Positions 1 through 64,000 of a DNA stretch of 64,000 nucleotides are shown one piece after another; position 1 is the stretch's first letter, and each line of letters begins with the position of its first letter. The notes under the pieces are model-generated. The model did not search any database. It saw only the letters and a list, made by a program, of their open reading frames with translations, and was not told the origin of the DNA. The DNA is from Antedon bifida (taxonomy: Eukaryota; Echinodermata; Crinoidea; Comatulida; Antedonidae), in the NCBI GenBank assembly GCA_963402885.1, contig OY727093.1, forward strand, positions 18,956,161 through 19,020,160, in the 5' to 3' direction. A program made the translations under genes and the position numbers.

Positions 1-421
1 TGGCTTCTGCCAAAAGTATAAGTTAAGTTCAAACAATTTAAATGTATTTTTAATTGGTACATTCTGTAATTTATCTGTGTTTTATCAATGGTAGTCCAAA
101 GTCCAAAATTATTGTTTATAGTGATAATTGTATTTAAGGCAATTATCGCTGTATGTTATTCCCTTGAAAAACATCTGTATTATAATTAATGTTTTCATGA
201 ATTATGTTGTTAGTACATAGATATTTGTTAAAATATCTATGTACTAATAACATATTAGTATTAGTTTAGTAGTTGGATAGACTTTAAAGGGTCTATTAAA
301 CTACTAAACTAAACTAATATTGTTTCTTTAAAATGTAATATATTTTTACAAATTAAATTGGCACTAAAACAACCTAAACAGACCACATTGATCACACTTT
401 ATACCACATTTTTTTGTTTAG

Positions 422-471
422 ATGAACCTGGAACATATCAAATAACTTCACAGCATCAAAACATCCTGAAA
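422..471 (+). CDS. NLR mini-exon 1 (frame lost)
   Basis: Starts after TTTGTTTAG and stops at AAA/GTAGGT. It aligns with mini-exon 3 except for a 2-bp insertion, which makes it 50 bp and out of phase. Probably a dead copy. Confidence 0.5.
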
Positions 472-639
472 GTAGGTATTCTATTTATTATCAAGTTTTA
501 CCAAGTTTAAAAGACCAAACAAATGGAAAATTACTGTGGGGAGGCAGCAATTAATTATATTGTAGGTTGTGTGTTAGTAAGATATTAGAAGTTACAATTT
601 TGTATTCAATAAATGTATCTATATATAAATTATGGTTAA

Positions 640-1880
640 TTCTGACATAGGCGAGCACAATGCAAAAACTTCGGTACAAATCTCCGCCTTGGATACCTAC
701 CTTATCTATCTCAGATGTACCGCGAAACGTAGATTTGATAACATTAATGTGCAGTTCGACGCTATTTTTCCATATTTCTATCTTAGAAAGATATTATAAA
801 GAGTTTGTTAACAACATTTATGATTTCAACAGTAGATTTTCTACTCAATTTCAATTCTTGGCGGTCAAGTTATTTCCGGGTTTATGATAAGTTCACCTTG
901 CAGCAACATGGTTTCAACTATTTTCTCTCTTTTATACACAAGGGAGCAGTTAAAATAATAGATTTGACCCTAAAGGTGACTGGAAACAGGCACTTTCCAT
1001 CAATCAATACAGTGTCCCTTTGGAAGACGGAAGAAAAAAATAGATACTATAGTAGGACTGGAGCTTAAGTTGGCCATTAGTCATAGCCATTTTAGTTTTT
1101 TGTTTATTTTAGGAACGGACCGCGCGTGTGAAAGGTACAGTAGTTAAAAAATAAAAATTATACTGCAAATTAATAAAGATCAAATTAAATATACGCCATA
1201 AAGAATCGGAATATATTGTGGGGAATAGTATTATAAAATTACATAGGGAGATTTGATGATAAGACATTAATCGAGTGAAATACCGATAGCTGAGTTTTAT
1301 TAAGTAAGCTGGCAGGAATAACTGTAGGCTATCTGTGTCCTGTTAGGACCGAGATGTCTGCCCATGTTGCAAGCCGTAGTGTCTTCTTCTCTGTCACGGC
1401 AGTTAGTTTCAAAAGATGTTTAAATTAAATAATGTATTAATACTTATTAGGATGATATTTATTCACCCCCCCCCCCCCCCCCCCCCCGGCCAACCCAACT
1501 ATCTAATAAACGTCCATCCCATCCACATTTATAATAACACAATTATACTATTTGTAGTAGAATTCATCGCACTGTTATCTACAATTTACCAAGCATTTGT
1601 TATTCTTTTTTACCACTTTTCATATCTATTAGATAGAGGATTTCATTTGATTATAAATGTTACCATATTATTAAAACTGAAAAAATTTAACATATATCCC
1701 TCGAATAAGCCCCTCCCTCGAGTCAAATGAACTCCGCCTCCCCACCTCCGCCCTACCAAATAATAATAAAGACTATACTTTAAAATGTTATTAATCATCT
1801 AAGACACTGTGAAACAGAATAGTTTAGTTTTACGAATGTCAAGCATTTTCAATAATGGTAACCGACAGAAAACGTAAAAG
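640..1880 (+). repeat. Dispersed repeat R1, copy A, interrupted
   Basis: Two stretches (about 640-905 and 1591-1880) match, on the opposite strand, one continuous block at 22073-22640. The piece between, about 690 bp including a C homopolymer at 1465-1487, has no counterpart in the other copy. It lies in the intron after NLR mini-exon 1. No coding frame was recognised. Confidence 0.7.
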
Positions 1881-1972
1881 AAGAACATTATCATTCCGAG
1901 AACCATCGTCTACACTTCCTAGAGCGAGCGAGCGAAGCGAGCTCACCCTCTAGTATAATTCAATTTTTTTAG

Positions 1973-2005
1973 ATAAATCTGGAACAGAGAAGAGAAGTCC
2001 AGAAG
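1973..2005 (+). CDS. NLR mini-exon 2 (33 bp)
   Basis: Encodes KSGTEKRSPE between AG/GT borders, phase 1 at both ends. A shortened version of the 45-48-bp units that follow. Confidence 0.55.
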
Positions 2006-2112
2006 GTATACATTTATGGTGATGGGTTGTATTGTAGTTGTAGGCCCACGGAACTAAACAATAGGTAATGTCTTATAAGTATGTACTGTACTCTAAACAT
2101 TTTTATTTTCAG

Positions 2113-2160
2113 ATGAACCTGGAACATCAAAGCAGTTCACAGAATCAAAACATCCAGAAA
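2113..2160 (+). CDS. NLR mini-exon 3 (48 bp)
   Basis: Encodes EPGTSKQFTESKHPE between TTTTCAG and GTATGT, phase 1 at both ends, so it can be skipped or included without changing the frame. Confidence 0.65.
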
Positions 2161-2478
2161 GTATGTATTTGATAAATATTTATTGTGAGGAGGCAGCAAT
2201 TATTATCATACCTGCTTCAAATACCTGTCTAAACTCAATGAAATGTTATTTTAAACTGTTGTATATATTTGTGCTACTTTTTCTGTATTTAAGTTTATTT
2301 CATTATTACAATTTAGGGGGTCGGAGAGTCACTCGATAGTATTTTGTTTCAATTTTTGACAAGTGCTCTGTACCTTGTGACCTGTTGGTTTTTTTATTAT
2401 TATTTATAAAAGATGAAATAAATGAAATAGGTTTTGTTATTATAAAGATATTCCCGCACTATAATTCTTTTTTCCCAG

Positions 2479-2526
2479 ATAATTCTAGAACATCGCAACA
2501 ATTCAAGAGACCAAGAAGTCCAGAAG
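2479..2526 (+). CDS. NLR mini-exon 4 (48 bp)
   Basis: Encodes NSRTSQQFKRPRSPE between TTCCCAG and GTATAC, phase 1 at both ends. Same peptide type as its neighbours. Confidence 0.65.
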
Positions 2527-2800
2527 GTATACATTTAATTAATTTATGGTGATTGTATGTCATTTGTAGTTGTAGGTCCACAGAACTAAATAATAGTTTA
2601 GAATATCTTAATCTTGGTTAATATTATGTACTGTATTCTAAATGTTTTACAGTGCCTTTTTAAAAGTGTAACTCCAATTTTTAGTATATTGCTTGTAATT
2701 TTGTTCTTGTACTTTTTCTTGTGTGTTGTTATTGTCAATGAAATTATTTTTTATCAAATAAATACATTTACTTATATTATTAACAATTTTGTTTGTACAG

Positions 2801-2845
2801 ATGAACTTGGGACATCAAAACAGAGGAAGGGGTCAAGTCCAGAGG
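2801..2845 (+). CDS. NLR mini-exon 5 (45 bp)
   Basis: Encodes ELGTSKQRKGSSPE between TGTACAG and GTACGT, phase 1 at both ends. Confidence 0.65.
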
Positions 2846-2969
2846 GTACGTTTTATTAGGGTGATAGGGTATACAATTTTATGTACACCCAGTAAATTGT
2901 CAGAAGATTGAAAAGCAAATGATCTATTTTTTGACAGTACAGTTCTAAATACAATTTTTGTGTGTATAG

Positions 2970-3014
2970 ATCAACCTGGAACATCAAAACAAGAGACAGA
3001 ATCAAAAAGTTCAT
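2970..3014 (+). CDS. NLR mini-exon 6 (45 bp)
   Basis: Encodes QPGTSKQETESKSS between TGTATAG and GTATAT, phase 1 at both ends. It would join the NACHT exon at 3819 in frame. Confidence 0.62.
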
Positions 3015-3107
3015 GTATATTTTACTTATTAGAGTAATGTAATTGTTTAAGCAGTGTTATTTTATATCTTCTGTGAACGGCAGTAACAACAATAAATAAG
3101 ATTATAA

Positions 3108-3216
3108 TAAACAGATTTCTTCATCTTTATCACTTCAAATTAATTAATTAAATTTCAGTATATCACCGGGTGGTTTAGAATTTATTCTGTACCTGTGATG
3201 TTTATATATATAAAAG
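3108..3216 (+). repeat. SINE tail fragment
   Basis: About 105 bp (TATCACCGGGTGGTTTAGAA included) repeated at 3472-3575, where it follows a tRNA-like head. Best read as a 5'-truncated copy of the same SINE. Confidence 0.6.
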
Positions 3217-3284
3217 TATGTCTTTGGAGATCCCACTTCGTGAATAAAATACTGCAAGATGAGGGCGTATCACTTTGATCTCTG

Positions 3285-3575
3285 GTGCGCGTGCGTACAA
3301 TTAAGGGACTAGTGCTGTTCCGCCGTACCACGCCAAGAGTGTTAAAGAGTCGCTACCCAATTAGGTTTGAACAATACCATGAAAGCCCCAGTGGTCTAAT
3401 GGTTAGGACATCTGCATATCAAGCAGAAGGTTCCGGTTTCGAATCTCAGTTGTGGCGACTTTTTCTTATTCTCACAGATTTCCTCATCTTTATTGTTTCA
3501 AATTAATTGATTAAATTTCAGTATATCACCGGGTGGTTTAGAATTAATTCTGTGCCTGTGATGGTTATAATATAA
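3285..3575 (+). mobile_element. tRNA-derived SINE
   Basis: A tRNA-like head at about 3378-3455 has the D-arm GTGGTCTAATGGTTAGGAC, a clean 5-bp anticodon stem (TCTGC/GCAGA) and a B-box-like GGTTTCGAATC, followed by a TTTTT run and the shared tail. The acceptor stem pairs poorly, so it is not called as a working tRNA. A degraded copy is at 37985-38150. Confidence 0.65.
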
Positions 3576-3818
3576 ATAAGGAAATATTTGTAGCAAATAT
3601 TGTAAATATATATAATTCACAATTCTATTATTTATGCTATTTTAAATTCCTATACACTTTAACATTTTCTTTTTTCCCATTGTTCTTGACTTCACAAATA
3701 TAATACTATAAAAATAGATAGATCATACACATGCACAACTTACAGAAAATATTAGGAGAAGAAAAAATTAATAAATATTTATAACAGCCTTACATTTAAT
3801 ATTATTTTAATTGTTTAG

Positions 3819-4909
3819 ATGAAAAAATAAGACACTATCTGCTAACCAATCAACACAAAGTATATCGCAAATTCCATCGATTTACACCACAAATCATGAA
3901 TTCTGCATTTGAAGTAGATTTGACTGATATGTTCACTGAGTTGGAACTACTAAAAGCCAACACACAGGAAGGCAATCAATCTATAGAATTGAAAGATATG
4001 CTACAAAGAATTACATCTACACCTAAATGCAGAGTTCATATTAGAGAGTTAGAAAAAGGTGAAAGTATTTTAAATGTTATTCTAAAGTCAATTGAGCTTG
4101 CAGATTTCAGCTCGTCAACAGGTCTATCAGGAGATGATCAAAAAATGATCAAGACATTTATAAGGGATCATGATGATGAAATTGTATTACTATTAGATGG
4201 TTTAGATGAATTAAGATTTCAAAACAAAAGTCCACTACGTCTTTTCAATCATGAAAGATTAGAAAGGAGTTCAGTGGTAGTTACTTCTCGTTCAATAAAT
4301 ATAGATGAATACATTAAGAAGAGCAATTTACATGTGCAAGTCAAAGGATTTGATAAGAAAAATGTAACAAAATATATTAATAGATATTTTAAACATTTTG
4401 ACAAATCTAAACTGGGAGATTCATTTATTGAAAGCTTTAATCGTTATGATTTCCACCAAACACATCCAGAGATATATTCAATGTGCAGAAATCCAATGTT
4501 GCTTCTCTCAATTTGTTTCATGTGGGAAATTAACAAAGATCTTCCTACTGACAAAGCAGATTTATTCAAAGCCTTTTTTCTATGCATTTTGAATCAATTT
4601 AACAGACAAGACAATCCTCCTAAAATTTGTAAATTTGACAAAATACCGGAGAAATATCTAACTTCTATGCTTCTGTTAGGAAAGTGCATGTATAAACAAT
4701 TAAAGAAAAACCAACTTTCATTTACCAAAGATGAGTTATATACAGCAGGTTTAGATAAAGATAAAGTAGATGATATCCTACCCTTGACTCTAAAACTTGG
4801 TTTTGTATATGAAGATATGTCTAACTTAGACAAGTCTAATCTGGCAAACAACTCCTCACAAGTTAATAGTGGAGTCATTGGTTGGTTTTTACCTATACAA
4901 GTTATGTGA
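3819..4909 (+). pseudogene. NLR NACHT exon, first open part
   Basis: The open frame begins at the acceptor TTGTTTAG (3818), 75 bp before the first ATG at 3896, in the phase the mini-exons need; the ATG is therefore probably internal. Walker B and sensor 1 are clear at about residues 115-155. It ends at the first frame break, where the sense of the protein moves to the next frame. Confidence 0.82.
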
Positions 4910-5710
4910 AAAAGATGATTTGGAGAGTGAAAGTGACAATATAAAGTTATTAATTTCAACATTAGGTGATGAGGAATGGGAGATGATAAGGGAAAGTGAA
5001 CATTTCATTAAGGCACATGAATTTTCAATTGGATTTCTTGGTTCCAGTGCTGCAAATTTGTTGAAACATTTGATCACAAATAGTTTTTAAACATATCGAT
5101 CTTTGGTTTTGCTTCTGAAACAAGTGGTTAATGATAAGCATTTGCAGGAAGTAGAAACTAACCTTATGAAACATTTAACAAAAACAAAGTTAGACATACA
5201 AATTAATGATTTATGTAACTCATTAAGATTGTTTCTCGCTCATCACAGACAAAATACAAATGTACATACAAACAATGTAATATACCTTATTAGAAAAGCT
5301 CATGACATACATGCAGATTACATTAATTACGAGTTTGTTAGTGATATGCCATCTGAAGAAAAAGGAAAAGCACTTGCCCATAGTTTGATTGCTGTATCAG
5401 ATCAAGCAAAGATTTTGAACAGGATAACTGGAGATTGTGTGAATTATGTAGTAGAAGAATGTGAAAAACACAATATGAAATATGACACAAAGAAACATTC
5501 ATTGTAAAACAACTGCTGCATACTTTGTTCATATTTTAACAAATTCACCAGCACTGAAAGAATTCATTGCATCTTCTAATACTATTACAGGTAATATTTT
5601 GAATGATATAGTACTAGGCCTACAATGTGCAAATGAAATGCATGCTAAAAATAGGCAGCAAAAAATGTTAAAATTATCCACCCTTATAATAAGTAATAAT
5701 AAGATCAGAT

Positions 5711-6372
5711 ATGCTTGGCCTTAATATGCATAATTGCAATTTATCAGGTGAGGTGATGAATAATATGATCACAGAGTGTTCTAGTAAAAGAGTTATCTTG
5801 AGGTTATCTAAACTGGATATAAGTGATAATAATCTCAGTCAAATTGATGGTGCTTTACTTGCATCTTTAATGTGTATGATAGATAGTTCAGGGTTGAATT
5901 TACCTACACTTAATATGCATAATTGCAATTTATCAGGTGAGGTGATGAATAATATGATCACAGAGTATTCTAGTAAAAGAGTTATCTTGAGGTTATATAG
6001 CCTGGATATAAGTGATAATAATCTCAGTCAAATTGATGGTGCTTTACTGGTATCTTTAATGTGTATGATAAATAGTTCAGGTATATATGTTTTTTCTCAA
6101 CTTAATATGCATAATTGCAATTTATCAGGTGAGATAATGAATAATATGATCACAGAGTATTCTAGTAAAAGAGTTATCTTGAGGTTATCTGAACTGGATA
6201 TAAGTGATAATAATCTCAGTCAAATTGATGGTGCTTTACTGGCCTCTTTAATGTGTATGATAGATAATTCAGGGAGACTTGATTTACTTACACTTAATAT
6301 GCATAATTGCAATTTATCAGGTAAGGTGATGAATAATATGATTACAGAGTGTTCTAGTAAAAGAGTTATCTT
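5711..6372 (+). repeat. Four LRR units of 189-192 bp, nearly identical
   Basis: Units begin near 5721, 5910, 6102 and 6294. Each encodes LNMHNCNLSGEVMNNMITEY, then VILRLYSLDISDNNLSQIDG and LLVSLMCMI, i.e. two ribonuclease-inhibitor-like LRRs. DNA identity between units is very high, which suggests recent tandem duplication or gene conversion. Unit 4 stops partway at the Helitron border. Confidence 0.85.
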
Positions 6373-6903
6373 CACACACGCATTAAAAAGTTGAAAATGC
6401 GCTTTCTAATCAATTTCGCTCACGTTTCAGGTCATTGAGCATTTCAGCTCGTACATAGCATAGAAAGGCTGTTTTTGCAATTGATTTTTGTTTCTCAAGT
6501 GATCAATTCCATTCATATGTTGACTATCGGATGTCATCATATGGCCACCTGAATTTTGTAAATAAGATTTGCATCTGGCTTCTACATGCCCAAATTCCTT
6601 TAAAATTATCTTCCAGAATTGCTATCTTCATGTTTCATTTTAATGAAATCATCATGTTAAAATATTAGAATAAGTGAGTCTCGTAATTTCATCTATGCTA
6701 CACTGCATGTAATTATATAGTGTATTCTGTAATGTATACTGTATGTCATGTTGTGCTTAGTAGGTTTTGTGCATTAAGCGCTATATAAGATCGATGTACT
6801 ATTATGTCATAAGATGGCATTATCAATTTTCTGTGTTCAAATTTTAATATGCGTGCATGGTGCAATTGCGCGGATAAACTAACTCGTCCAAAGTGACGAG
6901 TTA
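6372..6903 (+). mobile_element. Degenerate non-autonomous Helitron relic cutting the NLR gene
   Basis: From 6372 the LRR sequence gives way to sequence matching the Helitron at 57.1-58.2 kb in the same orientation. Shared parts include a segment with ATGGCCACCTGAAT and the 3' GCGGATAA plus AACTCGTC/GACGAGTT hairpin at 6881-6903. The 5' part is missing and the terminal CTAG is not preserved. Confidence 0.65.
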
Positions 6904-7472
6904 ATGTTAATGTTGTTCATTTTGTTAATGAAAACTGGTACTAATTACTGCTAAAACTGTCAATAATTTGGATAATGTTATGATACACTTTTATACTGAT
7001 TAGATAGTACAGTAAACTCCCTCAATACCAGAAACCTTTGGGCTGAGCTAATATGTCTGCTTTTCCAGAAATCCTCATGGTATTCCGAATGCGTTTTGAA
7101 TAGTAAAATAAGAACTTGGGTCCTTTTAGACTCTGGTTTTGGGAGTGTTTCTGGTTTTGGGAGAGTCAACTGTACCAATATATATTATTATTTAATATTT
7201 ACCTATGCAATGTATTAAAGTAATACTGTACCACAATGCCAACAAATTTAGATTTTATATGATTTATGTACTCATAATAACAATAGTGTCCTTAAGCAAT
7301 ACAAATAATTTAATTGGTATGTAAATTGAATAATTTGATTAAAGAAACAAGTAAAATTTATGTTTTTGTGTTTGAATATAGTAAACTTATGAATAGACTT
7401 CCTTTAAGTCTCTAATTATTTTTTTTTTAAATGGAGTTAGTATTCTTTTACAAGCGCTACTAGTCGACATTC

Positions 7473-7551
7473 ACCCCTAGGACAACTACCCCTAGGACAA
7501 CTACCCCTGAGGACAACTACCCATGAGGACAACTACCCCTGAGGACAACTA
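7473..7551 (+). repeat. 18-19-bp minisatellite, about 4-5 units
   Basis: Units of the form CCCCTGAGGACAACTA, alternating CTAGG and CTGAGG variants. Confidence 0.8.
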
Positions 7552-7629
7552 TCACCTATTATATAAAACCTAAATTCTTGTTATTTGATTGGACGAATGT
7601 GGGTCACATGGCGTGCAATAGTACACACT

Positions 7630-7653
7630 ATTAAACGATCGTTTAATAGTACT
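7630..7653. repeat. Perfect 24-bp palindrome
   Basis: Twelve-base arms (ACTATTAAACGA and its complement) meet without a spacer. No gene nearby explains it as an operator. Confidence 0.6.
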
Positions 7654-8359
7654 TTTTTTCGTGTACGAAAAAAAAATCTTTGCCCGTTTGGAAAATATTT
7701 TGTTTATACTATTGCTTTTGAAATACAACAGCGCCACATATTTTGTACTTTCACCGTGATTTGAATGTTATGACTGGCTTTTCGCGATGGAAGTACATTT
7801 CTGGAGAGATATATGTACTAATTTAGAACAAAAAGGCATTTAAATTAGCTTTAGATCGTTTGTAGGATTTTGATTAATTAATGGGAACATCTCTACAAGA
7901 CGTGGAATCATTGGAAAAACCATAATTAGCCTAGATGAGTTCCAATTAGTGATAGTAATAATTATCCTAGATGAGTGTTGAATTTGGTGAATGATGAAAG
8001 GTTAAATATCAATTTGGCTTTGCCTCGTTGATATAGAACCAGCTATCACTTAGCAGACATCCCACTACCCAATAAAAATTCGCTGGGACAAATATATCAT
8101 GAGTGTTACGTATCTTAGAGAGCATTTTACTCTTACTTTCATTGGAGGGTGGTACCCTGGGTGTTGTCCAATGAGCAGTAGTCCTAGAAAAGCTAGATTA
8201 TTGATTTTTAGACATTTCCATTTATAAGAAACAAGTTGTTTCAATAAGCTCTATAGTTTACGTAGGTCACTAACATTTTGTCTTTATATGCCCGATACTA
8301 TTAGCATCATTTTTTATAAATTTTATTTTATGACAGTTTGGAGACAAGTCTTGCAGACC

Positions 8360-8592
8360 CTTTGCAAAAAAGCCGTATACGAACATATACGATTTACATA
8401 CGTTTTGTTTATGTTTCGTATAGGAAGTCCACTTCGTATACGAAACATATGCGTCATTTCGGAAGTTCCTGCCCGCATAATAAACATATACGAACCTTAT
8501 ACGATCATTTATAAACAATTATACGATCCGTATACGATACAACGCGCATATACAAACTGCATCATATTACCAAGCGAAAGGGGACTGTCCCT
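8360..8592 (+). repeat. GTATACG-rich palindromic element, copy 1
   Basis: Begins CCCTTTGCAAAAAAGCCGTA and is filled with TATACGA/GTATACG variants. The left end is matched in inverse orientation at the right end of the copy at 11.28-11.46 kb. Confidence 0.55.
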
Positions 8593-10730
8593 CTTTTTAC
8601 AAGACGACGATAGCATACGTTTACGATGGCAGGAGCATCTTGACTTCAATATTATTAGTGTACAATTTGTTTGTTTTTTTCAGTCAGTATATGTACATTA
8701 AATTCCCTATGATGATTTAGTTAATAGTTTTCGTGAATGAAAAAAATTGGTGCTGTATTTTACGAGACGTTATTTTTGTATCAAGCATAAAAACCCAGGC
8801 TGTTCCGCCTTGTTTATCCCCTCTGCTATTTCTTTACCTTTGGTATGTTCCATTAATAAGTGAATCATACAAAATGTGCTGTTATTAATTTGAAAGTGCT
8901 TTAATTAATATTAATGTACTTGGAAATAAATAAATAAATATTATATTGTGCCCGCAGTATATTAAATTTAAAACGAGTAAGTAAAGTCTATAAATTACGA
9001 TTTAATAAAAATGTAGAATACATGTGGCTCCCTATTATATATATGGAATGATCCAAATAAATTCGCACAAAACGTGTACGTGTACTACATGCTTGTGTTG
9101 TGTGTGCTGCATGCATGCATGACATTCATTTTCAACCATCATTGTTGTTGTCCAAAAGGATTTTTTTGGCTACGGTTTTTAACTCACCATAAAAAATTAA
9201 AAATGGGATGTAGTTACAGTAGGCCCTCCATGGCCCAAGTAGATAGTAAATTTGATGACTTCTAGCTAGCTAGCTATAGGCATATTGCAATTGTATAGAT
9301 CGAACATGCAGTAAATATGCTACTGCAGCTCTAGTAAACTAAGAGTACCTAGGCCAGGCCTGGGAAAAATATGCCAAGGAAAAGAGTCTGTGGTACACTC
9401 ATTGTAAAATTCCCCATATATTAGATTTGGTTATATTGTATTATTTTAATAACCTACTCTAGCTAGTATATCAACAACGGTGAAATGGAAATACGATGCA
9501 TTATGCATATCATCGTTGCAGAGTTAGAGGTGGTGCCAACAAACATTCAACAGCCAAAAATACAAAAGAGAAGCTCCGACGTTTTAGAGCATTTTAGGCA
9601 TACAGAACTAATTGCTGTCAATTTAGTTGTCACTAATGAATACAATTTAACATAATCTACATATAACTTTAAAAATCCAAATGATAAATTGTACGAGAAC
9701 GTAGTAAAACCAGGTAAATGTCAAATAATTATTTTACATCTCCCTGGTAAAAAGGTACCCCACGCCCCCATTTTTATGCCTCCATCATTTATTTAATTAT
9801 TTTTATTTATTTAATTCGTAAATTTTAAAAAAATCTAAAAAAATATGTGAACCTTTGTAACTTTTTGTTAATAAGATAAGGCTTTATTCATATCATAGGC
9901 GTTGGAGTGGTATAACAACTATGAGCCTAGTTGCGAGGATACCGCCTCGTAACTACGTATTGACGACGTTTTATTATAATATTGAATATGTGTTACTTAA
10001 AAAAGGATGTAATAAAATTGTGTACACATTAGTAGCTAATAGTATTTTTGTGCCATTCTCTGTACACACGCCTGCCGGATATTTGTTTATCAATTTAATG
10101 AATTTAACACATTTTGAGAATTCAAAGTTTTGATCTTTTTCAAGAATCTGATAACCATGACTCATCTTTTTACATAATATACAGCATCAGCATGTACAAT
10201 CTAATTAACAAAGGACAAGGATTTAAAATAAACTGTTACAAATAAACAACTTGCCAAATTAGTGTTACTCCATCTCCATGCTACAACACACTTCGCGGGA
10301 ATAATATCGCTTAACATAAATGATGTAATTTGACCACCCAAAGCTTGCATGTGATGTGACGAATTGAGAGGATTAAACGACGTACCCGCTATGATATGCA
10401 TGACTGGCCAACAGAGAGCCGAGCCGACCACGACAACTGTAGGCAACCGAGCGACGCTCGGTCGTCGTCGGCCTTGTAGTATACCTACCTAGTAGTATAC
10501 CTGTTTAGCGTATTTTATTGACTTGCGAAAAACTTTGTTTGAATTTTATCGGTAGCCTAGGCTATCTATTAAATATGGTCTTATGTCCTAGCTCCTACTT
10601 CTACTACTTACTAATACTAGACTAGGCCTAATGGCTGGTGCTAGGCCAGAGAGCCAGCCTACGTATTTGTTGTAATGACAATTTAAATGTTTTATTTAGC
10701 TCTATTATTCTACTCATTACTACTATTATT

Positions 10731-11253
10731 ACCTCTGCCAAGGAGGTTATGTTTTCACCCCTGTATGTTTGTGTGTGTGTTTGTGTGTGTGTTTGTGAAC
10801 AGCTGGAGGCCACAGTTTTCATCCGATTCTCACCAAATTTGGCCACAATGATCTATGCCCCAAAAGCTTGGACGAGTTCAATTGGGAGGGGAAAAGGTCA
10901 TAGGTCAAGGTCACAACTAACAAAAAACTATTTTACTGCCTAGAGACCACAGTTTTTATCCGATTCTCACCAAACTAGCCACAATGATCAATGACTCATC
11001 ATATAATTGTGTTTAAATTTTGAAGGGTCAGGGTCAAAGATCAAGGTCCACAAAAAAAAACTTAACGGGACTTGAACCAGCGATCTCAACTGTGAGAGGC
11101 TGGATACATAACCATTACACCAAACTCTCATTCACAATTTTGTAGTGTACAGTTAGCCTATTTACACTTAGAACTAATAAAAAAAAATTAAAAAAATATA
11201 TATATATTTTCCGGGGACATTTCATGTAGGGGAATTTTACAGTAGACGGAGGT
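10731..11253 (+). mobile_element. ACCTCCGCC-ended element, copy 1
   Basis: Starts ACCTCTGCCAAGGAGGTTAT and ends ACGGAGGT, imperfect inverted termini shared with 18.24-19.89 kb. It contains a GT-rich run and, on the minus strand, a tRNA-like stretch around 11060-11130 with a B-box-like GGTTCAAGTCC. Confidence 0.65.
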
Positions 11254-11280
11254 TTGTACTCTCGGAGTATCCTAGCCTAG

Positions 11281-11456
11281 TTTGTTCGTATACGATCCGT
11301 ATACGTCCTGTATACGATATTCTTATCATGAATAAACAACGTATACGAACGTATGCTAAACGTATACGATGCCAACCCTTTGTGAAGCAACAGAGTGGAA
11401 ATAATGTAAACAGTAAAATCGTATACGATCGTATACGGCTTTTTTGCAAAGGGGAG
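11281..11456 (-). repeat. GTATACG-rich palindromic element, copy 2
   Basis: Ends with the inverse of copy 1's start (GCTTTTTTGCAAAGGGG). Many short GTATACG inverted repeats; probably a MITE-like or foldback family. Confidence 0.55.
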
Positions 11457-11567
11457 ACACCAGATACTTACATAGCCGGTAAGGCTAGTGGCTTAATAAG
11501 CAGCCTTTCCATTAAATACACAACCAAAGTCTTTGGGAGTAGAGTTGTTCTGTCATGAGAAAAAACA

Positions 11568-11640
11568 CTGACAGGCTTTGAACCCAGGACCCTGTGATCG
11601 GTAGCTGAGCATTTGAAAACCACCAAGCTACAGCTAATTA
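11568..11640 (-). mobile_element. tRNA-like SINE head
   Basis: On the minus strand it has GTAGCTTGGTGGTT (A-box region) and GGGTTCAAAGCC (B-box). A related copy is at 40370-40490, minus strand. Confidence 0.5.
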
Positions 11641-11718
11641 GTGTTGGTGGTATATACAGTTTTTCAAGAAATTTATTAAAAATAAATGTAAAGAAGTATA
11701 TAAAACACACTATGTTAC

Positions 11719-11847
11719 CTGAGACATTTTTCTGTCAAAGAAAAGATTTTCCATAATGAGGAGGTCTTGCTTAAGAGTATCATTGGTAAGTGAGTTGCGG
11801 AAACCAACACGATACACTCCAAGGATCACAGCCAATGCTGTTGGTTC
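11719..11847 (-). CDS. PIKFYVE: PIKFYVE coding exon 34 (PIP-kinase domain, last exon found)
   Basis: Encodes EPTALAVILGVYRVGFRNSL and DLLIMENLFFDRKMSQ, matching PTALAKILGVYRIGYKNS and LLVMENLFYGRKMAQ. It ends in phase 0 at a CAG/GTAACA donor, so at least one further exon is expected at lower coordinates. Confidence 0.97.
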
Positions 11848-14800
11848 CTGAAAAAAAACAAGCAATAATAAATGATTGATGGACATGTGTGTATAGCGTG
11901 GGATAGCATGATTTAATAGCAAGACAACATTTTCCTCTAGTAGCCAAACACTGTATTTACAGTAATAAGCCTTTATACTAATTACAGCTAAAACTCCAAC
12001 TTTACTTAGATGCAAGATGGTCTGTCACTTTCTACTATAATATTTAAAATAAAATATATGATTTTATAAGTTGGTTACGCAAAGAAATAATTACAATAAT
12101 AACAATTTTTTCAATATTATATATAAACTTTAGTTTAATATCCTTTTCTAAATCCTACTTTATTTACTTTTCCAAAAACCCATTTTACTTACATTTTTCT
12201 CATATGCTTGTGTCAGGTACTTAAAGTATTGTGGACCAAATTCTTGAAAAGATTGGAATTCCAGGCGAGACATCTGTTTTAAAATGAATCGATCATCTAC
12301 CAAAATAAAAAAAATATATCACTACATCATACAGATTCAAATCTATACCAAAGAGATTATCTACACATACTCTACTGATTACACACAATCGTTTCAAGCA
12401 TGTACAATTAATATTTTTCTTAGCCATTGGTCATTCAAGCCTATAAAGCAAACAACAAAACGGAATATCATGTTGGATGAAAGTTATCCAACAGCATGAA
12501 ACAGCAAATAAAAACGTAATCTATATGCGTTGTTGTGGTTTTTAATATATTTAATTTTTCATTTCATTTCTATGGCACTTTTAACAAAGCGTTGCACACC
12601 AGAAAAACAATACATAAACAATTCAAAAATTAAACATTAAACAAGGATTCAGGTCTTTCATGGACACTGACATCATTGGGCAGTCATTTGGTCATCTCAC
12701 CTTGTGAGGAAAATTTGTTCCTTACTAGGCTCATTTGAATGATTAGAGACATAGGGTATGTTCAGACTCACAGAGTTACGGTGGAGTTATGTAAGCGGCG
12801 TACATATTTTTGTGTCTGAACCAGGCGGATTAGCGTTAGGGAGCTGTTACTCCGCGCCAGTGGCGTTAATAACTCTAGCGGGAGAGGGTAGATATCATAA
12901 CGCTAATCCAGTGATGCATCACTGATTTTAACCTTAACCAATGAAAATACACGACCACGATACCCGTACCCAATGATACGACAGCGAAATAGCTATGTAA
13001 AATGTATTTTCAGGTTCAGATTTTAAAGAACAGAAAAGTTGGCGTCAGTGATATGATATTTTCATAAATTAAATCAATTAATCAGATAATTGTCCGAGTA
13101 GGCCTAACAATTACGTTTTAAATTATTTGGAATTAAAATGCAATTCTACAAGTAGTAAGAACAAATCAGTATATTTGAAGGTAAACATTATATAAATAAA
13201 AATAACAAAAAACAATGTAAACTTTCATGCATTGTCATGAATGTATACATAGTATAGTTCTATCTGCTTTGACCTGATCAGAGTGTTTTAAACGCAAGGC
13301 ATTGGAATGTTGATCGTTGTGTCTGAACACCTTGGCTTTTAACGCCACGGATTACCGTACGCCTTGCGTAGATAACTCCACCGTAACTCCGTGAGTCTGA
13401 ACATACCCATATTTAACAAAAATACCTTTAGTTTTTAGGAATCTTGAGCCAGACTTTCCACCTCTAGCAATCCAACTCATACATGCAGACAGTGAACGGA
13501 TAAATGCCTCTTCACCGGCTGGAAACACGGTCGCACGCAAATTGCGAAATTCTTCAGCATAGTATATACGACAGTAGAATTTAGCATTATTATCTGCAAA
13601 CTCTATAAGTGAAAAAGATTACACAATAGGTAATATGTGGAAAATGTATCTTCTGTGGGCTAGTATACTAATAATGAATGTATCTACTGTGGGCTAGTAT
13701 ACTAATAATGTATCTACTGTGGGCTAGTATACTGATAATGTATCTACTGTGGGCTAGTATACTAATAATGTATCTACTGTGGGCTAGTATACTAATAATG
13801 TATCTACTGTGGGCTAGTATACTAATAATGTATCTACTGTGGGCTAGTATACTAATAATGTATCTACTGTGCGCTAGTATACTAATAATGTATCTACTGT
13901 GGGCTAGTATACTAATAATGTATCTACTGTGGGCTAGTATACTAATAATGAATCTACTGTGGGCTAGTATACTAATAATGTATCTACTGTGGGCTAGTAT
14001 ACTAATAATGTATCTACTGTGGGCTAGTATACTAATAATGAATGTATCTACTGTGGGCTAGTATACTAATAATGAATGTATCTACTGTGGGCTAGTATAC
14101 TAATAATGAATGTATCTACTGTGGGCTAGTATACTGATAATGAATGTATCTACTGTGGGCTAGTATACTAATAATGAATGTATCTACTGTGGGCTAGTAT
14201 ACTGATAATGAATGTATCTACTGTGGGCTAGTATACTGATAATGAATGTATCTACTGTGGGCTAGTATACTGATAATGAATGTATCTACTGTGGGCTAGT
14301 ATACTGATAATGAATGTATCTACTGTGGGCTAGTATACTAATAATGAATGTATCTACTGTGGGCTAGTATACTGATAATGAATGTATCTACTGTGGGCTA
14401 GTATACTAATAATGAATGTTTTATATTCATACAATGAAGCAAACATTTTATGAGGTGAAAGATGAAAATAGATCGCCTCGCGTCACATGTTACGGTTGCT
14501 CACTGTGTAACACAATATTAAGAATAATGCACTCTGACATCAGAGTTTGATAACAGTCTATTAAACTCCATGTGACTCAAAATCATCCAATCAAATGATA
14601 ATAATCTATTTAGATTTGTTATATTCACACAAGTAGATAGTAATACAGATTTAATAGATTAACCAATTACAGAAAAAAACTTACGGACTTCAATATGAGG
14701 TGAAGGTTCAGTCTTACTTGAAAATACATCATACGACTTTGAAAAAACACCATCATAATCATCTGTAAATATGAAAAATGAATTAAAAAATGTAGAAAAC

Positions 14801-17800
14801 ATAATATGAATAATATTATTAGTATGATGATACTAAATCACTTCAATACTTTCGATCATTTATAAATTTCAATATGATGAAACATATTATTATTCCCTCC
14901 TTGATACTAAAACCCAGGCCTATTACCTAGAAGATTTTAATTTAAAAATTATTTCAGAAATAATGCTATAGTACATGCAGCCAGTTATATTTGGTTAAGC
15001 ATGTGAAAGTAGCTGTGATCTGTGATGTTTTTATGGAAACACATTTGTAAACAATACAAGCTGGAAACTCAAGATATGGTCATGTGATGCCTACCAAGGT
15101 CATGCATTTATACAAACAACTCTAGTCATGCAAACTGAAAGTTTTTTTCATTGCCCAACTTATTTGCGATAGTTTAGAATGGAAATGAAAGGAGCAGACA
15201 TTTCAAAACTATTAAAATTAAAAAGCATCATGCCTTGAAAACACATATTAAGCATCAGCCAAAAAATTACAATGGAGAAAAAGATTAGTAAAATTACCAC
15301 AAATATTATGCTACGGTATGTTTTGTAGGATAAAAATGCAAAAGAAAAGAGCAGAATTAGAATGCCAAGCTTACTATTAGGTGTAGAATCACTAAGAGAC
15401 TTATTACCACCTTCCGAATCCGTCACATGATATACAACAGTGTCTACGTTAGCCAGTTGGCTATCATCTGGCGGCTTTGTTGGCGGAACAAGTAAACTAG
15501 AAGAAGATTTGGTACGAAGAAATTGAAGTACACGGCTTGTACGACCTGTGCGTACAGATTGAAATGAAATAGTTAATAACAATGTAATAATTAGTGTTAC
15601 CTTTGCCTTTGAGATCTACAGATTGCAAAGATTGAACAGTTTAGATTATATGAGGCATGGCATAACAAAATTGGTGTAGTGTCGGAAATAAATAATTTTT
15701 TTATAGATTTTTATATATTTAATCTATATTTAATAAGCTTTAAAATGAGCCATTGTTTATCAAAATTGGTTTATTATATGAAGACATATTAATGAAAACA
15801 TACAAGTCACCTTCTAGATCAGGAAATGTTCATTTTGATAAATTTAATGCCAGGCCTTATATACATGGGATCATTTTATGAATAATCAAAAGATTTCAAA
15901 CTATTCTGTGTATGGCCTGCCACCTGTAATATTTAATTTGTGAAGAAAAGTTATTAACTTACGCGTCAATCTAGCCATTGAACTACTGGAATCATCACTT
16001 TCTCGTGCAAGCTTACGCTTCGTTGTTGGGCTAGCCTCTGCTGAACCAATGTTGCTGTGGATTGGTGATGTACTCTGTGACGTTTTTTGCTGCATCTCAC
16101 TTAACTGGATTTTATATGGTTCAGAACTTAAGATTCAAATATTAATTTCTTTATTAATTTATTGTAAAGTTAATTTTATTTTGTCAATGATGATAAAGAC
16201 AATGATGGTGATGAAGACAATGATGAGGAAGAAAATAACCAAGAAGTCAATGATGAGAAAAAAAATGATTAGCAAGAAAATAATGAGCAAGAAAATGATG
16301 AGGAAGACAATGACAAGGAAGGCAATGATGTGGAAGACAATGATAAGAAAGACAATGATGAGGAAGGCAATGATAAGAAAGACAATGATGAGAAAGACAA
16401 TGATGAGAAAGACAGTGATGAGGAAGACAATGATGAGGAAGGCAATGATGAGGAAGGCAATGATGCGAAAGACAATGATGAGGAAGGCAATGATGAGAAA
16501 GACAATGATGAGGAAGGCAATGATGAGGAAGGCAATGATGAGAAAGACAATGATGAGGAAGGCAATGATGAGGAAGACAATGACAAGGAAGGCAATGATG
16601 AGGAAGACAATGATGAGAAAGACAATGATGAGGAAGACAATGATGAGAAAGACAATGATGAGGAAGGCAATGTGAGGAAGACAATGACAAGGAAGGCAAT
16701 GCTGAGGAAGACAATGATGAGAAAGACAATGACAAAGAAGGCAATGATGAGGAAGACAATGATGAGAAAGGCAATGATGAGGAAGACAATGATGAGGAAG
16801 GCAATGATGAGGAAGACAATGATGAGGAAGACAATGATGAGAAAGACATCTTACCTGAGAGCATAAGCAATGATAGTACTTGGTTCTTGATCCCTAACAA
16901 TTACTGGTACCACTGTACAAGGAGGAGTTGGATGGTGTTCATCAGCAGGACTAAAAAATGTAGTAATTTACAATGAAAAAAAGCAACATTATAATGTATC
17001 CTTAAAACGATTTCCTAAATTTTAAGTTGTTAAAGAAATTCCAAGCAGTCCCATTAACTGTTAAGTCAATATAGATTTAATATCCAATGGCGGTTGAATT
17101 TAACAAATCATTACATTTTGGGCGTGGGAGTAACACAATTGTTAGAATACTTCAATTCCTCCATATACAAATGGTTACTATGTATGACTCAAACTTTTGA
17201 GGCTTATTCACATGACAACTTTACTATCCAAGTTTATTTAAATGCATACAGTAGGCCGACAGTAAAGCAGCCCTTATTCTAGAGGATTGACACCAGTAGA
17301 AAAATTCAAATTTGTCAAATTTGTGACTAGAACTTACTGATATTATAACAAATATTAAACTTACAATTGAGTGGTGAGAGGTGTAAAGTTAGAGGATGAC
17401 AGAAAGTTGAAAACATTTTTCATAGCAGTTCCAGCCACACTTGTTTTCTTGTCATGAAATCTTAGTGTATCTGTAGAGGGTGAAGCAGACTTTGATGTAT
17501 TCATAGGGGAAGTAACTGCATTACCTGGAGAAACTGAAAATGTCAAAAAAAAAACCAAATCAATCAGAATATTTCTATGTTTGTGTCTTTAAAATAAAAT
17601 TAAAAAGATTGGTAGTTTAATATACCTACCAGTATAGACTCACTGTATGCCATTATTCCTAATGTAAACACATCGCGAAAAAAAATGGAAAAGTCTAGGC
17701 CATATAAACATATAACATACAGTAGAACCCCACCTCGTGACCCATTAAAATTGTCCGCTTAATAGGGGGTTTTCCGGAAAAAGAACAAACAACAAATATG

Positions 17801-20800
17801 GGATTGAATCAATCATTTGGCACAATAAAAAGTATTACCGTACCCTTAATACCCCTTTGTAGGGTTGGTGGAAATATCGAATATTAAACTTTTTTTTATA
17901 AACTTACTTCCATTTGTTATATCTACTCCAACCTCATCATTGGTATCATCTTGACTTTCAGAGTCATTGAGTTTGGTTTCACTGCCATTACCAATGGTCT
18001 TCTCTTCTGATTTTTTAATTTCATCTTAAAAGAAACACGGCTATTCTTTAAATCCTTGTATTGGAAAATTTAAGCCAAAATAGAGTTAATCTTTAAAAAA
18101 ATGTACCTTATCAAAAAAATGGTCGCAATATATTTGGTTCTTTATACAAACTGCAAATTATTATTTTTATATACAACACAGTACTAAAACGTTCCTTAAT
18201 TTTTCATTTTTAAAGGAAAATTACATTGCCTTCATTGATTTACCTCCGCCAAGGAGGTATATGTAATCGGTAGTGTGTGTTTGTTACTTGGCAAAAAAGA
18301 ATTTTGCCAAGTATAGTATTTACTTTGTTTGTTTGTATGTTTGTTTGTTTGTTAGCACGATAGCGCCTACAGTTTTTAAGTTATCTTTCTGAATTTTTGG
18401 GTGTAGATAGGTATATACTTTCAGACCATGCCTATTGAAAATCAACAAAATTGGTTTATTAATAACTTCACAAATAACAAAAATGATATTATTTTCAGAC
18501 CGGCTAGTGTTAAAAGATAGGAGACAATTTTCAAAAGCCGGCGAGCAGTCTTAAAGTAACAAGTGTACTGAAATTGCATTTTCTCGAAAACTACTTGTCC
18601 AAAAAACATCATTTTTGTACAAGAGGCAAGAGTTATAAATTGTGATTTGTAATTTTGAAAACATAATTTGATTTAATGTACAGGTTTTTTGATACAAGTA
18701 GTTTTAAAAAACCTATTTCTTTTCAAATTCACCCGTTTGTTTTTCGCGTTGCTGTTCTATTGTTATTCAAATTAAACTATTGTTAGTTGATAATTAGTTT
18801 TGTTAGTACCAGTGTGTGTCCTTCATTATTTTTGTACATAGGTATATACTTACAGAACATGCCTATTGATTTTCAGGTAAATTGATATATTGTTTGTCAC
18901 AAAAGTTTATCTTCCATACGATATATTAAATAGCACGCATTCTGTCTTCTTTTAACATGGACATATTCTTTGATATGGACCAAAACATTAGTCGACTGGT
19001 CAAGCGGTTAAGCTTACTACATGGGTTAAGGCAGAGGCGTCGCAAATCGGCACAGCTTCAAGACACTCCTCGACCATTATTCTGGTCAATCTTGATTTTA
19101 GAAAGGTCATTGTTGCAATGCTGGAATTGTTTGTATCAAAAAATTATTTAAACAAATTATTAACCCCAGCAGGATTTTAACAATGTAAAGCTAATACCTA
19201 AAGCAAAAAAATGTATCTTTCAACATGCTCCGAGTCAGTGGATATATTTTGCCAAGTACTTCACTCAGTTTCTGAGTGCTTTCATTTGTTTGTTTGTTAG
19301 CAGGATTACTCAAAAAGTAATTACAAGATCTTTACCAAAATGAATATACAGATAGATATGTGGTCAAGGACCATTCCATTAAAATTTGGGACCATTTGGG
19401 ACCATGGTCCCAATTCTGGACCACTTTTTAGTATACTTTTCAGACCTGCTAGTGTTAAAAGATAGGACAGAATTTTTCAGAAGCCGGCGAGCAGTCTTAA
19501 AGTAACAAGTAAACTGAAATTGCATTTTCTCGAGAACTACTTGTCCAAAAAACTTCATTCTTGTACAAGAGGCAAGAGTTATAATTTGTAATTTGTAATT
19601 TTAAAATATAATTTGATTTAATGTTCATGTTTTTTTATGTGAGTAGATTAAAAAACCTATTTCTTTTCAAATTCACTCGTTTGATTTTCGCATTGCTGTT
19701 CTATTGTTAGTCAACTGAAGCTATTGTTAATTGAAAGGCTCGTTACATAACCATTATACCAAACTCGCATACACACTTGTAGTGAAATTAGCCTAAATCC
19801 CAAACAGCATTAAGACACACACAAATATATATATATATTTTTTTTACCGGAGAAATCTTATGTAGGAGAATTTTACAGTAGGCGGAGGTATGCACTCTCG
19901 GAGTGGCTTTCTAGTTTTAAAATGTTGTTTAAATGTCTTAAAATGTACATATGGTATGGCTGTTTTAATCACATTTTAAATGTAGCTAGCTATCTACACC
20001 AAAATATATATATTTATTACATAAAAATATATATTATGACAAGTAGAGTCTAATAAGCGACTTTGATAACAAGGTCAATCAGGACAAAAAGTTCCATCTA
20101 GGCCCGAGGCTAGATGGACATTTTTGTCCAGATTGACCTTGTAAATATGGCGCCCTCTGGAGTTATCTAAGTTGCTTATAAGATCGAAACAGTACTGTCT
20201 GCAGATTGTATATTAAAATATTTTACCTCGTTTATCCTCTCCGTTGTGACTTGACACAGGGCTACTAGAATATGGAGAATCAAACGAAGATGGAGAACAG
20301 CTCATGTCAGCTAATAAATCAGAACTGAAGACAGGACTTGCTTGTGAGTGGTCCACTGAAAAATGATGAATAAAGCATAAAGGATCTAGTTTAGAATGCC
20401 ATAGTAGAATAAGCAACACAGTTATCATGTTACAGAATCGTAGGTTAATTTAATAACTTGCAAACATTAATTGTTTGTCTAGAAGTTGAAACACTAGAAA
20501 CACCAAATTCATTTCAAGCAAAAAAAAATTCTCTTAGCAATACATTGATGTTGATTGCAAATCACATGATTATCTCCTTGTATACCAATGCATTGGTTAA
20601 TATTCTATTACATACACATAGATATCCTTTATTGTCATATAATAAATATAAAATATGAGACTCCCCGTTTACAATCGAATTAAAATATCCATAAAAACAT
20701 TAATACACACACAATTTACAATACCAATACTGTACATCACAATTGAATTTTTATATATTGTTAAAAAATATGCCTTAATGAATTGAGAATTTGTAATTTC

Positions 20801-23800
20801 TATTGAACAATTGCATTATTTAAAACTATAGTATAAAACCATTATTACTAAATAAACAAATAAAAAAAATATATATTTATCTTACAAAATTGTTAAAGAA
20901 GAGAAGAATTGCTGAGTGAATGAAAGAGCTATGAAATGTAAATTGTCTGATGTACAATCATTACATTATACAACGCTTTTGAAGGCCATTCGAAAAGGCA
21001 GAGTTCCAATTTTGGATGTGGAGTAGAACAGAGACAGCACACAATATAGATTGATTATCAATAGCAGATCAGTCTCGCGGGGCAGACAATTCTAACAAAA
21101 CTGAATATATAATACTGAATAGAATGCGATACATAATAAACAAGAAATATTTCTTACAAAAAAATGCTTGTTGACGTCACTTTAACCAAAAGATAGATCG
21201 AGAAAAAAAAATTTACCTGAAATATTGTAATTTAAACATTTCTTTTCTCTTTTTATAAGTGACATACTTTTTTTGTTTTTGTTTTTTTTTTACAGAAGTG
21301 AATAAGTTTATTAAAAAAAATGCAAAATTACCTACTTACACAATACACCTTAAATTATTGTTCTTTCTTCAGAATGTCAACAAGTGATAAATGGCCAGTC
21401 AGACCCAAAGATGCTATAAAGGGACATTCAAGTGTGAACAAGTTGTATCCTAGTACAAACAAAATCTTTACTATGGACTAGTGTTTTGATCATAATTCAA
21501 TGATTATGTGACGGCGAATTATTATATCAGCCTAGATTGACAGTCAAATGGGAGTTATTGTAAATTCAGGCCTATAGGTTGACAGCCAATTAAAATAAAG
21601 TTTTGACTGATTTGACAGTGAATTATTATAATACCGGCCTAGGTTGACAGCAAGAACAAAGTCATTTGTTTTCAGTTATTTTAAAAGAATTTACAGATTA
21701 CGGTCTACACGCATCTCAATAATACTGTACTATCAGCAAATGTTTTTATACTCTTCTCCCAGACGTGCCTTAGGGTTTGTAATTTAGGCATTACCCGGCC
21801 GAGTTTACAAATGTCCAAAACTGTCAGCCTGTAGAACTATAGCTTCTGCTTGATATAGCTTCTGAATGAGTAGTCCTCTGGGAATATAGCTGGCTAAAGC
21901 CGCAGCGCGAAAAATATTTTATCCATCTCCTTTTTTAATTGCACCATAAGGGATAACTAAAGATATACTGAACTGAAAATGACAAGGATACTCTCTGGTC
22001 TAGAGGAAAAATATTCTTTTCTTCTAGTTTTGTCCATATTTACAGTTATATTAGCCACATTTGTATCACTTGTACGTTTTCTGTCGGTTACCATTATTGA
22101 AAATGCTTGACATTCGTAAAATTAAACCTATCTGTTTCACAGTGTCTTAGATGATTAATAACATTTTAAAGTATAGTGTTTATTGTTTGGTAGGGCCCTC
22201 ATAAGGCGGAGGTGGGGAGGCGGAGTTCATTTGAGGGAGGTGCTTATTCGAGGGATTTGTTTAATTTTTTAGCTTTAATAATATGGTAACATTTATAATC
22301 AATTGAAATCCTCTAGTAGAAAAGTGGTAAAAAAGAATAACAAATTGCAAGGTGAACACCCGTGAACGGCGAACTCATCGTGAACCTGGAAATTACTTCC
22401 GTGTATAATTGAAATTGAATTGAAAATCTACCGATGAAATCAGAAATTTGGTGTTAAAACCCTTTTTAATATCTTCCTAAGATAGAAATATGGAACGATA
22501 TCGTAATAGTGGAAACTAATGTTATCAAATCTACGTTTCGCTGTACATCTGAGATAGATAAGGTAGGTAGTAACCAAGGCAGAGATTTGTCCCAAAGTTT
22601 TTCCATTGTGCTCGCATATGTCAGAATTAACCATAATTTTTACATGACTATATTGGAATCAAATGTGCTGTCGCACAACAAACTAGGTGTGTTTATACAA
22701 ATATTGTATGTTTGTGAGTTGGATGGTGAGAAAATTCACGAGTTGAATAATTGACTGCTCTATTTTTAACAAGCTGAGCCGAGTTGAAAATACAGCAGTC
22801 AATTTTTCATTGAATGAAATATTCTCTCCATTCAATGAATACAAAACATTCATTATTTTATTTAAGTTATCCATCGTAAATCATTGACAATTGCTAGACC
22901 TGAAGCTAGGCTATTAAAAAAGGCAGTGCTCCAACTTGAGACGCAGTTATAAACGGCACATATTTCTGAACGCTATCAGTCAACAACGCTGCGTGGACAA
23001 AATTCTCAAAATGTTTACAGAAAGCTGAACGTTCATTATCACCACTAGATATCACTTTTTCGTTAGATGGCTAATTCCTAATGACACATGTTGCAGATAG
23101 CTATAATGAAATTTCAAGAATACAATCAGGTGTGTGTTATAAAAAGAATATAATTGTAAAACTTTACCAACAGTTTCAGGCACCCTGATTGACCTTGAAA
23201 CAGCTTTGAGATCACCGCCAGAGGGTTTTAAATCAAGTTCATTACTCCATGTAGCTGCCCTTTTAAGCCTGGCCACCTGTAGCTGGCTAACACCTTTGTT
23301 ATCAGGCGAGTGACTAACACCTGGTGTTACATTCGAGGGTGATGCAAAGTGTGACTGCAAAAATAAAATTTTATGAATCAATTATTTGTATATTAGTAAA
23401 TATGCTGTTTTACTTGTTGATTGAATGAGATAATATAAAACATATTTTAAATAATTAGAACAGTTCTACTGATTATTTCACTGATTTGCTCAAAGAAAAA
23501 ATTATCTTTTGGTGGCATTTTTTGCCTGATCAAAAACACCATGCCATATAGGCAATAAAATAAGACTCTAAGGAAAATATACCATGTGTAGTTAAGTGAG
23601 CCTGTGTTTATTTTTCTCAAGCACACTTGGAAAAAACGGAAATGGCTAGTTGGAGGGTTAATATTAGACATAAGCAATATTTCATATGCATATTTTGAGT
23701 CAAACGTCATCTTGCACATGCTCATATGGTTTTTAAGAAGAATGGCTTTTTGACTTGACAGCTGTGCAAACATTTAAAGTCAGTATCATACAGCAGGCTA

Positions 23801-26800
23801 CTAATAAATTGAGGCCAAATCTTACCTCAACAGGTACCATCAGTTGGCGGCTAGGTGATTTGCGTAACAATTGCGGACTTTTCTTACGATTACGTTCATT
23901 TCTGTCAGAATTGACAAGTTGAAATAACTCCTTAAGTCTTATGTTCCATGTTACAACTGTTTCATGTATAATTCTCTTTGTCATTGTAATTGAATCTTCG
24001 ATATCCAGAAGCATGTCATGAAGTTCGTCTTTAAATTATAATAAATAAGATATCATTTTACACAGTAATTATATACCTGTCATAGTGTAAAACCTCAAAA
24101 GACACCCATCTCAAACAGAAGCCCCCTCCCCACTTTGGTTTGCAAAAACAAGCTTGAAAAGAAGCATATCTCTAAATCAAGACCACTGGGCTTCTTTTCA
24201 AGATAGTATGGGCTTCTTTTCGACTGTATGTGAATCTCAGAAGGAATAAAAATAAATAATACAAACACATGGTTAAGATTTAGATTAGTGATACTTAAGA
24301 TGCAGACTGTGTTAACAGTGTTTATGATATATTAATATATTAATGAGCTTACTACCACTCTTAATTATCTCACGAATGAAGCCTCATACATTTATTTTTC
24401 AGTTTATTATTTTGCATCTTCTATGCTTCATTCATAATTGGCAAATATGTAAAATTGGCAGAGGGAATGTCTAAAAAATCCTATTATTGTAGTAGCAATT
24501 CACAAAATTTATAGCATTTATTTCAAAAAGAAGACCACCTCTTTAGTTTGCACTGCATTAACAAACTTAATAGATTTATTAAGTGTTCTGCCATTTCTGC
24601 TAGTCTATCAGGGTCTTGCTGGGCTAGAATTCCTGGTTGGCATGCATTAACTTACCAGGTTTATCAAGTAAATGTTCTGCCATTTCTGTTAGTCTATCAG
24701 GGTCTTGCTGGGCTAGATATCTAGTTCGCCCTGCATTAACAAACTTACCAGGTTTATCAAGTAAATGTTCTGCCATTTCTGTTAGTCTATCAGGGTCTTG
24801 CTGGGATAGATATCTAGTTCGCCCTGCATTAACAAACTTACCAGGTTTATCAAGTAAATGTTCTGCCATCTCGGCTAGTTTATCAGGGTCTTGCTGGGCT
24901 AGAATCTCTAGTTTGCTCTGCATTGTATCAATATGTTTTCGAAAATGAACCTGATCACTCTGGAGTAAGAAAATAGTCATATATTTTGTTCACTGTTTAA
25001 TCACAAGGCCAACTGTGAATATCCTCGGTGAAATCCAATAGCTCCACCTGTTGTTTTGTGACCGCTTTGGCATATAACCAATAACAACATTCGAATCGAT
25101 TTCAATGAAAGGTTACATTTTCATCTTTCACCTCATTCATTATTTGGTTGCTTAATTACTTGCCGTTCGGTATTAGTTCTACCAAATGGTGGTCCCTCAT
25201 TCAAGTAAATACTTGTTTTCTTAATTACAGTGGAAATTAATAAATAAATAACATTTTATGGATACACACCTTGCTTAGTTGCTGAAGATTGCTAATTTTT
25301 TTTGCCAAATTTTGTGAATTGTTGTCGACATCTTTAAAACTTAATGTATTTTCCAACACCGCACTGAACAATAAAGTACCCCTGAAAAAAAGCCTCCTTT
25401 TTATAATAATTTCCATAGTTGCTATGTGGTTTATAGGGGAAATATTTTGGACATTAACAAAAGTATGGTACTGTAGCAGAAACAGAGAATAATCAAAGCA
25501 CCTCTGGAACTGACAAAATTACATTCAATACACGACAACGCAGTTAACACAGTGGAACCGTAATCAATAGCCTTATGGCAAGGGTTTGAGACTCATGGTT
25601 CATGGTTCTGGTAGTTTAATGAATCTTCTTGAAAACCATAGGTTCAGTGTACACAAAATGCTTTTGTGCACTTTAAAGAACCAAGTACATCTTTTGAGTA
25701 GGGGTTATCCAGTGTTAGTTCATACAAAGTCACAGTTGTGGACAGAAAAATTGGAAGAAGCATGTAGTTGCAAATTGTAACATTTAAGTCCACAACGCCA
25801 TGAGCGCATGACACTATATAAAACTCCATCATTATTACTATTTACATATTAAGTAAGCTTCATCAGTTGCAGTGATGCTACCTACCTGCGAGATAGTCTT
25901 TGAATCATCTTTAGGTACTCAGCGTAGGTGTTGTGGTGGCACTTCAGGTAGATTGGATAGGGAGGAAAACAAATTTCACGAAGGACAATTGAACTGTATC
26001 TGTATCAATAACAATATATTAAAGTCATTACAGGTATATACATACATTTTGAAGCAATTAAATGCATTTTATGGTACAGATAAATAGAAATAGAATAAAA
26101 TGATATCCATAATAAAAATCAATATAAGATAAGAAAAGTCTTTTCATAACCAAAAACAGATCATGAAATTTGGTTTCCTGAGGCTTTAAAAAGACAGATG
26201 AATAAAAATAAATAAATCACAAAACATTTACAGTAATACAATATAAATAAAATACAAATTACAATTTGTAACTATTACAGTCAATCAATCAATCAATAAT
26301 AAATTATTATTAATGTATGCAAACAATTTGGGGAGTAAGTGAATAAAAGATAACTTTGAAAGTAGGTCATTATAGCATAATATACAGTGTTTTTCATTCA
26401 CTGCCTTATATTTTAAAAAATACAAAAAACCCCACAGAGTTTATTGTAAAAGGAAAGAGAGCGTACTCGATTCGCTTGTACAGTACAAATGTAGCAAATC
26501 CTTTCATGGATATCTCCTGAGATAATCTTACCAAGCTTACATGTAAAGGTTAACTTTTGTATTGTTGTACGAGGCCCGACAAGTCGTCTCGTCGAGAGAA
26601 AGTTAAACATTTTTAAAGTTCTCCTAACGACCTAAAAACTACTCCCGATGCACCAACGAGTCAAGAGGCATTTCATCGGGCCTCGTCATATGTTTCTGGC
26701 TGAGTTGGCCTTTAGTTTGTCATGGTGTAATGTAATGTAAACGACGTGTAAAAGGCTCATTATAGAAAGATACAGCTGTGTTACATCAATGTAACCTTGT

Positions 26801-29800
26801 TAAAGATTACTGACTTGTTTCAAGATTTTATATGGATGTACACCTGTGAGACATTCGTGAGATAACAATTTGTTACAATATGTAACATTTTGTAAGATGT
26901 TTGTATGTGTGAATCAGTCAGTAATATTCAGTATATAGACAGTATTAAAATAAATCAATGTCTCTTACTTGAAGGAAGCAACAATGTTGAGGTATCCAAA
27001 ATATTGATAATGATGACGATGAAGAGAATGAGGGCAAGGTTCAGCACATGCACGTCTGTTGTATTCCATACCATAGAAACGTAGCTCTAGGTACTTAGCA
27101 AATGACATGCTCCATGTATCATTGGATAGAGGCTGAACTGGGGTTACCTGCACAATAAAATGCAATAACAAAAGAAGTATTTATTTATTTATGGTTCATC
27201 CAGCTGAAGCTGATCATTAGGGACCCTCAGAACAATACAATTTGATAAATAGAATTTATAATTAATTAACTAAATAAAATAATGAATAAATAATGGAAAT
27301 CTTAACAGAAAATTATATTTAGTGATAGAGCTAGGTTTTAAAGTACTGTCAAAAGCAATCAATTAAAAAAAATATTTTGAATTCCTCTACAAAATACACC
27401 AAACTATTAAATCAAACTGAATAAAACAAAGTACAGTATTTGGTATTGGTTTTCTGACAGATGTCAGTAATAAGGCATATACAAATATATAAAATGTAAC
27501 TTGGCTAAGACTTCTGTATCTCTGGACCTTTACATAACTTGTCCAGCGAAACAACACAAAAATGAAATAATCTCATAAAATAGAATATATATTTTTCCTT
27601 ACTTGCTTACAACGACGACACCAACTCCATGATAGTATGCTGTCTTTAAAGCCTGGAATGGGTTGATCAAGTTGACGTTGCAGTATTTGTATGGCGGCAT
27701 TGCCATGAACAAATCGTCGTACATGATCTACCATGGAAGCATCACATGTCTCACTCGGACATTTGTAAGAATTTCTAAATATGAATTGAATATCAATGAT
27801 AATGTATTCATAAAATGAATTAAAACACATCTAATCCTTGAAATTTAATTTTGTATCAAATACCATTGGCTATTTAGTTACATTTCATGGCATGGCTTAT
27901 TACAGTTTTTTTTCTTTCCATTCAAAACAAACATTCATCACTGCACTATTGTAATGTTCTTGTTAGGCTACATCTGAGTGAGCAAAGAAACACTTATGAT
28001 ATTAAATTTACCTAAATATTTATTGGAATTAAATGAAACTACAGTAGAACCACTATAGAGGGACAACTTTGGGACCAAACAAATTGTCCCTTTAATAGAA
28101 CTTCTATTTTATATTTCGTATGTCATGTTCTTACCTGAAACAGTAACGTTCCAAGAATAATCCTAATGGAATATCATTATTCCCATAAAAATCCATCACA
28201 ACAGTCCATGGATTAACACAGTAATTTGGAGCATTGTATGACTGACTGGAGTAACTGCTAAACTGGAGAGTGATCTTCTGATGGAATTTTGGGTCAAAGC
28301 AATCAATCCGTCTTGCAGGTCCAGCCATAGCTATCATCTTTGTCTTGACTGGATACTGATCTGATGCATCTGGTGAGTCATCATCGATATTTTGGTGAAT
28401 TCTGCTTCCCCGAGCTCGGTAGTCTGCTAAAATTGTCTTTGTGGAATCTTCAGATGCATTCAATGTCAGCTGCTGTGTAAGGAATGGATGAGGACTTTGA
28501 ACAGATATACTTTCCCATAGTTTAGAAGATCGATCTACAGACTTATAGGTAACTTCAGATGGAAATGGAGCTTGGACAGTTTGGGAATCTGGTGGAAGCA
28601 ATTTCACTGACCAGTAGAGATTCTCAGGAAAGTACTCTCGTAATTTGGATGTTTTTCCCAACATTGATTCAAAATATGGCAAAGGGATACTCATAAAAGG
28701 AGATGTGTTGAGAATACTGTTCTTGATAGCTGCAGAGAAAACTGAATCATCTTTGGTATTTCCTTCAGAGTTTAACATTTCACTGGTGGCTGCAGATGGT
28801 TTCTGTAACTCACTTTCAGATTCACAGTCATCGTCTGAATAATCAGTCTGATGAAACTCTGCTAAATAATCTTCCACACTGAGTTGATTATCATATTTTC
28901 TATTTTTGCCTTCACCATTTAAAACACTGCTGCCATCAACACCTTGTCTGTCAAAATGGTGAAGTTGGCCAATGTTATCAATTGGACTATGAGAGACTTT
29001 ACTTTCCTTTTGCGGAGAATGGATAGGTACACCAGAATTATCAATAGTAAAAACCTCTGAGTCATTAGCCTTACTTTCTGTTTTTACACTAGAACTGAGT
29101 TCAGAAGATGTGTTCGAATCCGAAAATGTTCCTTCTTCTATGGTTCCACTTTCAATCTCACCACCAGAATCAGTATTAGAATTGGTCTTTTCTTTTGATC
29201 CAGCACCAAATATCTTCTTCATTGAATTCACTGCACTTTTGAAATTAGAAACCTGCTGGTTGGACTTATCTTCGTTGTCCTTTGTATCTTCTTCATGTTC
29301 TGTGTTATGTTCAATTTCATCAGATGTTATGTTCTCAAAAGCACCGTCAGCCTGATCTCCTTCACTGATTCTCATAAGTCCTTCTAAGATGCTGTCTGAG
29401 AACCCAAGAGACTTGTGTTTTGGACTTGTTGGAGTGATCTCACGGAATTGTGGCACTTCTGGTGGCATCGCAAATTCATCCATAAGGAAAGACATCTCAA
29501 GTCTAGAATGATACGCAGCAAAGAGCATCAACTGCAATACCTTTTTAACCTTTGACAGAAAATAAAGATAATTATGCCAAGCATATAAAAATTATCACAT
29601 GATAAGTAACATGAATATGTATATATTTCTAATTTAACATAATAAAATGAATGTTTATGAGTTAAATAGGGATAATATGCCACAAGTTTTATGTAACGAT
29701 GCGGACCTAAATAGAACAGTCTTGAAATATTCTCCCAATTAAAAAAAAAAAACAATCAGTCGAAAACTAGACTGGAGGCAATTTAAAAATGCAGCCCTGG

Positions 29801-32535
29801 GACAATGTACAGTTTGGATGCCGTTTTTTGATCATGGACAGTCACTTCCTTATGTGGCACAAAGTTTACAAGTAGCTGAACATACAATATAAATTAACCA
29901 ATCAAATGGCTAGGACATACACTTGTGTGTTCTATAACAAGTAGATTCTTGTAAAATTGTGGGTCACATGATATTCAATAAACTATTTCTATGTGCCAGA
30001 CACGAGGCTAGGTTGATCTCATTCAAAAATCAACCTGTAGTTTTACTCATTGTACAAAATTGGAGTGTTGCCAGCTTGATTGGTTTAGGCCTTAGTCTCT
30101 GTGTTATAAAACAAATACTGAATATTTATGAGAGATGAATGGTTCTATTTTCATATTTTATCTCATGAAATTATTTGTACCATTGCACTGAATTTAATTT
30201 GTATAATATTCACCGACACAAAGTGTTCCACTTACTATAAACACAAACAAATTATGTTTATATACAACATGAAGCTCACTAATTTCTGATAGATTGATTA
30301 TTTGAAAATTACCTTTGTCAACTCAAACTGGTCAGCACCTCTTAAGATAATGGAACATCCCAACTTGCTTGGACAGCCTTCAAAGAACATCAAAGTCTTT
30401 GTATAATCTACAAGAGTTAATTAAATTATTCAGCCACAGTTATAAATAACTTGTATTACTGTAATGTATCTTTCCTTTTTACATATATGGTTATTGGTGA
30501 TTGCACTGTAGAAGCATACCTTAAAAAAATATTAATATAAGGCTCATGTGAGCAATGGATGGACATCAAACATTGAATATGAATCAAACTAAAATGTCTT
30601 TGTAAGTTGTTATCAAAAAGTAAAATATGGCGACAAAATTGAATATTATGCGACTTTTATTAGACATCTGTAAAAGCAAGTCTATTCAAACTGTAAATAG
30701 TAACTAAATCCGGGGCGTGAGACGAATTGGCCCACTCGAAACACCCCACTTTATAGGCCAAACCAAATGATTGTTAATAATATATTATTATTTTATTTTT
30801 CCAAGTTTTTAAACGTGTTTGAACTGAGGGCTAGTCACAAAAAAAAAGGTTTCTTACTTTGAGGAAGTTGAAATTGCTGTATACTAAATGAGTGACAGGA
30901 ACCAATGCTTGACTTAGATGCTTGATCTACAGTGGTCACTAGATCTGCATCAGTGAAACGACCAATCCTTGCTACAACAGACTAAAATATGCAGAAATTT
31001 ACAAGAGGTCAAACAGGGGTTATAAAAACTGTTTTCAAGCTTTCGATTTGTGATGACCTAGGACCTATGCACTGATGTGTTGTCAGTCAATGTCTGGACA
31101 AAGAAACCACCAAAACTGAGTAAAGAAATAGGGTATTAAGGAAGAATTTCCAAACTTCCCTGCATGTACACAATAACATTACATGACCTAATTTGGGCCT
31201 GATGATGATTAATTGGTCAGATATATTGCACTTACTCTGATGAAAATGTTGTATTATACTCAGTACATTGAGAATTTTGCAAACAGTAAAGTCTATTTTC
31301 CACTAGCTGAACGTGTTCGCGCTTATCCAACGTTTCCGACAGACAAAAAATCACGATACCTTTTCCACTACAAGAGCAAATAGCTGGGATTTTCATTTTC
31401 ATCACGCGTCTGCTGCGAGCTTTTCGATTCATAACTCATTTCTAGAACTGTAATTTGTTGCAATTGTTTTCACCTCACAAAAAGTTAAAACAATTCCAAC
31501 TACTAATTTCGCTGATAGAACTAGAATGTTGCAGAGAGGGATTTGGAAGATAGAAACATGAATACACAGCATATAAGCTGACGATTTTGAATGGCGCAAA
31601 CAAATTCGTTTAGTGAAAAAGAGGTTGGACTCGAACCCATAACCTACAGACCACTGAGCTTGCACTAATTACTAGGGCTGTAGTAAATGCCTTATAATAT
31701 TACACACATGCTTCCACACTTAATATTTGGTGGAATAAAAATAAAACAAACCAAAGAAACTATACTTACTGGCTTCACACTTAGGACTACTGTAATATCA
31801 CAATTGAGTAAGAAATCCTGTGCCAACCTGGCAACTGATTTTTCTACTACAAGAACTGTTGGCTTCAGAGTTGAAATCTTGTGTACATAATTTTTTAGGT
31901 ACTCATGCTCCTGAAAAAAAAATTTCAACAAATAGTTGTAACTAGACTATTCCTTATTTTGCACAAAAACGATTTGAATAACCTGCCCGCTGATGTGGTC
32001 AATGGCAAAACCCTGAAAGAATTTCAAACTGTAGTGCTGAATTTCAAAAAGTCCTCCTAAACTACATGATGCATTGGCAGACATGACGCATAGGCAGAGG
32101 CTTGGTGACCTGATCATGTGACCCGACAATCCTCCCTTCTCGAGTCCATTTAATATAATATAGTAAAAAAAAAAAAAGGAAATGGCAACTGAAGCTGGTG
32201 GTAACTTCCGCATAGCTGCAAAATGTTCAGCTTGTTGAAGGTGGCAACTAAATAAAAGAAGACAATAGTTCTCAAGCTGGTAGAGTGAAGTATGGGTTCA
32301 AACCCTGCTGTCCATGGCAATATGTATGTTCTCATAACCTTATAGACCCTGTTGTCTTGATGTTCTGTTAATTGATTAATTTGGACAATTAAAAAAGTAA
32401 ACACAATAGTACCTGAAGAACAATTGGTTCTATTGATGAAAACTTGTGTTCAACTCTTTGATGTTCCACTGCTGATTTCAGTATCAGTATTCTTGGTTCT
32501 TTAATAACAGTTCTCATCTATTAATAGTAAAATGG

Positions 32536-32569
<34 letters not shown>

Positions 32570-35500
32570 ATTCGATAACTCTATACTGTATTCAATTTTA
32601 ATAATTTTAACAGAATTTTACATTGGCCTACATTACATTTTTCAATCTGCATGTTTAACAGTATTTTAACCTTAGACTATAACATTCACTCTCAACAGGC
32701 CGATATTTATGAATCGGCAGTTATACACAGATGAAGTTGAAATATACTTCACTCAACCATTCACATGGTTTTGTTGTGCCATATAATATTTAAGTGTTTT
32801 TGGTTATTGTAATCTTAATTGACTAAAAACTGACATAAATTTTGTGAATTAAATTTTGTTTGTTTTTTTTATAGGCGATAATTAACTATATACAATATTG
32901 TATACTAAATGTTACTTACGCTTCGGTGAGCTACGTTTTTTGTACAAACGACACCGTTTACAATACGACAATCGCTAAGACTACCACCAGCAACTTTCTT
33001 GATATGAACATAGTAACGAATGTCCATCTCATCATTCTGATAACGAACATCTGGCTTCACCTACATCATTAAGAATAACACATTTAATTGAACATTTTTT
33101 AAGCACATTTGATGTGTGTAAAGGATTTTGTTATGTTAAGTGACTTTTTCTTAGGTGTGTCAATTTTTAACATTACCATCATATACTGTATGGCCTCAAC
33201 ATCGTCATATGGAGTGTGTTCATTTGTAGAGATTTGGAATTCCTCTAGTGACTAAAACAGCTACAACCTTCAAGGTATTATGGATAAGGTGCTTTTAAGA
33301 CAAAACTGTTTTATTTATTTTATTGTTTCTTTTAGACAATTAAAAATTGAATACCATGTTTGTGGATTTGTGTGTGCATCATCTAAAAATAAAACCGCAG
33401 GATATGATTATACAAAAATACAAATCAAACACCAACAAAAATTACCATTTTGCTAATTTTTTCTACCATCGGTAAAATGATCTGCGTCCAATGATGTGGA
33501 AGATTTTCAGTTTCAAGAAGCTGATGTAAAAGTGCCACCAGGTGTTTGTAATTTGCACTGCTTAGTCGCTCCATGGCCATCTTTTCACCGTTTTCCTCAT
33601 TTAGATCCTCAGCATCAAGCCAGCCATGTGATTCATTAGTTGTGGCTTGGCTTAAATGCTGAACACCAACTAATACATCATCTAAAAATTTACAAAATTA
33701 TACAAAATGCCTTAGAAACACTTTGAATGTTTAGGGGACGAGTACAATAGAGTGTTTTGATCAGATTATTTCACATGCTACCATATCTCTCTCTCTATGC
33801 CACAAGAATACTATGCACAATGGGCACTCTGCAGTAGGAAATACTATAAACATAATAGCACCCTCAAGTGTTTGGGGGTAGTAGAAACTATTATTTTGTT
33901 TAGCATAGAAACAAAAATAGCATATCTCTTTATTTTATCAATTTCACTTAACTCAATAAATATTAAAGTAATTCCCTTAAATTGTATTCACTTAGATAGG
34001 AGAATTTTAAGGGTAAGTGCTTACCCTAGCCTAAGTGTGAATGGTGAATATGGCCACAGAAGAATAGCACAGTAATAACGATTGACTTTTAACTAAACAT
34101 TACATATTTCAATCTAATCAATTTAATAATTTTTAAAGGTGTTTTTTTTTCAGACATCTATATAATCATGAGTTAAAATCATTTTTTATATAAATTAAAT
34201 TTGTTCTTGAAATTTATGAAATCTTTGATACCTTCTTTGTCCGAGAACAAAACCGGAGAGAAGAAAAGATTTAATGCTTCACAGCCACCAATCTAATTAA
34301 ATCTAAATGTTGAATGTTTTAATCTAACTATGCAAACTCACCTCTCAATTGGTGTTCATCTGGATCATTCGGAACAGAATGCTGATGAAACATCAATTCC
34401 CATGGACCAGTTCCATTATCACCTGTAGTGACACCTACAAGAGATGTCAATGTGTGAAAGTATATTTGGAATTCTGACAACCTTAGTCTTTTTGAAAATG
34501 AATCTGGCTTTAATAATATGTGGCTATGTGTACAAACAACATGATATTCATCCTCACATGGACCGTTCCATTATCACCTATAGGGACACCTACAATTGAT
34601 ATACGTCATGGTTTGAAAATAAATCATAAGAATGTGGAGAATATGGGTTTAAAAATATGTGGCTATGTTTACAAATGGCATGATACTACTGAAACTGCTG
34701 GTCTGTGTAAATTGGCCTTTAATGGCTATATGTACAAATGATATAATTTGATTCTGCACATGGTGTACTGATCCATTTCAACACCTGTTGTTTATGGTAG
34801 GTACTGTACAAAGTGGCTGCTGTGGGGGCCATAGGAATTAATCAATCAATTTCCTCACATTGAAGACATGGACACATGAAGATTTATTCTTTATTTATTT
34901 ATAAAACCATAAAATGATGGTTAGATTTGTTTTATTATTAATATTAGTTTGTTTATTTCTATTTCCTACTTCTTCATTTTCTATCTTAGTTTTGTACTTT
35001 TAATTATTTTATACAGAGCACATGGAAACTAAATCTTCTTTTTATTTTTATTTTTTTTCTTTTTTTCTAGAAATCGCGGCGGGTGCTGTATATTCCAGAG
35101 AGTGATGGTGTAATGATAATATCGGACTAGCATGTGATAGGCATGGGTTCGAGGATATCTGTACCATACTAATTGCATCCTTAGGCAAGATGCTTTACTC
35201 TCATTGCCTCGTCCTTCGGATGGGATGTAAAGCCGTTGGTCCCGTGTACTTAACAGTGTACGTTAAAGAACTTGGTACACTATTCGAAAAGAGTAGGGGA
35301 TCGTCTCCCGGTGTGCTGATCTGGTAGGCGCTGCACTGCTGGCTGCCGTGGGTCCGTGGAGGGCCTAATCCGAATTTCCTCAGTTTCCAGTTAAGCTTGA
35401 GGACAAATATGAATACCTTTACCTTTTAAATTGGGTTTTCCTGAATCTATTCATCGTCTTTTTTTTTCTTTGTTTTTTTCATGATGTTTTATCATTTGAC

Positions 35501-38500
35501 TGTTATTTATGTATCGACCTCTTTTATAAAATATGTATGATGTATGGATTCAAAATAAAAACAAACAAGAGGGTGGCCTTTCCAGTCCCAGTGAAGGAAC
35601 TGATGATTGTAAAGGCACTCAAAGTTCTTTTCATATAACTTACTTCTCTCTGAGCTGTTGGATCCTAAAGACCTCCTAAACTGCATCCTTGAAGACAGAT
35701 GGTTGTCTGACAACATAGAGACTTTATCAAAAGAACCACTTAACGTTGTGGATTTCTCTATATCACTCACAGATTCTGATTTGCCTAAACGATAAAGATG
35801 ACAGATCGTTTTAATCAATAAAATAAAAAATACTAGTAACATTTCAATTTACACATTAGACAGCTTGTGAAATGCTGCCTGAGTTTAAAAGATTGTTTTG
35901 CAATTATATTCAATTCAAATACAACACATATTTAATTATGAATCACAAATAAAATTACTGACAAAAATGGAAATGTTGTGTGTAACAGTGGCTGAATCTG
36001 AATGGAATTACAAATAAAGCAAAAAGCCAAATCAAATCAATAAAGTAAAACAGTCGAAAATAAATAGCACAGCTTTTGGGTAACACTATAAACCCTTTCT
36101 CAGTGCAAGAGATAAGTAGGAATATTTAACTATGACTAAAACAATCAAAAATCAACTAAAAAGTCATTGGAATTGAGGTGATTTAAATCTTCAATTATTA
36201 GAAGAGAATAGGTAGATTCACATTCAACGTTGATCATGCTTCCACTGAACATTATAAAGCGAGTCATTTTATGTGAAACTAAGATTATCAAATAATGCGA
36301 TCAGTTTGATCTAGTGGAGCGCACAAGAGAAACATGATTAACTTATGTTGATATAAGTTTGCGGTACACCACGTATGTTAGTTCTGAAAAGAACTGTTGA
36401 GAAACAGAGAAACTCAACAGTTCTTTTCAGAAGTAACATACGTGGTGTACCGCAAACTTATATGAACATTTGATTTTGCCATGCAAACAAACCTTCAAAC
36501 AATATGATTAACTTTTGATTAACAGCATTTGATTTCAGCTTTTATGTAACACCTAAGCATATATAAGTCATGATATGATTTCTAGTGAGCTGTTTCTATT
36601 TATTGTGCTAAACCTTATCATGATAATAAATCATGATAATTACGGCACAATATTCTATATGAACATGCCTAATGAGAAGTAAACAGGCCCCTCTCGGCTT
36701 GAGTGAGCTCATGAAAGTGCCTGGGAAATATAACATTTTAGTATGTAGTCCTTTTTTTTTATTAAAGAATTTCTTTGTTTCAGGTGACAGATTTTGAAAC
36801 TTATTGATACACGAGAAAGGAATTCTTATTTTTAAAAATGTTACAGAATCATATACAATTGAAATTACCAAAAATATAAATCGCTTACCTAAAGCATTGC
36901 CTCCTTCATCGCTGATCTCTCTAAACCAGATAGGTTCCATGAGATCCTCATTAGGAAGAGACACTTTGTCACTTGCAAACGCTTCTTTTGGAAAATTACC
37001 ATGTCTTGCTGCCTGTGGAACAAAATTTCACAAATTTATATATCAAAAAGATATAGAGGCCCATTTACACTAGAATGATAACGATCAATGATAAATATGC
37101 ATTTTTCCTACATAAAGGAATCTAAAACAATATAATATTTTCACATGTTAAATCAAATGACGCCATGATTGGTTGAGCAATAATATCGTGATGGATTTAA
37201 AAAAAAATTGTATTAAGACAGTTTAAATGGTTAAATAAATATAATAAAATTATAATAATAAATATAATTATATTAAAAAACAATCCAACACAAACACATC
37301 TGAACCAAGTTTACAATCGGGACAGTGTAACTCACTCTTTCTAAAAACTGTATAAAATGAAGCTTAAACATACATTTTGTACACTATGGTGTACACATGG
37401 TGATCCCATGCTTAGGCACTTATCAATGCAAGTGCTCATTAATAATAATGTTAGCATGTTTATTTTGAGTTCTTACCTCACCCTGACAATAGAGAGCATA
37501 TTCATCTTGGAAAAGCTGCTCACTTCTTGTCACACATTCAATCCATTTAGCATCTAGAAGAGCCTGTCCAATTGCTACAGCTTGAACCCTGCAAAAACAA
37601 ATATACTCGGAGACTTGGAAAGACAATTACAGCTTTAAAGAAACTGGTCTGAAATCACTGAAACAATGACATTGGCACATCAGTAATATGATATTTCAAA
37701 AAGATTTATCTCTAAGCTATTATATTATTAGCAAGATATTAAACAGGCATATAAAATAATATAGATTTAAATTTATTTTATTTTATTTTATTTGGCATGG
37801 TTCAATATTACAGAAACCTGTGTATTTTTGAAAATTATAATTTTAAAATAAAAGATTTAAATGTTGTTATGTAGTTACTATTATATATTGTTGGTTGGTA
37901 AATTTGTGTTTTTCCATAATATTATTTCTGAATCTAATAAATATATGGCGCCATATGTAATATCTATCAATACTGCAATTGAGAAATAGAGTGTTTCCGC
38001 CATACCACACATCAATGCTGTTAAACATAAGATACCATGAAAGCTCCAGTGCCGTAAATGGTTGGATGCATATCAAGAAGAAGATTCTTGGTTCAATTTT
38101 GGTTGGGGTGACTTTTTCTCATTCTAACAGACAGAGTTTCCTTATGCCTGTAAATTTGTATTCATCATTAATATATAATAATATAAATAATATTTATAAT
38201 AATTATATTACAAAACTACTAACCTGTCTGTTGCTTTATCTTTATCCAGTAACCAATCAACAACCTGTGATCCTACTATACAATCAGGATAAGTACGAAG
38301 TCGATACCGATGACTTTGAAACTCAATACCATTGCCCGACTTGAGCATCAGTATCCAAAGATCTCTCAGTTGTATCGAGTCCTATATGATAAACAATTGA
38401 TTATGATAATTATGTAGTAGGCCAGGGCCTAACTAATTACTATAGATCTAGATTATAGTTTTTTCTCTTGATAATAGATAGAAACTGTAGGCCTAGATCC

Positions 38501-41500
38501 TAGGCCACCATACCAATTTCAACTAGAACAAATTTTTGAAAATCATTTCATATCGTTTTACATACATACATAGTTGTTTCATCTTGTTTGTAATATACAA
38601 ACTTAAGAAGCTGTTTACAATTTTCGTGCTATCAATAAATGACACAGAAGAAGCACAGAAGAACTAAACCTGTTGATTAAATTTGGTGATTGGTTCATAC
38701 AAAAACTCTCCCCTGTGGCTTGTTACGATCCAAATCCATTGTAATCAAAAGTATTAAAGATTCTAATACCAAACCACAATAGGTAACAATTGTGATATCG
38801 ATTTTGGATTGAAATGTGTGCGAACGAATGTTGAAATTGCAATACACATTCAAATTGTGTATAAGCAGAACAAGTAGATCAGTTAACTATGCCTATTAAT
38901 AACAATGACTGAAGCAACACCTTAAGGAGTAATTCTCGTTCATGTTGTACTACATTGCGTGTGTTTGCTGATTCAGTTGACGATGATGTTAGGTTACCAA
39001 CTTCAAATGGATTCCTTGCTCCTACAATTGACGACTCAACACTGCTTGCACTGTAGGTTCGTCTAAATATAATCAAATCAATCGAAAACATTTATATAAG
39101 TGAAAAAAGCAAAAATTTATATTTTATCTTACTATATGTAAATTTAATACTATAGTGATCAGATAGAAATTATCTGGAAAAATGTTCATCCCAGGTTGGA
39201 CTTGATGCAGAACGCAGTATGCTTCACTTATATACATGCTATTTTGGCATTTTTTTAGGTCTCACACATGCTTAGCTATATCTCATGCATCGATAAAAAC
39301 AATTGTTTTGAATTAAATTATGAAATTATGAATTAAGTTTGCCTAGGTCTATGTTTATATCTATTAAGTCAAAAATTAAACATATTTTGAAATGTTTAAA
39401 TATAGAGTGCACTTTGAGTTATTCAAATAAATTTGTATATACAGTGGTGCACTTTATATACAAATTTATTTTGTATCAATCATTGGCCAATGAAAAAGTT
39501 GGCAGGGAATATAAACTTCATACCCACATGACTCAGTGACCTGGGTAAATTACAATAGTCTACAATTCCACATTTCAGTACGGTGTCCCAGGTATTACAA
39601 CTACACAATTCAAAATTCAAAAAAGGGATATTAGAAACTCATATAAAGTTCATACTTGCGTCTGTATTTAAGATCTTCTTTTAATTTTGGTGAGACTGTA
39701 TCTAGAGTAAGCGTAGCTACCGCTGACAGGGCCGATTCTGTGACACTCTTCAAGTCATCTTGCCAGGCTTTTAAATCATTCTGTTCACTTGACTGGGCAT
39801 AACTTAGCACCACATTACAACAAGATGTACAAACACGAAGAGAACCTGTTCAATGGATATCATCAAATTACAAATCAAAGTACATTTTATTATAAATAAA
39901 AGAAAAATAATGCTAAAAAGGGAGGAACAACGTTTCGACTTTGAATTTCCTCAACTCCATCATAGAGTCATTCTCAAGTTTTCGAATTTCCTCAACTCCA
40001 TCATAGAGTCATTCTCAAGTTCAATTGAAGATTCAAGCAATTCAATTAGATAATGTAACACAAATTAAAGGTCAAAATTAAAAATGACAACAATGCTAAA
40101 CTGAGAGCTTAGCTTTTACAGAGTCAGATAGTATATTCAGACATGGTTTTAATTGTCTGATATACAACATTTCATAGATAAGGCAATCAAATTTGTTTTT
40201 ACATTTCCTGAGTATACTAAAACAAGAATCAATTCTATAATCAAATTGATACTAGAAACAATAACTTTAACTGAGACAATATCTGTCTTGTTAACAATCA
40301 TATGCACCCAACAGCGAGCTACTCGCCAATTCAGGATGGATATTATTCTAAATTATTGTGCTCATAAACTAATTCTTGGAAGCTTATTAGAGGGAGTTGA
40401 GAGTTACAACCCTGACACAGGTCAGAATTGAACCATGGACTTCAGGATTGGAAGGCAAGAATGTTAACCACCAAGCTACAGCTACACTACATTTATAATA
40501 TATGTTTTATCATGGGAAAAATTGGGGGGGGGGGGGGGATTTTTAGTAAATTTTATTTAAACAATTCTTAAATGAAAGGCATCACTTTTCTAACATAATG
40601 AGGTAGCTACTCCATTGGCTCAAAATGGTCCTGCCAATTGACTCTATTCTATCCACAATGCCTTTTGAAATTTAAGGGGCTCATCTTAAATGATATCAAT
40701 GTACGTTCTTACCAGTATAACCCATAACACTTCCGGGAACTTCCTGGTTACAGCAGCGACTACAGAAGATCTGCCCGCACACACGGCAGTGATGACGTCT
40801 TCTAAATGTAGTGAACTTGTCACCACATTCATAGCATTCCTTGCATTGACTGTCTGGCATCCAGTACTGTTTGAAGTCACTATCTCTGTATGCTTGGGGT
40901 GTCTACATGACGAGAGAAAGTCAATGCCCTTTTATGAATCTGTATCTATTATATATTGCTATAACAATGCCTCGCATTTGCTACTGAAGAAGCATAGAAA
41001 TTGTAGTGCTAGCATGTTGTTTGCTTTAAATGATGTTCCAAGTTCATTTAGTTAAAAAAAAAGTGTTAATTCTCTGATCATGGCTATTAAATGGCACATC
41101 TAGATCAACATATACAGTAGAATGCCTTCTTGCATTGACTATATATATATATATTGTTTTGTTATACAGTACAAGCCAATCTCAATTTTTTTTTATCTGT
41201 ACAAGGATTTCTAAGATTAAGCTTATTTTTTCTGCTATGGATATATTATGTGAAATGAAAAGATAAATGAATGAGTGAATATTATCAAATAAATATCAGA
41301 TTAATAAACTGTCAATCATGGACAATACCGTAACTGTAAGGTCGGTAAGGTCTAATGTATTAGTGTAGTATGGAGCAATCATTCATATGTACCTTGTACT
41401 CACATCTTATATTACGGTATATACTCTTCAGGAATATTCAGTTTTTTAAGAAACAAGAATACTGTTAAAGGTAACTGAAGGAAGAAAGTTTTACCTGGCC

Positions 41501-44500
41501 ACGCCTTTCAATTATTTTACTTAGATGATTCACAATACTGTTCAGACTTCTAGTTGGCATATCCTTCCAGCTTTCTTGTTTGCCAACTTTTGTCCAAATC
41601 TCATCATCATCATCATCATCTTCTACTTCAGTAAGAGGAGGTGGATTTGATACTTGGGATGGATCTGAATCAGTTGTGCTTCTCGACACCTGTTCTCTGA
41701 TATCTGGTGATGGTGACGCATTTCTAGAAGATGTTCGACTACTTGCTTGAGATCGTCCCCGTATTGGAGAGGCTTCTTGAGATACTGACGGGGACAGTCG
41801 CTTTTTTGGAGAAGTACTAGACTCTGGAATGGAAACAAATATTGTAGTGGTGTATGCATTTAAATTTAGGTGGACCATTCAGGTAAAGTTCACTAATAGA
41901 CTTTAGTTTATTGTCTGAACATTCTTGCCTGTTGTTGTTTTCGGACAAGGCTAGGAGGCACCGGATCCCTGAAAAGATCAAGACTTAACCGATGCTAACT
42001 GGGGTACTTACACACTGATCCCCAGTTAGTGGTGATGGTGTATCCCCATACTCCAGTTTGGGTGCTAGTTTGGTGTTTTGGTCTTTTTGTTCTCTTCCTT
42101 TTGTTTTCCACTCTTTCACTTTATTGTCAAGCGCATAGAGATATCGTTTATTTGCGCTACATAAATACATCTATTATTAGTATTATTTAAATACCAAAAC
42201 CAAATATGGAAAACTCTTTGAAGTATGAGGATCAGATTAATTAAAGCAAAATGCCCACTAAGCCTAAAATAACATAATAATAGTAATAACATAGAATAAG
42301 AGAGTTTCAGTAAACATTTCTTTACCTCATTATTCTTAAGACATTAATTAAACAAAAAACCTATTCCTTCACTTTGTTGTAGGAGAAGGATATTGGACAT
42401 GGTTTTTCTCTTTAAATGTGTTAAACTATGTTTTTGATAAATTGTTAACCTTATACTGTAATATACAATAATGGCAATGATTTTTTATCTTCATATGGAA
42501 TGTACAGAAACTTTCTGAATTTAAAAAATGTGAATTTCCGTGTGGATTTCACATCTTGCAAAATAGGTTCCTTGATTATCCAGCTGCTTAGAGCACTGAA
42601 TGTATTATGTTGTATACTGTCTGAGAACATCAAAATTGTCTATTTATATTTAAATACGCAAATCATAATAATAAATGGAAATGAAATATATATATTTTTC
42701 TATTTTAATGTTTTTGCTACAAACTAATTTGATGCATTTAATCTTGAATTTTATTTCTTTGCATTATAATATATTGTCTATTTATAGATTTTTATCCTGT
42801 AATTTACACCTTACCTCATTGTTATATCTAGTACACTGTAGATCTTAATGATAAACAATTGCTCTCAAATTGTGTGAAACTAATTTCTATTTGATATTTG
42901 TTTTGAGAAAAAAAGACCATATAGGTGATTACATAGAGAGTGAATTTTTGTGGATAGGTTTACACACAATGTACAATTCTTTTATTACCCTACAATACTA
43001 ATTACCTGAGCTGACACTGCATCCCTACAATACTAATTACCTGAGCTGACACTCCATCCCTACAATACTAATTACCTGAGCTGACACTCCATCCCTACAA
43101 TACTAATTACCTGAGCTGACACTCCATCCCTACAATACTAATTACCTGAGCTGACACTCCATCCCTACAATACTAATTACCTGAGCTGACACTCCATCCT
43201 ACGATACTAATTACCTGAGCTGACAATCCATCCCTACAATACTAATTACCTGAGCTGACACTCCATCCCTACAATACTAATTACCTGAGCTGACACTCCA
43301 TCCCTACAATACTAATTGACTGACCTGACACTCCATCCCTACACTACTAATTACCTGAGCTGACACTCCATCCCTACAATACTAATTACCTGAGCTGACA
43401 CTCCATCCTTACACTACTAATTACCTGAGCTGACACTCCATCCCTACAATACTAATTACCTGAGCTGACACTCCATCCTTACACTACTAATTACCTGAGC
43501 TGACACTCCATCCCTACAATACTAATTACCTGAGCTGACACTCCATCCCTACAATACTAATTACCTGAGCTGACACTCCATCCCTACAATACTAATTACC
43601 TGAGCTGACACTCCATCCCAACAATACTAATTACCTGAGCTGACACTCCATCCCTACAATACTAATTACCTGAGCTGACACTCCATCCCAACAATACTAA
43701 TTACCTGAGCTGACACTCCATCCCTACAATACTAATTACCTGAGCTGACACTCCATCCCTAAAATAGGTGAAATTACGGGACCCGTATTTTATTGTAATT
43801 TTTAACATCTTGACGGTTTCAAAATGAAATGCAAAAGTAGAAATTTCAGAATGAAATTATCTCAGCAACAACATATTAACGTGTAGAAGAAATTTTAATA
43901 CGTGAAATATTGGTGCGCGCTCTTTTAAATGTAATGAAATATAATGCAAAAGATGAAAATACGACTTTTTTTATTTAACTGGCCATATGATGACGTCACA
44001 ACATTCGATTGGCACAATTTTCACATGATTTTGTATCTACAATACAATAGCTTCCTGAAAACGTTTTAATCGTGATTATCACATTTTATTCTTACGAGCT
44101 ATAACAGATTAAAATTTACTGTAAAGATGAAATTAATGACCAACGTAATTTAAATTTTTAGGCATGATGACGTTAACAAAATTTAAAAAATTTTAATTCA
44201 TGCAAAAGATAGTTGATTGACCTAGAATATATTAAAATCGGGGTGAAAATGGACAACGAATAAGTGGAGATGCGCTCTATTAAATGCGATGAGCTATGAC
44301 GAAAGAGACAAAAATCCTATATTTTATATTCGCGTGGCCATACGATGATGTCACAATGTCCGGTTAGCCATATTAATGCATGATCCGATATCTACAACTC
44401 ATCAACTTCCAGAATATGTAATTAAAAAAGAGTTCTCCACGTAGTTTAGAATCTATGACTGTTTAAAAATAGGCATAATTTTGACGAATTTTTGAACTTT

Positions 44501-47500
44501 GTCACCAAAAACGCGCGCAAATTATCTAATTTGACGTGCTCGTATGACGTAATTTTAAGTTGAAATTGTTTAAAAGTTGGTAACATTACTAGAAAAGGCT
44601 GAAAAAACATAAATCACACGAAAAAAATATGTTTTTAACGCTACGTGTGCACCGCGTGCGTAAAAATTTTCGCGCGCGTGGGAATTTTTGACATGCTCAA
44701 AATGACATGAAACGCATAGAAAGTTGATTAGAAGTTGATTCTTCGCATTGTAAAATTTTAAACCCGCGTGCGCGCGTAACTTTTTGTAAAACATGCTATT
44801 TTTAATCCATAGAAAGTTTGCACTTGATATGACTTAGATTTTCACAAAGTGTCAAAACAAAATTATGTTTGTTTTTTAGTCTATGATCAATCATTGAAAT
44901 TCATAAAATCGCGCGTAAGTCACGTTGCACAACTCTGACGTCATTCAAAAATAGGAGGTGCACAAGTTCACGTAAATGTCGATATGTTGACAAAGTTACG
45001 ATATGTTGTGTTTGCACGTTTTAGAGAAACGCGACGTACAAAAATGACAGAAGGAAACTAGATTTGAACTGGTCACTTTGACGAGTTCGGGTTATCCACG
45101 CAAACGCAACATGCACATACTTTAAACTATGAACCTCGACAATTATTATGCCATCCTATGACATGAAATAAATATGTTTACAGTGCTGAATTGTACCTAT
45201 TATGTAGCATACACCATATTACAGTATTTTACAGAATAAACTGTATATGTTATATACAGTGTAGCATAGACAAAATTACGAGACCCATCTTTTAAATCCA
45301 ATTTTTAACACGATGACGTCATCAAATTGACATATAAAGATAACAATTTTAGAAGATAATTATCTAAAAATTTACATTAAAACAAATTTGAAGAATTTTG
45401 GGCACGTAAAAGTGAGATGCGCTCTCGTTTAAACGCAATGAACTTTTACGCAGGAGATGAAAATATGACTTTTTGAATTCAACTGGCCATATGATGACGT
45501 CACAACATCTGATTGGCAAAATATTCACATCAATTCGTATCTACAATCCAATAGCTTCCAGAAAACGTTTTAATCATGATTATCACTTTTTATTCTGACG
45601 AGCTATAACAGATTGAAATTTACTGTAAAGATGAAAATAAGTGACCCACGTTATTTACGTTTTTAGACATGATGACGTCATAAAAATTAAAATATTTTTA
45701 ATTCATGCGAAAGATAGTTGATTAACGTAGACAATATTAAAATTTCGGGGGAAATGGAATACCTATAACCGAGAAGCGCTTTGTTGAATTTGATGAGGAA
45801 TAACGAAAGAGTAAAAAATCCTATATTTTACATTCGTGTGGCCATACGATGACGTCATAACATCCGAGTGGTAAAGGTTCTGCATGAATTCATATCTACA
45901 ACATATCTGCTTTCATATTAAATTTAAAAAATTGGGGGTCGTGGATGATCCTGAGGAGCTATAATAGATTAAAAATAGGCTTAATTTTGACAATATGTTG
46001 TCACTTTTGCAACTAAAACGCGTGCAAATGGTCTAAATCAACGTGTTCGTATGACGTCATTTTAATTTGAAATGATGTAAATCTTTTTTAAAATGACTAA
46101 GAAAGGCTGTAAAATCATAATTCAAGAAAAAAACACATGATTTTCATGCTCCGTGCGCACCTTACGCGTAATTTTTTTCGCGCGCGTGGGAATTTTTGAC
46201 ATGTTCAAAATGTCATGATCAGCGTAGAAAGTTGATTAGAAATTAATTTTGCGCATTTTGAAATTTTAAATGCGCGTGCGCGCGTAACTTCTTGTGAAAC
46301 ATGCTATTTTTAATCCATAGAAAGTTTTCCCACGATATGACTTAAATTTTCAAGTGTCAATACAAAATGACTTTTGGTTTATAATCTATGATCAATCATT
46401 GAAATTCATAAAATTGCGCGTAACTTACGCTGCGCGACTCTAACGTCATATAACGAAGTTTCTTGCACATCTACAGCTACAGGTCAATCTTTTGACAAAG
46501 TTATACAATGTTATGTTGACAAGGATGAGAGATATGCATGCAACAAAATTCCGGGAAAGAAAGAAGAACAAAGAAGATGAAAAAAAAAAGAAGATATTTA
46601 CAATCACAAGGGTTATCCGCAACTTCTAAGTTGCGGATAAGTTGATAACCAATGAAGATGAAAAAAAAGATATTTACAATCACATGGGTTATCCGCAACT
46701 AAGTTGCGGATAACCAATGAAAAAAAAAGATATTTACAATCACATGGGTTATCCTGCAACTAAGTTGCGGATAACCAAAAAAAAATATGATGAAACAGGA
46801 CGATTACAAGGAGTTATCCGCTACTAAGCGGATAACTAAAAAGTTACGATATGTTCTGTTTACACACTAACTAGACATGAAACTCGTCACTTTGACGAGT
46901 TAGTTATCCGCACGACAAACACCACATGCACGTCATACGTTGGAATATTGCACACAGAAAAAGATTATGGCATTAAGACCTGAACTGAAGAATATCATAT
47001 CTTGTTAGTGCTGAATTCTGTCTATTTTGTGTCATATAGTATATACAGTATAATCTGTATACATATTACATACAGTGTAGAATAGGTGAAATTACGGGAC
47101 CCACCGTTTATTCCAATTTTTAACATGGCGACGGTATTAAAATTAAACACTAAGATAGCAATTTCGGAAGGACATTATCTCACCAACAACATATTAACGT
47201 GTACAAGAAATTTGAATACGTAGAATATGGATGTGTGCTCGTTTAAATGTGATGAACTATGACGCAAAATATGAAAATACGACTTTTTTTATTCAACTGG
47301 CCATATGATGACTTCACAACATCCGATTGGCAAAATGTTCACATTAATTTGTATCTACAGTCCAATAGCTTCCAGAAAACGTTTTAATCATAATTATCAC
47401 TTTTTATTCTTACGAGCTATAACAGATTAAAATTTACTGTAAAGATGAAATTAATAACCCTGTTAATTATAATTTTTAGGCATGATGACGTCATAAAAAT

Positions 47501-50469
47501 TAAAATATTTTTAACTCATGCGTAAGATAGTTGATTGACCTAGACAATATTAAAATCTCGGAGAAAAAGGAATACAGATAGGCGTGATGCGCTCCATTGA
47601 ATATGATGAGCAATAACGAAAGAGACAAAAATCCTATATTTTTCATTCGTGTGGCCATACGATGACGTCACAATGTCCGGTTAGCCATATTGATTCATGA
47701 TCCGATATCTACAACTCATCAACTTCCAGAATATGTAATTAAAAAAAAGTTCACCTCGTTGTTTAGAATCTATGACTGTTTAAAAAAAGGCATGATTTTG
47801 CCGAATTTTGACAAATTTTTTAACTTTTTCATCAAAAACGCACGTAAATTATCCAATTTAACGTGCCCGTATGACGTAATTTTAAGTCGAAATTGTTTAA
47901 AAGTTGGTAAAATTACTAGAAAAGGCTGAAAAAACATAAATCACGCAAAAAAAATTGTTTTCAACGCTACGTTCGCACCATGCGCGTAAAAAAATGCGCG
48001 CGCGTGGGAATTTTTTACATGCTTAAAATTACATGAAACGCGTAGAAAGTTGATTAGAAATTGATTTTTCCTATTTTGAAATTTTAAACGCGCGTGCGCG
48101 CGTAACTTCGTGTGAAACATGCCATTTTTTCCCCTTAGTCAGTTAGCGCAAGATATAACTTAAACTTTTGTCAAGTTTCATATTAAATTGTTATATGGTT
48201 TTCGATCTATGTTAAATACGCGAAATTCGTAAAAACGCGCGTAAGTCATGTTGCGCAACTCTGACGTCATTCAAAATAGGAGGTGCACAATTTCACGTAA
48301 ATGCCCACATGTTGACAAAGCTATGAAATGTTATGTTTACACGTTTTTGAGTTACGTGAGACAAAAATGACAGAAAGAAGAATACAGACTAGACATGAAA
48401 CTCGTCACTTTGACGAGTTAGTTATCCGCACGACAAACGCCACGCGCATGTCATACGTTAGAATTTTGCACAGAAAAAGATTATGGCATTATGACCTGAT
48501 CTGAAGAATATGATATGTTGTTAGTGCTGAATTCTGTCAATTTTGTGTCATATAGTATATACAGTATAAACAGTATAATCTGTATACATATTACATACAG
48601 TGTAGAATAGGTGAAATTACGGGACCCGCCATTTATTCCATTTTTTAACATGGCGACGGTATCAAAATGAAACACTAAAATAACAATTTCGGAAGGATAT
48701 TATCTCAGCAACAACATATTAGCGTGTAGAAGAAATTTGGATACGTAAAATATAGATGCGCGCTTTTTTAAATGTGATGAACTATGATGCAAAATATGAA
48801 AATACAACTTTTTTTATTCAACTGGCCATATGATGACGTCACTACATCTGATTGGCAAAATGTTCACATGAATTCGTATCTACAATCCAATAGCTTCCAG
48901 AAAACGTTTTAATCGTGATTATCACATTTTATTCTTACGAGCTATAACAGATTAAAATTTACTGTAAAGATAAAATTAATGACCCACGTAATTTAAATTT
49001 TTAGGCATGATGACGTTATAAAAATTAAAATATTTTTAACTCATGCGAAAGATAGTTGATTGACCTAGATAATATTAAAATCTCGGAGAAAATGGAAGAC
49101 GGATAAGCGTGATGCGCTCCATTGAATGTGATGAGCAATAACGAAAGAGACAAAAATCCTATTTTTTACATTTGTGTGGCCATACGATGACGTCACAACA
49201 TCCGTAAGGAAAAAATTCTGCATGAATTCATATCTACAACATATCTGCTTACATATTAAGTTAAAAAACTCGGGGGTAACGGTTGATCCTGAGGAGCTAT
49301 AATAGATTCAAAATAGGCATAATTTTGACAATATTTTGTAACTTTTGCAACTAAAACGCATGCAAATGGTCTAAATCAACATGTACGTATGACGTCATTT
49401 TAATTTGAAATGATGTCAATCTTTTTAAAAATGACTAGGAAAGGCTGGAAAATCACAATTTAATAGAAAAAACATGATTTTCATGCTGCGTGCGCACTGC
49501 ATGCGTAAAATTGTTCGCGCGCGGGAAATTTTGACATGCGCAAAATGTCATGAATGGCGTAAAAAGTTGATTAGAAATTAATTTTGCGCATTTTAAAATT
49601 TTAAATGTGCGTGCGCGCGTAACCAAAAAAAAAAGATGATGAAACAGGACAGTTACAAGGAGTTATCCGCTGAATGCGGATAACTAAAAAAGAGAAAAAA
49701 AAAAAAAAAAAAAAAGATCCTGACAATAACAAGGGGTTATCCGCCAAGTGCGGATAACCAATTACCTGAGCTGACACTCCATCCTTACACTACTAATTAC
49801 CTAAGCTGACACTCCATCCCTAAAATACTAATTACCTGAGCTGACACTCCATCCCTACAATAATAATTACCTGAGCTGACACTCCATCCCTACAATACTA
49901 ATTACCTGAGCTGACACTCCATCCCTACAATACTAATTACCTGAGCTGACACTCCATCCCTACAATACTAATTACCTGAGCTGACACTCCATCCCTACAA
50001 TACTAATTACCTGAGCTGACACTCCATCCCTACAATACTAATTACCTGAGCTGACACTCCACCCCTACAATACTAATTACCTGAGCTGACACTCCATCCC
50101 TACAGTACTAATTACCTGAGCTGACACTACATCCCTACAATACTAATTACCTGAGCTGACACTCCATCCCTACAATACTAATTACCTGGGCTGACACTCC
50201 ATCCCTACAATACTAATTACCTGAGTTGACACTCCATCCCTACAATACTAATTACCTGAGCTGACACTCCATCCCTACAATACTAATTACCTGAGATGAC
50301 ACTCCATCCCTACAATACTAATTACCTGACCTGACACTCCATCCCTACAATACTAATTACCTGAGCTGACACTCCATCGAAACAGTTTTAGGAATGAGAA
50401 TCCTTGGTTCTTATCCTCTTCAGGCGATAAAGGCTTAAACCATGTGATCTTCTGATTGCTACTTGACAT
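11719..50469 (-). CDS. PIKFYVE: PIKFYVE, 1-phosphatidylinositol-3-phosphate 5-kinase (34 coding exons, C-terminus not found)
   Basis: PIKFYVE phosphorylates PI3P to PI(3,5)P2 on endosomal and lysosomal membranes, working with FIG4 and VAC14 (family knowledge). I traced 34 exons from 50527 down to 11719 on the minus strand; every junction has AG/GT borders and matching phase, giving about 2090 residues from the ATG at 50469-50467. Order: FKPL-motif N-terminus, serine-rich linker, FYVE finger (exons 3-4), DEP (exons 6-7), TCP-1/chaperonin-like domain (exons 11-17), cysteine-rich CHK-homology region (exons 17-19), coiled linkers (exons 20-31), PIP-kinase domain (exons 32-34). The human protein has about 2100 residues, so the exons seen lack only the last ~150: the DLKGS, IIDYSLL and activation-loop parts. 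I searched the minus strand down to position 1 by eye and found none. Introns are about 0.1-3 kb except the first (8.5 kb). Exon 22 and the first intron carry unusual tandem repeats. Confidence 0.96.
12193..12296 (-). CDS. PIKFYVE: PIKFYVE coding exon 33 (PIP-kinase domain)
   Basis: Encodes DDRFILKQMSRLEFQSFQEF, including the FILKQ motif with the ATP-binding lysine, then GPQYFKYLTQAYEKN. Confidence 0.97.
12754..13408. mobile_element. MITE with about 37-bp terminal inverted repeats
   Basis: The left end GGGTATGTTCAGACTCACAG is mirrored at the right end with one mismatch over about 37 bp. Both flanks read ATA, a possible 3-bp target duplication. At 655 bp with no open frame, it is a non-autonomous DNA transposon. 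Its right end lies 17 bp from the PIKFYVE exon 32 donor. Confidence 0.88.
13426..13602 (-). CDS. PIKFYVE: PIKFYVE coding exon 32 (PIP-kinase domain start)
   Basis: Encodes FADNNAKFYCRIYYAEEFRN, then GEEAFIRSLSACMSWIARGG and KSGSRF. The ARGGKSG glycine-rich loop is intact. Phase 1 at both ends. Confidence 0.97.
13640..14418. repeat. Minisatellite of 30-bp then 34-bp units, next to PIKFYVE exon 32
   Basis: About a dozen 30-bp units (TATCTACTGTGGGCTAGTAT...) up to about 14040, then about eleven 34-bp units that differ by an extra AATG. It starts about 38 bp upstream of the exon 32 acceptor. An open frame of repeated MYLLWASILI on the plus strand is a by-product. Confidence 0.95.
14685..14762 (-). 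CDS. PIKFYVE: PIKFYVE coding exon 31
   Basis: Encodes DYDGVFSKSYDVFSSKTEPS and PHIEV, reaching the PHVELQF motif that precedes the kinase domain in vertebrates. Phase 1 at both ends. Confidence 0.9.
15375..15545 (-). CDS. PIKFYVE: PIKFYVE coding exon 30 (disordered linker)
   Basis: Encodes RVLQFLRTKSSSSLLVPPTK, in the place of vertebrate GMLSFFRGTAGKS, and later VDTVVYHVTDSEGGNKSLSD. Phase 1 at both ends. Confidence 0.88.
15963..16126 (-). CDS. PIKFYVE: PIKFYVE coding exon 29
   Basis: Encodes SEPYKIQLSEMQQKTSQSTS and then KRKLARESDDSSSSMARLT. It follows the conserved IIAYALS segment, as the vertebrate CKEYRNALEEL does. Confidence 0.87.
16178..16848. repeat. 15-bp minisatellite next to PIKFYVE exon 28 donor
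   Basis: About 45 units of GACAATGATGAGGAA with AAAGAC and GGAAGGC variants, ending about 6 bp from the donor GT of exon 28. Long open frames on both strands follow from the unit length being a multiple of three and are not taken as genes. Confidence 0.95.
16855..16950 (-). CDS. PIKFYVE: PIKFYVE coding exon 28
   Basis: Encodes DEHHPTPPCTVVPVIVRDQE and PSTIIAYALS (last residue completed by exon 29), matching VPIAVCEKEPSSIIAFALS. A 15-bp minisatellite starts about 7 bp inside the intron beyond its donor. Confidence 0.94.
17365..17533 (-). CDS. PIKFYVE: PIKFYVE coding exon 27
   Basis: Encodes SVAGTAMKNVFNFLSSSNFT, which aligns with STMKAIFANLLPGNSYNPI in vertebrates. Phase 1 in, 2 out. Confidence 0.91.
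17908..18024 (-). CDS. PIKFYVE: PIKFYVE coding exon 26 (acidic linker)
   Basis: Encodes DEIKKSEEKTIGNGSETKLN and DTNDEVGVDITNG. Phase 1 at both ends; only splice sites and open frame support it. Confidence 0.78.
18241..19890 (+). mobile_element. ACCTCCGCC-ended element, copy 2, with internal duplication
   Basis: Bounded by TACCTCCGCC and GGCGGAGGTA. About 100 bp (with AAGCCGGCGAGCAGTCTTAA) occurs twice inside, near 18500 and 19440, and each is preceded by a TTTGCCAAGTA/GTTTGTTTG segment, so the element is probably a composite of two nested or tandem copies. It lies in the PIKFYVE intron between exons 25 and 26. Confidence 0.65.
20064..20144. repeat. Inverted repeat with about 31-bp arms
   Basis: Left AAGGTCAATCAGGACAAAAA and right TTTTTGTCCAGATTGACCTT pair around a short CCCGAGG loop. 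Foldback or MITE remnant in the intron between exons 24 and 25. Confidence 0.75.
20227..20355 (-). CDS. PIKFYVE: PIKFYVE coding exon 25 (disordered linker)
   Basis: Encodes DHSQASPVFSSDLLADMSCS and ends VSSHNGEDKRG. Phase 1 at both ends. It corresponds in position to the vertebrate Ser-rich linker before STMKAIFANLLPG. Confidence 0.8.
22073..22640 (-). repeat. Dispersed repeat R1, copy B
   Basis: Reverse-complement match to copy A over its full length (for example ACCGACAGAAAACGT and ATAAGGTAGG segments). It lies in the PIKFYVE intron between exons 24 and 25. Family unknown; a DNA transposon remnant is possible. Confidence 0.7.
23168..23354 (-). CDS. PIKFYVE: PIKFYVE coding exon 24 (disordered linker)
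   Basis: Encodes SPSNVTPGVSHSPDNKGVSQ, then RLKRAATWSNELDLKPSGGD. Assigned from open frame, splice sites and phases; it lies in a poorly conserved linker. Confidence 0.82.
23826..24028 (-). CDS. PIKFYVE: PIKFYVE coding exon 23
   Basis: Encodes MLLDIEDSITMTKRIIHETV and VTWNIRLKELFQLVNSDRNE, corresponding to SLCEVLQAWNNRLQDLFQQEK. It ends with a basic, Ser-rich run and closes in phase 0. Confidence 0.92.
24550..24925 (-). repeat. 93-bp in-frame tandem repeat over the 3' end of PIKFYVE exon 22
   Basis: About four copies, the last degenerate. Each unit encodes RTRYLSQQDPDRLTEMAEHL-type sequence and holds an AG acceptor-like site (TTAATGCAG) 18 bp after a GTAAGT donor. The gap is too short for an intron between neighbouring copies, so either read-through or choice of one outer donor is expected. 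Confidence 0.85.
24842..24959 (-). CDS. PIKFYVE: PIKFYVE coding exon 22, shortest form; may extend to 24656
   Basis: Encodes SDQVHFRKHIDTMQSKLEIL and then DKLAEMAEHLLDKP. Its end is part of a 93-bp tandem repeat. Because 93 is a multiple of three, the frame stays open through two further copies, each ending at the same phase-1 donor (CCTG/GTAAGT): ends at 24842, 24749 or 24656 all splice in frame to exon 23. The sequence does not show which end is used. Confidence 0.82.
25270..25381 (-). CDS. PIKFYVE: PIKFYVE coding exon 21 (helical linker)
   Basis: Encodes TLLFSAVLENTLSFKDVDNN followed by LAKKISNLQQLSK. Conservation is weak but phases match (2 in, 0 out), and its position fits the coiled-coil linker. 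Confidence 0.82.
25545..25740 (+). mobile_element. SINE fragment (TTTAAAGAACCAAG core)
   Basis: CAGTGTACAC, then CTTTAAAGAACC and TTTTGAGTAGGGGTTA match 54441-54530 and, more loosely, 35.2 kb. Confidence 0.45.
25886..25999 (-). CDS. PIKFYVE: PIKFYVE coding exon 20
   Basis: Encodes YSSIVLREICFPPYPIYLKC and continues YAEYLKMIQRLSR, corresponding to YSPIRLLEVCVPLPKIFIK after the cysteine-rich region. Confidence 0.9.
26969..27147 (-). CDS. PIKFYVE: PIKFYVE coding exon 19 (cysteine-rich region)
   Basis: Encodes SMSFAKYLELRFYGMEYNRR and AEPCPHSLHRHHYQYFGYLN. The vertebrate segment reads SMSFAKYLELRFYGHQYTRR. Confidence 0.97.
27603..27774 (-). CDS. PIKFYVE: PIKFYVE coding exon 18 (cysteine-rich region)
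   Basis: Encodes YKCPSETCDASMVDHVRRFV and SILSWSWCRRCKQ, matching YQCPSMFCDTPMVHHIRRFV and LTYSWCRICKQ. The conserved CxxxxC, histidine and CxxC positions are kept. Confidence 0.97.
28135..29549 (-). CDS. PIKFYVE: PIKFYVE coding exon 17 (large exon: end of TCP-1 domain, linker, start of cysteine-rich region)
   Basis: At 1415 bp this is by far the largest exon, as in vertebrate orthologues. It opens with YHSRLEMSFLMDEFAMP, the end of the chaperonin-like domain. It then runs through roughly 250 poorly conserved acidic and Ser-rich residues to ILADYRARGSRI and NPWTVVMDFYGNNDIPLGLF, ending LERYCF. The acceptor used (AAAG/GTT) keeps the conserved VKKV segment in frame. Confidence 0.96.
30313..30407 (-). 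CDS. PIKFYVE: PIKFYVE coding exon 16 (TCP-1-like domain)
   Basis: Encodes TLMFFEGCPSKLGCSIILRG and ADQFELTK, nearly identical to TLMFFEGCPQHLGCTIKLRG in vertebrates. Confidence 0.97.
30858..30981 (-). CDS. PIKFYVE: PIKFYVE coding exon 15 (TCP-1-like domain)
   Basis: Encodes SVVARIGRFTDADLVTTVDQ and SIGSCHSFSIQQFQLPQ. It corresponds to the vertebrate LERISRMTQGDLVMSMDQL and GTCHKFYMQIFQLP segment. Confidence 0.94.
31770..31910 (-). CDS. PIKFYVE: PIKFYVE coding exon 14 (TCP-1-like domain)
   Basis: Encodes EHEYLKNYVHKISTLKPTVL and VVEKSVARLAQDFLLNCDIT, matching REFLKNYVQRIVDVRPTLVLVEKTVSRIAQD. Phase 0 at both ends. Confidence 0.97.
32413..32517 (-). CDS. PIKFYVE: PIKFYVE coding exon 13 (TCP-1-like domain)
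   Basis: Encodes PRILILKSAVEHQRVEHKFS and SIEPIVLQ, corresponding to PKILLLKCSIEYLYREETKF and DPIVLQ. Thirty-five whole codons. Confidence 0.95.
32537..32570. repeat. (ATT)n microsatellite
   Basis: Ten or so ATT units, directly upstream of PIKFYVE exon 13. Confidence 0.9.
32920..33060 (-). CDS. PIKFYVE: PIKFYVE coding exon 12 (TCP-1-like domain)
   Basis: Encodes MDIRYYVHIKKVAGGSLSDC and VVCTKNVAHRS, corresponding to MDIRQFVHIKKIPGG and VCTKNIAHKKM. Forty-seven whole codons. Confidence 0.96.
33446..33681 (-). CDS. PIKFYVE: PIKFYVE coding exon 11 (start of TCP-1-like domain)
   Basis: Encodes GWLDAEDLNEENGEKMAMER and LSSANYKHLVALLHQLLETE, clearly matching vertebrate LREENGEKQAMERLLSANHNH. Phase 1 in, 0 out. 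Confidence 0.96.
34342..34434 (-). CDS. PIKFYVE: PIKFYVE coding exon 10
   Basis: Encodes TGDNGTGPWELMFHQHSVPN and DPDEHQLR. Phase 1 at both ends. A decayed copy of its 5' half lies about 120 bp upstream in the preceding intron (34550-34596). Confidence 0.88.
34550..34596 (-). pseudogene. Decayed partial copy of PIKFYVE exon 10 with its acceptor
   Basis: Matches 34389-34440 (GACCAGTTCCATTATCACCT in the parent, GACCGTTCCATTATCACCTA here) including the ACACCTACAA acceptor side. A base is lost and the 3' half is absent, so it should not be a usable exon. Confidence 0.75.
35085..35400 (+). mobile_element. tRNA-derived SINE with conserved core
   Basis: A tRNA-like head (B-box-like GGGTTCGAGG), then GATGGGATGTAAAGCCGTTG, GTCCCGTGTAC and GTTAAAGAACTTGG. 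This core recurs in several metazoan SINE families. It lies in the PIKFYVE intron between exons 9 and 10. Confidence 0.65.
35644..35784 (-). CDS. PIKFYVE: PIKFYVE coding exon 9 (serine-rich linker)
   Basis: Encodes KSESVSDIEKSTTLSGSF and ends RRSLGSNSSER. Little is conserved, but both splice sites and phases fit (1 in, 1 out). Confidence 0.87.
36347..36467. repeat. Long hairpin, arms about 55 bp
   Basis: Left arm from GTTGATATAAGTTTGCGG, right arm ending CCGCAAACTTATATGAAC, loop GAAACAGAGAAAC. Related to the element at 50902-51067. Confidence 0.85.
36889..37012 (-). CDS. PIKFYVE: PIKFYVE coding exon 8
   Basis: Encodes AARHGNFPKEAFASDKVSLP and continues EPIWFREISDEGGNALG, corresponding to the vertebrate PSWFKDIKFD region after DEP. 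Phase 0 in, 1 out. Confidence 0.92.
37477..37588 (-). CDS. PIKFYVE: PIKFYVE coding exon 7 (DEP domain, second half)
   Basis: Encodes VQAVAIGQALLDAKWIECVT and then LFQDEYALYCQGE, the end of the DEP fold. Exactly 37 codons plus the shared nucleotide; phase 0 at its end. Confidence 0.96.
37985..38150 (+). mobile_element. Degraded copy of the 3.3-kb SINE in a PIKFYVE intron
   Basis: Shares GTTTCCGCCATACCAC, the ATACCATGAAAGC stretch, the tRNA-like GCATATCAAGAAGAAG segment and GGGTGACTTTTTCTCATTCT with the copy at 3.3 kb. It lies between exons 6 and 7. Confidence 0.6.
38224..38381 (-). CDS. PIKFYVE: PIKFYVE coding exon 6 (DEP domain, first half)
   Basis: Encodes LRDLWILMLKSGNGIEFQSH followed by RYRLRTYPDCIVGSQVVDWL. 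This matches the vertebrate DEP core (EFQDHRYWLRTHPNCIVG) closely. It ends in phase 2. Confidence 0.96.
38921..39062 (-). CDS. PIKFYVE: PIKFYVE coding exon 5 (linker before DEP)
   Basis: Encodes RTYSASSVESSIVGARNPFE and continues to HERELLLK. Phases fit both neighbours (2 in, 0 out). The donor AAG/GTGTTG is a weaker match than the others, so the 3' edge is slightly less sure. Confidence 0.85.
39656..39845 (-). CDS. PIKFYVE: PIKFYVE coding exon 4 (end of FYVE finger)
   Basis: Begins GSLRVCTSCCNVVLSYAQSS, supplying the last cysteine pair of the FYVE finger; it corresponds to GDLRACTYCRKIALSYAHS in vertebrates. The rest is a helical linker ending DLKYRRK. Confidence 0.95.
39942..40021 (+). repeat. 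40-bp tandem duplication
   Basis: GAATTTCCTCAACTCCATCA and the following bases occur twice in a row. The first copy is preceded by CAACGTTTCGAC, a sequence often seen at transposon ends. Confidence 0.85.
40370..40490 (-). mobile_element. tRNA-like SINE head in a PIKFYVE intron
   Basis: Minus-strand AGCTGTAGCTTGGTGGTTAA and GGTTCAATTCTGACC resemble tRNA A and B boxes. Same family as 11568-11640; between exons 3 and 4. Confidence 0.5.
40713..40902 (-). CDS. PIKFYVE: PIKFYVE coding exon 3 (FYVE zinc finger)
   Basis: Encodes YWMPDSQCKECYECGDKF, then RRRHHCRVCG and FCSRCCNQEV. The WxxD motif, the basic RRHHCR PI3P-binding patch and the paired zinc cysteines are all present, so membrane targeting should be intact. 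The exon ends in phase 1 within MGYTG. Confidence 0.97.
41495..41823 (-). CDS. PIKFYVE: PIKFYVE coding exon 2 (serine-rich linker)
   Basis: Rich in Ser, Pro and Arg, with an acidic run (EVEDDDDDDEIW), ending LSKIIERRGQ. This matches the region before the FYVE finger, where vertebrates have LSTVLKRLKEIMEGK. It joins exon 1 in phase 1, making a Glu codon across the junction, and ends in phase 0. Confidence 0.9.
42988..43762 (-). repeat. 35-bp satellite, left block (about 22 units), derived from a PIKFYVE splice donor
   Basis: Each unit on the minus strand carries GTGTCAGCTCAG/GTAATTAG, identical to the exon 1 border at 50361. Tandem and homogeneous, with a few single-base variants. It ends partway through a unit where the Helitron array begins. 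Confidence 0.95.
43763..45057 (-). mobile_element. Helitron copy h1 (3' end missing)
   Basis: Starts inside the element at AATAGGTGAAATTACGGGAC, so its 3' hairpin is absent; the 5' end abuts the CTAG of the next copy at 45058. Confidence 0.75.
45058..46870 (-). mobile_element. Helitron copy h2 (full length, with internal palindromic repeats)
   Basis: Read on the minus strand, the 3' end is a hairpin with one mismatch (AACTCGTC...GACCAGTT) followed by CAAATCTAG and host-side T, the Helitron hallmark. Near the 5' end (46560-46850) is an array of short palindromes. No Rep/helicase frame is present. Confidence 0.8.
46560..46860. repeat. Tandem palindromes inside Helitron h2
   Basis: Four units of about 60 bp, each with GATATTTACAATCACA and a palindrome of 14-bp arms (GGTTATCCGCAACT) around one A; the first unit has a longer spacer. 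A shorter variant (GTTATCCGCTACTAAGCGG) follows, and relatives close h4 near 49660-49757. Confidence 0.85.
46871..48388 (-). mobile_element. Helitron copy h3 (full length)
   Basis: The minus-strand 3' end has the perfect hairpin AACTCGTCA/TGACGAGTT then TCATGTCTAG. The 5' end begins TCTGTATTCTTCTTTCTG immediately after the CTAG of h4, an exact CTAG/TC joint. Confidence 0.82.
48389..49757 (-). mobile_element. Helitron copy h4 (5' part replaced by palindromic repeats)
   Basis: The 3' hairpin and CTAG at 48389-48392 are intact. The body runs to about 49621, then A-rich sequence and GGTTATCCGC palindromes lead into the 35-bp satellite. Confidence 0.78.
49758..50375 (-). repeat. 35-bp satellite, right block (about 17 units), running into PIKFYVE exon 1
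   Basis: Same unit as the left block. The last unit merges with the end of exon 1 (50361-50375), so the exon's own donor is one member of the array. Confidence 0.95.
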
Positions 50470-50527
50470 AGTATTTTTCTCTATCTTCTGTTTTGTTTTA
50501 GACTCTGAAAGTTGTTTATCATCATAA
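50361..50527 (-). CDS. PIKFYVE: PIKFYVE coding exon 1 (N-terminal, FKPL motif)
   Basis: The peptide includes WFKPLSPEEDKNQGFSFLKL, which aligns with the vertebrate N-terminal HFKPLTPDQDE segment. I chose the ATG at 50469-50467 because it is the only in-frame Met before this motif. The frame stays open upstream to an AG acceptor after a T-rich tract, so a further upstream coding exon is possible. The exon ends in phase 1 at CTCAG/GTAATTAG, the sequence amplified in the adjoining 35-bp satellite. Confidence 0.88.
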
Positions 50528-50901
50528 CTGAAAAAAAAAAGTTCAATGAAGATTGTGTTACCCATTAAGTCTGCTAAATAGTGTAATCATTTATTTTTAA
50601 TATAACAAATATTTTTATTCATAAATAGCTGGCTTACAGAATTATATTTAAATCCTAATCAATTGTGACTATGGTGTTGTTTTCTCACCGATTTAATTAT
50701 AGTGATTATTTGTTATGTTAAATATATTTTTATTAAAATACAAAAAGGAAGAAATCGGGCAATCGATTAAAGTGACTGCAACCAAAAAAAAACAGTAGTA
50801 CCTCATGGTTTATCGCTGAATACAATACACAAGAGACACGGATTAATGCATTTTGATACTATTATGATTATTGTTTTGAAGGTTTGCATGACGAAATCAA
50901 A

Positions 50902-51067
50902 TGTTGATATAAAGTTTGAATGCAGAAAGTCCAGGAAACTTGGAAGTTTCTTCCAAGTTTCCTGGACTTCTGAGGACAATCAAAGCATATTGATCGAAAC
51001 GTCGAGAAACTCAACAGTTCTTTTCAGAACTAATATACGTGGTGTACTGCAAACTTTATATCAATAT
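50902..51067. repeat. Inverted-repeat element related to the 36.35-kb hairpin
   Basis: GTTGATATAAAGTTTG at the left is mirrored by CAAACTTTATATCAATAT at the right. An inner palindrome has 18-bp arms (AGTCCAGGAAACTTGGAA), followed by GATCGAAACGTCGAGAAACT and sequence shared with 36.4 kb. Confidence 0.75.
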
Positions 51068-51466
51068 TATGATTATCAAACACAATCGATTCTGAAATAC
51101 GACGGTAAACAATTTAACTTAAATTTTACTAGTTTCTGAAAGATTTAAGTTTTGAAATTTGTAATATTAATTAATAAGCAATTCCAATCAGTTTGTTGCT
51201 CTCTGGTAGTAAGATTTGTCGCTCTGGTAGTACCTGGTGGTGTTTAGTATACCGGGTTGTGACGTGTAGTGAATGCCCCTCCTGGATAATGGTTGAGCCT
51301 ACCAGCGTGACACAAGGTCATGTGAGCTGTCCACGAAGGGCGGGACGGTCTCTTTGGATTTAAATGTGAATAAGGATACACACATTTTTGAGTACCGTGC
51401 ATATTACTACATCAGTCTCCATCTTTACGGCAGGAAGCCAAGAAGACGACGTCCACCAAGCTCAGA

Positions 51467-52005
51467 GCCTTTGATTCCCACTTTCATCTTAATCGGCTGC
51501 GCACTCATCTGAAGTTATCAAAACATGCAACACTCAGAGACGTGCTACACGCGGAGCCAGCCGGTCCGAGGACCAAAGAGGTAGAATTGAGCAGGGGTGT
51601 CGCCATTTTCTGCGATCCTCCCTCTTATCCATCGGTAGAGGAGCTACATCGCCTCCGGAGAGACGGATTCGAGGTGGGGATCGGGGTGCACCCCAAGAAG
51701 GATGTGACGCCAGGCCAGCTCTCCAGCCTGCGTTCAGGAGGAGATGCTGCGCTGTCTCCTGATGCAAGGCTTTTCTGCCCGGGATCACCTGGCGATTTGT
51801 CTGCATCTGAGGGGCAGCCGGGAGGACCCAACGGCGCAGATCTGATCAGAACTGCCTGAACATTCTGTAGTTGGCCCACCTCCCGAGAAACATCGGTATC
51901 ATCTTACATAACCGTGCTGATGGCTGATATAGGTTTAGGAGTGTCTTCCTCCTAACCTACTTCGGCTTCACACGGGCAGCCGAGAACTTTAACAGTGAGC
52001 AAAAG
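51467..52005 (+). pseudogene. Broken TatD-like metal-dependent hydrolase copy
   Basis: Frame 1 reads AFDSHFHLNRLRTHLKLSKH, with the HxH metal motif of TatD hydrolases, then FCDPPSYPSVEELHRLRRDG and VGIGVHPKK. A later frame reads QEEMLRCLL and AICLHLRGSREDP, then NIGIILHN and YFGFTRAAENFNSEQ, in family order. The segment expected between VGIHPK and QEE is missing and the frame changes at least twice, so it cannot make a working enzyme. It is visibly richer in G+C than its surroundings, suggesting recent arrival. Confidence 0.72.
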
Positions 52006-52218
52006 AAAGCGTGTCAACACATATACGACACAGATGACCGCCGCATGTTCATCATACGCCGTACGCCAGTACTTGACAATTAGTGTGCTACCGGAAGTAT
52101 ATATTATTCATATATTACGGTGAAATCGGTCGAGTCTGAAATCGGTCGCGTTTGAAATCGGTCGCGATAAAATCAACTTCCGGTATTTTGTATGGCGCGC
52201 CGCTAGAGCTATACTTTT

Positions 52219-52529
52219 GATGAAATCGGTCGCGTTTGAAATCGGTCGCGCTATTTTGTATGGATCGAGCGGGATGCATGCTAGAGCGGGATATACATTT
52301 TTCGTTTATATAGATTTAATTGATATTTTTTAGGAACTAGATTATTTATGTGGATATTTTTTACTTGGTTAATAAATATTTATTATCAATCATTAAATTA
52401 ATTTTTTTTTTGTATTTCACAGGTCTCGGAGAAGGACTGTGTCTGTTCAAAATGGCCATTTCTAAACACGTTTAAATATTATATTAGGCATATAATAATT
52501 TACCGATTTCAAGCGCGACCGATTTCATC
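52219..52529. mobile_element. MITE-like element with GATGAAATCGGTCGCG ends
   Basis: Left end GATGAAATCGGTCGCGTTTG and right end, inverted, GATGAAATCGGTCGCGCTTG agree over about 30 bp. Three more GAAATCGGTCG motifs lie just left at 52121-52170. Confidence 0.72.
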
Positions 52530-53156
52530 TGACACCTATCTAGCTACTAACTAACTAGGCCTAGGCCTAGGCTAGAACTATCTAGGCCTAGCTAGCCTAG
52601 TAGACCCCTAGCCTAGCCTAGTAATACAAATACCTTTAATTTTAGCAATAAACTCTCTTTATTGATCTTTATTTGATATGATAAGGATCATAATATTAAT
52701 ATATATATATATAATAATCGGTTCTCTCGATTGTGTTCTTCCTGCTCTAGCTAGGCTGGCCTAGCTGTCGTCTCGCGTTTTGGGTTATGATCGTCATGGG
52801 TCATTGCACATTGTTATTAAATTCGGATTCTATTAGGCCGACTGTCGTTTCCTAATTATCGTTACAAAAGTTAGTGTTCTACGCATCTTTTCAAGTATCT
52901 TTAGACATAACATAACAGCGCAGGAGGGCTTTTGTTGTCATAATCAAAAATAAAAAAAGAAGTGATGTTGCAAAAATAATCGAATCGAAATTGAGTGAAT
53001 AACGTTATTTTATTTGCTCAGGTAAGCTTAGGAAGGAGTACTAAATTGAATTTTTCATTTCAGGTCATTTTAAAAGCGAAATTTTAGTGGGGGATTTTTT
53101 TGTGTAAACACAGTACGATTTGAGGCCAGCAGCATTTTGTTTTGTTGTGAATGTGA

Positions 53157-53282
53157 ATGATGAACCAACAACAAAGTATAGAAGAATTGGAACATCAGAT
53201 TCGTGTGAAGCTAAACCAGTCTAAAATAAAGTTGTGGCTTGTCCCATACACTGTGAATGGTGAAAAGGGTGAACATCCAAAG
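53157..53282 (+). CDS. NUB1: NUB1 exon 1
   Basis: Two adjacent in-frame ATGs (53157 and 53160) begin [20 protein letters not shown], continuing [20 protein letters not shown], which matches vertebrate DRIQLWKPPYTDENKKVG. An upstream ATG at 53151 meets a stop at once. The exon ends in phase 0. Confidence 0.9.
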
Positions 53283-56200
53283 GTTTGTATTGTGTAGAAA
53301 TTAAAATTTTATCAATATATTCGGTCGGTCTAATTACCGAAAACAACCGAACTATAATAACCGAAAACAACCATATAAAAGTAAAACCATAAAAAAAACT
53401 AAAACAACCATAAACTTTTATTCACAATAAAATCTATCTATAATCACTTCAGTATTAACTTAAGTTATGCTTTGTTTTTGAAAATCTAAAACTAAAAACG
53501 AAATGTGTTTGTAAATAGATTTTGTAAGTAAATGTAGTCTACGGTGTATATCATTGAATTTGTACGATTTTGAGTTGTATTTTGTGCACACTACCATTTC
53601 GTAGGGTCTTCCTTGGCTTTTGCGTGCGCGGTTTCCTCTCTGCAAGGTCTTAGCTTTAGAAACACCCATCAGTAGAGGGCGACATTAAAAAAAAAGTATA
53701 CAAATTTGTTTTAGGTATTTAGATTTTTTCAATTTGTTTTCGGTTGTTTTCTGTAATTAGACTGACCCAATATATTTTACTTGTTTACATCCAATTAGTT
53801 ACTACTACTACTAGCCTAGTCCAGGATGATTATATTATTATATTCATAATCATTCTTGATTCAATGTAAAATATACAAAATAGATAAAAACTATGTTACT
53901 GTACGAATATGACTGTTGATATTCATCAACACGAATACGCTTTACGAATATGAAATAGAGATCAGCTCAAAAGTTTAACAAATGTGTGACGTATCCGTTT
54001 TTTTTATCGTATTCCTAAGGTTGCGAAACCTCCCCTTATACTGGCCCAATTACAACAATTTAAAAGAAACACTCTAATGAATGGAACGAGTCAAATGGCT
54101 GGGGCCATTTACCGGGGTGTCTAGAAAACTCAGATCAAGAAAACTAAATATATGAGTTTCTAGATCGAGAAAACACAGATATCTGAGTTACAACTTACAT
54201 TATTATTAGTAGGAAAATGTATAATCAGTATTAATAATACTGTATGTGGTATTTCAAATAACCTACCCTCTGATTAATAATGGAACGATGCAAATAACCA
54301 ACCAACTAATCATTTGATGATCTGAGTTTTTGTAGACAGCCCATTTACCGTACATAAAGAGTTAACACTATTGGCTCAGAGCCGACTTGCTCCAAGTTCC
54401 GGTGGTGGAACAGGTCTTCTCGGATAAGGATAAACCGTAGGTCCAGTGTACACAGTACAGCACAGTACGTATGTACTTTAAAGAACCCAGTTCATCATTT
54501 GAGATGAGTAGAGGGTTACCCTGCTGACCTGGTTCACAAAACAGCCCCTGTGTCAGGGGATTACCACCTACATGATAGAACAGTGATTTATACCACCTAT
54601 CTGATAGAACAGTGATTTATTTACTATCAATGGTAATCTTTGGCCATGTGCATAAAATAGAATAAAATGAATAAAAAGTGTCTGATCTCATGTTACAGTA
54701 TGTGGGAATATGTACATGGGAAGTGACTATCAGCTCGATCAACCGTTTCGCCAATGGTACGGTCAATGTGCATGTAATTTACCATTTTATAATGTAATTA
54801 CTTCATTTCTGATCATTCCGGTAACCATAAATGATTTTGGCAGCATATTTATTGAGTACAAGAGTTCTACCAGCTTCACTGACCTAAAGCCCAATGGCAG
54901 GAGAAATGATCGGCAGCCAGAATGCACTGCATCACTCTGAATATTCCTTTTGCCAATGATGAGAAATTTGAGGATAAAAAACATGCACAGAATAATCTTG
55001 TTGACAGGAAAAACAATGCACTTCATGCACAGTCATCTATGCATACAGGTTTTTCATACAGTAAAACAATTGGATAAAATATTTTTACGTAATTATTATA
55101 GCATACCTAAGCCTGCTTTTTGTAGATGAATAGGGTGATTTTTTATTAATGTCCTTAATCCAGTAACAGTAACAACAAGCTTTTTTTTTCAATTCTTCTT
55201 AGAACCTGGTTGAACAATATTCGTCAGAGTTGAAAACTGACCCAGATACAATTGCCTCAATCATAGAAAAGCTTCGTAGACATGCCTTACATAAGCTAGA
55301 TGCTAAGCAGCAGTTTCAGAAGCATGGTGTTGCCACACTAAAGATAAAAATTGCTGCTAACCTGCCTCAAGGATCAGTTGATAAACTGTCAGACTTGCAA
55401 ACAAAACTAGACATAAGTGGTCTAGATTTGAAGAAACTGTAAGTTTAAAAATTATTTCTGTACAATTCATTATGAATACAGAATTAACCCTGATTTTAAC
55501 TAATCATACACTGATTTTAGAAATTTGTATTACACTCCAATGTTAATACAGTAGTCTGTAGAACCCTTCCTTTGTGACATTCCTACTCAGGGGACATCCT
55601 TAAGAGGACACTTTCATATGAAATAAACAAGAGGCAATAGTACCAACCAACTATTTAGGGAACATCCCTATGAATAACATTGGCACATTGGTTCCCAAGG
55701 GTTCCTCTTTACTACTGTATGAATACCATACTGGTACTGGTACTGGTTCAAATAACCGTCTCACAGAGACATCTGGTAGCCATTGACTTAAAGTTGGCAT
55801 TTGGATGTGTTACTTTTAAATGTACAGTACGAGAGTGACTACTACCAAATTGCACAGTCACAAAACAACTTTGTTGTTTAGTCATTTTCTCATTAATCGT
55901 TTGTTTTTGATGTACTGTATGATGAAAATAGTCTTCTAGAATAGCGCTTTATATCAAATTTGTAATGTAATGTAAAAAATAGTATTCAGGAACATTTGCT
56001 GCTGCCTCTGTTATGTAATACTGTATGTAGACCTATTGTATTTTCTGTTTTTAATCCAATAACAGAAGAACTGTTTAATATTAATTCATAATAAAAAAAA
56101 GGTACTGGTATTTTTGACTTGATCATCATGATCCCTACAAGGAGAAATTGGTATGTACTGTCCAGTCCTAGTGTATTTTGTATAAAGTGCAGGGATTGAA

Positions 56201-59200
56201 GCTAAAGAAGTCTAGGGATGGTTGGTTGTCCTCTTGATTGGCCTGTTTTCCAGTCTATGTTGAGTTGCGGCAAATCTAAACTAGATTAAACAATTTTCCA
56301 GGAAAAGGGGTAATCAGGCTTTGCGTTGATGTAGTTCAAATCACTGAAATGTTAATGATTGAAGGAAAATGGGTAGAAGTCAATGATAGAAATTGTTAAA
56401 ACAATTCAATGATTGCAATCTTGATGTGGATACGATCATTAAAACTGACCAATCAAATAGTTCCCAAATTAAGCCATTGTAGTTTATGAAAAAAATAGTT
56501 GCTTTTTCACAAATCTGCACCTTGGGATCAACTCCACACTTTTCCTGGCAGTGTAAAAGAGGTATAAAAATAAGTAACTATAGTCTATACTGGCTTTTGA
56601 CACTAGAACTACAATGTAACCTTTCACTAACAATAATATTAATAATAATCTTTCAGTGAAGATTTTATTAGACAGAAAATACTTTTCTAAGTCTATTTAA
56701 CCTGAAATATGTTTTGATTTAATCTCAGAATTTCCGAAAAATGGAAATTGAAAGTAGAGGAACTAAAGGTTATCAGTGTCGGCCAGGTCATTGATGATGA
56801 AAGGTCACTAGCTGATCAACGAGTCAGTCATGGGTCACAGGTCATGGTTATCATTTTGACAGAAAATGAAGTTTCAGCCAATGCAGATGAAGCTAAGAAA
56901 ATGAGACTGTCTCGTACAAAAGAAGTTGCAGAGGTGCTTGCGAACAGAAGCAAAGGTTTGAAATGGTTTATTTTATAAGGCCTGTATTCACAAGGCATTA
57001 CTAAATATGAACTAGATCTTTATTTATTTACTTCCCTCTTGTTATTTGGTTATCATATATATATTATTTTATTGTCACAATCTTTTTTTTTCTTTTTTTT
57101 TTTTTTTCTATATTCTTCTTTCTTTCCACGAATTTTGTTGGCAGCGTATCTCTAATTCTGGCCAACATAAGATTGTATAACTTTGTCATAAGATTGACCT
57201 GTAGCTGTAGATGTGCAAGAAACTTTTTTTTATGACTTTAGAGTTGCGCAACGTGACTTACGCGCGATTTTATAAATTTCAATGATTGATCATAGATTAA
57301 AAACCAAAAGTCATTTTGTATTGACACTTGGTGAACATTTAAGTCATATCAAGGGCAAATTTTCTATGGATTAAAAATGGCATGTTTTACAGAAAGTTAC
57401 AAAGAAAGTTAAAATTTCAAAATGCGAAAAATCAATTTCTAATCAACTTTCTATACGTTTCATGTCATTTTGAGCATATCAAGAATTCCCACATGCGTGC
57501 GCACATAGCGTTAAAAACATACTTTTTTCGAGTGATTTATGTTTTTTCAGCCTTTTCTAGTAATTTTTACCAACTTTTAAACAATTTCGACTTAAAATCA
57601 CGTCATACGAGCACGTGGAATTGGATAATTTGCACGCGTTTTTGATGAAAAAGTTAAAAAATTCGTCAAAATTATGCCTTTTTTTAAACAGTCATAGATT
57701 CTAAACTACATGGTGAATTTTATTTTTTATTACAAATTCTGAAAGTAGATGAGTTGTAGATATCGAATCATGCATCGATATGGCTAACCGGACATTGTGA
57801 CGTCATCGTATGGCCACTCGAATATAAAATAGAGGATTTTTGTCTCTTTCGTCATAGCTCATCACATTTAATAGAGCCCATCTCCACTTATCCGTAATCC
57901 ATTTCCCCCCATTTTTTTATATTGTCCAAGTCAATCAATTATCTTTCGCATGATTTACCATTTTTAAAATTGTGATGACGTCATCATGTTCAAAAGCGTC
58001 AATAACTTTGGTCATTTTTCACCTATTCTGCACTGAATGTAGTACATATACAGTATAGTGTTATTCTGTATACTTAGACGTGACACAAAATAGAGAGCAC
58101 GTTAAAATTATTTCAATGGCATAATCGTTTTTCTGTGCGCAATATTCTAATGTATGACGTGCACGTGGCGTTTGCACTGCGGATAACCTAACTCGTCCGT
58201 AGTGACGAGTTCAAATCTAGTTGGAGTTAGTTTTATACTATGGAGGGATATTGTACTACTACCATGTGAGAGTCGTGGGTTTGAGACACCTGTCTGTGCC
58301 ATATTGCCTCTATCGATATGTCACAAAGTGCGAGTCTTGTCTACCTGTGCCTGCGACTTAAACATGTAGGAAAAGGAAATATGCATAAACAGTACATTAT
58401 GTATATCCAAGCATTTAATCATTCAAGCCCCACATCCCAATATAAACTCAACAATATATCTATGAGTAAGAACTCGTTCTGGGCATATCAATGAATTTCA
58501 TAAACAAATACTTGTTTGTTAACCATCAAATATACAATAAATACATTACAACATGTTAAATAAAAATTCAATTCAAAGTCATCAATCGAAAAATGTATTT
58601 TTATTATTTAACAGAAGATCATGACAAGTATCATCTTCAAATTGCGGATCAAACAGGCAAGCCAATTGACCTTCCCAAGGAAGAGAGCCGTGCATTGTCA
58701 GTCGCGCTCACGTTAAATGAGAGAGGACGAGCATGTTTGAAACGCAAAGAATATGGAGAGGCATTGCTTGTGCTACTTGAAGCGGACAAAGAGTTCAAGT
58801 AAGTTTATTTCTTATTACATTTTGTTACACCTGAAACAATAAATGCCCTAATGGACTCTACCATTGTGTGAGTGGGGTGGGGATAACAAGGATTGGTGAT
58901 ATGGCTATACAATAATAATTAAGTTGTAAACGAAGCAGTTTAGTTACCTTTTGCTCTATGGTAAAGTATAGAAATCTGTATTATCACTATTACTATCACA
59001 ATACTACTATGAAAACTGCTATATCCTTTATTCAATATTAATTTAGACACAGATATACAGTAGATATACATAAAAATTGTTTGCGTAGGCAGATATAAAT
59101 AGGCTGTGAATAAAAGTACATTAAAAGGCTATTATACTTTACATACCATTTCTTCACATAGCAATCATCCTTCTTGTAGTGCAGTTTTTTGGGCAGTTAC

Positions 59201-62200
59201 ACAGCTGACAAATTAATTCATAGTTCTTTAAATTCAAAAGCTTAGTATAGCCATGTATTAACTCGGTTGCTAAGTCAGTCTAATATGTCTGCCAGACAAT
59301 GTCAATTCGTAGCAGCTGGATATATTAATCTTCAATAATTCTTTAACCTTATGATCAAATTTGATCAAAAATGATTTAATGTTAGTCAAATTGATTTTCA
59401 AAGCCCACTGAACATTTGGTTAAATATACATTTCAATTTCTCTTAAAATAGTCATACAGAATTTGGCAGTAGTTAAGTGGTTAATGTTATCTTATGTGGT
59501 GATTAATTAATAATTTTAAAAAAGTATAGAATTTTTGATAGCATAAACATGAAAATCTGAAATATACCAAATATGTAAAATTGAAGTTTATATTTGTTAA
59601 GCAACTTTTCCTGTAACTAAGACTTTTTTTTATTGTTACACAATAATCCGGATGAAATGTGATGTGCCCATATGGACATGATGTTATTACTACCATATTT
59701 GGCCACATCACATAAACTTTGATAGTGTAGACAGAGCTTTAGAAATGTAATTTCCAATTGTTATAATAGATGAGATATACAAGGATTCTTTGTATTCTTA
59801 AACATTTCTTCTACAATTTAAAAAAACCCTAAATAAGGTGATGCGGCTCCAAATTTTATGAGGAAGGGAAGGTGAAACTAAATTTTTTTTTTGCCTTTAA
59901 GATGTAATACATCTTGGGAAATGTATATATGCACATACATAATAAACAAAACTGTTTTCCACTTGTACTTATAAATTTTAATAAAATCTAAGCTGCAAAT
60001 CTTATAAAATTTATATTAAATAAGTTAGAAATCAATGATTTGAACTGTACTCTTTGTTTTGCAGTCAATGTAGATCTGAGATATTATCAGCTGTTGATAA
60101 CTACGCTGTCCTCTGCCTTGATATCACTTGGTGTTACTTCTGTTTGCAGAATATTGATTCCCTTCCTGATGCAGGTTTGTTTGATTCCTTTCAATTTTTT
60201 TTTTAATTGTTTTCTCTAAAAAAACATCCCATGCTGGGGGATCACAATCCATAACAAAAACAGAAGAGTAAGTAAAAGAAAATTCCACATTATATACACA
60301 GATTTCTTTATTTGCATGACAAGAGATATTCTAAAACTCAATTTCATTAACAATTTGAACATGCTATTTCTTTCCTTGGTGATTTTATTTTTTGCAGGTT
60401 GTTAGTATTGGAATTTGTTTCCTAACATTATTTTTTAGTTTTAATATGAATGTTATAGTGTTATATGGTCTATGTAAATACGAGAATGAATGAATCATAC
60501 TGTATGACTACTACCCTAACAAGAATCAATCATTGTATTCCCCATAGTGAAATTTGTTTGTTATATCGACCAGTATGTTGTCATACAATAAAAATCCAAT
60601 GATATCAATGAGTTTAGAATGCAGGTCTCAGGATTCATAAGCTAATTCACTAACTATTTAGCCAAAGAGAACTGGTTTATAAAAAATGTTAACATGACCT
60701 ATTAAATCTATGTTTACATCGCGCCCTCTATAAGGTTTTATTTTTCCTTAGAAACCACTAATTAAATAAAATGGCAGAATTAAGTAGGCGAGTTTATTAA
60801 GCTGTCTTAAAAGTTACCTGATGACTAGAGATAGGTAAACGGTTCCAAAGGAAGACAGGCCCAAGAAAAACCTCAACATCCAAATTAAAAGGTGGATGAG
60901 TATTTATAAATATAAATTATAACACACCTACTTTGATTGGTTGTAGTTGATTGTGTCACATGTCGTACCTTATTTGAATCCATCATCATGGATGTTGAAC
61001 ATGACATGCATACCATGTGATGGAAACATTTACATTAATTAATATTTTGTTATAGAATCCAGATTGAGTAAGTGTGAAGAATGTTTTAAGAAGAGTTACG
61101 GTGCAGACATGGAGAGATTAAAAGCATTAAAGGGAGATAGTTCTCGTGAGCTAGCCCTGTTTGTTAGGTTGTATCTACTGCAAGGAATCATCGCTTTCTA
61201 CCAACACAATAAACAGCTTAGTATTCAATTGCTTCACAAGGTAAGCCTACATAGATATAATGATTTGTATTTTGTATTAATGTTAAGTTAACTTAATGTC
61301 TTATTTGATGACTTGCTTCTCCCTTAATACATAAAGATTGAAGTGTATATTGTTAATTATATATACTGTACTTATGTACAACTGGGCCATACCGGCCCAG
61401 TAGATAGCATCTAGAGAGGTCATTACATCACTGGCGTGTCAACATGAATGTCCACTTCAATTGAAATGTTCAACTGTCATCCATGTGGATATGAATGTAG
61501 TGCATGTTGACTCAAAATGAATTAAAAATTATTTTTTAGGCCAGAGGAATTTTAAAGACATTAGAAGTAGATGATGAGAAACTAAGCCACCTAATTGGCA
61601 TGGGTTTTACTACCTCAGAGGCTAGACTTGGATTGCGAGCAGCAAATGGTAGCTTGTCATTGGCTGTTAACAAAATCACTGACAGAAAGGAACGAAGAAA
61701 AGAGATTGCTGCTAAAGAAAGAGAAGAAGATAAGAAAAGGGAATTGCAAAGGCAGATTGGGAAAGCTGCTAATGGACAATGGTAAAGTAACTTGCTGTTC
61801 AAATCCTTACCAGTGGTGGACCCAGAGGATCCCATCCTCTGCACATCCTCTCTCCTTCCCCAACATATAATAAACAAACCTAATAATATTTTATCCTACC
61901 ATACTCAAACTTCTACGGTACACAATTTATTTAATTCTATTTTTAGTGCTTGCTATTTATACACACTTTATTTGTATTTAATCTACAAAAAAACATTGCC
62001 ACTGCATATAGTACAGAGATTAAAACATACATTCAATACATTAGAACCCTTATTGAGAGAAAAACTTCAAAGAGTCACCTTAATACTAAAGCATATCCCC
62101 AGAACAGGTTTTGCCATTGCGTTAAACATGTACAATATGTCTCCTGGTTTGTTTCACAGGAAATCTGAATGGAAGGGTTTTTCTGTAAAAATGATAAATA

Positions 62201-64000
62201 TTACTGAATTAAATTATTTTTTAGGCCATAGGAATTTTAAAGACATTATAAGTAGATAATATTACTAAAAGAAATTTAAACTATGCAAAAATGTACAAAA
62301 AAATAATAAGATTAAAATGTTTTGTTGATGTTGAATATTTTTATTTCATTTTCAGGGTGAATATTGATGTGTATAACACACTCCTATCCATGGGCTTCCC
62401 TACAAATGCAGCAGCCTCAGCACTTAAACAATGTAACAGTGATATCAACCTTGCTCTACAGACATTACAAGAGAATCCTCAACTACTTAACATGCCAGAA
62501 CCAGGCGAGTGGCAAGAAGAAATCACAGATCAGATGTTGTCACAGGTACTTATTTATGAATTTCAAAGCACGGGGAATATAAAAAGAACAGCTACAGTAG
62601 GCCTATAAATCATCCTGTAGCTTAATTAAAACTGCAAACTCTCTATATGGTATTTTACAATAACTGCAGCCTTTCTATGGCAAATTACACAATAACACAA
62701 TGATTTCTAAGAGACGTTTATATTCAACACCGCCTGCTATATATTGAGACTATGAGAGGAGGTGAGGAGCACTGTGTCAGAAGTGGTACCCTAGTGGCTA
62801 TATGAGGGGGAAAAATCAATCAATTATGACCACTGATGGTCGTGGTCGTGCACTGACTTAAATAGTGTAAATTTGCTTGTGTTTTGAGCTGTTTGTTATT
62901 GCAAAAAAACGACACATTTATTAAAAATTCAGTTATCTGGAAAAAAAATGTGAAAACCGAGAATTCTAGAATATGGGAATCACTCAGCGAAAAGAGGAGT
63001 GTATGCCACCTCTGTATATGGTATTCCACAACCACTACCTCTCTATTTCACAAACACTACAACCTCTCTATCACACACATATATAAAGTGTATTTATTAA
63101 ATATTATTTGTTAAAACTATATCTTTATAGTTCTGTGAATTGGGCTTCTTGAAGGAGGTTGCCAGACAAGCACTAATCAGTTACCATGGCAATGTAGAGA
63201 AAGCTATTGAAGTACTTGTACAGAATGGTGGTCTACTGCCATCAAGCTGTCACAGGGCTTCAACTTCTAAAAGATCAAGTACTGGTAAGTTGGGTTATAT
63301 TGTAATTGGTTCCATTTCATTGATGTATATACCATATATTTGTATTAGACTGGATAAACTGTAGGTAAAATTGTGTCTATTTTATTGAATTTGACACAAT
63401 TAACATAGGGACATTTTTGTGTCCATGTCGACTGATATGATATATTTGCGTGGCCTACACCCATTTACTCCCATACTGGCCCAGTGAAATAGCAACACAA
63501 GCCTTAGAATTAAAATATTTGAATACCATCCTGTTCGAATATACTAATTGTGTTACATTGTGTACAATGTAAAAAATAACATTGACTATTCTCAGTCAAT
63601 TGTTGACTATATTTTGGAGGTCAGGTTTTAGGAATGTGTTTCAATTTTTTAAACATCTGCACCATTTATATTTGAATCAATTAAGATATATTGAATATAT
63701 ATTAACTATTTGTTGAAAAACAATAAATCAACAATTCCCACTTTAAGCTTTAAAATGAGGGGGGTCTATTTAAGTAAAGGTAAGGTAAGAAACATGTAAA
63801 AAACAATATGATTATGAACAAAAAAGTTAACTAAACGAATGCAGTTATAATTTAACTTAAAGTTAATGTAGATTAGAGTATGGAAAAACTCTATATTACT
63901 GTACCCTATTTTGTAAAACTATTCATTTTACTTTCTAAAACTAACGTAACTTGATTTATTCAGGTGCTGACAGTTTAACAAAAGAGCAAAATGAGGCAAT
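53157..64000 (+). CDS. NUB1: NUB1, NEDD8 ultimate buster 1 (exons 1-9 and start of exon 10; 3' end outside)
   Basis: NUB1 binds NEDD8 and FAT10 and carries them and their conjugates to the proteasome (family knowledge). Ten exons are traced with consistent phases: 53157-53282, 55203-55438, 56729-56955, 58615-58798, 60065-60174, 61056-61240, 61540-61781, 62356-62545, 63131-63284 and 63964 to the edge. Order of parts: N-terminal helix, ubiquitin-like domain (exons 2-3), conserved middle (exons 4-6, e.g. [15 protein letters not shown] and [12 protein letters not shown]), UBA1 (exon 7), UBA2 (exon 8), UBA3 (exon 9). About 600 residues are expected; about 555 are seen. It is divergent from PIKFYVE, with start codons about 2.7 kb apart. 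Intron 3 holds a Helitron and intron 7 a decayed piece of exon 7. Confidence 0.95.
54385..54545 (+). mobile_element. SINE fragment with the same core, NUB1 intron 1
   Basis: GGATAAGGATAAACCGTAGG, TCCAGTGTACAC and CTTTAAAGAACCC correspond to the core of the 35.1-kb SINE. Confidence 0.5.
55203..55438 (+). CDS. NUB1: NUB1 exon 2 (start of ubiquitin-like domain)
   Basis: Encodes [20 protein letters not shown], then [18 protein letters not shown], corresponding to DLAKQYSDRL and TTGIATIEVFLPPRL. Phase 0 in, 2 out. Confidence 0.93.
56729..56955 (+). CDS. NUB1: NUB1 exon 3 (ubiquitin-like domain)
   Basis: Encodes [20 protein letters not shown] and [15 protein letters not shown], the end of a beta-grasp fold; vertebrates have IKIVINKKQLQLGKTLEEQGV. 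Then a charged helix with [14 protein letters not shown]. Confidence 0.94.
57117..58220 (+). mobile_element. Non-autonomous Helitron in NUB1 intron 3
   Basis: Begins TCTATATTCTTCTTTCTTTC after a T tract and ends with the hairpin AACTCGTC/GACGAGTT, then CAAATCTAG followed by T. About 1.1 kb, no transposase. Opposite in orientation to the 43.8-49.8-kb array and about 80-90% similar by eye over long stretches. Confidence 0.82.
58225..58400 (+). mobile_element. SINE-like sequence beside the NUB1 Helitron
   Basis: ACCATGTGAGAGTCGTGGGT followed by TTGAGACACCTGTCTGTGCC resembles the tRNA-like head at 35.1 kb. Confidence 0.4.
58615..58798 (+). CDS. NUB1: NUB1 exon 4
   Basis: Encodes [20 protein letters not shown] and [20 protein letters not shown], matching LDIANQTGRSIRIPPSERKA and GRAFLKRKEYGIALPCLLDA. 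Confidence 0.97.
60065..60174 (+). CDS. NUB1: NUB1 exon 5
   Basis: Encodes [20 protein letters not shown] and IDSLPDA, matching [20 protein letters not shown]. Phase 2 in, 1 out. Confidence 0.97.
61056..61240 (+). CDS. NUB1: NUB1 exon 6
   Basis: Encodes [20 protein letters not shown] and [20 protein letters not shown], matching [20 protein letters not shown] and [18 protein letters not shown]. Confidence 0.97.
61540..61781 (+). CDS. NUB1: NUB1 exon 7 (UBA1)
   Basis: Encodes [20 protein letters not shown], a UBA domain with its MGF loop, then a basic helical run ([20 protein letters not shown]), as in vertebrates. A decayed copy of its first 35 bp lies in the next intron. Confidence 0.97.
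62205..62260 (+). pseudogene. Decayed copy of the start of NUB1 exon 7 in intron 7
   Basis: ATTATTTTTTAGGCCATAGG and the following AATTTTAAAGACATTATAAG repeat the exon 7 acceptor and first codons (61528-61575), with a stop where the parent has a Glu codon. Not usable as an exon. Confidence 0.8.
62356..62545 (+). CDS. NUB1: NUB1 exon 8 (UBA2)
   Basis: Encodes [20 protein letters not shown] and [15 protein letters not shown], the second UBA domain (MGF loop present). Phase 2 in, 0 out. Confidence 0.96.
63131..63284 (+). CDS. NUB1: NUB1 exon 9 (UBA3)
   Basis: Encodes [20 protein letters not shown] and [15 protein letters not shown], the third UBA domain (vertebrate MGFDALVAEAALRVFRGNV). Confidence 0.95.
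63964..64000 (+). CDS. NUB1: NUB1 exon 10 (start only, cut by window edge)
   Basis: Begins after TTATTCAG in phase 1 and encodes [12 protein letters not shown] before the window ends. Confidence 0.75.

Follow-up and report, generated by a model that had tools for sequence, protein, structure and literature searches.

Minisatellite-like tandem duplications of exon-intron borders, known as mirages, have been described in amphioxus at Adh3 and at the globin genes BflGb6 and BflGb9 (PMC3087553). As described in that report, their units measure 10-160 bp, many of them contain splice signals, and the repeats show length instability, with RT-PCR suggesting normal splicing (PMC3087553). A further mirage in amphioxus TnC, with imperfect copies in PGBD5, is also reported to leave splicing undisturbed (PMC3902484). 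In humans, the name of a 31-bp VNTR of CBS, c.1444_1467+7(16_21), indicates 24 exonic and 7 intronic bases in 16-21 copies (PMC2630376), and it is listed under exon 13-intron 13 in a review table (PMC1395315). From human segmental duplications, 27 intron modifications arising from variable tandem repeats, with an average unit of 30 bp, are reported as kept after inspection, and these border repeats are reported to generate alternative splicing (PMC2812944), so that the harmlessness of donor arrays cannot be assumed. Related phenomena are the dual-specific AGGT splice sites reported in human tandem-repeat genes, UBC and VCX3A (PMC10809524), and intron gain by tandem AGGT duplication, presented as the Rogers model (PMC3087553) and in a potato RdRp case (PMC4974935). 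Among the titles, abstract openings and passages of this literature, we recognised no whole-genome count of donor arrays.

Here we describe a PIKFYVE splice donor that is present in 40 tandem units in the crinoid Antedon bifida, within a 64-kb stretch of DNA that was analysed as a whole (the window). An earlier note on this DNA knew of no described satellite of this kind; the amphioxus mirages, the CBS VNTR and the human border repeats are of the same kind, and the PIKFYVE array thus belongs to an already described class of repeat. Like the mirages, as far as their descriptions go, it consists of tandem units lying across an exon-intron border and carrying splice signals, but the mirages occur at both donor and acceptor sides with units of varying size, whereas only donor-side repeats were found here, with up to 40 copies of 35 bp. 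As in the CBS VNTR, exon end and intron start are combined within each unit; the VNTR is reported to vary among people, whereas the PIKFYVE array is known from one assembly. The human border repeats are likewise described as minisatellites at exon-intron borders with units of about 30 bp, but with about four repeats on average and in recent primate paralogues, compared with 40 units in PIKFYVE. An AG/GT in each tandem unit is shared with the reported dual-specific genes; in UBC and VCX3A, however, donor and acceptor use takes place within the gene's own repeats, whereas the PIKFYVE repeats are intronic and their use as acceptors is unlikely. Tandem copies with splice signals are also the starting point of the Rogers model as presented, which makes a new intron, whereas the PIKFYVE array appears to have lengthened an intron.

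Results

Gene model of the PIKFYVE locus

Judged by homology, the gene that carries the array is PIKFYVE on the minus strand, in agreement with the earlier note. A long open frame matches 1-phosphatidylinositol 3-phosphate 5-kinase (PDB 7k2v) over 39 residues (residues 9-47 of the 485 searched), and open frames for a FYVE zinc finger and a DEP domain lie on the same strand (Table 1). A Pfam search of 28137-29588 gave no match, and a PDB search with the first two predicted exons joined gave no match to PIKFYVE, returning one weak unrelated hit (E 0.77). The reading frame of the predicted first coding exon ends in ...LFRWSVSS, and its N-terminal motif presumably resembles that of human PIKFYVE. 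Because the acceptor-like TTTTTTTTTTCAG directly precedes position 50527, the transcript may have one exon ahead of this first coding exon. Unit 1 of the array takes in the last 17 nt of the coding exon; its predicted donor, at the 50361/50360 border, is in phase 1 and would join the next coding exon in frame. With this donor, the first intron measures 8,537 bp, comprising 7,373 bp of array and insert and a remainder of about 1.2 kb.

Table 1 Features of the window and of the other donor arrays that begin at an exon. Positions refer to the window unless a contig is given.
Feature	Position	Strand	Details and basis
35-bp array, exon-side block	49760-50378	-	TRF, 17.7 copies, 96% matches
35-bp array, intron-side block	42988-43766	-	TRF, 22.3 copies, 96% matches
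Array unit 1	50343-50377	-	17 exonic nt, then donor CAG/GTAATTAG, 18 intronic nt in all
Dispersed repeat inside array	43767-49757	.	5,991 bp; self-comparison and genome search
PIKFYVE first coding exon, predicted	50361-50527	-	167 nt, ATG at 50469; sequence and frame
PIKFYVE next coding exon, predicted	41495-41823	-	Acceptor CATTCCAG/AG, donor CCAG/GTAAAA; in frame with unit-1 donor
FYVE zinc finger open frame	40699-40902	-	Pfam PF01363, E 2.5e-17
DEP domain open frame	38214-38378	-	Pfam PF00610, E 7.1e-10
Long open frame, PIKFYVE exon region	28131-29588	-	phmmer to PDB 7k2v, E 1.5e-07
NACHT domain open frame	3803-4909	+	PF05729
NACHT frame, then 192-bp tandem repeat	3803-6394	+	Repeat reads as leucine-rich protein
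Tandem array, 34 bp x 24	13643-14419
Tandem array, 15 bp x 44	16185-16848		Open in several frames
Tandem array, 93 bp x 4	24544-24924		Overlaps minus-strand open frame
L010, TIMELESS			PDB 7pfo, E 2.7e-14; Pfam below cut-off
L058, axonemal dynein heavy chain			PDB 8j07 (dynein axonemal heavy chain 5), E 1.3e-22
L062, DHX8			PDB 6hys, E 9.8e-20
L079, PTPA	C8:7106950-7107900		PDB 2ixm, E 9.2e-18
L069, FIP1			PDB 7zyh, E 6.5e-05; Pfam below cut-off
L067, ASC channel	C10:27.447 Mb		PF00858, E 4.3e-08
L068, ASC-channel paralogue of L067	C10:27.485 Mb		Likeness to L067
L070	C10:30896180-30897130		No Pfam match; acceptor, open frame and donor read by eye
L063, L074, L081			No Pfam match; acceptor, open frame and donor read by eye

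Anatomy of the array

The tandem 35-bp units were found where the earlier note had placed them, and in the number, about 40, that it had given. On the gene strand, 39 units are near full length and one is truncated at the edge of an insert; a search of the window for CAGCTCAGGTAATTAG at up to two mismatches returned 39 occurrences, where 100 shuffles gave 0.01 on average. The minus-strand consensus is ATGGAGTGTCAGCTCAG/GTAATTAGTATTGTAGGG, to which 22 of the 39 near-full-length units are identical, with a mean pairwise difference of 3.7% among the 39. Unit 1 runs on directly from the exon, matches the consensus exactly and spans the predicted exon-intron border with its 35 bp, in support of the earlier reading that the repeated segment includes the end of a PIKFYVE exon together with its donor. 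The donor 9-mer CAGGTAATT is intact in 38 of the 40 units and the GT in 39, and coordinates decrease along the array, the gene being on the minus strand. Distinct variants fall inside the donor 9-mer in 3 of 19 cases, compared with about 5 expected by chance, numbers too small to tell whether the 9-mer is spared.

The array had been taken to run without interruption from 42988 to 50375. It consists instead of two blocks, which together make up about 1.4 kb and are separated by 5,991 bp of another, dispersed repeat. Self-comparison of this insert revealed internal units of about 1.5 kb with roughly 78-84% identity; its longest open frame is 87 codons, and no terminal inverted repeat or target duplication was recognised at its ends. 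A 1.5-kb probe detected relatives of up to 96% identity, both elsewhere on contig C1 and on eight further contigs; at least 79 matches were recorded, with 17 of the 4,120 first-look candidates scored. The family combines a unit length of about 1.5 kb with runs of A and short GGTTATCCGC...GCGGATAACC-type hairpins, and repeats of this type are also seen at 57069-58222 and 6592-6902 of the window, on the other strand.

A two-site variant, at unit positions 28 and 33, is present in the exon-side unit adjoining the insert and also in intron-side units. Because this double variant occurs on both sides, a single array existed before the insertion. Variant types alternate along the array, which points to the copying of multi-unit blocks during its growth.

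The unit in the rest of the genome

An exact 18-mer of the unit gave 30 matches in the 315.6-Mb assembly, and a 105-bp probe of units gave 20 genome matches at E<=10, all of them within the PIKFYVE array; these probe searches skip simple repeats and very common words. Satellite DNA would be expected as arrays at many places, and in the 315.6-Mb genome the unit was found in the PIKFYVE array only. No satellite elsewhere in the genome turned up in these searches, which favours expansion in situ at the exon border over the capture of a satellite. The earlier note, which ascribed the array to slippage at the exon border, had set down beforehand that units away from PIKFYVE would count against this; they were looked for genome-wide and not found. 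Growth at the border thus stands as the better account, whereas slippage as the process behind it is conjectural.

Donor choice and its consequences

The sequence retained past the unit-1 donor reads GGT AAT TAG, giving a stop at the eighth retained base. Use of any donor after unit 1 would introduce this in-frame TAG, and therefore only unit 1 gives an intact PIKFYVE message. The reading frame suggests that splicing most likely uses the unit-1 donor, the other units being carried as intron. Transcripts with variable numbers of units, which had been suggested as one outcome of the array, would not be a source of variable PIKFYVE proteins, the extra units meeting the TAG.

Duplex energies were computed with the U1 end sequence, giving -8.1 kcal/mol for the unit donor, -8.3 kcal/mol for the donor of the next exon and -14.0 kcal/mol for a perfect site. 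Because the first two are nearly equal, the decoy units would be about as strong as a genuine PIKFYVE donor. The further suggestion of the earlier note, that the array titrates or buffers U1, found no support.

Other donor arrays that begin at an exon

The genome was surveyed with three donor motifs at minisatellite spacing, and the upstream flanks of 33 distinct arrays were inspected: 11 of CAGGTAA, 14 further ones of CAGGTAAG and 8 of AAGGTAAG, the CAGGTAA and CAGGTAAG sets being drawn from among the matches listed. Twelve of the 33 start at the donor of an exon, as judged partly by eye and, for CAGGTAA and CAGGTAAG, from among the matches listed; recurrence at several genes of one genome is thus a further trait shared with the mirages. 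Homology supports seven of the twelve, PIKFYVE and six others (Table 1). Automatic exon calling by codon score separated poorly, with 4 of 131 null sites scoring above 5 and real exons, such as that of PTPA, missed. The score being too weak, exons were called either by homology or from acceptor, frame and donor as judged by eye.

By reading, the exon contributes some 28-41 bases per unit in the dynein, DHX8 and L081 arrays, 17 in PIKFYVE and about 10 or fewer in the others. Use of the next AGGT donor would lead to a stop in 9 of the 12 arrays, to a shifted open frame in L063 and, for L070 and L079, to an insert that stays open and in phase; the outcome for the dynein array was read by hand, its spacing having escaped automatic detection. 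The units of the PTPA array (L079) and of L070 measure 24 bp and 21 bp, respectively, and are in phase and without a stop, so that splicing from a donor further along would lengthen the protein by repeated peptides (GKDVLKFK and VSPCNSQ, respectively).

Several further arrays were noted in the survey. The two ASC-channel paralogues carry related donor arrays, reflecting either an array copied with its gene or two independent births. A thirteenth array, L055, follows an EGF-like exon as judged by eye and begins within the intron, a few tens of bases beyond the exon. Among the reversed controls, a 35-bp array at C1:18846000-18848500 contains the donor-like CTACAAG/GTGGGTTTGC, with no clear exon seen upstream.

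Chance expectation and controls

The single CAGGTAAG octamer occurs 10,895 times in the genome and the reversed octamer 5,627 times, a 1.9-fold ratio; from this excess, about 48% of single CAGGTAAG octamers are estimated to be true donors. In an inspection by eye, 7 of 20 single CAGGTAAG sites appeared exon-like and 3 were uncertain, the 20 sites being hand-picked, not blind, among the first 100 that were listed for a single contig, with an obvious periodic repeat avoided. Among the matches listed, 8 of 15 CAGGTAAG arrays were exon-anchored, again by eye and not blind, or 7 of 14 if the ASC paralogues are counted once. Because 8 of 15 is close to about 48%, donor arrays seem to arise without regard to splicing and not to be visibly purged at real donors, a comparison of small numbers judged without blinding. 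At C1:514200-556177, CAGGTAAG sites lie on alternating strands every 7 to 9 kb or so, which points to a large tandem repeat.

Three copies of CAGGTAA at this spacing gave 335 matches compared with 176 for the reversed motif, and 7 arrays compared with 5 on contig C1. For CAGGTAAG the corresponding matches numbered 139 and 27, with at least 15 arrays, in a list reaching into C14, against 6 reversed arrays on C1-C14 (10 in the complete reversed list), a ratio not far from the 1.9-fold of the single octamers. For AAGGTAAG there were 33 matches against 62 reversed, and 2 of 8 arrays were anchored. Given these reversed controls and the single-octamer ratio, we do not claim a general excess of donor-bearing minisatellites.

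The acceptor motif TTTGCAG in three copies gave 390 matches against 31 reversed, and the matches listed included one coding-looking repeat and one family present at several places. In none of eight such arrays whose downstream flanks were inspected did the array adjoin a recognisable exon. This asymmetry between donor and acceptor is not predicted by neutral birth, unless few TTTGCAG motifs are true acceptors.

Discussion

The reading to which we give high probability is that the PIKFYVE array is a minisatellite of the mirage type. It builds on the anatomy of the array, its single location, the consequences for the reading frame and the other exon-anchored arrays, the last identified by homology or by eye; the mechanism of growth, the choice of donor and near-neutrality are its presumed elements. 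In the proposed pathway, a short segment of the exon-intron border would have been duplicated in place, followed by expansion into the intron through slippage or unequal exchange. A dispersed repeat would have landed inside the array later, splitting it. Splicing would proceed from the unit-1 donor, leaving the remaining units as nearly neutral intron cargo. The same process would have struck other donors of the genome, the anchored share of CAGGTAAG arrays being about that expected if minisatellites ignore splicing.

A rather unlikely alternative is that the array tunes gene dose: the identical donors would compete, messages from later donors, with their early stop, would be degraded, and copy number would thereby set the amount of protein, with U1 binding possibly also protecting the intron from early polyadenylation. 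The 9-mer kept in 38 of 40 units and the closeness of the decoy energy (-8.1 kcal/mol) to that of the next-exon donor (-8.3 kcal/mol) are in keeping with such competition, as is the human CBS VNTR, which has the same layout and is linked to reduced CBS activity in the title of its original paper. However, the 3 of 19 variants inside the 9-mer, where about 5 were expected, are too few to give a sign of selection for keeping the donor; the exon-anchored share of CAGGTAAG arrays does not exceed the expected one; and the amphioxus cases reportedly leave splicing undisturbed. Still less credible is the use of each AG/GT as both acceptor and donor, by which the intron would be removed stepwise or new small exons would form. 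All intact units do contain CAG/GTAA, and human tandem-repeat genes reportedly have an excess of introns spliced at dual-specific AGGT sites (PMC10809524), but by reading the unit lacks a pyrimidine tract ahead of CAG and is therefore expected to be a poor acceptor.

Two other explanations concern where the array came from and whether it is genuine. Had a pre-existing satellite been inserted at the border and the exon taken its end from it, the last 17 coding bases would be array sequence, as they are; the absence of the unit from the rest of the genome in our searches makes such a capture highly improbable. We assign an equally low probability to an assembly artefact affecting the size of the array or the presence of the insert. 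Tandem arrays are hard to assemble and a single assembly was examined, but each block has private variants, one unit bordering the insert is incomplete, and other members of the insert's repeat family are present elsewhere in the genome. We thus retain growth in place of a mirage-type minisatellite, with the array most likely representing near-neutral intron baggage.

Beyond PIKFYVE, there is about an even chance that the arrays constitute a class of exon-donor minisatellites affecting at least 12 genes, some likely essential, with at least three near-identical donors each and up to 40 in PIKFYVE. Births would be about as frequent at real donors as at look-alikes, and a multiplied donor would do next to no harm, since the spliceosome would dependably choose the first in a row of identical sites; the arrays of L079 and L070 could add repeated peptides.

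The occurrence of a dozen or so donor arrays within a single genome is more interesting than the PIKFYVE array alone. Series of identical 5' splice sites are usually laboratory constructs, designed to test which member of the row is chosen. With natural arrays in about a dozen genes, RNA reads could answer the question of choice among identical splice sites directly, and comparison of individuals could indicate whether copy number alters gene output. The duplication of a donor to 40 copies without obvious purging suggests a bearing on the lengthening of introns and on the ways in which new ones might arise.
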